Part shown: one piece after another, positions 1-64,000 of the stretch
Layout: each line of letters begins with the position of its first letter
Position numbering within the stretch: position 1 is the first letter of the stretch
Source of the DNA: Crossaster papposus
Lineage: Eukaryota; Echinodermata; Asteroidea; Velatida; Solasteridae
Length of the DNA: 64,000 nucleotides
Direction of reading: 5' to 3'
Assembly: GCA_037893245.1 (NCBI GenBank)
Contig: JBAIAA010000251.1
Location: 1,612,001 to 1,676,000, forward strand
The notes under the pieces: generated by a model
Told to the model about the DNA's origin: nothing
Database searches by the model: none
The model's input: the letters and a program-made list of their open reading frames with translations, nothing else
Position numbers and translations under genes: made by a program

Positions 1-84
1 GTTAAAACTCCGTTTTTACAAACCTAATACTACCGGTTGGCACAAGTCCGGTATATTGGAAATAGAGGCAATGTTAACATTATA

Positions 85-340
85 AGGGTGTAGTGTTGCA
101 TTTTTGTTTTTAATTGGCTAATATTTGACTTTTTGGAAAACATTTAGCTAGCCTTGCATTTTTATTAAAATGCGCAAAAATGCGATTTTTTTTAAAATTA
201 ATTGAATTAATTGAATTAATGTAAGGTGTTAGCCTTGTATTTTTATTAAAATTAACAAAATAATTACTATTGGAAAAACATTTAAATTGCAAGGGGTTAG
301 TTAATAGCCTTGGATTTTTATTAAAATTACACAAAGAAAC
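85..340 (+). repeat. Short satellite, GCCTTGCATTTTTATTA-type units
   Basis: Degenerate copies of a motif reading roughly TTAGCCTTGCATTTTTATTA recur every 60-80 bases in AT-rich DNA. The same motif recurs at 1836-1995 and, inverted, at 58880-59101. No coding potential is seen. The copy number is too small and divergent to define a clean consensus by eye. Confidence 0.7.
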
Positions 341-465
341 CACAAGAGAAACTGACTATGTGAATATGCACATTTACAAATAATGCAAACTCAGTTTTAC
401 TTGTGGTTTATTTGAGTATTATAAAATAAAACGTCGTATCCTTATTGAGTGATCCCCACAATGTC

Positions 466-690
466 GCTTCCCAGGTTGTATCGTAAAATTGGGTGTGATC
501 CCTGGCTAAACGGCATTCTGGTGTTTATGACTTCTGAATAATATGCCCTCGAACAAAGATTCTGACAATTTGGAAGACCATCAACATAAGGCAAATTAGC
601 TCAGTTGGTAGATCGCCCAACCGGAATTCTAGAGATCGCAGGTTCAACGCCTTGTCAATTTCTTTGTTCACTTTTAATTTTATTTAAATT
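466..690 (+). mobile_element. tRNA-type SINE, copy 1
   Basis: A tRNA-like module carries an A box (597-612, TAGCTCAGTTGGTAGA) and a B box (641-651, GGTTCAACGCC). It is preceded by about 125 bases that are also conserved in a second copy at 33665-33900, including the shared words GGCATT, GACTTC, GCCCTC and TGACAATTTGG. The shared upstream part makes this a SINE family and not a stray tRNA gene. The anticodon arm is not cloverleaf-perfect. The tRNA part sits near the 3' side, unlike most SINEs, where it is at the 5' end. Confidence 0.7.
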
Positions 691-1835
691 GACCACAAAT
701 GTACTTGTCCTTAAAGGAAACATGTAGTCTAACATCTTCATTACGCATTTTTTGTTTTAAATCAATAGATTTATGTGTATCAAATGTGAATAAAAAGCAA
801 AACTGGTTCTAGTGTACGTTTAGTGTGGTAATTTGCCGTCCAGAAATTGACCCCCCCTTTTTAAATTTGGCGGCCACTCAAAATGAGTGACGTAAATCGA
901 GTCAGAACCCGGACAAATTATCGATAGTCGGTACGCGACGTCTAGGTACGAGACGGGTTCGCGTGGCCACGTACGCACACATTGTTGTGTGTACGAGAGT
1001 GAACGAATCCCGTACGCCTTGTGCACACGTACGTACATGTACATGTACATGTAAACGCGATCACCCACACGCACGCTGTCCAAAACAAAGGATACCGTAC
1101 AGTACATGTACATGTACAGTAATCGGCGCGGACTAAACATGGACGATCGTGAAAGTTCTTCGTCGGTTTTAGTGAATCTGACGAAAACAGTACAGATTCG
1201 TCCGATTGGAATATCGTTAGGACAGCATCTGACTTCAGCATGTTTTTTAAGGGCATGCCAAAGTTGCTGTACAGACCAGTGTCGAAGCACGACCGCTCAA
1301 AATGGTCGCTGCAGATCGGGCCGAAAAATCACTAGGCCCGGCGGGACCACTTCGCTCTGGTAAGATTTACTTTGGCTGTCCAAATCCTCCGATATTTAGG
1401 ATCAGCCGGAAACAAATGAAGGCTTACTCCATCCTTGGTAGTTTTGCTACACCCAGCAGCTACACATCTAGTCGGCATGACTGAAAACAGTTGTATTTTA
1501 ACCCTGATTTAGAATACAAAACCGGCATGGTAAACTCGTAGACAAAGACTTGTTGCATGCAATGCGCGCATAATGCAAGCCAGGCCCGGGTAGCGCCCCC
1601 CCGCAGCGAGGCAATTCTCTGCCTCGATTTTTGTCATACCCCACGCGAAGTTTTATGTTAATGAGGCTTCCCTTTGAGGGGCGGAGTGGAATGACTAAAC
1701 ATTTTCAAAAATTATTTTCTCCCATTTATCACAGAAAATAAACACAACCTCACACATAATGTGGTTGTCAATATGATACTTTATTGATTTAAGCAAACAA
1801 AAAACTTATTACATGTTTCCTTTAAGAAAAAAAAT
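691..1835. other. Non-repetitive block with possible first exon
   Basis: No gene can be called firmly. At 1022-1120 there are palindromic ACATGT tracts. Two overlapping plus-strand frames (ATG at 1138 and ATG at 1302) both run into a strong GTAAGA splice donor at 1360, in a locally CpG-richer stretch. This could be a first exon, with the start at 1302 in a favourable AAAATGG context, but no downstream exon was found. Treat it as a weak candidate. Confidence 0.2.
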
Positions 1836-1995
1836 GTAAGGGGTTATAGCCTTGCATTTTTATAAAATTGGCCTTTTTTTAATTTTTTAGATAAATTAAA
1901 CATTGAAAGGGGTTAGCCTTTCATTTTTATTAAATTGTTTCCAAATTAACAATATAGAACATTTTTAAATTGTGAGTGGTTAGCCTTGACCTTCG
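1836..1995 (+). repeat. Short satellite, second block
   Basis: Three further degenerate units of the GGGGTTAGCCTTGCATTTTTA family seen at 85-340, spaced about 70 bases apart. Confidence 0.65.
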
Positions 1996-2029
1996 CCATG
2001 ACCTTTGAATATGTCGTCTTGGCTAACTC

Positions 2030-2390
2030 GCATAATCGCTCGGGAAATTACGAGCGGAATTTGCATGTGCGTGTGATGTTGCGTGCATAATCGAATGATG
2101 CTACATGCATAATCGCTAACTCATTGGTCAAGTTTCTGTTACATCACATAATTATGCAACGTCACACGCGCATGCAAATCGACACGATTGTGCTTAGAAT
2201 TTTCCGAGAGATTATGGCCGAGTTCGGGCGGTCCGTTCTTGACACGCGAACTCTGTTCTCGCGCTCGAACGGCGGGAACGCGACCCGTGAACATTGCACT
2301 CGGAACAAGAACACACACCACCTATCCACCAGGGTTTTGCAAGAACAAGTTACGCGTGTCAAGAATAGACCGCCCGAACTCGGCCTACAA
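2030..2390. mobile_element. Foldback/MITE next to the Harbinger end
   Basis: There are two nested inverted repeats. The segment at 2217-2252 (GGCCGAGTTCGGGCGGTC...) is the reverse complement of 2351-2387. The segment at about 2049-2082 pairs with 2150-2180 (TTGCATG...CATGCAA). It has no ORF of its own. The foldback ends about 15 bases before the Harbinger left terminus. Confidence 0.55.
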
Positions 2391-3157
2391 GGCCGATGTG
2401 AGTAAAGGCCGGTTCATACTCACTGCGTTTACACACGCGCATCGCGTAATGCGAATGTCGCATTTGACGTTCATACTTCTTCAAGATAAAATGCGATACG
2501 CAGTGAAAGTTTGCATTCTCGTGTGGAAACGCGCACGCAGTATGCGTTCATACTTTTAAACACAAATCGTATACGTTTGCGCGGCAACTCCGATTTCTTC
2601 TCGCATTGATTGATTCACAATGGAAGGAGTTGAAGAGATTCTCCTTTTGTCGTTATTGTGGCTTGCTCACCGTCGACATCGGGCGAGAACAAAGGATCGG
2701 AGGCGATGGTATATTCGCCCTTTAAATCGGCGACGTAATCAACTGGGGGAGTTTCACTCTCTCATCAATGAGATGCGTTTATATGATGAGAAAACGCATT
2801 ATCGCTACTTCCGGATGACGAGGACTCGCTTCGATGCTCTTTTGCACGAAGTGGGACCTCGACTAGAGCATCTTGGGACCCACCGGTGGCAACAGGCGAC
2901 TCACAGCAAACGGTTTCAATAAGTTTCAGACTGGGAAAGTCAACCGTCAATGGTATATTTAAGGAAACTACAGTCGCAATTTGGGATGCACTTTGTAATG
3001 ATGTGCTGAAATTTCCAACAAAGGAAGACTGGCAACGAATTACCAGAGAGTTCTGGCTGTACTGGAACTTTCCCATGTGCATCGGGGTCATTGATGGCAA
3101 ACACATAGTCATGCGAGCACCAGCAAATTCAGGTTAGCTATATTACGTCAGGCATGT

Positions 3158-3660
3158 CAGGGTGAGTCAAAAAAAGCGGAACCCCAAAACAATGATTTAT
3201 ATTTCATTAAAAAAATATGAAGCACCCAAATTAATTATGAATTGGAAGCCCATTAATAAACTACTTTTAAGTGAGAAAATTATTTAAATTGCTCTTCCCG
3301 TTAAAATTGTATCACTATTTAAAAAAAATTCCCCAAAATTAGGTTCGTCAAAAAATACGATTTTAAGAAGTGTCAAACATTACCAGCGATAAAACCTTAG
3401 TTTAAAAGTAAAACATATTCAAAGTCCTGAAACCTTATACATTTAGATTGCATGATGATGATGATGCAGAAGCAGGGTTGTTAATAATGATATTGTGTAC
3501 ATTTGTTAAAACCTCTAACGTTATTCTGTGTCATTGTAGAGTAATTGAAATAATTTTCTCCATTAAAATAGTTTAATAAATGGGCTTCTATTTCATAATT
3601 TTGGTGCTTGATATTTTTTTATATGAAATAGATTTCTTTGTTTTAGGTTCTGCATTGCTA
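3158..3660. mobile_element. MITE in transposase intron 1 (family copy 1)
   Basis: The left part (from 3158, CAGGGTGAGTC, to about 3265) is the inverted complement of 3570-3660: the words AAGCACC, AATTATGAA, GAAGCCCAT and AATAAAC recur in reverse. The element fills most of the 813-base intron 3133-3945. A second copy lies at 60580-60871 in the opposite orientation. The right terminus has lost the GACTCACCCTG end. Confidence 0.7.
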
Positions 3661-4782
3661 AATTTAAGATCGCAAATTGCGTATGAAAGATTGAAAAAAA
3701 AATGATATCATTATTTTTGAGAAATGTAACTAATAGGCCTATTGGACGCCAACTGTCTGTAGTTTTGAAACCTTTGATTGTAATATCCGGAATTTATTAT
3801 GTTTTTCTTGAAAAATTTGTATGGGATGTGTAAATTTGTAAAAATGCGGATTAGTGTTAAAAGTATGTTAGCGCATGGATCATTATAAAAGCTGTATCGT
3901 AATAATTATTACAACAAATAGTTTGGGAAATTGTTCGTTTTATAGGAAGTGACTTCTTCAACTACAAGGGGACGTTCTCCCTTCTACTGATGGCGGTGGT
4001 AGATGCGCAGTACAATTTCGTCATGGTTGACATCGGCGCTTTTGGACGAGAGAGTGATGGTGGTGTGTTCAGTGCAAGCGAGTTCGGAAAGCAGTTCAAC
4101 AGGGGCCAACTCAATATCCCAGATCTGCGAGAGCTTCCAGGAACTAATGTCATAGTTCACCATGTGCTTGTTGGGGATGAGGCCTTCCCTTTGAAGCCGA
4201 ATATGATGCGACCTTTCCCTGGTATACTGCAAATAATGATAGACAAACGTGTTACCGACTTTTTAAAGTACTGGACGCATCATCCGAAGAGCATGCAAAA
4301 ATTTTCATAATTATTTGTTAAAATGAAGTATTTTGTAAGAAAATAATGGCATTTCTGCTGGTTGGTGTATGTTCAATGATTGTTTTGTTGAGATCGTTGC
4401 AGTTGTACTTTGGTACAGAAACAGATTGTTACCCCACCTAACTTGTTTTTCTGTGTCGCTGAACAGGATTGAACTTGGACCACGAGACAAGGATATTTAA
4501 TTATCGTCTCAGCAGAGCAAGGAGAATTGTCGAGAATGCATTCGGCATTCTTGCAGCACGGTGGCGTATCTTTCGTCGACCAATCGACGCAGCGCCAGAA
4601 TTGGTTTCTAATGCTGTGAAAGCTGCAGTCTGTCTACACAATTATCTGAAATCAACAGACTTCGGGTAATTAGAGCGACACTCGGACATAATAAAATGCA
4701 CAGAAATAATAAAATAGCTAGATACGTGATATCTAGAAACATCGCCTCTTTTCCTATGATGTTCACTTTCCAAACATGTACA

Positions 4783-4976
4783 CAATTTGGTTGGTTAAAA
4801 TAGTTGGTTAACATTTTAACCAACAATGTATAATTTTTTCCCAATTTGACCAATGTTGGGTACATTTACCCAACGTTGGGCAACATTTTCAACCAATTTT
4901 TGAACCAAACTAAAACAATTTACACATGTGTGTGAAGTGTTAAAATTCTAACCAACTTTTTTAACCAACCAAATTG
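4783..4976. mobile_element. Small MITE with AACCAA words in transposase intron 3
   Basis: Inverted ends at 4783-4810 and 4949-4976 (CAATTTGGTTGGTTAAAA and its complement) match with one or two differences. The interior holds further GTTGGT/ACCAAC words. It lies inside the intron before transposase exon 4. Confidence 0.65.
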
Positions 4977-5289
4977 TAATACATGTGTTGAGAATTCTTC
5001 GGAACTAACGGCAACTATTTACATTTTTTCCAGAAACCCGCCGAATGTACGCTATGTCCCTACGAACCTCATCGACCACGAAGCAAATGGTGAAGCTCAA
5101 GATGGCGAATAGAGGAGAATTGTTCAGGGAGACAACAATTTGTTGAATGTGGGTCGCCTCTCGACAAATGCAGCATCAAGGCTGGCAATCGATGCAAGAC
5201 AAAAGTTTGCACGGTTTTTTGTCTCCGAAGAAGGATCGGTTCCCTGGCAAGATAATGTTGTTGGAAGAGGTGCTCGCCGTGGTGTTTAG

Positions 5290-6234
5290 TCAATTCCTTA
5301 GATATTTTCATTGTCCGTATACAATAGATAATAAAAGGTGACACAAACAAGTTAAAATTTGGCATTTCATTTGGGTGTGAAAGTTAACATCCAAATCCAA
5401 ATAACCGCTGACCTTGGTTTAATAGTGCTGGGATCAAAACTACTCAACCGAATCGGGAGTTCTTGGTATCATTTTTCCTTCTAACAAAATTTGTTAGCCA
5501 CAAATATCAATGATTTAGGTTCCTGGATATTGCTCGTTACATTGCCAGTATACGCTCTCATTATGTTTCAAAAGGATTGTGGTATAGCAACAAATAAAAA
5601 CATTCTTTGCCGACAACAAAACAGAAAACTACAAAACGTATCAATCAAAAAATAAACAAATTATCAAATTTCTACGGAAAAAAGTATCTGGCCAAACTTT
5701 GATGACATGTTTGTTTACACATAAAATAATCACATAAAGCCAAATATCAACTGACACTTTTGTGCGGCGCATAACGATACATCGAGTATATTAATTGGGA
5801 TATATAGTTCATCTGATAAGAGCTCAATTTACATGAAGTAATGACAAACCCAAAAATGTTATATATTTCACAAATTATTGTGTCATAAAAATGTAGATAC
5901 ATGCCTAAAGAAGATTTGTATGAACATCTAACAAAAGAAACACGATGCACTAACAATAAAAATCCATTGTAACAGTTACTTGGCAAAAAATCCACTTGTT
6001 CAAGCACCAAGTAACAATGGATTTCCAGTGTTTCTTTTGTTAGATGTTCAGTGTGAGTTGGTGAAAACAATTTTTTGTTTTGCTCATTTTTATAGTGCAT
6101 TTTTATAGCAAGCCAGGAAACGGATTACCTTCGAAAGATTGCTTATAAACAAAAAACAACAACATCATTAACAACATCAATTATGCTAATTTATGTCTGG
6201 TCGGATTCGCGTTTTCGCATTCCGTTTTAAACTA
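5290..6234. other. Harbinger inter-gene spacer with one hairpin
   Basis: AT-rich spacer between the convergent 3' ends of the two Harbinger genes. The only structure seen is an inverted repeat: 5922-5943 pairs with 6028-6049, and the inner 5961-5983 pairs with 6007-6024. It would fold into a stem of about 130 bases. Confidence 0.6.
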
Positions 6235-6619
6235 TTAACCAACTGAATTGAAGTTACGTTCTTCCTGCTGAAAGAGCAACTCCTGGATTTTGAATTTGCA
6301 CACGGATTTCTCCCTCGGTGGTAATTTCTTTAGAGATGCCACGATCATTCTACCAAACAAAACATCTTCATCTTCATCCGCTCTGGACGTGACAAGTGCA
6401 AGGCTTTCAAGGATGGCCTTTTCCACTGGATCCACAGATCTTTTGGGTTTCTTCGATTTGGGTGATTCATCTGGAGAATTGCTTTGCCTTTGTTTTTCAC
6501 TTGGAGGGGAGGATGATGTGCTCACTGAATTATCTTTGGTTGGTGTTGCTGACAGACTTGTGCTCTCTTCTTCAGACCCTGTATCGTGGCTCTCATCTGT
6601 TTGGACTGGCAGGTCAGCA

Positions 6620-7490
6620 CTGTAAATAAATAAATATTGTAAATAAAGGTTAATTATTATAAATACAAGATGATTATATTTTAAATACGAGGTGAATACA
6701 ATTTGGGAACAAGAAAATCGACTGGGTCAGTACTCGGTAAAGAGAATGTCCCATAGGAGTTGCACTCTTTAAAGGTAGTATACACCATTTGCAAACATCA
6801 AAAAACAAAACTACTATATTATTATGAAATACCTTATTTGACTGTAAGTGAACAACAGTCTCAAGCATCCTACGAAATACCGAAACAGCTAAACACTTTT
6901 CTTTAACGAAAGCAAGAGCTGTTTCGGCAAAAATGCCGAAACAGCTAATGAATTCAACGGTGATTAAATATAGGGTCTTCGTGTATTTAGGGGGTGTTTT
7001 GGTGTTTTTTTGTGCGAGACCTTAAACTCGATTTTTCAATTGAATTGAATTTTGTTAGAATCGCACTTTTGAACGAGTCATCGCGCAAACAAAAATGTAC
7101 AGCCCGATTTGATAGTAGGACGCTTTTAATTTGAAAGTTCAAATAAACTTCTCGTGGGCCGTTTAAATTATTTTCCTGCGATGGCTCATTGAAAAGCTCA
7201 TAACAAATGCAATTCTTTGAAATTATATCAATCCAATTGAACATATCTATTTTTCAAGGTGCCAATAAACGCATACATAGACCCCATTTTTAATATTATA
7301 ATACAAGTTCCTCAGCAATATTTATAAGAAAAAATATAGGCAAAGGGCCTATAGGCATTTTAATTAGTCTACAACTTTCATATATTGTGCATCATATTGT
7401 ATGTAGGCCTATAGGCATAAGCTACCAAGAATATCAGTTATAGTTTCAAAAGTTTAACTGAAAGTAAATAAACATAATGAAGTTACTTAC
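6620..7490. other. Intron of the MADF-BESS gene
   Basis: AT-rich intron. It contains a repeat hairpin at 6879-6950 (listed separately) and otherwise nothing recognisable. Confidence 0.6.
6879..6950. repeat. GCCGAAACAGCT triple hairpin unit, copy 1
   Basis: The 12-mer CCGAAACAGCT / AGCTGTTTCGGC / GCCGAAACAGCT occurs at 6880, 6917 and 6935 as direct, inverted and direct copies. The same three-part arrangement recurs at 51959-52033. Confidence 0.7.
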
Positions 7491-8063
7491 TTTATGTCCA
7501 TGTTCGTTTCCGTTTCTCTGTGTTTGATGTGGTCTCCAAGGAATGCCATCGGTTCATAGTAAGGCCATTTCGTTTGTTTTTTGGCCCCATCGCCGCTTTT
7601 TGTCTTCATATTCTTCTTCACCTTTACGAAGGCATCCCGCAGTTTCCTCCATTTGTCCTTGCACTCCTTCCAATCCTTTTCGCAAATGTTGCCGATTTCT
7701 TTCCATGAGGTAACAGCCCTCTCTACATCTCGATACTCCTTTAAACTTGGATTATATAGATTGGGAAATAGGCGGACTGCTTCGATAATATAAGCGCTTC
7801 GTCATTTTTACTGCTTCCCATGTTTGCCATCTTTCGCCAAGTCTGGGCTGCGTGTACGCATCCGACAAATGTTAAAATATTTGAATGTGTCCGACTACGC
7901 ATCCGATTGGTGCGTACGAACTTTTCATCAGTTTCAAAAACTGCGCGCAGAGACACGAACTTTGATTACGCACTGCGCTTCCCTATACGCACGGCGGATG
8001 CTTCGGAATAGAACTCCGCGCTGCGTACGCAGTGAATACGCAGTGAGTATGAACCGGCCTTCA

Positions 8064-8229
8064 TCCTACTGAAAAGTTTGGTTGGCCACGAGAGGGCGCT
8101 AGCAGCTAGACACGGCTCCACGCTCCGAGCGTGCAAGGTGGGCATCAGTTTCACAAACGACACACGGACATGACACGACTTTAACACATCACACAGGATT
8201 AAAACGGTATTGTATTTACAAAACTATAA
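8064..8229. other. Short spacer between Harbinger and DIRS
   Basis: Non-coding. It contains a GAGAGGGCGCTAGCAGCTAG stretch. It could be the outer part of the Gypsy element that resumes at 13091, interrupted by the DIRS insertion, but no long terminal repeat partner was found to prove this. Confidence 0.25.
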
Positions 8230-8453
8230 ATTCTATTACATAACACTTCGTACAAGTCTTCAGAGGGTATGCATTCCTTTCAGGTGCCAGGCATGCGGAT
8301 CACATGTACATTCAAAGAATATATAGTAATTCAAATGAGGTAGTGTAGTATGGGTATATAAACCCCCGGCTGAAAGGAGCCAGCATCTTTTTTCGTGTGA
8401 TAGGCCTAGCGGACAGAGCTGAACAGTTCAGCTCCCTATTGTTCATTGCAATA

Positions 8454-9667
8454 ATGAATACTGACTCGTCCGAAGACGACATTAAATCACTCCAACCAGG
8501 CCAAGGTAAGCCTAGTTCTCGCCGGGACATGGATGCTCGGTTACAGGCCAATGCCGACGGTATCCAGAAGTTATCGGCTTCTGTTAATGCCATGCAGGAG
8601 ATGCTGGCATCAGTGGTTCATTCCCGTGACTTATCCAGACGTGCGAAGCACGCCGGCTCCAGCAACTCCGCTGACAGTCCACCCCAGTTTGAGATCTCGG
8701 CTCCATACGACGATGAGTTTGTAGACGAGATACTAAGTCAGGAAGCTGTGGCATACGACCCAGCTCAATCCGAGTTTGATCTGACCGGTGTACTGGCAGA
8801 TAACCAAGCCATTACAGCGCAAACTGATTTTGACGTTCTTCCAAGTGAAGATATTTACAATGACAGTGAGGCTAAAGGCCCCGAGATATTTAGTAACTTA
8901 GCAGAAAGAGCTGTAAAAGCGGTAACTTTGCCAATCAAGAAAGAGACGTATAAAAATACGTTACACCGTCAAATGCGGTAGCTGTGTCGGCACCAAGAAT
9001 AGACAGTGAACTTTGGGGAACCATCCCCGCCTCAGCTTGATCCAAGGACGTGATCTTACAGAAAATACAAAAACAAGCTATCAAAGGTTTGCTTCCTTAC
9101 TTCAAAATGTTGACTGAATTGCGTGATGCAACAAAATCAGGCCAAGTTGTGAACATTGACAAGTTAAAGGAACTTGCTTTAGATGGCATTACCCTTGCAG
9201 GGAACGCCTCTTATGAACTAAGTATGAGACGTCGAGAGGAACTGAAGCAAGTCCTCAACCCCAGGTATCGTGGTCTGTGTTCCCGCAATACTCCCGTCTC
9301 AGAAATGCTGTTCGGGAAAGACATGAATAATACAATGAAACAGGTAGCTGAAGCCTACAAAGCAGGCAAAAAATTGACCTCAGACGACAGGAAAAATCAG
9401 TCTTCCTATCGCCGTTATGTGCCTTATAACCAGCAGAGAACAGGCAAAGGCTCGTCCGAAAACTACAGCGGACCCACTGGAGACAGACGCTTCTGGCGTT
9501 CATCTTCTTGGGGTTCGAATGTTCCCCAACACAGCCGTGGGCGATCCACCTGGCAGCAGAGATCTAACAAACCATCTACTGCAACGAAGCCTACTTCAGA
9601 AAAAAACTGGTATGTAAAATCAGACCTACTATACTCTCCATTGGCAAGTGCCGGGAAACTAAAATGA
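8454..9667 (+). pseudogene. DIRS copy 1 Gag-like protein
   Basis: Begins at ATG 8454 (MNTDSSEDD), just inside the left repeat. It runs open to a stop at 8979-8981, then continues in another frame from about 9050 to 9667. The first part is acidic with a short heptad-like region. The second part ends in a Gly/Ser/Arg-rich, probably RNA-binding tail (RRFWRSSSWGS). No zinc knuckle is present, as is usual for DIRS Gag. The frame break lies near 8960-8980, with a further stop before 9050. Assignment rests on position and composition. Confidence 0.7.
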
Positions 9668-9742
9668 CACAAGGGCGATTGGTCTCAAATCACTTCTGAT
9701 AGGTGGATTCTAAACACCATATCAGGTTGTAAAATTGATTTC

Positions 9743-11350
9743 TTGAGCTGTCCAATTCAAACCTCAAAACCTCAAAAGAAATCCTTCTGTGATCAAGAAT
9801 CACTTGTGATCAATACTGAGATTAGTGAACTGCTGCACAAAGGTGCAATCAGAGAAGTTCCTCTGGCTAAATGCCAGTTTCTGTCAAACATTTTTTTTGA
9901 TAGCGAAAAAGACAGGTGGATTGAGACCAGTTATTAATTTGAAAGATTTTAACAAATTTGTGTCGTACGAGCACTTCAAAATGAAAAATATCAAGCTCGT
10001 GAAAAACCTAATTCAAGTTAATGACTTTCTCACGTCAATTGACCTGAAAGATGCTTATTTTTCTATTCCAATGTGTGAGAAGGATCAACCTTATCTTTGC
10101 TTCTCTTGGGCAGAAAAAATGTTCTGCTTTACTTGCCTACCATTTGGCTTATCATCAGCCCCTAGAAATTTTACTAAGGTTATGAAACATGTAGTAGCAT
10201 CAGCGAGAAGTCGAGGTATTCGCTTGGTCGTTTATTTAGATGACATCCTCATCATGTCTTCTTCAAAAGAAGAAAGCACCACAAACACTAATTTCGTGAC
10301 AAACCTACTCCAAAATCTTGGATTTGGAATTAATTATAAAAAAATCTTGTTTGATCCCTGAAACACAAGTGACATACTTGGGATTCATAATCGACTCGGA
10401 AACTATGTCAATCCACATCCCTAAAAGTAAGGTGGAAAAACTCAAGTTGGAATGTAGACAGTTAGTTTCCAAAAAATCAGTAAGCATCCGCCAACTGGCC
10501 AGATGTATTGGCCTCATTGTTTCAACGTTTGAGGCCTTTCCGCAAGGAAAATTACATTACCGACAGATGGAAGTTGCCAAAGTTAGAGCACTTCAGTCTG
10601 AATCGGGTAATTATGATGCCCATATTGATACCACACCATTTTTTGAAGAAATTCAGTGGTGGTTGACGGTTTCATCTGATAGAGCATATTGTAATATAAA
10701 ATTACCTTCCATCGATATTGTCATCTCCACAGATGCCAGTAAACTGGGATGGGGAGCAGTCTGTCATACAGACAATTCTTATACACAGGGTAAGTGGAAA
10801 GACATCCATAAAAAGCTTCATATTAATGTATCATATATCTCCAAAATGGGGGGGATCTGTGGTTTCCTTAAACCAGATTTCGACCACAATTTTTAAGTGG
10901 TGTTTGCAAAAGAATATTCACTTATCTGCAACTCACATTGCCGGAATAACCAATGTCACGGCCGATCTTCTTTCTCGTAAAGAGCTGAACAAAGAAATAA
11001 GTATCAAGTTTGTAGTCTTTGGTCATATTGTCAAGCATACCTTCTGCCCAGACGTTGACCTTTTCGCATCTTGTGAAAATCGAAAATTGAATCAGTATGT
11101 TTCATGGAAAAAAGATCCATATGCTTGGGCTGTAGATGCGTTTACAATTTCATGGGGGAATTTATCTCCATATATTGTCCCTCCATTTTGTTTGCTACCC
11201 AGAATCCTGGACACGATTTCCAGAGACAGGACAGACTTATGTCTAGTAATCGCCCCCTTGTGGCCAACCCAAGCCTGGTTTCCTCAGCTACTCGCAATGT
11301 GTGTAGCACGACCAATCCAACTGCCACAGACTGCTCTCAACCAACCTCAG
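9743..11350 (+). pseudogene. DIRS copy 1 reverse transcriptase-RNase H
   Basis: RT motifs in order: [24 protein letters not shown], then the catalytic YLDDILIM at about 10231-10254, followed by TYLGFIIDS. A frameshift in an A-run near 10340 separates the palm from the thumb. The RNase H start (DASKLGWGA, about 10733) and its later motif (HIAGITNVTADLLSR) are in different frames. The segment after that (PDVDLFASCENRK to APLWPTQAWFPQLL) is the conserved tail seen in DIRS polyproteins and may be the Dam-like methyltransferase region, a tentative assignment. There are at least three frame breaks. Confidence 0.85.
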
Positions 11351-12360
11351 CAATTTCAACCTCTGAATCTAAGATTAGCCGCTTGGACCATCTCAGGCAA
11401 CGATGGAAAGCAGAGGGTCTTTCGAGTGACGCTTCCAAGCTCATCTCAAGATCCTGGAGACAGGGCACAGACAAGCAGTACGAGTCTGCCTGGAAATGTT
11501 GGGTTAGCTGGTGCAGTGGAGGGAAAATTGATCCATTTGCGTCATCTGTTTTAGATATTACTAATTTTCTGGCTCACGAACATTCAGAAGGAAAGTCTTA
11601 CTCGACCTTGAATTTGTACAGGTCAGCATTGTCAATGACTCTGCCTTTAACAGGAGGTCATCCTGTTGGGCAACACCCTCTCATTGTTCGCCTACTAAAA
11701 GGGATTTTTAATTCCACACCACCAAAACCAATATATTCAAAAATGTGGAAAGTATCTACTTTATTAAATCACATTTCAAGTTTACCTGATAATAAAGATC
11801 TTTCGCAACTCATCCTTAGCGAAAACTTGGTTAGCCTGTTGGCTCTCGTAACCGCACAGCGAACTCAGACGCTTGCGGCTCTAGACATACGATATTTTGA
11901 CTTTTCAGATAATTGTTGTTATATTACAGTTATGGAATTACTTAAAACTAACTGTCCTAAGAAAGGTATCTCTAATAATAAATTAACTCTGCCAACCTTT
12001 CAGGGAAACCATAAGTTATGCGTTTTTTCAACCTTGAAAGATTACCTTGGCAGAACAGAAAAAATAAGAAATTCTGTCACTAAACTATTTATTTCCACTA
12101 GAAAACCACATAAAGGTGTGACAACTGGTACATTGGCAAGATGGATGAAAAGTATACTCCGTGCAGCCGGGATAGACACAAATGTCTATACTGCTCATAG
12201 TTTCAGAAGTGCATCGACTTCAACTGCTTTAGCTCAGGGTGTATCACTTCAAGATATACTTCATACTGCAGACTGGACTAATGCCAGTACTTTTGCAAGG
12301 TTCTACAACAAACAAACAGAAGATTCGACCTTTGCAGCTTCAGTTCTTAGTGCAAACTAA
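11104..12360 (+). CDS. DIRS copy 1 tyrosine recombinase
   Basis: Open frame of 418 codons. The recognisable recombinase starts near 11370 (SKISRLDHLRQRW). Its catalytic set is visible: Arg in ALVTAQRTQTLAAL, the His-x-x-Arg in TAHSFRSASTS, and the Tyr nucleophile in TFARFYNKQ near the C terminus. The ORF overlaps the end of the RT-RNase H region, as in other DIRS elements. In the family it integrates a circular DNA intermediate. No internal stop is seen, so this is the best-preserved gene of the element. Confidence 0.85.
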   Translation: MEKRSICLGCRCVYNFMGEFISIYCPSILFATQNPGHDFQRQDRLMSSNRPLVANPSLVSSATRNVCSTTNPTATDCSQPTSAISTSESKISRLDHLRQRWKAEGLSSDASKLISRSWRQGTDKQYESAWKCWVSWCSGGKIDPFASSVLDITNFLAHEHSEGKSYSTLNLYRSALSMTLPLTGGHPVGQHPLIVRLLKGIFNSTPPKPIYSKMWKVSTLLNHISSLPDNKDLSQLILSENLVSLLALVTAQRTQTLAALDIRYFDFSDNCCYITVMELLKTNCPKKGISNNKLTLPTFQGNHKLCVFSTLKDYLGRTEKIRNSVTKLFISTRKPHKGVTTGTLARWMKSILRAAGIDTNVYTAHSFRSASTSTALAQGVSLQDILHTADWTNASTFARFYNKQTEDSTFAASVLSAN

Positions 12361-12886
12361 ACGTAAGAATTGCACGAGTATTGGGACAGTTATTTTGTAA
12401 TCTGTCTGCTTGTATTCTGTCTAAGTATACAAATTATAATACAATACTAAGTTACATTATCGGAGATGATGGTTCTTTTGACAGTTCTTTTGCAATCTGT
12501 CTGCTTGTGTTTTGTCTAAGTATCAAAGATAAATATCAATTAAGTTACATTATCAGAGATAATGGTTATTTTATGTGAACAGTAATACTGACAAAAAATA
12601 GAATCGTTTGGATTCATGACATTATGTTCTGGTCTTGAACTCACCCTTTTTTGGTTGAGCTTTGAACATGCATACCCTCTGCAGACTTGTACGAAGTGTT
12701 ATGTAATAGAATTCAAAAATTATGTGAATATGAAATATGAAATATAATTTGAATTCTATGAATAATAATGAAGTACAAGTCGAAGAGGGTTCCCACCCAA
12801 CATAGTGCGCTAGTTTACTCAGAATTTATGTTGTTTATACCCACCCTATAAAAAAGGGGGTTCGTTCTTTTTAATCTGGACTTTGA
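12361..12886. repeat. DIRS copy 1 3' region and internal complementary region
   Basis: After the recombinase stop, two related stretches (TTTTGYAATCTGTCTGCTTGT...CTAAGTAT) repeat at about 12394 and 12487. The internal complementary region occupies 12667-12791. No coding capacity is seen. Confidence 0.75.
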
Positions 12887-13146
12887 AAAGATGCTGGCTC
12901 CTTTCAGCCGGGGGTTTATATACCCATACTACACTACCTCATTTGAATTACTATAGATTCTTTGAATGTATTGTGTGATCCGCATGCCTGGCACCTGAAA
13001 GGAATGCATACCCTCTTCGACTTGTACTTCATTATTATTCATATAATTCAAATTATATTTCATATTTCATATTCACATAATTTTTGAATTGTCCAAGTCG
13101 GTAATTTAATTTCGAAATTAGGAACGAGGCAACCACAACCTCCCCC

Positions 13147-13608
13147 GTGTATATACGTACCGAGTGGACCGCTTACCGACTTGGCACCAAGTCTAACCCA
13201 GACCAGGCAAATGCTATCAAGCTGTTCAAGCAACAGTATGACATGTACTTTGCAATAAAGAACGTTGAGGTTGGTCGCCAAGTGGACCACATTCTTCTTT
13301 TCATGGGCACCCAAGGACTCAAGTTGTATAACTCCTGGGGCTTAGAATCAGAGGAACAGAACAATTCTGCAAAAGTCTGGGAACAATTTGAACTGCAGAT
13401 CAAACCAAAGCAGAACTTCCATGTCTCTAGACTCTTTCTCCAGAAATTCACACAGAAAGAGAAAGAGGGCATTGATGATTTCATATCCCGACTAAAGCTC
13501 CAGGCTTACAAATGCGACTTCAGAGATGACCATGAGTTGAAAGACAGGATTGTTGACCAGCTCATCGCAGGAACATGTCACCATGAGCTGCAGAAAAAAC
13601 GCTCCTGA
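13147..13608 (+). pseudogene. Gypsy Gag, N-terminal part
   Basis: Capsid-like region with WEQFELQIKPKQ, FTQKEKEGIDDFISRL and DRIVDQLIAG, typical of Metaviridae Gag. The frame ends at 13608 shortly after an AAAAAA run at about 13594-13600, and the continuation (LTLDQAIEQG) is in another frame. The start is not certain because upstream sequence is replaced by the DIRS element. Confidence 0.8.
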
Positions 13609-13613
13609 GTAAA

Positions 13614-14693
13614 CCAAAGACCCTAACGCTTGACCAAGCGATTGAACAAGGCCGCACATATGAGGCATCTGTCACCCATATGAAGGAACTTACACGCGTA
13701 CAGGGTACGGATGTCCCTGTGCATGAGGTCCGCAAATCCAACACATGTCGCAACTGTGGAGGTCATCACTCTTTCAGGCGCAGGGAGAACTGCCCGGGAT
13801 ACAAATCCACATGCCGGAAATGCAAAAAGCCAAACCACTGGGAACAAGTTTGTCGATACTCTGACACAGAGCGCCCCAGTCACGACAACCGATCACGCTC
13901 GCAATCTCGCTCAAGAAAAGGACAACGCGGTCAGCTCAGATCAAGATCGCGCAAAGCTAGACCGCAACAAAAGAGTGTGCACACCGATGAACAAAATCAA
14001 CTGGATGAACAATTTGATAACCTGACATTACACTCCATACGCGTGCCAAACATAAGTGTCATCAGCCAGACTGACACTCGCAACGAGGTTATCACATATG
14101 TGCAAGTGAAACGCGACTCCACCTTAGTGAACATTCGAGCAAAGGTGGACACAGGAGCACAGGGCAATACCCTTCCTGTGCGAATGTTCAGGCGCATGTA
14201 CCCTACAAAACTGGATGCAGAAGGTCTCCCAAAGAAAGACTGTGTTAACAACTTAAACACGACCCTCACAGCTTACAATGGAACTAGGATTCCCCAGCAT
14301 GGTTCCATTACGCTTCCATGTAGATACAACGAGGGCGAATGGTTTGTAACAGAGTTCTACATCGTGGACTCTGAAGGTCCTGCAATTATTGGACTTGGGA
14401 GTTCCCGTGACCTCAAGCTCATCACACTACACTGCAAGATAAACAAGCAGTCATCTGCACCAATTGTATCTGTCGACGACCTTGCAGCACAATATCCAGA
14501 ACAATTCGACAAGATTGGAAACTTCCCATTCGACAAGATTGGAAACTTCCCTAGAACTTACCACATTGTGCTTAGGGATAATGCCATGCCCAAGATTCAT
14601 GCACCTCGCAAATGCTCAATCCACATCCGAGATGAATTGAAAACCGAAATCGATAGCATGGAGAAGCAGGGTGTCATACGCAAAGTGACATAA
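13614..14693 (+). pseudogene. Gypsy nucleocapsid and protease region
   Basis: Two cysteine clusters (CRNCGGHHSF...C and CRKCKKPNHWEQVC) form the zinc knuckles. A long Arg/Ser-rich linker follows, then the aspartic protease motif VDTGAQGN near 14145 and the flap-side IIGLGSSRDLKL. A 24-bp direct duplication at about 14510-14555 repeats FDKIGNFP twice. The frame stops at an in-frame TAA (14691-14693) just before the RT begins. Confidence 0.85.
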
Positions 14694-15068
14694 CCCACTG
14701 ACTGGGTAAGCAGTTTGACAGTGTCGCGACGAGCCAATGGAAAACCTCGCATCTGCCTTGACCCCATGGACTTGAATGCTGAAATCAAGCGCAGTCATCA
14801 CAAAACGCCTACCGTTGGAGAGATCACGCACAAGTTAGCTGGAGCCAAATACTTCAGTAAGCTCGATGCCAAAAAATGGTTATTGGTCTGTCAAACTGGA
14901 TGAGGAAAGTTCAATCCTCACCACATTCAATAGTCCATTTGGACGGTACTGCTACAACAGAATGCCATTCGGACTAGTCGTAAGCCAGGACATCTTCCAA
15001 CACAAAATGGATCAGATCCTCGATAGCTGCCCTGGTACCATCGGTATTGCTGACCGTTTTCGGCAAAA
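14694..15068 (+). pseudogene. Gypsy reverse transcriptase, fingers and palm, broken
   Basis: The motifs KPRICLDPMDLN, FSKLDAK and YCYNRMPFGL are seen. A one-base change in an A-run near 14873 shifts the frame. At the catalytic site (about 15045-15055) only IAD remains, followed by a frame change, so the second Asp of the YADD-type pair is lost together with a few bases. This RT cannot be active. Confidence 0.85.
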
Positions 15069-16422
15069 CTGAACAAGAACATGATCGCCACCTGCACAAT
15101 CTGATGAATGTTGCAGCAAAAAACGGACTCATGTTCAACAGCCAGAAACGCGCTCTCAAAACCCCCCAGATCATGTTTTTTGGCATGGTCTATGACCAGC
15201 ATGGAGTGCGCCTTGACCCAGGCAAAGTCAATGACATCAAAAGCCTGGAACCTCCGCAAAACAAAACGGAACTACAGGAATTTATCGGGATCGTCACGTA
15301 CTTGAGCCTATTCATTCCACGGCTCTCTGACCATACTGCCAACCTCCGCATGCTGCTCAAGAAAGATGCAGAATTCACATGGTCTGCATCCCACCAACAA
15401 GCATATGACAGGGTGAAAGACCTTGTCTGCGAAGAAACGACCCTGGCGTTCTTCGATCCAAGCAAAGACACAGTCATACAGGTGGATGCATCCTCCCGTG
15501 GACTTGGGGCAGCACTACTCCAGGACAGTAAACCGATCGCGTTTGCGTCCAAGTCGCTCAGCGAAACAGAGCAACGCTATGCCAACATCGAGCGCGAACT
15601 ACTCGCAGTAGTCTTCGGCTGCGAGAGGTTCCATACGTATGTGTATGGAAAGCACTTCACTGTTGAATCTGATCACAAGCCGCTCGAGATGATTCACCAA
15701 AAGCCACTTCGCTCAGCACCTCCCCGACTCCAGCGCATGTTGATGCGTTTACAGCCATATGATCTCAAAATCGCGTATCGCCCAGGCAAGGAAATGGTGC
15801 TTGCTGATGGACTGTCTCGACTACCAAGCACGAGGCACTCACACATACACCTGGATCTGCAAATCCACTTCATGCAGTTCTCTGAAGAACGTCTCAGTCA
15901 GATCAGGTACGAGACAGCTAGAGAAGAAACACTCGCTGAGCTCCAAGAAACGATCGTCGCTGGTTGTCCAGACAAAATGAAAGACCTGCCCAAACCGCTC
16001 CGTCCGTATTGGTCATTCCGTGATGAACTCTCCGTTGAAAATGGACTACTCCTAAAAGGAGAACGCGTGTTCATACCCGGCAGTATGCAAAGATACATAC
16101 TGTCAAAGCTACATGAGGGACACCAGGGGATGGAGAAAACCAAGCTTCGGGCCAAAGACTCTGTCTACTGGCTTGACATCAATGCACACATTGAAGAGTG
16201 TGTGAAGCAGTGTTCAACCTGCCAACAATACCAGCGATCTCAGACAAAGAAAACTCTCATGCCGCATGAAATACCCACTCGGCCGTGGCAAATTTTGGGT
16301 ACTGACCTCTTCCACTTCAATGGTGACAACTACCTGATAGTGGCAGACTATTACTCAACATTTTCTTTCATCCGCAAGATGCCACTTCACTGCACCAGTG
16401 AGGCTGTAGTAAAAGCAACCAG
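15050..16422 (+). pseudogene. Gypsy RT thumb, RNase H and partial integrase
   Basis: Open for about 457 codons: RT thumb/connection (FGKTEQEHDRHL), RNase H (VDASSRGLGAALLQ, NIERELLAVVFGCERFHTYVYG, ADGLSRLPS), the integrase HHCC zinc module (LHEGHQGMEKTK...ECVKQCSTCQQYQ) and the start of the integrase core (RPWQILGTDLF with the first Asp, then DYYSTFSF). The second Asp and the Glu of the core are absent, because the reading frame enters the 12-bp minisatellite at 16423. The frame only appears to continue for another 880 codons because the repeat units lack stops. Confidence 0.9.
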
Positions 16423-18028
16423 AGGAACCAGCCCCGGCACCAGCCCCGGCACCGGCCCCGGCACCGGCCCCGGCACCGGCCCCGGCACCGGCCCCGGCAC
16501 CGGCCCCGGCACCGGCCCCGGCACCGGCCCCGGCACCGGCCCCGGCACCGGCCCCGGCACCGGCCCCGGCACCGGCCCCGGCACCGGCCCCGGCACCGGC
16601 CCCGGCACCGGCCCCGGCACCGGCCCCGGCACCGGCCCCGGCACCGGCCCCGGCACCGGCCCCGGCACCGGCCCCGGCACCGGCCCCGGCACCGGCCCCG
16701 GCACCGGCCCCGGCACCGGCCCCGGCACCGGCCCCGGCACCGGCCCCGGCACCGGCCCCGGCACCGGCCCCGGCACCGGCCCCGGCACCGGCCCCGGCAC
16801 CGGCCCCGGCACCGGCCCCGGCACCGGCCCCGGCACCGGCCCCGGCACCGGCCCCGGCACCGGCCCCGGCACCGGCCCCGGCACCGGCCCCGGCACCGGC
16901 CCCGGCACCGGCCCCGGCACCGGCCCCGGCACCGGCCCCGGCACCGGCCCCGGCACCGGCCCCGGCACCGGCCCCGGCACCGGCCCCGGCACCGGCCCCG
17001 GCACCGGCCCCGGCACCGGCCCCGGCACCGGCCCCGGCACCGGCCCCGGCACCGGCCCCGGCACCGGCCCCGGCACCGGCCCCGGCACCGGCCCCGGCAC
17101 CGGCCCCGGCACCGGCCCCGGCACCGGCCCCGGCACCGGCCCCGGCACCGGCCCCGGCACCGGCCCCGGCACCGGCCCCGGCACCGGCCCCGGCACCGGC
17201 CCCGGCACCGGCCCCGGCACCGGCCCCGGCACCGGCCCCGGCACCGGCCCCGGCACCGGCCCCGGCACCGGCCCCGGCACCGGCCCCGGCACCGGCCCCG
17301 GCACCGGCCCCGGCACCGGCCCCGGCACCGGCCCCGGCACCGGCCCCGGCACCGGCCCCGGCACCGGCCCCGGCACCGGCCCCGGCACCGGCCCCGGCAC
17401 CGGCCCCGGCACCGGCCCCGGCACCGGCCCCGGCACCGGCCCCGGCACCGGCCCCGGCACCGGCCCCGGCACCGGCCCCGGCACCGGCCCCGGCACCGGC
17501 CCCGGCACCGGCCCCGGCACCGGCCCCGGCACCGGCCCCGGCACCGGCCCCGGCACCGGCCCCGGCACCGGCCCCGGCACCGGCCCCGGCCCCGGCACCG
17601 GCCCCGGCACCGGCCCCGGCACCGGCCCCGGCACCGGCCCCGGCACCGGCCCCGGCACCGGCCCCGGCACCGGCCCCGGCACCGGCCCCGGCACCGGCCC
17701 CGGCACCGGCCCCGGCACCGGCCCCGGCACCGGCCCCGGCACCGGCCCCGGCACCGGCCCCGGCACCGGCCCCGGCACCGGCCCCGGCACCGGCCCCGGC
17801 ACCGGCCCCGGCACCGGCCCCGGCACCGGCCCCGGCACCGGCCCCGGCACCGGCCCCGGCACCGGCCCCGGCACCGGCCCCGGCACCGGCCCCGGCACCG
17901 GCCCCGGCACCGGCCCCGGCACCGGCCCCGGCACCGGCCCCGGCACCGGCCCCGGCACCGGCCCCGGCACCGGCCCCGGCACCGGCCCCGGCACCGGCCC
18001 CGGCACCGGCCCCGGCACCGGCCCCGGC
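16423..18028. repeat. 12-bp GC minisatellite, GGCACCGGCCCC, about 133 copies
   Basis: Almost perfect tandem array of a 12-mer. The first two units have AGC in place of CGG. There is one 6-bp slip at about 17587 (GGCCCCGGCCCC). Several frames on both strands are open only because of the unit (PGTG on plus; PGPV, AGAG, RCRG on minus). The minus strand carries runs of four G separated by CC and GGTG, so G-quadruplex folding is possible. Confidence 0.97.
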
Positions 18029-19076
18029 AACCAGCCAGCCCCGGCAACCAGCCAGCCCCGGCAACCAGCCAGCCCCGGCAACCAGCCAGCCCCGCAACCA
18101 GCCAGCCCCGCAACCAGCCAGCCCCGCAACCAGCCAGCCCCGCAACCAGCCAGCCCCGCAACCAGCCAGCCCCGCAACCAGCCAGCCCCGCAACCAGCCA
18201 GCCCCGCAACCAGCCAGCCCCGCAACCAGCCAGCCCCGCAACCAGCCAGCCCCGCAACCAGCCAGCCCCGCAACCAGCCAGCCCCGCAACCAGCCAGCCC
18301 CGCAACCAGCCAGCCCCGCAACCAGCCAGCCCCGCAACCAGCCAGCCCCGCAACCAGCCAGCCCCGCAACCAGCCAGCCCCGCAACCAGCCAGCCCCGCA
18401 ACCAGCCAGCCCCGCAACCAGCCAGCCCCGCAACCAGCCAGCCCCGCAACCAGCCAGCCCCGCAACCAGCCAGCCCCGCAACCAGCCAGCCCCGCAACCA
18501 GCCAGCCCCGCAACCAGCCAGCCCCGCAACCAGCCAGCCCCGCAACCAGCCAGCCCCGCAACCAGCCAGCCCCGCAACCAGCCAGCCCCGCAACCAGCCA
18601 GCCCCGCAACCAGCCAGCCCCGCAACCAGCCAGCCCCGCAACCAGCCAGCCCCGCAACCAGCCAGCCCCGCAACCAGCCAGCCCCGCAACCAGCCAGCCC
18701 CGCAACCAGCCAGCCCCGCAACCAGCCAGCCCCGCAACCAGCCAGCCCCGCAACCAGCCAGCCCCGCAACCAGCCAGCCCCGCAACCAGCCAGCCCCGCA
18801 ACCAGCCAGCCCCGCAACCAGCCAGCCCCGCAACCAGCCAGCCCCGCAACCAGCCAGCCCCGCAACCAGCCAGCCCCGCAACCAGCCAGCCCCGCAACCA
18901 GCCAGCCCCGCAACCAGCCAGCCCCGCAACCAGCCAGCCCCGCAACCAGCCAGCCCCGCAACCAGCCAGCCCCGCAACCAGCCAGCCCCGCAACCAGCCA
19001 GCCCCGCAACCAGCCAGCCCCGCAACCAGCCAGCCCCGCAACCAGCCAGCCCCGCAACCAGCCAGCCCCGCAACCA
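18029..19076. repeat. 16-bp minisatellite, AACCAGCCAGCCCCGC, about 65 copies
   Basis: Follows the 12-bp array without a gap. The first three units are 17 bases (an extra G), and the rest are 16 bases and nearly identical. Three units (48 bp) give the apparent 16-residue peptide repeat with NQPAPQPASPATS, an artefact of the open frames. It ends at AACCAAAATTTGAG. Confidence 0.97.
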
Positions 19077-19079
19077 AAA

Positions 19080-20060
19080 TTTGAGCTTGTTGGAAATTTT
19101 GTGGCGGCAAAAAATTCGTTGTGATTCCGCTCAGATTTCGTTAGAGACCGCAACCCTCATTTCCTTGACGTTTCCATGCCGTGCGATTCCGTCTCTAGTC
19201 GTTTTAAGGTCGTCACAATTTCGTTGGTAGTCGTTGTCAACGACCATTGACGGCAAAACAACGGCAAGTGACGTCACATCTCGAACCCTGACGACACATT
19301 GCGGCAAGTAACGAAATTGTAACGACCTTGGTGCGACGATAGATTTCGAATTTTGGTCGGAGGGTGACGGGTGATGACTGTTGATGGCGGGTCGTTTGCG
19401 AGTACCTGTGGCATTGCAACGGTGGCCTGCGATGGGTTACGATTTTGCAACGATGGTCCACGATTTTAAACTTTTAGTGCGATTTTTCACGTTGTGTGAC
19501 GCCAGAACGTTGTGAAGAGTGGAAACGCCAAACTCGACTATTTATACGACCCGCACACACACACACACGCCAGTGGGTAAATGCCGTCAATAGGGGACGG
19601 GGCATTGTCCGACCGTCTTCCCTCTTTTGTTTGTACTCTAACGTTTTCTGATGATCGCCATAGGATTTGCACACGAGTCTGAATCGGGGACCTTTGCGGA
19701 ATAGGGGACCCCATTGTTCCCTTTGTCATACGTCCCCTATTTCAATCAAAAACAAACTCACTTTGATATCGACCGCAACCCACCGTCAGCCACCGTTCCT
19801 TGCCGCCAGCCAATCCGCTGCTAGCCGTCTGACCTCGTTCCTTGTTGCCGGGCTCCGTCGAGACATCGTCAATCGCCGCCCAGACAACGTCCGAGCTTGG
19901 TTGCTAGCCTCCGTTCCCTGCCCCAGCCATTCGTCCCTTGCCGTCGTGTTGTCGCTGAAGGTCGTTCCCAACCGTCAGCGAATCTTGGTTTTCCCCTTTT
20001 GCCGTCGCTTTGCCGCCAACATTTTTAGATTTTCACGTTCGTCCCCCTTAGTTGGGTCTT
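19080..20060. repeat. Block rich in CGTC/GACG words
   Basis: About 1 kb outside any gene. The first half is rich in AACGACC, GACGG and CGATGG words, the second half in CCGTC, CGTTCC and TTGCCGCC words, roughly its reverse complement. GTGGCGGCAAA near 19101 and the complement of TTTGCCGCCAAC near 20008 may be the ends of an element, but terminal repeats are not clear. A (CA)n run lies at 19555-19569. Confidence 0.4.
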
Positions 20061-20482
20061 TGCCGCTACTATGTGAGCCAGCCTTTAGTACGGCAGATAG
20101 GTGACGTGATTGCGCCTTTGATGATACAAGCATGGAATTTGGCACATATACCGTCAGAGTACGACATCCCCCTAATTTTTCTCTAATCTGTCTCACACTA
20201 GATGCTATAAAATAATAGGAACTTCAACAAAGTCATTAATAAATCACACTAAAAGAATAGACTCCCAGCTCTATCATGTAACCATAGAAAACATACCAGT
20301 TCTGAATAAAGGCTTATGTGACAGGTCATTCATGCGTAAAACACTGAAGCTATAACACATTTATTTTGAGTATGGCATAAACGCGCAACTTTGAACCATA
20401 AAAACCGGAGTTGATTGCAAATGATCGGTTGCTGACGGTTAGCATTGCTTGTCTGCTGTTTCGGAATTGTGCCGGACATTCA
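20061..20482. other. Non-coding spacer
   Basis: No gene, repeat or RNA structure recognised. Confidence 0.5.
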
Positions 20483-20596
20483 ATTTATGTCGGACAAAAT
20501 GGCGATGATTTGTCGGACCGGAAATTGTGCACTGTGATTAGTCAGTTTTTAAAGGGTCGTGGCTCCTGGATCACTGTATTCCTTAACAACAATTAA
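20483..20596 (+). repeat. Repeat family copy A, left part
   Basis: Begins TTTATGTCGGACAAAATGGC and matches 37324-37460 (copy B), including GTCGG-ACAAAATGGCGA words and TGGATCACTGTATTCCTTAA. Copy A is interrupted at 20597 by a 3.8-kb element and resumes at 24417. Confidence 0.8.
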
Positions 20597-21323
20597 GTGG
20601 TATGGGTATGGACAACTACCAAAAAAAAGGAAGGAGGGATAGGGGTTGGGGAATTTTTTGTATTAGAGGTCAAAGGTCATTGACCCCTGCCCAAATCACT
20701 AACAATTATATTTCAGCAACAAAATATGGTATATAGATGATCTTGGTGTCAAAATGCACAGAATTACAGTAGAAGATGACATCAAATAATTATTGACCCT
20801 TGGGACCAAATCCTGACCTCCAAAAATGAGGTCAAAGGCCACAAAACAATGTTATTACTAAAATGTCATATTTATAGCAACAGAATATGATATATAGATG
20901 ATCTTGGTGTCAAAATGCACAGGATTATGAAAGAAGATGACATAGAATAACTACTTACCCTTAGAAAAGAGGTCAAAGGTCAAAAATAGACGTATTACTA
21001 AAATGTCATATTAGTAAAATAACAGGAAAATTACCATGAGCACAAACAAATCTAAGAGGCTAATTTCAACTTATTGTGGAGGGTATGGGGGTTATTATTT
21101 ATTCCAAGAGCAAAGAAGGAGGGGGAAATTCCCTTTCTGAGGGTCAAAGGTCTTTGACCCTGCACTAAAACACTATAAATTGTATCTCAGCAGCAGTATG
21201 TTTTTCATAGGCCTAGATGATCTTGGTGTCAAAATGCACAGAATTATACTAGGAGACAAACACAATATGAAATGGATTCTTCACCACCACAATACGAGGC
21301 CAAAGGTCAAAATGAGCAATGTG

Positions 21324-21360
21324 GGGGGGGGGGGGGGGGGGGGGGGGAGGGGGGCGGCGG
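21324..21360 (+). repeat. Poly-G tract
   Basis: A run of about 24 G followed by AGGGGGGCGGCGGG. A second run of 41 G lies at 22203-22243. Both sit inside the interior of the 3.8-kb element and could form G-quadruplexes. Run lengths may be uncertain in the assembly. Confidence 0.9.
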
Positions 21361-22201
21361 GCGGTTAAAGTTCATTAGTGTCAAATAGTTTGTGTATGTA
21401 AAGTATATGTGCATTTATAATCATGTTTGGTGTTTGTTGGGAAGGAGCGTAATGATACATTCAGCCTACGTTTTTTTTATTATTAAAACGATTCTGTGAG
21501 ACTATTAGGTTTTTTAGTTAAAGATGAAGTGCTTTTCCAAAAAAATACCAAAGGGAAACCGGTTTATGCAGGCATACTTCAAGGAATGATCAGTTTATTT
21601 GTTGTTGTTTGTTTGATCAATCCCAGTGTTAGCTGCAGTGAATCAGAACTCATTCTACTACGGGAAGGGGAGGGTGTTTATGGAAGTTGTCACAAGTCAG
21701 AACTATTTCTCATCGTTTTCGTTATTGTTTTGGAGATGCTGCAACAGTTCTGCTGCGTGAAGTATCATGGGATTGTATGTTGCTGGTCTGCAGAGATAAA
21801 TCTGTATATTTATGATTTGCTGGTATGCCAGCAGTGTGGTTGCGTAACTATATTGCCCGGAGCGTAATTCTCAATATAAGGTTTTTCTTAGTGATATACG
21901 CTTCTGGGAAGTCAGTTCTGGCCATATTTTGTCTGCGAGATTGCAGTCGGTAGGAGGGGGTGGTTACGTGTACAAGTTTCAAGAGAACCACTCCGTGTTT
22001 TTCGTTATTTTCTTGAGACGCGGTTCTGCTGACAAGTATCATATGGATTGTATTTGTGACTGGCAGAGTTAAATCTGTAATTGTACGTTATCTAGTGTGT
22101 ATGCCCGGTATGCTATAGTGTGGTTGTTTGACTGGCCAGATCGTAATTCGTAACTGTTATTTTTGTAATGTTATTTTGTAAGACACGCATCTGGGGCCGC
22201 T

Positions 22202-22242
<41 letters not shown>

Positions 22243-22499
22243 CAGTTATAGCCACATTATCTCTGCTAGATGACAGTCAGTGGTGATTATTACCGGTAAT
22301 AATATGCCGTCCCCTTTTTTTCTCCTTTTTTGGAAGGGGAGCAGGGCATATTTTGTATGCTATATAATGCACTTCATCAGTCACCATTCTTTCAGTTTAC
22401 TTTTATTTTTCCTTGTTTTTATTTGTGTGTCGGTTTATATGACAGATTGCAAGGGCAAATACCGGTTTTTGGGAGGTATTGATCGAAAGGAAGGTATCT
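21361..22499. other. Element interior without recognisable gene
   Basis: A 123-codon plus-strand frame at 21496-21867 has no recognisable motif. The second poly-G tract is at 22203-22243. Two related stretches (TGTGGTTG...ACTGGCC/ATTGCCC...CGTAATTC) at about 21834 and 22118 suggest an internal tandem duplication of roughly 280 bases. Confidence 0.4.
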
Positions 22500-22509
22500 T
22501 GACTTATTT

Positions 22510-23004
22510 ATTTCGTTTTAGTCTTGAGATCTATTTCTTTGATCATTGTTTTGTTCTTCCAATAGTTCCAATAGGATTTGCACATTATCCTCATCCAGGT
22601 TGTTTTCTTCTTGGTTGGATTGTGGAGATGCTTTAGTCCTAGATCGAACAAGTTCATATTGTATGTTTTTGTGCCGTTTGTATGCCAAGGGTTGGGTATC
22701 AAAATAGCCTACATGTATTTGGATATTCGTTTTCAATAATCTAGTGCCAGTGTTTGAGAAGGGCCCGTTTGAGGGCTGGGTGCGTGACTCGTGGGTAGTA
22801 TGGTAGGACGAACACCAGTGGGGTATTAGTTGTTTTTTTTCTCTCACGCTTAGAGTCTGCGGAAGTCTCGCCCCTTTGAGGAAAGAGGGCTAAGTCTTCG
22901 TTTGTGTATCCGCGCTTGTTAAGTTTGTCTTTGAAAAATTCAACCCTCTCCTCAAACTCTTTTAAATGGGTGCAATGTACCCATATACGTTTGTATCTAG
23001 TCAC
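22510..23004 (-). pseudogene. Reverse transcriptase C-terminal fragment, Penelope-like
   Basis: The minus strand reads FFKDKLNKRGYTNEDLALF, then TPLVFVLPYYPRVTHPALKR, LLKHWH and, after a frame break near 22745, PLAYKRHKNIQYELVRSR. The order (RGY, then a Y-x-P segment, then HW, then AYKR-KN-LVR) is that of the end of the RT region in Penelope-like/GIY-YIG retroelements. No catalytic motif is included. The fragment is short, so the class is a probable call only. Confidence 0.5.
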
Positions 23005-23047
23005 TTCGCCCTTGAATAAGCCGCCAAATACCGACTTTATTATTATA

Positions 23048-23521
23048 GGGGCCGTCCAAAGTTGTCAACATTTTTATTCAGGGCTAGGGCATCAATTTAT
23101 GTATGTACACCGCATGGTTAACGTTGCGCTATACGAAATAATTGACAACTCGGTCGCCGCGGCATGTAGTGCGGGCGGCGTCAAAGGTATCTCATTCTCG
23201 CAAGCTACGTATAGCTAGCTAGCCAGGGACGCATCAGGTTTTTTTTCTCGGAGTTGCACAATAGCTGTTAACAAGGTATAACCATACCTGCCGAAGCAAT
23301 CATTTTTGAACAGCGGACTTTGTATCGCTTCTGATTTTAACGTTGAAAATTCTTTCGAGATAAAAAAAGAAGGAAACAAAACCAATTATATAATTATCTT
23401 TTGCTGATTGTATGGTACAAAATCAACATTTTATTCACAATTTAAAGTCGTACGCGGCCTCCGACCCCCCTGTCGTACGCTTTGTACGACCATTAAAATG
23501 TTGAAAACTTTGGACGGCCCC
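23048..23521. mobile_element. MITE with GGGGCCGTCCAAAG ends
   Basis: The ends at 23048-23076 and 23493-23521 are inverted copies (GGGGCCGTCCAAAGTTGTCA versus its complement, about one mismatch). About 470 bases, non-coding, nested in the 3.8-kb element. Confidence 0.75.
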
Positions 23522-24416
23522 TGTGTGCTGAATCTCTCTTCTGTATACAAGACTCTCTGAAAGGTGCACCAAGCTCCTCTCCTTAATAATAGGAAACTTT
23601 TGGGACATCTCACTTCACTGGGGTAACTAGTCAAGGTACAGTACATGTAGGCTAACTAGGTTTTATGAGTAATCACTCCTTAAACAAAGACATCATTCAT
23701 GTTGTTTTATGTTATATGTATATCTCTGGGGTGGTGGTTTGTGGATTCAATATGGGGCTTCGAATAATGACCTTTGACCTTTGAGGTCATATGTGGCGGT
23801 CAATTTGTTATCCTACATGTATATCACACTTTACATTTTTCTACTTCCAGTGTAACTATGAGCATTTTGACACCAAGATCATACAATTACCATATGTTGT
23901 TGCCGAGATACAATTTATAGTGTTTTAGTCCAGGGTCAATGACCTTTGACTTCTGCTCTTAGAATAAATAATAACTCCAATACCTGTCACGTAAGTTAAA
24001 ATTAGCCTCTTCGATTTGTTTGTGCTCATTTTTATTTAATGGTAATTTTCCTGTTATAAATATGACATTTTAGTAATAAAATTGTTTTGTGGCCTTTGAC
24101 CTCATTTTCGGAGGTCAGGATTTAGTCCCAAGGGTCAATAATTATTTGATGTCATCTTCTATTGTAATTCTGTGCATTTTGACACCAAGATTATCTATAT
24201 ACCCTATTTTGTTGCTGAAATATAATTTTTAGAGATTTGGGCAGGGGTCAATGACCTTTGACCTCTAATAAAAAAAGTTCCCCAACCCCCATCCCTCCTT
24301 CTTCTTTTTTGGTAGTTGTCCATACCCATACCCACCAAAATCAGTTGAAATTAGCTTCTTTTAAATTTGTTCACAGATTGGCTCAATATAATTATGACTA
24401 ATTTAGGGTTACTAAT

Positions 24417-25840
24417 AAGTGCGTTTACTCACCGGGGTTTGGGCCAAACAGAATGCGATTTGTTCAGGCTATTATTTCAGCTCGCGTTGGAGCAGTAACA
24501 TAACAATTTGTCTACGTTTGTTGCAAAGGATGCATAGTAATGCATGCAACAAATACATTGTTAGAAATAATAGGCGAGCATATCACCTTTAAAACAAAAT
24601 CTTCTTTACAACTCTCAATGCCAGGAATTCCACAAATTTACGACTTAGTATTCCACATTGCCAACCATTTTTATTAACTTATAATATGTAGACAAATTAT
24701 TAGTGTAATATATATCTACATGTTTTATGAATAATAAGCAAGGCATAAATACACAATATTTTTGGAATGTCTAAGAGTATGGGCTTCATTCACGAGTCAG
24801 CCATATTAAATTGAAAGTGAGGCAACAATTTCTTGTTTGCAACTTGGAGATATAAAATGACCTAAAGTTAATTACCAATTAATACCAGTCTTCTCAGATG
24901 AATTTTTTAATTTTTTTTATGAAACATTTACATTATTATTTTATGCCACTTTTTGTTAAATGCCAACATAGTGTGGTACCATCCCGTTAAACAGTTCACA
25001 ATTCATAAAACGCACGCAGGGAACACAACCAAAATGGCTTCCTCGTGAAGGTCCATCGCATATTGAATTTTGTCACATAAAACTGTTACATTTTCTTCTC
25101 TTTCGTAACTACTCTAAACGCGGTGCATAAACGGCAATCCAAAAAATTAGGTTATGAACTTGATTACTTTCTGTTCACCTCTTTTCCGCAGTTTTCTTGA
25201 ATACGTGGTTAGTTAATCTGTCAACAGAATGAGATTATGCTGTTGACGGTAAGATAAACGTAGCTATTACTCCGACGACCATACTCAATACGTATAGTAT
25301 TTGGACTTCTACGAAAATAAACGTTTTTGTCAAGCACTTTATCAAAGTTAGAGTACATGGCTCTTGTAACTTTGACTTCGCTAAATAGTCAATGTAATCG
25401 TATTAAGTACCACAATTATTAATATTTGTGCATAATTTTAAGATGAACTGGTATACCGTGCAAAGAAAGATGTTAAAGATAAAAATGATTTGTTTACATG
25501 GTACAAGTATTTACATAATACGTATTTAGAAAAACAAGGACAATAATTAACTACTAAGTGAGACGATGATATTTTTAACTAAAATGGTTTTAAAGTAACC
25601 ATTACTCCCAAATGATATAGACCAACGCCCATAAGAAAAATATAATGTAGACGCCTTATACGAAAAGTAACGTTTTCAAAATTAATACATAAATATGTTA
25701 TAGTATTTTAGTTGTAGTCATGTTTATTGCCACAATTCGGTCACTTTCGGCAAATATGCGTTTAATATTTAATCACCGCTTCGTTCGGTTTCGCGCGAAT
25801 TTTAATGCTGGTCTAAATATCGTTCAATTTTGTTTTCTGA
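24417..25840 (+). repeat. Repeat family copy A, right part
   Basis: Colinear with copy B at 37461-38340, 39205-39334 and 45292-45575. Shared landmarks are CCGGGGTTTG, CTCGCGTTGGAGCAGT, AATTCCACAAA, AACTAAAATGGTTTT and ATTTAATCACCGC. No ORF is preserved. The copies are diverged but alignable by eye over about 1.6 kb. Confidence 0.8.
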
Positions 25841-26132
25841 TTACGCCAAAAAAATACTCTTGCGTCATGCAATTTCAACAAAATAACCATCCAAATTATT
25901 AATCCGCTCGAACAGCATTCAGATCCGAGAGAAGAGTAGATGCTATTACGACACTGAGTGCTTGCCCATTGTATTAAAATGATGCCTACAAATTAATTAC
26001 CAAACTATCCAGAGATAAATCGATAGGTTATAGGGCGGAGCCAGGAGGCAATGTTTGTATCGCCTGGACAAACAAGGGTAAACATCCTGCATTCATTGTG
26101 GCTAGAGTACAAAACAAAGAACACCACTGAAA

Positions 26133-26310
26133 TACACTTTAACAAGTCCCGGGTCAGATTTGATACGGATAAGATTCCCATGAGCCTATTATATAAACTT
26201 TTCCGGGTCAGAATTACTCTTCTTATGTTTCTGTTTGGGGTCATTTTGACCTGAAAAAGTGTCAAGCCCATGGAACCCGGATCCAGATCAAATCTGACCC
26301 GGTAAAGTGT
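26133..26310. mobile_element. Small foldback inside element X
   Basis: Ends 26133-26187 and 26267-26310 are inverted (CACTTT...CCGGGTCAGATTTGAT, and complement). A third GGGTCA word lies in the middle. It interrupts the X terminus after GAAATACAC: the other X end reads through this point without it. Confidence 0.65.
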
Positions 26311-28290
26311 TTAAGACTGGGTTGCTGTAAAAATCAAAGATGTTTTTACAAAGGTGGCAGACTTCAACAAATTGATTTTAGCAATACTCCATGTATGAGT
26401 AGATATGGGTACATGAAATACAAAAATAGCCCAGATAAGATTTCCAACGAATTTTTCAAGTTTTTACACTATTTAAGTAATGAAATATAGGTAAATTGGA
26501 AGCACTGGTACATCATAAGGGGAAAGAGAAGAAGTTTGTCTTTTACACATGTAAACAACCATGTTTATTCTTTCAGAAAATGTAATGTGTGTGTTCCACT
26601 TTGGGTCAAACCATTATTGTAAATAGGGGTGTTGTCATCATATTTTCTCATAGCGAAAAATGGGGTATTGAATTGGGCCATAAATCCGAAAGTGGCACTT
26701 TGTAGATAATGCCTCTTTCATAATTGGTAGATAAGATACAAACCTACATAAACATGGAATAAAATGTTTCGGTATTTCAATTACGCAAAAAACGCAATGA
26801 ATGGTCAAAAATTATACATTAAAGAAAGCCCTAATTGCCAAATTATATAACAAATTGGTCATATTTATGATATAATACATAAAATGAATGTTGACATGAA
26901 GAGAACAAATACTTAAATGGCATTAAAGGCAGTCAGTGTTGCCAGAGACACGATTTTTAAATGTGAACCTTGATGTTATAGGCCTATAATAGTTAAGAAA
27001 CATGGAATTGGTAAGTGACTTTTTATGTCAAACATTTTATTTTGGACCTGGACTACAGTATTTAGTATACGTGGAAACAAAATTAAACAAAGTTGCAACA
27101 CTGTTGCATGTAACCCGTCTGTAAGCCTAGTTTGGTGGTAACATTGTAATCCACATTATAGCCCTATATTCCATCAAAAAATTGGCATTATATCAAGCAT
27201 GTAGTGAAACATTGCAATTTCAGGAATGAAACATTATGTTTTTGAAAATTATTTTTTTAATTGGCATTTTTTTAATAAAATTAATGTCATATCTTATTGT
27301 TTACATTGTTTAGCATTCCTTACACACGGCAACTATAAGGGAGTTCAAATGTAGTAGTTTATGTTCTTTGAACTAAATACAATTGCTCAATGAATTGACC
27401 GTCTGCTCAAAGAAGCTGACCACTGACTCAGAGAGTATATGTTTACATTATATCCCCTGGCCCAGACATCTGTTTACATTAGATCCCCACTATACATGCT
27501 TGCACCTTGGGCTATAGTGATCACTCCTTAGCTCATTGTCCTCAACTCATGCAGACTGGTAATAGCCAACTTTCTACTACTACAAGAACCTGGAAGTGGT
27601 ATCAGCAGTTTATCCTGTAGCTTTACTGCTTTACATGTAGATCAAGTTCAACTGCTAGGAACAGGCAATATATTGGACTTTCTAGCAAGGAGAACAATTG
27701 TATTTTGTCTCAAAATATTCATAATACTTGTTAATGTTGGAGAATGCTGAAAAAAGGTGTAACTAAGGTCTGATACCTACAACTTTATAGAAGTCTGCTG
27801 TGTGATCTTATATACAGAGACGATACTCTGAAATCAAAATGATCCACTGTTCAAATCATACACTTTATATCTACTATCTGAGATACTGATATGGAAATTA
27901 TCTCTATGTACTGTTTCGGATATGGAAGTATCTTTATATATAATATACTTTGTGCATACTCTACTCTGTGCCAGGGCAAGTAACAGATGTCCACAACATG
28001 GGGATAAACTTTACATACCGGTACAGTGTTTTGAGCTGTTTTATGGGTAAAATGAGGCCATTTATTTTAAACACTTCAAATGAATGAAACTTCAAAGATG
28101 TTTTGGCATTGTTGCATCTTCCTGCGAGTCATCAAATGAGATGCTTTTCCAGCATGTCCAAATGTTATCATGCAATGCATACTTGTTATGCAAAATCTAG
28201 TGTATAGACTGCATATGAACAGATGCACTATTGAACTTGAAGGTCATTGTATATGTATGGCTAAAGCTTTTTGAAAGACTTGTTCAACAT
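26311..28290. other. Interior of element X, no gene seen
   Basis: AT-rich and without an ORF above 60 codons. No RNA gene is recognised. Confidence 0.5.
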
Positions 28291-28296
28291 TTGTTG

Positions 28297-28420
28297 CTGC
28301 CAATTATGTCATTGCCAATTATGTCATCGCCAATTATGTCATCACCAACTATGTTATTACCAACTGCGTCATTGCCAATTGTGTCACTACTAACAATGTC
28401 ACTGCCAACTTTGTCACACA
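28297..28420 (+). repeat. 15-bp minisatellite, CCAATTATGTCATTG-type
   Basis: About eight units of a 15-mer, drifting toward CCAACTTTGTCAC at the right end. It creates an apparent LPIMSSPIMS peptide repeat in a short ORF that is probably not a gene. Confidence 0.85.
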
Positions 28421-29666
28421 ACTATGTAAATTGAGTTTTTGTTACGAGTTTCTAATCTAATAATTGTTAATCATTTATTGTTATAAGTGCACCACATACA
28501 CATTATCTCAGCACACTGTAGATATATCAATATCAATATCATTAAATACTTTAATAGTTTCGGTCTTTTCATGCTACGTTTCTGGCAACACTGTCTTTGC
28601 GATGCATGTTTATACAATTTAGAGTTATGTTTTTATACTTGTAAGTTGCTTTACCATATTTTGTCCTGGTATTTTGTCAATCAGCATCATTGTTCAGCAT
28701 GTATAAAGTCATTAAAGAGCATTATTTGTTCATATATAAAATCTGAAAACATACATATAAAAATAAATAATGCATGAAGTTTCTGGCAACACTGCTCCCC
28801 CGTACAAACAAAATACCAAAACTTTTGTTTCCTTATTCTTACAGACCAGCATCTTATCTTGCAATCCTGGAAGCAACACTTTTCTAAATATGCCACTTTC
28901 GGACTTTCGGACAATTTTAGCAACCACCTCTATTTCCCAAATTGACTTTTGCTCAAAACACCCCTATATGGAATAATGGAATCTTCCATTCACAATTAAC
29001 TGTACTTGGAAAGATTAAGGATGTATATTTACCATATTTAGCGGAGAAGTAGGTCAACTATTTGGTCTTTATACAGTGAAGCTCACAACCTTCGGTCATT
29101 TTTACTTATGAAAAGAGCTAAATTAGGGGGAAATATGGTAACTTTCTATTTTCATCCTTTCTATTTTACACTTTGGTTGAAGGCAAATGTGCAAAGAATA
29201 AACAAAATCCATACAAAAAATCTGCCACCACTTCTTTTATTTTTAGAGCAACTCAGTCTTCAGTGTATTTCACAGGTTTTTTTGTATTGTTTTTCAGTCA
29301 CGATGAACGCACAGAATGTTTACACTTGTTAACTTTGTCCAAGCGATACAAAACATTGCCCTCTTAGTTGGGTCCAAAACATAAGTTCCGTGACCATTCT
29401 CTGGCTAGGATAGTTTGACGATGGATTTGACCATTTATAAAGAAATTAGCCCCCCGGTCCCTCCCAAAAATACCGGCATTTTTCGCTAAAGGGGCAAATC
29501 CAAGATCGCCATCTTGGAAAATTAACGTTTGAACCAGAGCACCTAGAATCATGTCTGAAAACACTTTTTGGGGTAAGTTGACCTCGAGGATTCCGATTCC
29601 GACATCGGTTTGACAATATGACACCAACTTGACCTAGAAATTCAAGATGGCCGCCGGCGCCATCGG

Positions 29667-29880
29667 GTGGTAATAACGTGCAATGCCAGAAATATCGGTA
29701 ACATTCTCCCTGGTAATATTAGGTAATATTAGGTAATATCGGGTAATATCGTGTGGTAATAACAATGCAATATCGGAAATAACGGTTACATTCTCCCTGG
29801 TAATATAGGGTAATATCGGGTGGAAATCACTAGCGTTATTACTCGTTACAACCCGGGTAATATCGGGTAAAATGCCCAGT
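29667..29880 (+). repeat. GGTAATAT word repeats
   Basis: Variants of TAGGTAATAT / CGGGTAATAT recur at least ten times, with a longer unit of about 75 bases (AACATTCTCCCTGGTAATAT) duplicated at about 29700 and 29788. Non-coding. Confidence 0.7.
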
Positions 29881-32414
29881 GGGTAGTGCGCCCCCTTCCT
29901 GAATCGGACCCCTCACCAATCAGACATGGTTGGGAGCTGGTGGGTGGCTGGTGGGTTGGTGGTCGCTGTCGCCCTGTCCACCACACGCGACCTGCTCTCT
30001 CGACGCATCTACCTGCATCAGGGCCAGCCGAAGAAGATGAACACGATTAAGATGATGATGAGGAGGAGGGAGATGATGATGTTAAGGAGAAATGACGAAA
30101 AAGTGGACATTCTTTGATTTGAATCAAAGAATGTCCATCTTTTGAGTCGTTTCTCCGACTTAAACTACGTCCCTTTTACACCCATTGTCAATATTTAAAA
30201 GGAACAACAAGTGTCAATTCTTACTAATGCTTTGGAGTATGAGATGAATTAAGTCCATTGTTCAGTGGTAGAAGCTACTATGTGAAAGTTTAGGTATGTT
30301 AAAGTTTTGTCCTGTCTGGTCTCCGTGTTGCGTAACCAAACAATTGATCACAGATTGGGTAAAATGAGGGTGTTTAAAATGCCCAGTACATTCGACATCG
30401 AAGTCATTTGATGCCATACATTGTTGTGCGTCGGGTGTGTCTATGCTAACTCCGCTAAAATGTCTTCCAGTGATGATCCGTACATATTGTTGAGTAGGAA
30501 TACGTTGGAAGATTTTGATGGTGATTTAAACCAGTATTTTGGGACATATTCGATGAGGATTTATACTCCAATGAGGATTTACACTAAAGCGGCCGATTCA
30601 GAGGTGAAGAAACTTCCTACACTCGTGGCCAATTTGGACTCCTTGTAACGGATCAGGTAATGATGGAAAATAAGCAAGAAATGAAAACAAGAACTTTTTA
30701 TTCCCAACATTTAGCTTAGCTCTCATCAGCAGATCATTTTTGCTTATTATTTTTAGCCCCATTTTATGGTGTAACTTAGCGTCAGTAGTCATTATTCCGT
30801 GTCAAAATACCAGCCTTTTGTTAAACCCTGAACGGTTTCATTATCACATGTCCAACCAGACTCGGAACAAAACAAATTTCTGTTGTTTTTTCTGCCGTTT
30901 GTGCTACACGGGTATACAACAGGACAGCATGGGCGAGTTAGCGAATGTAAAGTACATGTACGTGTTGTACGTACATGTATATCGGCCCTTTTAAAGTTGT
31001 GCATTAGTAGTACTTTTTAGGACCTTTGAACGTATGACATAACTATGGCCTATCTCCGTCGAAAATTATTCCCATTTACAAGAAATCAATTCCTACTACA
31101 TGTACATATTTTAAATTGCGAACCATCGCTTCGACCTTGCTAATAAAATGGTTTATCCTCCCCATTTTCTTTTCTCAAAGTTCTTGGGCCATTTTCATTT
31201 TCGAATGTTTTAGACAAATCTTGACGCAATTTGTTACATGCGGGTTGGCGCATCCATTTTATTTGATTTGTGTTATTGTTGATATCCCAGGTTGTGGCAA
31301 ATCTGTGCAACAAGGCTTTTGGACGAACCACTCCATACGGTCGAGCATGACAATGGCTTCGGTGGTCAGAACCAGTGAGCACCATAGGAGAGCAGTCAGC
31401 CGAAAACGCAAAAGTGCGTCGACACAGCAAAGAGACCTCCAAAACAACTATTGAGAGCTCTAGAGAAACTGTCAACATAGCTCTTACTAAAGTTGTAATA
31501 AAAATAACAATAGCAATTTCTGTGTTCATTGGGTCGTTATTTTTCTGTTAATTCTCAAAAGAATGTACAGTTAAGTGTACATTCTTTAAAATAATCGACA
31601 CTTTTCTGAATAGAGTGACGTCACAAGAGTATTTTAAGTACAGAGAAGGGGGGATTCACTGAATCTGATGTCCAGAATCTAGTGAGCCAGAATTATCTGA
31701 TTCAGACTGTCACATCTATCAATGTCATATTGATTACATCTCTCAATGTTATATTGATTAACCTGTGAAACAATGTGTAGCATAAGACAAGAGCATAATT
31801 GGTGACTAATCCTAAATGGGTTTTAATTGCGTTGCACTGTGGTGTCGTTTGTCTTCTCTAAATAAACAACCAAAAAGAACAAAATGTTTTGTATTGACAT
31901 GCTTTTTGTGGTTTCATTTGATAACTAAATCTATTTAAGTTACAGCTAAACAAGGAGCTTATTTTAAAGAATAATTATAGTTCTCTTGTCATCCATTTGG
32001 CTGCAACAGATTTTATAGAGGTAGTTTGCTTTAATATTAAAAAGCAAAGCAGTACCAAAATAAACGGTTTTGTCATTAACAGTTTTTGACCGAATTTAAT
32101 TATGAGTTTACCACCCCGCCCCAAAATCACAAATTGCCTTTACTAAACCTAGCATGTTTATTAGGCATGGACTCATAAGTAAAATAGCTATAATTGTTCC
32201 TTCCTTATGTACTGTATGAATGGCAAACCCCAAATCTTCATTTACCGTTTAAAAGTTAGGTTTTCCTCTATCGTATGGCGGCCATCTTAAATGTCTGGGT
32301 CAAAATGATTTCACAGCATCAAACCGATGTCTGAATCGGAATCCTTGTGATCGACTTACCCGAAAAAAAGTGTCTTTAGACATGGTTGTAGGTGCTCTGG
32401 TTCAAAAGTATTTT
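29881..32414. other. Interior of element Z
   Basis: No recognised gene. It holds a perfect palindrome at 30104-30137 (16-base arms, 2-base loop), an 11-base-arm palindrome at 31558-31587 with the same ACATTCTTT word, and an ACATGT/TACGTAC tract at 30951-30978. A 75-codon frame (30421-30648) has no known motif. Confidence 0.45.
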
Positions 32415-32866
32415 TTTAAGATGTCGCCGGCGGCCATCTTGGATTTCTAGGTCAAGTTGATGTCATATTGTCAAACCGATGTCGGAATCGGAATCCTCGA
32501 GGTCCAATTACCCCAAAAAGTGTTTTCAGACATGATTCTAGGTGCTCTGGTTCAAAAGTTAATTTTCCAAGATGGCGCCGGTGGCAATCTTGGATTTAGC
32601 CCTCTAGCGAAAAATGCCGATATTTTTGGGAGGGATCGGGGGGCTAATTTCTTTATAAATGGTCCATAGAAGTCAAATCCATCGTCAAACCTTCTAGCCA
32701 GAGAATGGTCACGGAACTTATGTTTTGGACCCAACTGGCTCCGCCCTAAAGCGTAAAGTTTATAGCGGTTAATTTGGATAGTTTGGTAATGAATTTTAGT
32801 TAAAACATAATTGTAATGCAGTGTGCAATTAGCACTCAGTTTCAGAAAATCATATATTCAGAAAAA

Positions 32867-35800
32867 TTAAGTAGGGCGACATCCAAGCAACTCCAATTGC
32901 AGGGCAACATAATATGCCCATTCAGTAGGCTCAATGCGCACTACAGTGGTCACCACTTTCTCGTCAAACATGTTAGTGACATCGTTGGTGTCATCGGTGT
33001 TACCATTGAACTCCTGCAACATAAGCAAAGATTATACGTGTTATTGTTATTCATAAGCGTGACAATACTGGAAGAGGGGAGGTAATTCTGCAAGCTATAG
33101 GTTTCCCCGGCTAATTTAATTCACATTCACCAAATCCCACATTCATGCAGTCATTTATCATTCAATTTCAACGTTTGGTCACTCTTTGCAAACATCATGT
33201 CGACAATATTCGTCATTACAATTCAAAATCGTCCAAGCAACAGCTTAGTCGAATTTGATCTGTAAAGGCGAATATTACAGAGCCATTTTTTGGAGTGACC
33301 TAACTTTGGAGTGACCTAAATTCAATGGTAGATTACTAAATTGATTTGGTAAATTAAAAGCGTGTGATTTTTTTTCTTGCACGAAATGGAATGTGATAGT
33401 TCGTGAATTTTAATACAATTTAAAAGTTCAATTTCTAATGTTGGTCCCTCTATTTAAACCTTGTCTCGGGAATAGTTGTAATTATAGATCGAATGTATCT
33501 AAGCTGTTGCAGAAAGGCAGCGTTCAAAGATCGAATTTGTCTGAAATCAATCGATTTCAAACTTAATGTTATAATTTAATTAGTCTAATGTGTACTTGAC
33601 TCAATCACACACTAGACTAATTTAGTTAGCATAACGTTCGAAATTAATTGAATAAGACGAATTTTGTTGGCTGCCTCCCAAATGGTTCAAGGGTGCTACT
33701 CACGGCATTTTAGTGTTAATGACTTCCGACTAGCGCCCTCAAACAAATATACTGACAATTTGGGAGACCGAAAATATAGGTCAAAATAGCTAAGTTGGTA
33801 GAGCGCCGGTCCGGTATTCCGGTCGCAGCAGGTTCGAGTCCCGCCTTGACAATTTATTTCGTTTACTTTTAAATTTAAAGTAATATTCTTGGTAGTTTTT
33901 CTCCAATGGTAAAACTTGATAAATGCGGTAACTGTAATGTACGCCGATGCCTTCATTTTCTAATAAAAATAAAAGGAAACATGTTGCGGGTCAAGGCAGC
34001 AAAAAGGAAAACAATATTACCTTGACGTTTCCGGTTGCATCGGTCACGCGTTCAAGTGCAAATGTGGCCTGCTTCCGATATGCCACCCTGTACTTCTTTA
34101 CGTATCCAAAGTAGCCCCCGTCCGACCAGCGATTTGTGATGACACCAGACACCAATGTACTTTCTATCAGGTTCACCTGGATCCAGGAATTTTCGTTACT
34201 GTGCACCAAGAGGGAAGATAGATAGGAACATTGACGTGAACACGCTCCGCAATCAAACCCACGTTGATCAGAAGAGAAATTGGCAAGAAATTAGAACGAT
34301 TAAACAACTGAAACCTCTTCAAAACTTTTGATCTTTCAATGAAGTTTCAATACACTATATATTAATGTTACCGGTATTTAGTGTTTTTTAGGTTTACTGT
34401 CAGTGCTAGTTTGACTTTCCTCCGAGAAAAAGAAATTAATTTCCTTTGCTATTTTTTCTTAGACAAAATTTACTGTGCCAGAGTTGAAGAATTTGAATGA
34501 AAAATATTGTCATACTTATGCATTACGGGGGTGTCTGAAATATCGACATTTTGTGCGTACATCATTGGCGACTCCATTTAGTGACTACACTTCCCTTTGA
34601 TACCTACGTCCTTGGTATCCATACACTGTCAAGGTTAAGTCGTCCCATCCAGCCCTGACTACTGGACGCACTGATCTGATCATCGGTGATTGTATTACTC
34701 TGCATTCCGAGAGGCCCTTGGTTCGGACACACAGCTGTTAATAAATAAAATAAAACCATATTGTGTATACAAGTAAACCCCCCCCCCCCCCTCGCCCCAA
34801 CGGACTCAAAAATGGGCTCTTAAATTATGATATTATCAAATTGCCATAGGCAGATGAAGCATTGTATATTACAAAACTTTCGGGGGATGTCCATAACTCT
34901 CCTATTAGGGGGTGTCTTTGGCACCCCCGTCTCCACCCTCACCCCCACCCCCCCCCTCTCCACTCCATTCTACTCCACCCCACACTCCCACCCGACCCCA
35001 CCCTACCCTACCCCACGCTCAAAGCTAGATTTGCGCATGCAACTGAAAGCGTGAGTATTATGGCAACACGTACTCAGGCCTGAAACGTAGTCATAATGCT
35101 GTAGTGTGTCCAACTAAAGAATAGTAGTTTTGTATTAAATTGTATCCATGCCCAAACAAAAATAAAAAAAATAAGAACAATCAGCCCCCCCCCCCTAAAA
35201 AAAGAAGAAAGTCCGCCCCCCCCCACCCCACAAAAAAAAGTCCGCATCGTAACTATGCAACTTGGCCTATATCATGGTATGTTTTAACCCACATTTTTAG
35301 CCTTAAGCTGCTATCTGCTACTTTAGCCTATCACACGCCCAATGGAAGACTTTTGAGACGATTGGTGGCAGCAAACACAACGGTCCTTTTCCATTGTTTA
35401 CGCCGCGTTTAAGCTAACGTGCGCATGTTCGAAATGATTGAAAACAATCCCCCATACTCCCCCTGCGCCGCTGCGCGACGGGCGGTGCTAACGTGCCGAT
35501 GTACTTTTGTCTTTCATATTCGCACCCCCCACTCCCGCCCATCCCAATAATTCCTGGTTACGGGCCTGATTGTATTATATAACATCTTACTGATTGCTGG
35601 ACTCGTAGTGGCCGCTGGATTCTCAGGGGTTGACGGGCTCGCCGTGGTCGCCGGGCTCGCCGTGGTCGCCGGGCTCGCCGTGGTCGCCGGGCTCGCCGTG
35701 GTCGCCGAGCTCGCCGGGCTCGCCGTGGTCGCCGGGCTCTCCGTGGTCGCCGGGCTCGCCGGGCTTGCCGGGCTCGCCGGGCTTGCCGGGCTCGCCGGGC

Positions 35801-38800
35801 TTGCCGGGCTCGCCGGGCTTGCCGGGCTCGCCGGGCTTGCCGGGCTCGCCGGGCTTGCCGGGCTCGCCGGGCTTGCCGGGCTCGCCGGGCTTGCCGGGCT
35901 CGCCGGGCTCGCCGTGCTCGCCGTGCTCGCCGTGCTCGCCGTGCTCGCCGTGCTCGCCGTGCTCGCCGTGCTCGCAGTGCTCGCCGTGCTCGCAGTGCTC
36001 GCCGTGCTCGCAGTGCTCGCCGTGCTCGCAGTGCTCGCCGTGCTCGCAGTGCTCGCCGTGCTCGCAGTGCTCGCCGTGCTCGCAGTGCTCGCCGTGCTCG
36101 CAGTGCTCGCCGTGCTCGCAGTGCTCGCCGTGCTCGCAGTGCTCGCCGTGCTCGCAGTGCTCGCCGTGCTCGCAGTGCTCGCCGTGCTCGCAGTGCTCGC
36201 CGTGCTCGCAGTGCTCGCCGTGCTCGCAGTGCTCGCCGTGCTCGCAGTGCTCGCCGTGCTCGCAGTGCTCGCCGTGCTCGCAGTGCTCGCCGTGCTCGCA
36301 GTGCTCGCCGTGCTCGCAGTGCTCGCCGTGCTCGCAGTGCTCGCCGTGCTCGCAGTGCTCGCCGTGCTCGCAGTGCTCGCCGTGCTCGCAGTGCTCGCCG
36401 TGCTCGCAGTGCTCGCCGTGCTCGCAGTGCTCGCCGTGCTCGCAGTGCTCGCCGTGCTCGCAGTGCTCGCCGTGCTCGCAGTGCTCGCCGTGCTCGCAGT
36501 GCTCGCCGTGCTCGCAGTGCTCGCCGTGCTCGCAGTGCTCGCCGTGCTCGCAGTGCTCGCCGTGCTCGCAGTGCTCGCCGTGCTCGCAGTGCTCGCCGTG
36601 CTCGCAGTGCTCGCCGTGCTCGCAGTGCTCGCCGTGCTCGCAGTGCTCGCCGTGCTCGCAGTGCTCGCCGTGCTCGCAGTGCTCGCCGTGCTCGCAGTGC
36701 TCGCCGTGCTCGCAGTGCTCGCCGTGCTCGCAGTGCTCGCCGTGCTCGCAGTGCTCGCCGTGCTCGCAGTGCTCGCCGTGCTCGCAGTGCTCGCCGTGCT
36801 CGCAGTGCTCGCCGTGCTCGCAGTGCTCGCCGTGCTCGCAGTGCTCGCCGTGCTCGCAGTGCTCGCCGTGCTCGCAGTGCTCGTTCGTCTACAGTTTAAG
36901 TTATCTGTGTGCGGTGGGAACCAACGGGGTGGGTTACCAGTGTGTGGGCTGTACTCCAATCCGACGAAAGAGACTTGGTGGCATGATGATGCCAGCACTT
37001 ACGTATGCAAAAAAATATGCAAAGAAATTTAAAAAAAAATCATCAAAATTATGATACAGGTAACAATAATCGAGAAGAGTAATGCTCGATGAAAAGGCCA
37101 CACATAAACGTCTACCATTACGATTTATAATTCAATATTCAATGGGAATAATTCACAAACAAGCAACCATTACCAGCTTGCCATCTGCCCCCCAAAAATT
37201 GATAGTTTTCATGCATCTATTAAATTTTCGTTGTCTCCTCCGCAGAAGCGCTGGAATCGGAGTGTACAATTGAAATAAACGTTAAATCGACATTATGTGT
37301 GCGGTTAAAGCTTGCTAAAATAATTTATGTCGGACAAAATGGCGACAACATGTCGGACAAAATGGCGACAATTTGTCGGGCCTGAATTGTTGCACTGTGA
37401 TTGATTACTTTTTAAATGGATCTGGCCTCGTGGATCACTGTATTCCTTAAAAACAATTAGTTGCCTACAAGTGCGTCTACAACCGGGGTTTGGCCCAAAA
37501 ATATGTGATTTGTTCAGACTATTATTTTCAACTCGCGTTGGAGCAGTGACGTAAAATTAATCTACCTTTGTTGCCAACTATACGTAGTCATGTATGCAAT
37601 TATATACACAAAAACATTGTTGAAAATAATAGGCACACGTGCAACCATTCCTTTAACAAAATCTCCTTTACAACTGTCAATGCCAAGAATTCCACAAACG
37701 TACGAGTTAGTTGTCAACCACTTTTATTAACTTTATGTGGACAAACTATTAGCGTCACCTCTATCTACATGTTTTATGAATAATGACATTATGAACAATG
37801 CATAAATATTAGATTGTTTTTATGTCTAAGAGTATCATTATTGTTTTTTTTTATATAATGTTATATAATTCTTGACAAACCTCATCTTTTAGTGCAAAAG
37901 TGGGTATTCGTATTAGTCGAACATAATTCGGGCGAATTTTGCAGCGAATGAATTGCAGGGCCTTCAGTATGGGCTTTTATTCACGAATCGGCCATTGAAA
38001 GTGAGGCAACATTTTCCTTCTTGCAACTTCGGAACATAAATGACCTAAAGTTTAAGTACATATTAATACCAGTCTTCTCAGATGAATAACAACATTTGAA
38101 AAGAAACTATTAAAAGTGAGGCTATATAATGCAAAACAAGTCTTGGACTTCAACGAAAATGAACGTTTTTTTCAAACACTTTATCAACATTAGAGTATAC
38201 AGCTTTTGTAATTGTGACTACATTTAATCAAAATGTATTAAGGACCACAACTATTAACATTTGTGCATACATTTAAGATGAACTGATATAGACGTGCAGA
38301 GAAAGATGTTAACGATAAATATGATTTATTTATGACAGCTGTAAGAACTCATCTTCGACAAGGTAACGGATTTGTTTACGTATGGCCTGAGTAGTTTTAT
38401 TGCCAGATCAATATTCATGTTTTCGATCGTTGCGTTTTCGCGAAACCTATATCTTGACAACATTTTACCAAACTTGGTCCCCGATCGCTGCGATTTCGCG
38501 AGATCTATATAAGTACTGTCAATAACTCAGAACATAACTAAGCAAACTTAGTCTCTGGTCACTGCGATTCGCGAGTCACTGCGATTCGTGGCGTAACTGG
38601 TTATTTCCGCAAATAGCCAAACTTATAACGAGATTTCCGGTCGATGCGTCCCGCAAAACATAACAGCGCCATCAGCTATGATATTCAAATTCAATTAAGC
38701 GGTCTACACTTCTTTGTATACAAACGTTCCATTAACTTTGGATACAGTCATACAATACATGTTTTGATAATATTCTATAATCTTGCGGTGCCGTATTTAA

Positions 38801-41800
38801 ATCAGGGCGTTAGAATTATGTATGCAAGTAAATAAAATTGAGGCATATTACAGCGTACTACGCCGTGTGGATGCCTTAGATGTTGGCATTTATACTTATA
38901 ATGTATTTTTACACCGAACTAAGAAAGCCGCCTTGAATATACTTAAACAAAAAATATACATATACTTCAAACATTAATTTGCAAAGAACTAGCACAAATA
39001 AAGCGACAACCGACTGACAAACTGCTTAGACAAGAGTGACCGATCCAGCCTTGAGTACTTGACTATACGATACACGACCTTGTCGTCACTCAACAGTTGT
39101 CCAAATGGCCTGCCCAAGGATCGCCCTATGCCGGCCCTTTTAAACCAAAACGACCGCCTGGGGGTAATACATTACTTGAAGCCACACGGGCCTCAAATGA
39201 CTTGTTCACACGGTACAAGTATTATGTATTATTTTAGATAAACAAGGATAATAATGAACTACTGAGTAAGACGTTAACATGTTAAACTAAAATGGTTTTG
39301 AAGTAACCATTACTCCTAAACAATCTAGACCAACTGTAACCGAGTTGTTTCCGGTTAGAACACACGGGTCAGTGACGATTAAGGAGTCAGGAGAGTGTAA
39401 ATGATTTTTGAGATAATCCGGGTTTTATTGTCTTTGGTTGAGATGTGTATTTAAAAGTTAATTAAACCCGACAAAAACGACAGTCATTGATGGTGGTGAA
39501 TTCTGAAAAATATAATTAAATACATATAATTAAATATTTGTACAGTTAATTTCAATATCTTTACAAATATTCTACATTATTCAATTTATATTTAGGGACC
39601 AACAGTGCATCCCTTTAAACTCTAAAACTGATGTGTGGCAAATGTAGCTTGATTTGCGCCTTATAATAATAGTAACAAATCAGTCTACCGCTTAAAATAA
39701 AACAGATACGAACTATAGGTGAATGGCGTACCCAATGTTACGTTTCCGGCCGTATAAGGCTCAAAAGAAGAGAGCGCGGTCACTTGTATGACAAGTACAG
39801 GTTGCTGCTAATAGAAATACACGTATTTACAATAAACATCGGCGATAGATGCGTTTGAGTTTGTTATTAATTAAGAATGTAATTTGGAAAGAAACAATTT
39901 ACTGTTATAATTTTAAATGTTTGTTTGTATAACAGCCAGATTTTAGCATAGTCATTAGTTTACAACATTAGATTCTTTCCATAGAAGTAAACTATACGAA
40001 TAAAATAAAATCTCATTAATGTTGTTACAGTCAAAGCACTTACCGGAAAAGCTGTGTGCTCTACACCTTTGCCTCCGTTTGCCTGATGACAGTTGATCGG
40101 CAATAGGGATAATATTAGCCGTAATAAAGCTAAGGTGTTATCTTGGCAATTGTCGAGAGAGAAGTGTTCGTTTACACTTCCTTGAACGATCGAGAATTTT
40201 TTTTTAAAGAATGTCCGGCATGTCAACGCCCCAAACAAGAATTATATTTCGCCAATTCCGTCGAGACTCACCGAGTATAGTTTTGTTGTATTGCGATCTA
40301 GACCACCCTTAAAAGCTAATGGAACGTCCCTCATTAGCATAAGAAAAGGTTTCTTACCAAAGGTAGTGGCGTGATGATGCTGCGTTCTCCTAAGGAATCT
40401 GTGTCTTTGTTTTTTGTGTCGCGGTCTGACCACCACGATTTATTTTGCTCGCGTTCTTCACTTCTACCCGGGATTTTAGCGTTACATTATCCATATCACT
40501 CAGCATGCCGAAGTCTCGACAAAGTTTTTCGTCAGCCCCATGCACGGTTTCTCGAGCCCCTGATGAGAAACCCTCCTCGCCTCCAGCGGATATTTTAGCC
40601 ATGGCGGCTAAGGAGATAGCCCCGTCTGGGGTAAATTTGATGGACCAAGCCCAAGCTCCTCCGTGGGCTGACGGCTTTATGGGCAGTGGGCTTTCATGCC
40701 CCAAACCCCTCTCTACTGATCTGCCTAGGCAGCCTTCACCGGCTCCAGCTCCGCCTGGTACCGGTGCGCCACGCCCATCGGCTCACCATCAGCCGCAATT
40801 TGCACCCAGTATACAACCGTGTCCTGCTCAGTCAGGGTACTACTGGTATCCTCAACCTCCGACTGCTCCCTCGGGTGGTCCAGGGGCATCTACAAATGCA
40901 TTTAATCAGTGGGGCATTCCTATGCAGTATTTTCCCCAGCAGTTTTCGCACGGCGATTTTTTCGGACCAGCCTACTTTCGGAAATATTCGTCAACGACAC
41001 GCCCCGCCCATCCCTCCGGCCCCAGTACTTGCACAGCGCCCTCCATCTGATGACGGCAGCCATCTTGATATTGTCGCCGTTAGTGACGACGAATTCTCCA
41101 CTTCAACCGTTCAAACGGCTGGAACTGGAAGAGAGCCTTTTCGTCTTCCCCACAAGAAAGAGACAGGTAACCCGATCCCCGAGAAGGTGACCCAGTGGTG
41201 GGAAGAACTGAAAACTCACAAGTTGTCCTCTGAGGATTACAAAGAAGAGATTCCACCGTATAACGTGCCTGTGGACCAGGATAAATTATTCTCGGCCCCG
41301 GAACTTCCTCCCGGTTTGAACAAGGTTTTCAAACAGGTAAATTCGTCAACCATTATTTGTGACGAGAAGTTAAAAGCCTCTCATAATTACATTCTTGATG
41401 CTGTCAAACCATTGCTTCGCATTTTCGACGCAGTTACTGATGCCGAATGCCCCAATGAAGTTCCTAAAGATCTTGTTCAGGATCATCTTTCCTCGGCCAT
41501 TATTTTACTAGGCTCTGGCAGTCAGGGTTTGGCCTTAGCTAGACAACATGCGTTTGACGACATTGTTGCCCGCAAGTTTGACGTGCTGAAGAAGAATCCT
41601 CCTTCTCTAGGTGAACTCTTCGGATCATCCTTGATGAAGGACATTGAGGAAACGGAGAAAGTCAGCAAGCTGGCCTCCAAAGTCACTGGTGGGAAGTCTC
41701 TGCAGTCTAACCCATCCAAGGATAGGCGTTTCTCGCCATACCAATTTGCCACCCGATCCTTCAGATCACATCGACCATCGCGAGGATCCTTTAATCGTTA

Positions 41801-44800
41801 CCAAGGTAGGGGTTACCATGGTTCAGGTTGCCAACAGCCCAAGGATTTCCAGAGATCCAGAAATTTTAGGACGGCCAACAGCACTTTAGAGAAGTCTGGC
41901 TTAAAAAAACTAGATGCTCAGTCTTGTTTGCCTAACATACGTACCAATCCAGCAGGTCGTTTGAGATTTTTTTCTAATTTTTGGTTAAAATTAACTCACG
42001 ATCCCTGGATCATTCAGACCTTAATTGGTTACTGTTTAAGCTTCAATTCTACTCCGTTTCAGTCTTTCGTTCCTGTAACCCACGCTCCATCTAAAAAACA
42101 CGCTTCGATGTTTAACCTAGAGATACCGAAAATGCTTGATAAAGGTGCCGTTACCATTGAACAGCCTGTACAAGGACAGTTTATTTCTACTCTGTTCATG
42201 GTCCCAAAATCGTTCGGGGATCTTCGTCCAGTAGTTAATTCGTCCAGTAGTCAGTGAGAGATATGTTAGCACACGGAGATTGGATGTGTAAAATAGACTT
42301 GAAGGATGCTTATTTTTCAGTTCCTATTGATTTTGGTCACAGAAGATTTCTTCGTTTTATCTGGAATGAGGTCATTTATCAATTTACTTGTCTTCCTTTC
42401 GGTTTGTCAAGTGCCCCCCGCACTTTTACTAAGATTCTTAAACCAGTAGCTTTCCACCTCAGAGAATGTGGTATTCGCTGTATATTTTACCTGGATGACA
42501 TTCTGGTCCTTGGATCATCCTTCCATGGATGTATGACAAACACTCAGGTGACGACCAATCTTCTTCGTAATTTGGGTTTCATCATCAACGATGAAAAATC
42601 TTGTATCGTCCCTAGTCAAGATATTACATACCTCGGCTTTGTTATCAACTCCTTAGATATGACCCTCTCTTTAAACCAGGAAAAGATCCAGCAAGTCATC
42701 AGTCACTGCCAGAAGATTTTGGAAACAGAACAAGTCACTGTTCGACAACTTTCCAGCCTATTAGGCAGGCTATCTTCAACAGTACTTCAGGCTCGGTTTT
42801 TTTACCGCAGTCTTCAGGAAGACAAAATCTCCGCTCTCCGCAGGGAGAACAGTTACGAGTCCACAGTTTCTCTTTCGCAGAATTCTCAAGAGGAGCTGAG
42901 AACATGGATTCGTTGCCTTCATGCCTGGAACGGTCGGCTATTTCTTCATCTGACACCAGATGTGACCCTTCAAACAGATGCGTCAATGTTGGGATGGGGC
43001 GCTTGTCTTCAATCCATGATAGGAGGCCGTTGGACGTCGCAAGAACAACTCCATCATATCAATTACCTCGAGCTGCTTGCAGTTTGGTACGCCATCCAAT
43101 CTTTCTTCAAAGAACGGCGGGACCTTCATGTTCTCCTTCAGATGGACAACTCCACGGCCATTGCTTATATCAATCACCAAGGGGGAACTCATTCGGTTCC
43201 ACTGTCGAAACTCGCTGTCAATATCTGGGTTTGGTGTCTCGAAAGGAACATCACTCTAGTAGCACAACACATACCAGGATTTCAAAATATCACGGCAGAC
43301 ATGATGTCACGGGTTTTCGACGATCGCACAGAATGGCAGCTTCTCCCAGAAATATTCAACAAGATTTCCAGTGCTCTGGATTTCATCCCATCAGTAGACC
43401 TCTTCGCGTCTCGTTTGAACACGCAGCTGGAGACCTTTGTGTCATGGCAACCAGACCCCATGGCCTGGAGATTCGACGCTCTTCTTCTCAGCTGGAAGAA
43501 CATAAACGGTTATGTTTTCCCTCCGTTTTCGCTTCTTCTGAAGATTCTTCGAAAGATCAGCGAGGAGGAAGCTACAGTGATTCTTGTCGCTCCGGTGTGG
43601 AAGTCCCAGGTCTGGTACCCCAGACTGTTGGAACTCGCAGTAGAAATGCCTCTACTTCTTCCCAGGAGAAGGGATCTCCTTCAGCTTCCCCACGATCGGT
43701 CTCAAGTACATCCACTGATAGACAGCCTCCAACTAGCCGCATGGAAGTTATCAGGGCAAATCTCTCTTCAGAGGGGTTTTCAGACAAGGTGTCAACCACT
43801 GTCCTTGCTTCATGGAGACCACAGTCTAATAAGCAATATAATTCATCCTGGAAAAGATGGGCAAGCTGGTGTTTACAAAGGAAATTTGATCCCGTTCAAA
43901 CTTCTATAGCAAATTGTTTAGATTTTCTTCAGCAGCTGTTTGATGAGGGCCTATGCTACAGGACGATAAATGTTTATCGTTCTGCAATTTCATCGGCTCA
44001 CTCTTTTATTGATGGTTTTCCTATTGGTCAGCATCATTTAGTGAGAAGATTCCTTAAAGGTATTTTCGGGCTTCGCCCACCGAGACCAAAGTACAACTTG
44101 ACATGAGATGTCGGAAAGGTCCTCAACTTTGTTAAGTCTCTTCCTGACAATCGTCGTTTGTCATTAAGGCAGTTAACTCTCAAGTTAGCTATGCTTCTTG
44201 CACTTGTAACCGCCAGTCGCCGATCTTCCCTAACGGCTATTGACATCGATCACATGACTCGATCCACTGATGGGAAATACAGTTTCCTGCTTGTTAAGCC
44301 CTCACAATGTGCTTCAGTCAGTAAACCCTTCCATCGGATTGAGATTTCTAGGTTCCAGCCTCACAGAAATCTCTGCCCAGTCCGTTCTTTAGAAGAGTAT
44401 CTTTAGAGAACCCAATGTCACAGAGGTACTGGTTCTTCCAGAATGACCCAGCTTTTCCTTTCACATTCAAAGCCCTTCCATCCAGTGGTTCCCTCTACAA
44501 TTTCTAGATGGTTGAAGGACTTTATGTTGCAATCAGGGATTGACACATCACATTTTAAAGCGCATTCCACAAGGAGTGCAAGTACTTCAGCCGCAGCTCG
44601 AGCTGGGGTTTCATCGAATGTAATTATGAAAACAGCAGACTGGACATCAGCCTCTACCTTTGCAAAATTTTACCACAGACAACTTCCTTCGTCAAACTTT
44701 GGAGGTGCTGTGTTGTCATCGGCAACTCAACAGCTTTAAAGTCTACTCGGTGAGTCTCGACGGAATTGGCGAAATATAATTCCCCAATTACATAAAGGTA

Positions 44801-47800
44801 CTTACCTGCAATATAATTGGAATTATATAAGACAATGGAGGAGGGACTCAACCTCCCTCCCTAATTTTCTCTTCAGTTTCTTTCTGCAGATAACCCGCCC
44901 GAGTTATTCTAGTTGGTTGCCAATGATGTTTTAATTTACCGCTAGCTTCAAAAAGACACAGATTCCTTAGGAGAACGCAGCATCATCACGCCACTACCTT
45001 TGGTAAGAAACCTTTTCTTATGCTAATGAGGGACGTTCCATTAGCTTTTAAGGGTGGTCTAGATCGCAATACAACAAAACTATACTCGGTGAGTCTCTCC
45101 TCCATTGTCTTATATAATTCCAATTATATTGCAGGTAAGTACCTTTATGTAATTGGGAAATTTTAAAAGCGCCTGCTAAAAGTTACGTAACTAATTAGAA
45201 CTACGCTGGTGGCGCTGTTTAACAAGCTTATTACAAACCGCTGGCGGCGCTGTTTCGCAAGCTTTGCCCCACGCTCGCAATGTAATGTATACAAATCAAA
45301 ATATAATGTAGACGTTTTGTATGGAAGGTAACGTTTTCAAAATTTATACATAAATATGTTTATTTTCTCACAAGCTATATAAGCACACAACGAAACCATG
45401 TTTAAGAGCAATTTTTGTCACCGCACTAAATGAGAATAGTTTAGTTTTAGTAATATTTAGCGCCACAATTCGGAAAATTTCGGAAAATAAGCGTCTGGTA
45501 TTTAATCACCGCATCGTTCGGTTTTGCTCGAATTTTAGTGTTGGTCTAAATATAGTTTAATTCGTCACCACTAATAACATTTTGTTGTTATTATTCAGGC
45601 AGTGGACGGAGCTGAGCTCTGATCACAAATAAAATATATCTTCGATCGCATAATAAAAGAAAACTCAAATATCAATCATGGTATAGGTGCCGCACTACAT
45701 CTAACTTGACCCCCGAACACCCCCACCCCCTTTTGTGTCGCCTAGACACGAAGGTTTTGGAAAACAAGGTCAACAATGCCTCCTAAAAACGGTACAGCGG
45801 GTAACGTTTCCTTTAATATAGTATATATTAAAATTAGACAATGACTTAAACCTATAGTCTTAGAACTGTAACCAAAATCAAGACTTTATTATCCAGCGAA
45901 GCGGCTGTACAACGCACGAAGGAAACTAAGAAGGTGCTCCATTCTGCAGTAACCCTGGAAACCTCTAGCGGAAAACACAAACCTTTGTAACGCGACAACT
46001 CATGTGTTAAGCGATGCCCTATTAAATTAACCGACGTTTATTAAAACCTGAATCTTGCACAATGTGGGCGTGGCTGTTAAAAAACCGACTCGAAGAAACC
46101 AACCACTAGAAGCATGACTTTAATACAAACATGTTATTGTATATTTACAAACAACAAGTATTCGTCTGTTCTAATGGAGATGTTACAATGGGAACACTAA
46201 TTTCTGTTGAACCAATAACCATGATTAGGGGCATATTCAAACGGGAAGAGTATACCTTTAGAAAAATTAGTGACCAACCAAATTATTGTTCAAAGGCTGA
46301 CTTGATGTACATATATTAATGACTTAGTCTATAAGCACCCTCAGAAATTATTACTTTTGGAATGCTGTCATTTTAAAGAAAATAAGAAAATAAGTCCAAA
46401 TATGTGTCTTACAGACGCACCTTTAGAAATGTTCATTTGTAGGACATAATAGTTGGTTCGAAATCAAAATCATTGAATGTTATTTTGTCAGATTTTACAG
46501 CATTCACAGGGCTAAAACGTTGGCAAGTTAGTTGTCAAGAACCGTTTTTTTGTTATATTTAGAGAACTGTTGGTGTTTTAACCCTGCGAGCTGGAAAGCA
46601 AACATCCTTACGTTTTTCGAAGTACACCCCCCCTTTTTGTTTCACTGTAGACACAAATGGTTAGAAAACAAGGGCAGCAATGCCTCCTGAAGCCGGTACA
46701 GTGTGTAACGTTTTCTTAAATATGGTAGATATTAAAATTAGACAATGACTTCAACCTATAGTGTTAGAACTGTAACCAAAATCAATACTTTATTATTTAG
46801 CGAAGCGGCTGTACAACGCACGTAGGAAACTAAGAAGACGTAACCCTGGAAACGTCTAGTGGGAAACACAAAACCTTTGTAACGCGACAACTCATGTGTT
46901 AAGCTATGCCGCTATTAAATTAACCGACGTTTATTAAAACCTTGCACAATGTGTGCGTGGCTGTTACAAAACCGACTGGAAGAAACCAACCACTGGAAGC
47001 ATGACTTTAATACAAACATGTTATTGTATATTTACAAATAAAGAGTATTCGTCTGTTCTAATAGAGATGTTAAAGAGGGGAAATCAATTTATGTTGAACC
47101 AATAACCATGAATATGGGTTTACTTAAAGGGCTAGTATACCTTTTGCAACATCCATAAAGTGACAAGTGTTTGACGATAACAATTCACAACTGACGGCAT
47201 ACTATAACTTTGACATGGGATTTATTCTTGTATCCAGTAGTTTCCGAGCCTTGCAAATTGATATGTCGCTTAAAAGCTTTGTTTCGCTGCAGAAAATCGC
47301 ATGTGTCTAACACATGTTGCATTTGGTGATCGCAGTCAAGGTATTGTTTTCTTAATTGAGACACTAATTTATATGTGCATTTTTCAATTAATCAAACCAA
47401 GATATCAAGTGGCGCTTTCTTTCCGTGCAATTGCACAGCGCCGCCCCTGGTCTGCTCCTGGATATCAAACGCCACAAGTCGAAAACAAGAAAACGCTACT
47501 TGTCATAAGAATGTAAGCACGTGCACAAATTTCACCGACCTCGCAAAAAGAGTGTAACTGTTAGTAACCCTGGAAACCTCTAGCGGGAAACACAAACCTT
47601 TGTAACGCGACAACTCAAGTGCTAAGCGAAGCCGCTAATAAATTAACCGACGTTTATTTAAACCTGAATCTTGCGCAATGTGTCTGTGGCCGTTATAAAA
47701 CCGACTGGAAGAAACAAAACGCTAGAAGCGTGACTTTAATACAAACATGTTATTTTATATTTACAAATAAAAAGTATTTGTCTGTTCTAATAGAGATGTT

Positions 47801-50800
47801 ACAGTTGGGAACTATATTTATGTTGAACCAATAACCATGATTAGGGGTCTACTTAAAGGGCTAGTATACCTTTTGCAACATTAGTGACCAACCAAATTAT
47901 TGTTCAAAGGCTGACTTGATGTAATGATATTAATGACTCAGTCTAAGCACCCTGGGAAATGGCCACTTTTGGCATGCTGTCATTTTAAAGAAAATTTTAA
48001 AAAGAAGTCCAAATATATGTGTCTCACAGACGCACTTTTATAAACTTTCATTTGTAGGAACGATAGTTGGTTCAAAATCAAAATCATTAAATGTTATTGT
48101 CTCAGATTTGTCAGCATTCACAGGGCTAAAACTTTGGCAGGTTAGTTGTCAAGAACCGTTTTTTTTATATTTAGAGAACTGTTGATGTGTTAACCCTGCA
48201 AGCTGGAAAGCAAACAAAACTTATTTTGTTAAGAACCCTTCCCCCTGTTGTGTCATCTAGAAAACAAGGGTAACAATGCCTCCTAAAGACGGTACAGCGG
48301 GTAACGTGTACAGTGTAAAGGTTTCCTATAATATGATAGATTTTAAAATTAGACAATGACTTCAACCTACAGTCTTAGAACTGTAACCAAAATCAATACT
48401 TTATTATTCAGCGAAGCGGCTGTACACCGCACGAAGAAAAATAAGAAGGTTCTCCATTCTGTAGTCACCCTGGAAACCTCTAGCGGGAAACACAAACCTT
48501 TGTAACGCGACAACTCACGTGTTAAGCGATGCCGCTATTAAATTAACCGACGTTTATTAAAATCTGAATCTTGCGCAATGTGTGTGTGGCTGTTATAAAG
48601 CCGACTGGAAATTTAAGAAGCCAACCACTAGAAGCGTGACTTTAATACAAACATTGTATTGTATAGTTACAAATAAAAGGCATTCGTATGTTCTAATAGA
48701 GATGTTACAGTGAGGAACTTAATTTCTGTTGAACCAATAACGATGAGTAGGGGCCTACCTAATGGAGCAGAGTATACCTTTTGCAACATCCAAAAAGTGA
48801 CCAACCAAATTATTGTTCAAAATAATAAAGATATTAATGACTCAGTCTAAGCACCCTGTGAAATGGTTACTTCTGGCATGCTGTCATTTTAAAGAAGATT
48901 ATAAAAGAAGTCCAAATATAATGTGTCTCACAGACGCACTTTTATAAATTTGTATTTGTAGGACCTATAGTTGGTTCGAAATCAAAATCATTGAATGTTA
49001 TTTTCTTAGATTTTTCAGCATTCACAGGGCTAAAACGTTGGCAAGTTAGTTGTCAAGAACTGTTTTTATATTTAGAGAACTGTTGATGTTTTAACCCTGG
49101 GAGATGTAAAGTACCCCCCCCCCCCCCTTGTGTGTTGCCTAGACACAAAGGGTTAGAAAACAAGGGCAACAATACCTCGTAAAGACGGTACAGCGGGTAA
49201 CCTTTCCTTTAATATGGTAGATATTAAAATTAGACAATGACTTTAACCTATAGTGTTAATACAGTACAGCATCAGTACAGTATACAGACTTAAGACCTTT
49301 CTGTGATTATAAACTGCCTTTGTTTTTATTGTGGCTCTAAACGGCTTTCACTGGGCCATGATTGGTGATGTTGTTGTGAGGGCAAAGTCAACTAGGCGGT
49401 GAAACACAAATAACTTATTTTGTGCCCAACATGAAAAGCGACAATACCATCTCAAGCCACAAGGTGTCTTTGAGGATTACATGTAGTTTCAATGGAATTG
49501 GGCGAAAGCTTTATACGGTCCCCGTCTGGGTATGAAGCAGAATCAGTGTCAACAAGATCGGACGTGTTTTTACAACTTGGATGCTTTCCTAATTTGGATG
49601 CATTCCTAATTCGGATGGTTTTTGCAAACTCTGATGCTTTTCTAATTCGGATGAATTTGTAATTTGGATGCTTTTTGTAAACTCGGATGCTCTTTTAATT
49701 CGGATGCTTTTCTAGTTCGGATGCTTTTTATAAACTCGGATGCTTTTTTTAATTCGGATGCTTTTCTAGTTTCAATGCTTTTTGTAAACTCGGATGCTTT
49801 TTGAAAACCGAACATATTCGCAAATCAGATGCTTTCCCAATCCGGTACTAGGGTGGCCCTGAAAGGACATCACATATCACATCTTATCGCATATATATAT
49901 AGGCATATATCTGAGATGTGGACGATTTTATTGTAGATTTCTGCACAGATTTATGTGATGGCGAATATGTTCTGCGCAAATTTTTAAAAAAAGTCGCATA
50001 CTTTTATTTTAGATTTCAAGTTCTGCGCAGATTTCTCAGTACGCAAATGTGTGCGATGTCGAACGGATGGGCATCTACATGTACCTTTTCATTGCACATT
50101 TCTGCGCAGCTATGTCGCACTCACGTACAGCAGATTTATATGCAGATTTATGTGCACATTAATGTGCAATGTCAGCAAGATGTACTGTACATGTATATGT
50201 ACATGTATGTTGTGTAATAATACCTCACAATAAAAAACAGCGTCGGCCTGTTGCATAGTTTCCTAGTTAGGTTAAATGTTATAGCCCATACTGATTGAGC
50301 CATTAAAGTACATGTAGTACATTTAGAGGAAAAACTAGCGTTTTAGTTTTAAAAATATAGACCATTTTTAGCGTAACTTAAAGGGTAATATTAAAGTTAA
50401 AAGAAACAATACAATTGTATAAAAGTATGTGGTCGCAGCATGCTCCATTGCTTGTTAAAAACAATGGGGCAATTACATGTTTTCGTAGAACAATGTATAT
50501 ATATAAAGATTTTATACAGAAGAAAAGCTTAAAGGTTCTACGCAGACCTTTCGAGGAGAATTGCATGCGAGATGCCATGCACGCGGGTACGCACGCAGCA
50601 TAATCGGACGAAATATATGCAGTATCATCAGGTCCTACATCTGAAGAAAATATACCACTTGACAATTCCTTTGACAATAACTTGAGTCGACCATCGACTG
50701 AATGATTTTGCATCAATACGCGTGGCACATGATGCATGCATGCACGGGCACGCTGGTCGCGACGTCGAAGTCTTCCCGAACATACGTCACAATTATGCAA

Positions 50801-53800
50801 ATGTTACATGTTCATAAGCTACCATTATAGGGACGGGGCTGGTCCCCCAAAGCACTTTATTATTATTTTTCTCATATTAATTACCCAAAAATATAACTTG
50901 TATCAACTGAAAATCACTCAATTAGTTATAATATTTCATTTAAACTAATAACAAACACATTTCTAGGACCCTTTAAATAACGTTGGTCGAAACAAACAAA
51001 TATATAAAATACAAATTTAAAACAGATATTTAATTTCTCATTATTTCCAACCCCCCCTTTTTTTCAAAATGGAATAGTCATACTAGACAGCCGCCCCCCC
51101 CCCCCCCCCCCCCCACCCCCGTGCGATACAAATTTAACTTTATTTGCTGGCATCGCAGAAATGTGCACATAAATATGCATACAAATCTGCTGTACGTGAG
51201 TGCGACATAGCCTCGCAGAAATGTGCAATGAAAATGTACATGTAGATGCCCATCCGTTCGACATCGCACAAATTTGCGTACTGAAAAATCTGCGCAGAAC
51301 TAGAAATCTAAAATAAAAGTATGCGACTTTTCAAAAATCTGCGCAGAATATATTCGCCATCACATAATTCTGTGCAGAAATCTGCAATAAAATGTACAAC
51401 ATCTCAGATATATGTTTAGATATGTGCGATAACATGTTTGTCATCGTTCAAATTTGCGCAGAGTGCGCGATATCGCAGAATCTGCGATATGTGAGGTCCT
51501 TTCAGGGCCACCCTAGTGCCAGATTGTGAAAGCATCCGATTTGCGAATATGTTCGGTTTGCTAAAAGCATCCGAGTTAACAAAAAGCTTTTAAACTAGAA
51601 AAGCATCCGAGTTTATAAAAAGGATCCGAACTATAGACAAGCAGTCGAATTAAAATAAGCATCCGAATTAAAAAAGCCTCCGAGTTTACAAAAAGCATCA
51701 AAATTACGAATTCATCCGAATTAGAAAAGCATCCGAGTTTGACAAAATCATTCAAATTAGGAATGCATCCAAATTAGGAAAGCATCCGAGATGTAAAAAC
51801 AGGTTCGATATTTTTGACACTGGTTCTGCTTCACAGTGCTTCATATCTGGGCACCCTCGCAGCTCGCAAGATAACAATGCACAACTGCCGATATACTACA
51901 ACTTAGACACAGGAATTATGCTTGCATCTAGTAGATTCCGAGGCTGAATTGACGAATTGCCGAAACAGCTAAACAAAAAAACGTTAACGGTTACAATAGC
52001 TGTTTCGGCCGAGTTGCTGAAAAAGCTAATAATAACACACTACGTCCCTGATCCTGATGGAGATTGTTTACAAATGCTCACAAACAGGTCAAGAATTTGA
52101 CCTTTTATTGCCAACTATTACAAAAATCATCAATCTGTCTTTGGTGTCTGGTACATTCCCCTCAGTTTGGAAAGAGTCGATGGCTATTCCATTATTGAAA
52201 AAAGATCATTTAAGTTCCGCTGATTTTCAAAACTACCGTCCTATTAGTAATCTACAGTACATTTCCAAACTGACAGAAAGAGTAGTGTTTAATCAGATCC
52301 ATAGTCACATGACCACCCATTCATTGTATCCATTGCTACAATCGGCATATAGAAAAATCATAGCACTGAGACAGCTTTATTGAAGGTACATAATGCATTT
52401 TAATGAAAATTAATTCACAATGTATATCACATTGCTTGTACTTTTAGATCTAAGTGCTGCTTTCGACAAGGTCGATCATACAATTCGTTTAGACCGTCTT
52501 TATTCTAGGATCGGGATAACCGGTATAGCATTAGGCAGGGGTCAACGGGTTCTGTTTCAAGGAGCAGTCTCTGACCGGTTTGATGTAAATTGTGGTGTCC
52601 CACAGGGGTCCTGTCTAGGACCATTACTGTTCACCATATATGCTTCTGAATTATTTGACATTATTGAAAAACATTTACCTAGTGTCCATTGTTATGCTGA
52701 CGATACTCAATTGTATATGTCATTCAAACCAGGTAATATTGCTGACCAGCAGCAAGCTGTTAGTAGTATGGAGAGTTGTATACACACGCCATTAGCCAAT
52801 GGATGTCACAGAACAGGCTAATAATAAATGATTCGAAAACTGAATTTATTATTATTGGGACTAGGCAACAACTATCCAAAGTGAATATTTCTAATGTCAA
52901 ATTGGGCGATGTCAACATCTCACCAGTACTAACAGCTCGCAATCTTGGTCTTTGGTTTGATTTAAAGTTTAGTATGGCTAAACAAATCAGCAGTGTTTGT
53001 TCAATAAGCTTTTTCCATATACACAATGTTAGACATATCCGTAAATTGTTATCTAGAGACACCCTTAACATTTTGGTCCATGCTTTAATAACTTCCCGAC
53101 TTGATTACTGCAACAGTCTTTATTTTGGCTTACCAAAATCATACTTGGATAAACTACAACGTGTTCAGAATACAGCGGCAAGACTTGTATATGGGGCTTC
53201 TAGATACGCTCACGTTACCCCCATGTTACAGAAACGACACTGTCTTCCAATTCCAGCTCGTATTCAATTTAAAGTATTGTTATTGACATTTAAAGCATTT
53301 CATAACCAGGCTCCCAAATATCTTTGTGATCTATTAACAAAAAGGGCGAATTCCAGTTATTCCTTACAATCTCAAACTTCTGATCTGCTAAGTCTACCCA
53401 TTGGAAAGATGTCAAAAACACTCGGTGACAAAGCATTTGTTGTAGCTGCACCCACTTTATGAAACCGACTGCCCCAAAATGTCCGCTCAGCTCCGACTCT
53501 TGTAGAATTTAAGCGTAAGTTAAAAACACACTTGTTCATTAGTGCATATGTATAAATTATTGATTTATAGGGTATTCGATCGATCTATGTTATCGTACTT
53601 TTTATGTGTTAATTAATAATTGTATATTTTTATTTTAACCAATGTTTTAGTTGTAATGTAAGTACACTGCATTGTTATGCGCATTTGACCATAATTTCTT
53701 TTATGGAATTTGCGCAATATAAATTATCTTGGAATAAGTACCCTTTGGGAGACCATTTTGCGTAATTTTAACAACATTAGGGAGACCATGGTCATTAGGA

Positions 53801-54294
53801 AGACATTTCGAGGTCTCCTTAACGTTCCAACTACAGGAAGGAGATACATCTTTTTAACATTTAACAGTCCAGATCGATAGAGTAGGGTCCAAAATGAATA
53901 AATATGAAATTTCGTGGAAAAAGCTCTAGGTAAAAACGGGTTTGGTTACAATAAAGAATGGAAAATGTTGTGCACGTCATTATGGAGAGGTCTCCCAAAT
54001 TTTCCATTAAATTACCATTTTCGGTTATTACTATTATCGTCGTTGTCTTCTCTCTACAAGTTTTTTGTTCAGGCTTGCGAGCTATAGTGCCTATAGGGCG
54101 CTTTTGAGGAATTCTTAGTTTCATTACCAGACATAATTAATAATAACAGCACACTACGTCCCTGATCCCTATAGAGATTGTTTAAAAATGCTCACAAACT
54201 GGTCAAGGATTCGTGGAAGTACCACACGTGACAGATAAAAGTCCTTACCTGTCATTGTTGACAGTATCAACACCAAAGCTGCTGCTCCGTCCAT
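32867..54294 (-). CDS. Secreted mucin-like protein with F5/8C (discoidin) domain
   Basis: Five coding exons: 54294-54249, 36904-35591, 34734-34608, 34198-34021 and 33013-32867. Donors are GTAAGG, GTAAGA, GTAGGT and GTAATA. All acceptors end in CAG. The intron phases 1, 1, 2, 0 match at every junction, and the sum is 1812 nt (603 residues plus stop). Exon 1 gives a short signal peptide ([15 protein letters not shown]). Exon 2 gives about 438 residues of (STA)n, PAS and PATTA repeats, a likely O-glycosylated stalk. Exons 3-5 give one full discoidin domain of about 149 residues, with first Cys in [58 protein letters not shown] and closing Cys in LQLELLGC, then a stop three residues later. In the family such domains bind glycans or lipids at cell surfaces. 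Secretion is inferred. Exon 2 is the least certain coding part. Confidence 0.8.
33665..33900 (+). mobile_element. tRNA-type SINE, copy 2, in intron 4 of the discoidin gene
   Basis: A box at 33787-33804 (TAGCTAAGTTGGTAGAGC) and a canonical B box at 33831-33841 (GGTTCGAGTCC). The leader and the TTTACTTTTAA trailer match copy 1 at 466-690. This copy keeps more tRNA consensus than copy 1. It lies antisense to the host gene inside the 1007-base intron 33014-34020. Confidence 0.75.
34735..35590. other. Intron 2 of the discoidin gene
   Basis: C-rich intron: a run of 13 C at about 34779, CCCCACC-type stretches at 34920-35010 and 35185-35230. No element identified. Confidence 0.6.
35591..36904 (-). 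repeat. Coding minisatellite in exon 2 (9/18-bp units)
   Basis: On the plus strand the main part (about 35970-36885) is an 18-mer, GCAGTGCTCGCCGTGCTC, repeated about 50 times. Before it come seven GCCGTGCTC 9-mers, then about eight GGGCTTGCCGGGCTCGCC units, then degenerate GTGGTCGCCGGGCTCGCC units. Read on the minus strand this gives STA triplets, then PAS, then PATTAS, with the degenerate, probably oldest units nearest the discoidin exons. The unit is a multiple of three, so length changes keep the frame. The acceptor lies at 36905-36910 and the donor at 35585-35590. Confidence 0.85.
37000..37323. other. Start of intron-1 spacer, nothing recognised
   Basis: Lies within intron 1 of the minus-strand discoidin gene. 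AT-rich, with an A-run at 37030-37040. No repeat match was found. Confidence 0.5.
37324..39334 (+). repeat. Repeat family copy B, left part
   Basis: Uninterrupted at the point where copy A carries the 3.8-kb insertion (around 37460). Relative to copy A it has about 850 extra bases at roughly 38345-39200, containing three variants of CGCTGCGATTTCGCGA. Same orientation as copy A. Copy B lies in intron 1 of the discoidin gene. Confidence 0.8.
39335..40238. other. Segment between copy B and DIRS copy 2
   Basis: Absent from copy A, so inserted or unique. Apart from the candidate mini-exon at 40044-40082 nothing is recognised. It continues at 45160-45291 beyond the DIRS element. Confidence 0.4.
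40044..40082 (-). other. Possible 39-nt mini-exon of the discoidin gene
   Basis: Bounded by an acceptor CATCAG (40088-40083) and a strong donor GTAAGT (40043-40038). Its length is 39, and it would enter and leave in phase 1, exactly as intron 1 requires, adding [13 protein letters not shown]. The pyrimidine tract is weak. It may be used alternatively or be chance. Confidence 0.25.
40505..42257 (+). pseudogene. DIRS copy 2 Gag-like protein
   Basis: ATG at 40505 ([10 protein letters not shown]). A Pro/Gln-rich N-terminal half runs in one frame to about 40990, then the frame changes and continues to 42257. The later part has a helical [11 protein letters not shown] region and an Arg/Gly/Ser tail ([17 protein letters not shown]). 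The last 60 codons of this frame already contain the start of the RT ([20 protein letters not shown]). A deletion with a duplicated TCCAGTAGT word at 42229-42251 then breaks the junction with the RT palm. Confidence 0.75.
42258..43737 (+). pseudogene. DIRS copy 2 reverse transcriptase-RNase H
   Basis: Long open stretch with [26 protein letters not shown] and an intact catalytic [11 protein letters not shown] (about 42490). RNase H follows with [34 protein letters not shown] and [15 protein letters not shown], then the DIRS tail [12 protein letters not shown]...WQPDPMAW...FPPFSLL. The stretch itself is open. What is missing is the part between the fingers and the palm, lost at about 42240. Overlaps the recombinase frame at its 3' end. 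Confidence 0.88.
43600..44739 (+). pseudogene. DIRS copy 2 tyrosine recombinase, two in-frame stops
   Basis: N-terminal core domain ([24 protein letters not shown]), catalytic Arg in [11 protein letters not shown], His-x-x-Arg in [10 protein letters not shown], and Tyr in TFAKFYHRQ. In-frame stops are TGA at 44104-44106, where related proteins have a Trp-like position, and TAG at 44404-44406. Otherwise the frame is continuous. Inactive unless the stops are read through. Confidence 0.88.
45292..45575 (+). repeat. Repeat family copy B, right part
   Basis: Resumes the match to copy A (25632-25840) with ATATAATGTAGACG, GTAACGTTTTCAAAATT, CCACAATTCGG and ATTTAATCACCGC. Confidence 0.75.
45690..49262 (+). 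repeat. Macro-tandem array, unit about 0.9 kb
   Basis: The landmark AATTAGACAATGACTT occurs at 45835, 46736, 48351 and 49221. The landmark ACCCTGGAAAC occurs near 45952, 46844, 47566 and 48468. The array is therefore four units plus a start of a fifth, about 870-900 bases each, with the third shortened on its left. Each unit carries a C-run (ACCCCCCC..TTTTGTGT). Only short, non-shared ORFs occur. All units are in the same orientation. Confidence 0.85.
49525..51875. mobile_element. Large palindromic element of iterated words
   Basis: The left arm 49525-50220 and right arm 51130-51875 are inverted copies. Outer parts consist of CGGATGCTTTT/TAATT words repeated about 12 times (49575-49830) and their complements (51535-51800). 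Inner parts consist of CTGCGCAGATTT words. ACTAGGGTGGCCCTGAAAGG at 49848-49867 returns inverted at 51500-51519. The 900-base centre has no known gene. Two short ORFs in the arms are by-products of the words. Confidence 0.75.
51959..52033. repeat. GCCGAAACAGCT triple hairpin unit, copy 2
   Basis: Direct, inverted and degenerate direct copies at 51959, 51998 and 52014, as at 6879-6950. Confidence 0.65.
52096..53556 (+). pseudogene. CR1-like non-LTR retrotransposon RT fragment
   Basis: The RT runs from [16 protein letters not shown] through [23 protein letters not shown] (first catalytic Asp), [14 protein letters not shown] and CYADDTQLY (intact catalytic pair), to the thumb and C-terminal motif [14 protein letters not shown]...[12 protein letters not shown]. 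It is 5' truncated: no endonuclease domain. Frame breaks lie near 52365-52385 and 52790, a short deletion after GITGIAL, and an in-frame TGA at 53460-53462 where related proteins have Trp. The frame then ends at TAA 53554-53556. Confidence 0.9.
53557..54248. other. CR1-like 3' tail and spacer
   Basis: AT-rich tail to about 53740. GGGAGACC / GGTCTCCC words at 53749-54000 form a loose foldback. At 54136-54211 a 75-base stretch (CACTACGTCCCTGATCC...) repeats 52028-52099. Confidence 0.45.
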
Positions 54295-54587
54295 TTTCCA
54301 AGATTTTGGGGAAATCTGAGCACCAATCCTCTAGAATGTAGTTATCAACGACTCACACGCCAACGACAAATACAATGATAGGCCTACTATACGCACGTTT
54401 ATAACTCGACAACAATCGTGAAGCGCCTCAACTTTAAACTAAACCGAAGCTTTGCCCGATAATGCAAAGATCGAGATTTCGTTTTGGATTTATTCATCAG
54501 CGACTTAAACCAACCGATACACCAACGCGACTTTAATAGGCAACTACGCATGTAGAGCACTGAGCGACGATCAGACTGACAGGAAAG

Positions 54588-54628
54588 AGACTAAATATAT
54601 CGTCGCTCGAAATCGTATCTTATATATA
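54588..54628 (-). promoter_or_regulatory. TATA box and initiator of the discoidin gene
   Basis: The minus strand reads TATATATAAG at 54628-54619. An initiator-like TTAGTCT follows with its A at 54592, 36 bases after the first T of the TATA box. This leaves a 5' UTR of about 300 bases before the ATG at 54294, which is preceded by GGAAA. Only 200 bases upstream lies a DIRS remnant in the same orientation. Confidence 0.55.
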
Positions 54629-54806
54629 CGGTTCATAGTTAGCGTTCATCGTATATCGGCAAGTACTCAAACGTACGTAGTTTGCCACGTCAGCTAAGCA
54701 GCCGCGGCAGACCATAGACCAGGCCGACGTCATAGCCAACGTACATCCAATCAAGAACGAGCCTGCACTTGCGAGTAAAGTAGAAACATTTATAATTGGC
54801 GCAAGT

Positions 54807-55935
54807 TTACAGCACGGGTGGAGCTAACGCTAGAAGCGGGCATCGTAACAGCCAATGAGCATTCCCGAATTGTCCACTTTGAGACGAACGCGGAGATCGT
54901 GCTGATCTTTCATGAGTCTTGAGGGCATGAAGAACTGCCATAAATTCCAGAATATTTATGTGGGACGACTGCTCCTGCATCGACCATCGACCTCCTACTT
55001 TGCGGTCCTTGAGACAGGCACGACAACCCAAAATCGATGCATCCTTTTGAATGGTGGTGACATTCGGAGAGTGACAAAGAATATTGCCACTATTTTCATG
55101 CTCGCAGGTACCGAGACCATGCTACGAGCTCGTCTCTGGATTCCTGAGTGAGGAAGACTTAATTTGGACTCGTAATCGTTGTCCTGATGAAGAGCCAAGA
55201 TCTGTTCGAACTGGAGGTTGCGATAAAATATAGGAGCCGTGAACACAACCTGGACTGTTGAAGATAGTCTGCCCACGAGATTGGCAATCTCCCGGACTGA
55301 TGTCGAATCTGCAGCCAGGATCTCTTGGCAGTGGTTGACAATGTTGTCATCTTCTCTCGACCAAGAGACAGAGTCATCGAAGAAGAATCTATGACGAAAC
55401 CCAGGTACTGGATGTTCCGTGAAGGAGTCAACGTTGATTTGCCGTGGTTTATTAAAAAAACTAGATGCTGAAGGATCGAGATCGACTGTCTCTTGAGTGT
55501 TGTTCACACGTATGGCTATTGACGAACCAAGAACTAGAATGTTGTCTAGATAATGACAAATCTGATTCCAATCGTCCAATCGTCCTTCAATAACATATCC
55601 TTGACATCCGTGATGTTTTCCATCTTGAAATGCTGGTATGATATACAAACATATAAGGGACGCAGATTGATAACTGGGGGTAAATCTCCTGATTTCTTGG
55701 GAACCAGAAATAACAAAGAAATAAACTGGTCATGAACTGGTTCTTGGACAGTGATGGCACCTCAGTTGTCCAATAATTGTTGCACCTTTTGTTCAAAATG
55801 AGTTAATTTTGTTTTAAAAAAACTCGAGAAGGAGGAATAACGGACCTGAAAAGGTGTATAAATGAATTCTATCTCATATCTGAAACTGTTGATGATCCAA
55901 AGGTCATGAGTAACCAAACTCCAACGAAAAGTAAA
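54807..55935 (-). pseudogene. DIRS RT-RNase H remnant, copy 3
   Basis: Decayed minus-strand RT: THDLWIINSF, then THFEQKVQQLLDN, VPKKSGDLPPVINLRPL, QHFKMENI, a catalytic-site relic YLDNILVLGSS (second Asp replaced by Asn), SMTLSLGREKM, VREIANLVGRLSSTVQ, and the RNase H start with GGRWSMQEQSSHINILEF. Most of the palm between HFKMENI and YLDN is deleted, and several frame breaks and stops occur. No terminal repeats remain. It is closer in motifs to copy 2 than to copy 1. Confidence 0.8.
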
Positions 55936-57141
55936 GAACTAAAGCCTTCTAGCAAGAGGTGCACACAAATTGGAACACAATCGAAGATGTACACAAATTA
56001 TAATTATCTACAGAGGTCACGTCAGGTAAACTAGGCTTAAACCTTAGTTATTGTGTTCTCGGGATGAGACAAAACCTGCCCTGTTTATGTCTATCGGACC
56101 ATAAATCGCTGCCACCCTTAGAAAAGTGTGGATAATTACTATACACTAAACATTTTCCTCTGGTGTTGCTTGAGAAACGCCGCGAGCCTCTAGCAAAGTA
56201 AAGTATAAAGTAAAATATCTAGCAAATGTACATGTAGAACGATATGGCGAAAAAAAACCGCTTTTCTTTGAAGTCGAAACTCGAAGGCTTGGACTTCGTA
56301 TAGGTTACCTTTGCTGCTAAATTGTAGGATTTCTCCGCCTCTTCGATGTCTTCTCTACTGCCATAGTATTAATATTCTTATTATTGTGACGGTTGCAATG
56401 CGAACCCTCCCCTCTATATATATTTCTTAAATTACGAAATCCTTTTTCTATTATTGGCAAGCGCCATCTTGGTTTGTAAACTAGTTCGCGCGCTTTCCAC
56501 TTTTCGTCATTCTGTACTCAGTCGAAGACCAAGTAACACCATCTTCGATTCCTCAACAGGTAATTCACTTTACATTAATTCTCTTAGAATATTTTCCATC
56601 ATTGTAACTTTAATTAACTTATATTTACAATAGCACGTGTTTACTCTTTGGTTTAATTTATATCTTTCTTTAGGCTGTTGTTTTGTTGATTTTGGAAAGC
56701 ATATCCTATAGCCAGTATGACGTGACTATAGCGACTGCGTAATTTATGTACTAGAGCCTATTTCAGAATTCCTATTTCCTTATTGTAAAAGTGATTTGTC
56801 ATTAACGCAGTTGAAGAAGTTCACAAATTCATTTCTATATTTTGTATAAGATTGGAAATGTACTCTATTTAGTGGTTTCCACTGTACATTTGTTACACAT
56901 TCAAGATGGCGTACGCTGCCGGAATTTAGGCACGAACCGCGATTATTGTTCAGTTGACTTATCCTTTGTGTATCCAATGTTTTGATTATTTTAATAGCAT
57001 TTAGTATATTTGTTCTTTTGTATTTTGTATTTATCGCTTCTGTACTCAGTCGAAGACCAAGTAACACCATCTTCGATTCCTCAACAAAAATAAACCAGCT
57101 AAAACTGAGACTCTGCCTATAGCCCGCATCATTTACGAGGG
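55936..57141. other. Spacer with a 49-base exact direct repeat
   Basis: 56510-56558 and 57039-57087 are identical (TTCTGTACTCAGTCGAAGAC...CCTCAACA). The first copy runs directly into a good splice donor (CAACAG then GTAATT at 56560). No protein-coding exon is recognised. Confidence 0.6.
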
Positions 57142-58561
57142 TCACATATATAAATATGGGAAAATAGTCCTGGGGCCTGTCGAGGAAGGCGACTGGTCAC
57201 AATGGTATGGCATTCTTTTCTCTCTTCTTCCTATATCTCCTACCCCACTTCGATAGTAGGGAACCATTTTTTCTTGTCCACTTGGAGCATTCATATCCAT
57301 TTTCTCTGTGTTGTCCTCTCCATCTGTCATGTCTGAGGAGTCGTATTCTTGCTTCCGTTCATATTCAGGGTCATCGTCGTCATCGTCATCTGATGATTGC
57401 CGTCTTGCCAGCTTCCTCTTCCACCCGTCTTGGATGTGTTCTTCCCGAAATCCTTGCTCTTCACTTAGATCCTTCCTAACATAGTCTCCTGTCCATTGTT
57501 CCTCGCCTCGCTGATTTGTCTTTTGAAACCCTTGTCGCTCGGGCCGTTTCGCGTCGGCTGGTTTACGCTGTTTTCCATCTGTCGAATGTTACTGTTTCCC
57601 ATCCGTCAATTTCTGTGTTGTCTTTTTCCCAGAACTTGGTTCTGCTTCTTTCTTTGTGTCTCTAACCTGTTTGTGCTTACCACGTTGTCTCATTTGTTGA
57701 CATCGGGTTTCTCCTGCGGCCTTTCTTGTTGTTCCTCATTTTGTTGTTTTTTCCCTGCTGCATTCATTTATTTCTACTGTGGTTTTCTGAGTCTCCTCTC
57801 CCATTTTTTTTTGGAGTCTATTTGATAAGTCTCCTTCGTAGACGTTCTTCCTCTCGTTTCTGCCGAGTCTCCTGTTTCTTTTGCTGTGCCTCCTTGTCCC
57901 TTTTCCTTTGTTTTTTCTTCCCCACCTGCCCACGATTTATGGGTCCACGCTTTCATCTGGTGTCACTTCTTGATTTTAGCCTTCGTTCTCTTTGGATTTG
58001 AGCTCTTCTTCTTATGAGGCTGTGCCCCTCGCTTCACCCTCGTTTTTTGATACCTCGCTTTCTTTTTGAGTAGTAGCCTTTAATTGCACCTCTTCATGTG
58101 TATCAGCTTGGTGTCCAACTTGTCCGCAGATTAGGCATTTTCCCTTTAGCGGGCATTTACGAGCAATAATGCCCGGGTTGTCCGCATATGCTACAGGTTT
58201 TGACCGATCCCTTGTGTCTAATCGGCAAAGTGGAAGTGCCTAGAAGAATGAAACTGGATATAGTCTGCTTAAGATTCTTGAGTAGCACACTTCGAACACC
58301 CGTTTCAATGTCTTTGTCGAATAAATGCACTTGTCGCGTAACGTTGGCTACTGTGCCGTACGGAAGTAGAGCATTCACAATAATCTTGTCCTCCATTTCA
58401 TATGGCGTTTTGATGTAACAGACAATAGAGTTCAGTAAATGTACTCGCTCGCATTCCACTGACATACCGCCGAGTCCTTTCCTCGTTATTTCCAGGCATG
58501 GCAAAACTGACTCAAAAGTCACATTATACCAGCCGGTATCTTGTTCTGCAATGCAGCACAC
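57142..58561 (-). pseudogene. LINE ORF1-like protein (Tx1/L1 type) remnant
   Basis: Minus strand. The N-terminal part reads GWYNVTFESVLPCLEI, then YEMEDKIIVNALLPYGTV (RNA-binding-like fold), then the zinc knuckle CSICGQPGH with a frame break before its last Cys and a second knuckle CLICGQVGH. A long charged, Lys/Arg/Glu/Asp-rich tail with an Asp-run follows, ending at 57142. There are several frame breaks (about 58157, 57975, 57740). No endonuclease/RT ORF2 follows, so the element is truncated downstream. The call rests on the order RNA-binding-like region, CCHC, charged tail. Confidence 0.65.
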
Positions 58562-58879
58562 TGATTATGTTGACCCTCGCTCCTTTTGTATTGAATCATA
58601 CACGCTGTTTGGAGTAGTGTTCAAATCTCGAGCGTAGAACCTCAATGTGTTCGGTTGGTTGAGCACCGGCGCCACCATCTTGTTGGCAGGCCCCGCCATG
58701 TTAGTAATGGCCGCCTACGGAATTCCCACGAAAGGGCTTTGCGTACAAACTTGGAGACGCACTGCAGAAGGGTCTATAAACACTAATAAAGCAGTTAAAC
58801 TTATTAAGGCACAATAATACTCACTAAAAGGTGAAATTTTCGGCACTTTTGTCAGAGATCGTGCAGCACGCGTGTTTGA
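58562..58879. other. Spacer, possible LINE 5' region
   Basis: GC-richer around 58660-58740 (GCGCCACCATCTTG, GGCCCCGCCATG). No ORF or repeat match. Confidence 0.35.
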
Positions 58880-59101
58880 TGAAAATGCAAGGCTAACCTC
58901 TTACAAATATTAATTTGTCATAAAAACAATTGTTTGCCCATTTCTTTTATAAAAATGCAAGGCTAACTCCTTACGAATCCTATTTTTTTATAAAAACAAT
59001 TGTTTGCCTATTGTTCATAAAAATGTAAGGCTAACCCTTACAAATCTCAATTTGTCATGAAAACAACTGTTTGCCCATTTTTGATGAAAATGCAAGGCTT
59101 A
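58880..59101 (-). repeat. Short satellite, inverted copy of the left-end family
   Basis: Three and a half units of about 70 bases: AAAATGCAAGGCTAAC..CTTACAAAT..CAATTTGTCATAAAA. This is the reverse complement of the motif at 85-340 and 1836-1995. The last unit is cut by the MITE at 59102. Confidence 0.8.
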
Positions 59102-59842
59102 AGCCCCAGTCCCAACCGAAAGCCGGATACGCTACGGATCACCCCGGATGCACTACGGTTCATATCCGGGGTCATCCGGGGGTGGAACCGTAGTCAAACC
59201 GTGATTAACCGTAGCCAATCCGGGACCATCCGGGGCCATCCGGGACCATCCGGGGACATCCGTAGTACGCCCGGGAAGTCGAACGTCACCCCGGATTAAC
59301 ATCTAGCCTCCGGGGTAAACCGGGGCCATCCGGGAAGGGAGAGAGGGCGGCGGAGAACCGTAGTGAAACCGTAGTGCGACCGTGATGATCCGTAGTGTAC
59401 CCGGGATAAACCGTAGCATAACTGTAGTTTTACCGTGTTTATCCGGGATGAAACGAGTTTGTTCACCCACGGTTCCACTACGGTTCCACTACGGTTCCAC
59501 TACGGTTCCACTACGAATGACCCCGGATACACTACGGATGACCCCGGATTCACTACGGTGTCACCACGGATTCACCACGGATTCACTACGGTATTTCCCG
59601 GATGAACCGTAGTGTATACGGGGTCATCCGGGGTGAACTGTGGCACATCCGGGATGATCCGGGCCCATCTGTAGCGGAACCGTAGCGGAATCTACTAAGA
59701 ACCATAGTAGGACCGGGGAATATGTCACTTGTTTTCGATTGCCTTCCCGGACCACCCCGGATGACTCCGAATCAAACGTCTGTTTTATCCGGGGCCATCC
59801 GGGGCAATCCGTAGCATATCCGGCTTCAGTTTGACTGGGGCT
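59102..59842. mobile_element. 741-bp MITE built of CCGTAG/ATCCGGG words, TTA target duplication
   Basis: Inverted ends of about 38 bases (AGCCCCAGTC...GAAGCCGGATA.GCTACGGAT and complement), flanked by TTA on both sides (59099-59101 and 59843-59845), matching the 3-bp TWA preference of Harbinger elements. The interior is almost entirely short words ATCCGGGG, ACCGTAG and CACTACGG in both orientations. Its ends differ from the Harbinger at 2.4-8.06 kb. Confidence 0.85.
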
Positions 59843-59845
59843 TTA

Positions 59846-59985
59846 GGCCGTGTCAGAAACGAGTGTCTAGAGCTACGGTCTACGTCTACAGCTACAGCTA
59901 TACGTCTACGTAGGCGCTTAGGCAAATGGATTTCGCACGTGGCTACGGCAGAGCCTACGGCTAGTTATTGCGCCCCAAGCGATGT
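59846..59985. repeat. Second word-rich block, CTACG/GTAGC
   Basis: GTCTACGTCTACAGCTACAG, then TACGTCTACGTAGGCG, then GTGGCTACGGCAGAGCCTAC. Compact and partly self-complementary, directly next to the 59102-59842 MITE. Termini are not resolved. Confidence 0.4.
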
Positions 59986-60579
59986 TTGAATTAGTGTTTT
60001 CAAAACTACGATGTAAGAATGTACAACATTTATCGTCTGCTAGATGATACGCAATGTTTGTTTACAGCGAAATACCTGATGATATTGACGTATTTGTCGA
60101 TCTGTTAGTTTCAGTTCAAATCTCAATTAAGGCCTCAGACTCATTTCTTTGTGGTCATGATTTCATATTTGCGTAAAAATACATACATGTTTAAGAAACA
60201 AATAACAGTACAGTCAATTTAAAAAAAATGATTGTACACAAACAATATTGATAACACAACTGAAGGAATTTCAAAAGCGAAATTAATCTATGGAGAACAA
60301 TATTCTATTGCAATCTGTGTGAGGTCAACAAAACAACATCAATTATTTTCTCTAGACTACGATATTGTCCCGTATGTACATGTACATACATGTACCTTAT
60401 ACATATACATGTACGTACATGTATGTGAACTGACGAAACACCCTGCTTAGCTTTGATGAAGCTTCATTTTGTTAAGGAATCTTCTTAAGTAGAAAGAATT
60501 TCTGCAAACCCTTCGTAACGTCTCCCTTCTCCTCGTTAGTCTAAGGACGAATTTAAGAAAATGAAAAAGAACTGTTTCA
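59986..60579. other. Spacer with palindromic ACATGT tract
   Basis: AT-rich. At 60374-60425 alternating TGTACATGTAC / ATACATGTA words form a palindromic tract like those at 1030-1120, 30951-30978 and 50185-50205. Nothing else seen. Confidence 0.6.
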
Positions 60580-60871
60580 AGAATTGTACACAACCCTGCT
60601 TCTGCATTATCATTTGTTTTAAGAACAAGGACTTCAATTTTTGTTTACTTTTAAACCAAGGTTTTATCACTGGTAATGTTTAATAATGCATTTTAATAAT
60701 ATTGATATTTTGTTTTAAAAGTGCTATATTTTTAACGGGTAGAGCAGGCAGTTAGATCACTTAAAAGTAGTTTAATAAATGATGTTCCAATTCATAATTA
60801 ATGTTGGTGCTTCATACTATTTGTATATGAAATATATTTGTTTTGGGGTTCTACTTTCTAGACTCACCCTG
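60580..60871 (-). mobile_element. MITE family copy 2 (as at 3158-3660)
   Basis: Reverse-complement match to 3158-3480: CAACCCTGCTTCTGCAT, then ACTTTTAAACCAAGGTTTTA, AATTCATAATTAATG, TTGGTGCTTCATA, and the terminus GACTCACCCTG at 60861-60871. Only one arm is kept. Confidence 0.7.
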
Positions 60872-61345
60872 AACATGTACATGTATGATGTACACGTACT
60901 GTCTAGTGTAAACATGCTGTATGTGTTTTAAGAAGTTTAAAACAAACATTGAAACAACAACAATTACACTTTTTTATTTTTGATTAACTATTCAAAATCA
61001 TTCCAAATCAGTGCACACACGCCACATATTTAAGATCGTAGCCCACAATAAGCTGTGTTGCATTTGTGGAACTCACAAATCAATTGTATTTAAACATGTG
61101 GAATTATTTAGCGAAAACAATTGTCCACATGTCTGAACCTCCTCCACCTATTGAACCATGCTGAGTCCTTTCTCTTTTTGAAATGACAATTGTGGAGGAC
61201 ACCTTATACATGTAGGTCAGATTGCTTCACAGAAATCTGCAATTAGTGATGCAATTGTGTTACGCAACGCGCTACACAGGGGTTTTCCCTTTTGAGCAGA
61301 AATCTTTAGTTTTGGGACTACACCTGTTTCTTTGTAGACAATTTT
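60872..61345. other. Spacer, nothing recognised
   Basis: AT-rich and non-coding. Probably the downstream flank of the minus-strand gene ending at 61513. Confidence 0.4.
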
Positions 61346-61346
61346 A

Positions 61347-61424
61347 CAAGAACACAATTTTTCAAGAACACAATTTTTCAAGAACACAATTTTTCAAGAA
61401 CACAATTTTTCAAGAACACAATTT
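61347..61424 (+). repeat. 16-bp minisatellite, CAAGAACACAATTTTT, about five copies
   Basis: Five nearly identical units downstream of the minus-strand gene. Confidence 0.9.
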
Positions 61425-61512
61425 ACATACACATTCCGCAAAATTGCGAATACAGGACATTGCCTGTTGTGATCGTAGTACTAGACAAGGTCAAACGTTT
61501 TCAACAATATAA

Positions 61513-63720
61513 TCAGGTCCACTTATAGTCCTCGAGTTTGCGAACAAATGTCGCAACATGGCAATTGATAATTTCCTTCTTCCTCTGAACATCCTGACAT
61601 GTGCGTTTGCTTTTCCCTCGACTTGTACATTTGGTGCCAGATTCCGGATTGACACTCATGAAGCATCTGTAAGCAAATATACAATTTTGTTATAAGGTTG
61701 CCACCTTTGAAAAGTGCAGTTTATCTATTTGGTGAACGGTTTATTGTGTAGGTTGGTATAATTAAGCATTTTCATACATATTATTTGACAAAAACCATGC
61801 AATTTGAAAACAAACTGCACTGTTTATGTACAGTAATCTTGTTTTTATTTGACTACGTTTTCTTATTTTAAATCAAGGAAAACACCCCTGTGTGTCCCAG
61901 GGTTCAGTAAAGCACAGAGGTTGCAATTCAGGTTGTGTAACTCTCTTAAATGAAAAGAGTAAAAAACACCACTCGTTACATTTTGAGTGGTTTCTAATAT
62001 GTCTCTTCAAAGAGTTTTTGTTGTTGCACTCGTCTACATTTAAGATAGATTGAAACTTTTTTTAGTCCAAGTTTGACGTGGCCTACTTTTAATTGACCTT
62101 TAACAGTGAGGGGCTCTACGAATTTCGGGTTGGCATTTCGGACATCGATGTATTTGACATACTCCTGTATTTTTCTCGGGGAACTAAATGGTGGGGTGGG
62201 ATGGAATGTGCTCCTTTCTCTCTGGAGTACTTAATTCATCATGGAATAGACAATTAGAAAATACCCTGATTCAAGTAGTGGCTAGGAACATCATTCGATA
62301 TGTCACGCATTACCTCTGTATGAATTATAATGTAGTGACAGCTTCCGCTTGGTACTCTAAATTGAGAACATAGTAGGAGCCAAACAGGAAGGCTAGACAT
62401 GTGATGAAGTCTGTGGAGACACTGACGACTCTGCCTTCAATACACAACATCTACTTCAATACACAACATCTACCTGAAAATGACCAAGTATTACAAATCA
62501 ACAAGGGAATATATTAAATATTGTGACCTGCTCAATAACGTCACTTTTTTTGGCCGGGAGAAACAACCACAAACACAGCTATTTCAGCTGATTTTCTAGA
62601 TACATGTATTATTATCTAGAAAGTAACCACTTTATTGACACAAACTTACTTTTGTTTTCCTCTCTTAAAAAAAGAGTGCAAAAACATGGTTAACACATCC
62701 TTGAATTTGGTAATTTCCAATATGTCACACACATTTAAAAATGCATTCCTTACCTTGCATTATCAACCTTGGTGTGTTTGGCAAGTCTGGTTCATCTTCA
62801 ATCTCTGCAGCTGTAGCTGTAACCTGAAATGAAAATATACACCACGTTATCCACACTGCACTGATCATCTTGTGTTAAATGTGAATAATTCTTAATAGAA
62901 TGGTTAGCATCACACCTGGGGTAATATTGAACTATTGTGTAAATGGCAAGATGTACATTGTTTTGGCCACAGGGTACAGTACTTGGTTGGGTAGCCATGT
63001 GTCCAAGAACCCCCAGCCCCTCTTTACTAAACCATTGATGATGGTAATATTTGAGCCTGTGCACAGCTGTGGTCAAAGAAATATGTAATAAGAAGAAATA
63101 GCTTTGTAGCATTTGTCAGGAATTGGATGGCAGAAAATAAACTTCATATGATCTCTTATTATGACTGGATTTAACATATGCACTCATGCCTTTTGTGATA
63201 AGGACAGGGTCCTTTGTACGGCCTACACTCACTTTCCTGCCATTGCATCGTTGTATCATTTCTAGGAGTGAGGACTTTTTAGCCATCAACAGGTTATCAT
63301 TCAGTTAGGTTTTGAATTGAAGACAAAACAGTATCTTACATCAGCTAGCATGAATAGAAAATCTTCGGGCTCTCCAAAGTAGGCCATCATCAACAGAATA
63401 ACTCCAGAATAAAGTACATGGTGTTCATCCTCCACATCATGAAGCGCTGGCTGTATATCGACCAAGACGTTCTTGACTTGTTTTCGAACATGTTCATTCT
63501 GGTGTTCCATGAAGCCCTGGATCCTTTGTCCTTTGCTCTGAAAGACCTCGCACAAACGCGCCACTATTTCAATACCAGTTAAGCATTTGAAGTGAGCGAA
63601 AAAGCATCTTGGGAGAAAGAGGAAAGGCCATTTTTGCTTAAGGTCACAGATGGATGGAACTGGATCTTTGCTATTTATATGCTGTCGTAGAAGATAGTAG
63701 GTTACAGACATAGTGTCATC
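61513..63720 (-). CDS. Unrecognised multi-exon gene, partial
   Basis: Exons seen: (a) about 63720-63340, 125 or more codons, donor GTAAGA after LFMLAD; (b) 62823-62754, acceptor TTTCAG, donor GTAAGG, joined to (a) in phase 0, reading VTATAAEIEDEPDLPNTPRL; (c) 61666-61513, acceptor TTACAG, reading CFMSVNPESGTKC...RKKEII...FVRKLEDYKW and a TGA stop. Exon (a) has WPFLFLPRCFFAHFKCLTGIEI and a helical acidic second half. I do not recognise the function. Exon (b) ends in phase 1 while (c) needs phase 2, so at least one exon between them is missing or the gene is damaged. The true start lies further right, because no ATG is in frame before 63709 except that one (MSVTYYLL). Confidence 0.55.
61972..62206 (-). 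other. Open minus-strand stretch of about 78 codons, unassigned
   Basis: Open between stops, without ATG, including EYVKYIDVRNANPKFVEPLT and a Lys-rich VGHVKLGLKKVSIYLK segment. It lies in the large gap between exons (b) and (c) of the unrecognised gene. An acceptor AATACAG precedes EYVK, but the phase does not fit either neighbour, so it is left unjoined. Confidence 0.25.
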
Positions 63721-64000
63721 TATTTTATTTTCTGTAGCTCCACTTGGGCCATGTTAGTTTAATAGTTCTTCCAATGCAGCACGCTTTGCCTCTAAGCTTT
63801 CTTAAGCTTTCTTGGACAGGAAGAAAGTGTGGTATGCGCATCACCGGACTGATGATCACCTGAAACAGAAAAACATGCACATTAGATCCTATACATTTTC
63901 TGTTAGTTAACGATCTTCAACAGGTTTGCAATCCAGTATTGGCCTCGCGGGTCGTGTTAGTAACAACCCCTACCGAGCCCGCATTAAATTATTTTTTAAA
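63721..64000. other. Right edge of window
   Basis: Upstream flank or first intron of the minus-strand gene. A duplicated word TAAGCTTTCT occurs at 63793 and 63803. No feature called. Confidence 0.4.

Follow-up and report, generated by a model that had tools for sequence, protein, structure and literature searches.

Retinoschisin (RS1) consists of a signal peptide, a Cys-containing N-terminal segment, and an F5/8C domain encoded by three exons, with intron phases 1, 2, and 0. RS1 is encoded by a single-copy gene and is not known to have a mucin stalk or diversifying loops. The long form of MFG-E8 carries a Pro/Thr-rich stretch ahead of its C domains. Large, diversified families of invertebrate recognition proteins, in which the recognition parts vary, include the FREPs of snails and the 185/333 and SRCR families of sea urchins. 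Echinoderms have no antibodies, and sea urchins are known for their large innate gene families; those of sea stars and brittle stars have been less well explored. Expansion of the F5/8C domain alone has already been reported for one brittle star, Ophiura sarsii vadicola, in which the available portion of the account lists FA58C among 48 expanded families (PMC11959729). The available portions of two further sources touch on the same ground: a coagulation factor family is among the expanded, regeneration-related families of a brittle star genome (PMC11310086), and the FA58C domain is named in a figure legend about the footprint proteins of sea stars, some of which are called highly glycosylated and compared to mucins (PMC9382459). 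F5/8C, discoidin, and mucin do not occur in the available text of PMC11310086, and none of these terms occurs in that of PMC9270726 and PMC13409769.

We analyzed a 64,000-nucleotide stretch of the sea star Crossaster papposus (contig C251, positions 1612001 to 1676000, in a 1.02-Gb assembly of 1,841 contigs), which we refer to as the window and within which positions are given. The minus strand of the window carries a gene of five exons, which is real and intact with one border amended from the initial annotation. Exon 1 (54249..54294) contains the ATG and the signal peptide and ends at a phase 1 donor, CAG/GTAAGG. Exon 2 (35591..36997) is in phase 1 at both ends, its start having been moved to 36997 from 36904. 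Exons 3 (34608..34734), 4 (34021..34198), and 5 (32867..33013) encode the first, middle, and last thirds of an F5/8C domain, with the first bracketing Cys in exon 3 and the second, together with the stop, in exon 5. The junction phases (1, 1, 2, and 0) are consistent, the borders are GT-AG, and the joined exons have a length divisible by three and form an open frame with a single terminal stop. The corrected gene has 1,905 coding bases and specifies a protein of 634 amino acids with four cysteines, comprising, in order, the signal peptide, a Cys-containing N-terminal block, a Ser/Thr/Pro/Ala stalk, and the F5/8C domain. The initial annotation had the remaining positions, the phases, and the divisibility by three right, and the layout that it gave (signal peptide, Ser/Thr/Ala stalk, F5/8C domain) holds for the corrected protein. 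It is fair to predict that this protein is secreted and O-glycosylated.

The open frame has no ATG ahead of the array that encodes the stalk, and an upstream exon is therefore required. Three acceptors (36997, 36973, and 36904) are compatible with the phase of exon 1. The previously chosen acceptor, 36904, is one of these phase-compatible AGs and scored much like 36997 in a simple acceptor matrix (0.14 versus 0.21). However, its polypyrimidine tract ranked only 1,605th among the 3,395 minus-strand AGs, compared with a rank of 13 for 36997, and G+C content rises from 0.22 to 0.52 across the 36997 border (60-base windows). When the starts of exon 2 were aligned, an AG was present at the 36997 position in 14 of 14 rows, i.e., in the window and in all 13 other loci. 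Translation from this position was open through the conserved N-terminal block in the window and in 12 relatives, all of which hence code through the 93 bases that a start at 36904 would skip. Because the paralogs keep both an acceptor and a coding block there, we placed the start of exon 2 at 36997. The N-terminal Cys block had been overlooked because these 93 coding bases were read as intron. The block was not found in the examined stretch in 5 of 18 sequences (L025, L026, L034, L035, and L038). With exon 1 joined to 36997, the predicted signal peptide, followed by SSC, is also better than with the join to 36904 and, by the −3,−1 rule, has a favorable cleavage site. The alignment of the 13 other loci, together with the large family described below, makes it scarcely credible that the locus is a single gene for a matrix or secreted protein with exon 2 starting at 36904. 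Searches for missed exons, which small exons could escape, found no Pfam family at an E value of ≤0.05 in the three minus-strand frames of positions 36907 to 50408, in intron 1, or of positions 50400 to 63901; downstream, in the three frames of positions 19302 to 34003, the sole match was a weak one to a plant Cys-rich family, below its cut-off.

The N-terminal block of the window gene (36894..36997, minus strand) is of the short, subfamily A form and is kept in paralogs. Subfamily B has a longer form, e.g., LASCHQICFIGSEYNPQSGTPPRWFLPYKDPCECTAVRLGG..., and one version of the block reads LASCHQICFIG. Neither form matched a Pfam family at an E value of ≤10, and the subfamily B form, which was the form compared with the PDB, found nothing credible there (best E value, 2.5). 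Among eight subfamily B members, pN was 0.042 and pS was 0.138; among four subfamily A members, the values were 0.051 and 0.105. Judged from these alignments, the pattern of differences is that of a coding sequence under constraint.

The stalk is encoded by a tandem array (35637..36883, minus strand) of 18-bp (STA)2 copies, followed by SPA and SPATTA units. From 36882 onward, 51 perfect copies of the 18-mer succeed one another with zero mismatches before the array continues in 9-mers. In the homogeneous zones, ACT/ACG and GCG/GCA alternations are silent in the Ser/Thr/Ala frame and are not silent in the other minus-strand frames. Ser and Thr account for 260 of the 431 stalk residues, and as a run of Ser/Thr-rich tandem repeats the stalk is of the mucin type. 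Both the length and the motif of the repeat vary between family copies: the motifs in 13 copies are mostly made of S, T, P, and A, although N, I, L, R, and E are among the other residues that occur, and exon 2 ranges from 111 to 553 residues wherever the usual donor was found (12 copies), no such donor having been found in L036. A collagen-like reading of the array, in which frame 1 gives GEPGKPG and GDHG units over part of its length, was rejected; that frame stops at a TGA right after the array, and it is instead the Ser/Thr frame that reaches the donor in the paralogs in which a donor was found.

A close relative of the gene lies on contig C22, where 752 to 779 kb is collinear with 54.9 to 30.4 kb of the window at ~97% identity in long pieces (93.7 to 98.4% over the collinear pieces). 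The array of this relative measures ~170 bp, compared with 1,247 bp in the window, and the mucin arrays, with 51 perfect copies in one gene and a short array in its ~97%-identical relative, show rapid growth of a coding minisatellite. A loss of 8 bases puts exon 3 of the C22 relative out of frame, and intron 1 of this relative lacks a 5-kb retroelement that is present in the window. Another C22 copy, at 1155 kb, is 98.8% identical for 2.9 kb around exon 1, beyond which the match ends. Since the ~97% collinearity ends near 54867 and C22 holds two copies (756 and 1155 kb), the C22 copy may be either an allele or a duplicate. The intron 1 element (40154..45159, plus strand) is DIRS-like (RVT_1, E value of 4e-22; a match to Dam methyltransferase was weak and below the cut-off) and is probably a young insertion.

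The window contains further repeats and genes. In intron 4, a tRNA-Thr(GGT)-like sequence (33779..33852, plus strand) lies inside a repeat that recurs at 510 to 682 (76%) and is probably a tRNA-derived SINE. Two inverted arrays of AAAAGCATCCGAATT-like units occupy 49533 to 51833. At 14984 to 19227 (plus strand), a reverse-transcriptase/RNase H-like frame, read by eye, leads into an array in which a 12-bp unit occurs 134 times and a 16-bp unit 66 times; each of the six frames listed stays open along this array, which constitutes another long, GC-rich, coding-like minisatellite near the gene. A BESS motif protein is encoded at 6238 to 6726 (minus strand; E value of 5.2e-05), and plus-strand frames near it (2614 to 4307) resemble a Harbinger-type transposase in one motif. 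Elsewhere in the assembly, contig C8 (L042 and L044), which exceeds 5 Mb, gave standard-code COX1 matches and looks bacterial, being either a symbiont or a contaminant. In the mitochondrial contig, COX1 reads TGA as Trp and has AAA where Asn, and ATA where Ile, is conserved; ND1 is encoded upstream on the opposite strand, and COX1 is followed by ND4L and then COX2 (genes named from their reading frames). These features suggest the echinoderm code and a gene order of the asteroid or ophiuroid type.

The promoter, exon 1, the N-terminal block, and the F5/8C exons all had relatives in the genome. The core promoter contains a TATA box (TATAAGATACG; 54614..54624, minus strand) that shows no variation among the 12 aligned promoters, that of the window among them. 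When the 500-bp promoter/exon 1 stretch was used as the query, the best 40 of 500 candidates all matched, at 85 to 100% identity (window included), and 23 of these 40 had an N-terminal-block or F5/8C match within 30 kb downstream on the same strand (hand count, window included). The ATG and the GTAAG donor of exon 1 were kept in all 14 aligned rows (window included), one of which had an in-frame 6-base insertion; since L010 and L039 are the same locus, the rows represent 13 distinct places. With the subfamily B N-terminal block, the best 150 of 448 candidates were scored, and all 150 matched, at 72 to 97% and with zero internal stops, in open frames of 86 to 917 residues; for the F5/8C exons, 148 of the 150 matches scored, out of 1,222 candidates, had no stop inside the match. 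Because only the best candidates were scored, the family counts are lower bounds and the stop-free result applies to the top part of the family; C11, C470, and other contigs look like haplotype pairs, and the gene number may therefore be inflated up to ~twofold. No relatives were found among viral contigs. The gene is best read as belonging to a large family of secreted proteins that expanded recently and whose binding loops diversify as described below. The initial annotation, which had taken it for a lone host gene, mentioned neither this family nor the 51 perfect array copies.

Splice sites were mostly kept among family members. For exon 3, 16 of 19 rows had the acceptor AG and all 19 had the donor GT; for exon 4, the counts were 18 of 19 and 19 of 19; and for exon 5, the acceptor AG was present in 18 of 18 rows. 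The exceptions were an incomplete row (L024), an AT at the exon 3 acceptor of L028, and two poorly aligned borders in the distant, stalkless L041. Some copies looked damaged: the C22 relative, with its 8-nucleotide deletion in exon 3; L029, with a 1-nucleotide deletion in exon 5; L028, with its AT acceptor; and L036, in which the usual exon 2 donor was not found. In L041 (C164), the N-terminal block exon is followed by the F5/8C exons with no array between them, a layout that is perhaps older than the stalked one. L040 (C632) is also a stalkless member, the examined stretch of which reaches only the first F5/8C exon, and C632, C164, and C697 carry many N-terminal-block matches with short open frames. 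A partial second family promoter stands immediately upstream of exon 2 in L028 (4861 to 5004) and L030 (5066 to 5209).

The F5/8C domain is complete. Joined exons 3 to 5 scored 57.9 bits against PF00754 (curated cut-off, 28.2; E value, 1.5e-15), which bears out the earlier assignment of these exons to consecutive thirds of one domain, and both of the bracketing cysteines that had been claimed are present, as Cys 487 and Cys 631 of the 634-residue protein. The best match in the PDB was factor VIII (E value of 5e-29, whole chain), and other relatives there included factor V, neuropilins, lactadherin, and retinoschisin. Hydrophobic spikes serve the membrane binding of the factor VIII C2 domain and do not define every F5/8C domain. 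Spikes of the C2 type were not found in the window copy: the insert of factor VIII is missing from its loop 1, and the sequence of its loop 3 is RWSDGGYFG.

Alignment of the paralogs revealed four hypervariable segments, the rest of the domain being much less variable. On the minus strand of the window, these are loop 1 (34646..34660; SQGWM), which is shortened in frame relative to the aligned paralogs; loop 2 (34610..34633; LDSVWIPR); loop 3 (34105..34131), at which paralogs differ in length, in frame; and loop 4 (32903..32917; AYYVA), between EPTEW and LQLELLGC. An alignment with factor VIII put all four on its binding loops, which comprise the spikes and the loop that precedes the last strand.

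Across the four loops, pN/pS was 1.9 to 2.8, versus 0.4 to 0.8 for the remainder of each exon, with intervals that are weakened by gene conversion between copies and by relatedness. The starting set comprised 15 genes and excluded L029 and the C22 relative, which are frameshifted, L037, whose exon 5 fell beyond the examined stretch, and the distant L041. For exon 5, 20 further places were added and L045, in which the pattern failed, was dropped, leaving 34 sequences, 31 of them distinct. The five loop codons of exon 5 gave a pN of 0.454 and a pS of 0.203 (pN/pS, 2.23; bootstrap interval, 1.48 to 3.78), and the other 42 codons gave 0.081 and 0.192 (pN/pS, 0.42). Silent divergence was therefore equal in the loop and in the rest, and replacement alone differed. 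For exon 4, removal of duplicates of L065, L066, L067, and L075 reduced the set from 37 to 33 sequences (31 distinct), in which the 10 loop codons had a pN of 0.458 and a pS of 0.240 (pN/pS, 1.91; interval, 1.40 to 2.86). Outside the loop, the values were 0.114 and 0.144, and this part of exon 4 is not clearly constrained because the interval of its pN/pS of 0.80 (0.66 to 1.04) includes 1. For exon 3 (13 distinct sequences of 15), pN/pS was 2.75 in the 18 loop codons (interval, 2.08 to 4.30) and 0.56 elsewhere. Replacement exceeded silent change in the binding part and not elsewhere, as in a diversified family, with the non-loop part of exon 4 being unclear and the loops having been chosen post hoc.

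Two other approaches addressed the clustering and the excess of replacement changes. When alignment columns were permuted, the observed clustering of variable codons was reached in 17 of 5,000 permutations for exon 5 and in 1 of 5,000 for exon 4; for exon 3, it was reached in 728 of 5,000 and was not significant, a test with one window being weakened by the presence of two separate loops. A tree constructed solely from exon 5 scaffold codons assigned 96 replacement and 7 silent changes to the loop of that exon (per-site ratio, 3.76) and 95 and 57 to the rest of it (per-site ratio, 0.48). The p values for loop versus rest (Fisher, 8.7e-9) and for the excess in the loop relative to the neutral share of sites (binomial, 4.5e-5) are optimistic, because the loops were picked after the first 15 genes had been viewed and these genes were included in the later sets.

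These values bear on whether the family has much function at all. A passenger family, amplified by transposons or by segmental duplication and mostly decaying, would suit the repeat-rich window, the intron 1 retroelement that the C22 relative lacks, and the damaged look of some copies. However, neutral decay should bring pN/pS close to 1, not to the values of 2 to 4 seen in the loops, and in exons 3 and 5 the ratio outside the loops is below 1; the N-terminal blocks, moreover, had zero internal stops in the best 150 of 448 candidates. We therefore consider a passenger family very unlikely.

The way in which loops are shared hints at exchange of exons between genes, as far as the aligned copies can tell. 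L023 (subfamily A) and L027 (subfamily B) have loop 3 in common and differ in loops 1, 2, and 4, and L025, L026, L034, and L038 have loops 1 to 3 in common and show three forms of loop 4. We tentatively suggest that the family could represent an undescribed asterozoan repertoire of more than 100 secreted, lectin-like proteins, in which four antibody-like hypervariable loops are set on a fixed F5/8C scaffold and joined to mucin stalks of variable length. Point changes, changes in loop length, exchange of loop exons between paralogs, and array slippage might then give different individuals different sets.

We hypothesize, with moderate confidence, that the genes form an expanded family of secreted recognition proteins whose binding loops diversify on a fixed scaffold. 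The protein would be secreted and extended, with a ligand-binding tip; its stalk would be O-glycosylated and would space the binding domain from the N-terminal block, a possible anchor or multimerization module. Each copy would recognize its own ligand through its loops, for example a glycan of microbial or other foreign origin, and the family may act in defense as a germline repertoire of recognition proteins. Diversifying selection alone does not amount to immunity, and gamete recognition, adhesion, or clotting would fit as well. The family might instead be structural, supplying a mucin-discoidin mucus, an adhesive, or a wound clot, with copies amplified for dosage and loops that vary without a role in recognition. 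Such a role would agree with the presence of the FA58C domain among sea star footprint proteins, some of them mucin-like (PMC9382459), and, in the available portions of the brittle star accounts, with an ophiuroid FA58C expansion tied to coagulation after amputation (PMC11959729) and a regeneration-related expansion of a coagulation factor family (PMC11310086). Dosage, however, predicts conserved loops, yet replacement exceeded silent change in the loops ~2- to 4-fold per site, and exons 3 and 5 were constrained outside them, so that we regard a structural or clotting role as rather doubtful. Loops could also diversify through sexual conflict or through discrimination between self and non-self. 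A family for gamete or self recognition would leave the same sequence signature as one for immunity, and SED1, an F5/8C protein, has a role in mammalian sperm-egg contact. However, at least 150 scored N-terminal-block matches (haplotype duplicates included) is a high number for a gamete pair, and nothing in this analysis points to the gonad; a gamete or self recognition family is thus unlikely. If selection does alter the F5/8C binding loops, as the recognition-protein hypothesis holds, the family offers a defined and testable set of recognition proteins in which the variable positions are already marked, and it may bear on sea star disease and the wound response.

Among published systems, the FA58C expansion of Ophiura sarsii vadicola involves the same domain in the same or a sister echinoderm class; the available portion of that account mentions no stalk, N-terminal block, or loop selection, and it may or may not concern the same family (PMC11959729). 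SmPoMuc of Schistosoma mansoni resembles the present family as a mucin multigene family whose members recombine, but it is a parasite family and its abstract names no F5/8C binding domain (PMC2576457). Neither the layout nor the loop variation described here was among the matches listed in the open-licence literature, which does not mean that they are unpublished. The gene resembles that for RS1 in encoding a signal peptide, a short Cys-containing N-terminal segment, and a single F5/8C domain, the introns of which are in phases 1, 2, and 0 in both, and the stalkless L041, with its N-terminal block and F5/8C exons and no array, is RS1-like as well. In contrast, the N-terminal block did not match the RS1 segment in Pfam or, in its subfamily B form, in the PDB, and the mucin stalk, the large family, and the diversifying loops are features of the sea star genes that RS1 is not known to have. 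Factor V/VIII C domains, MFG-E8/lactadherin, and the b domains of neuropilins belong to the same domain family, but the present gene has one F5/8C domain, scanning of the minus-strand frames revealed neither an EGF nor a CUB domain, and the gene belongs to a large family with hypervariable loops. Like the FREPs, 185/333, and SRCR proteins, this family is large and has variable recognition parts, but the folds differ, and here replacement changes are in excess in the F5/8C loops, the domain itself being borne by a mucin-like stalk.
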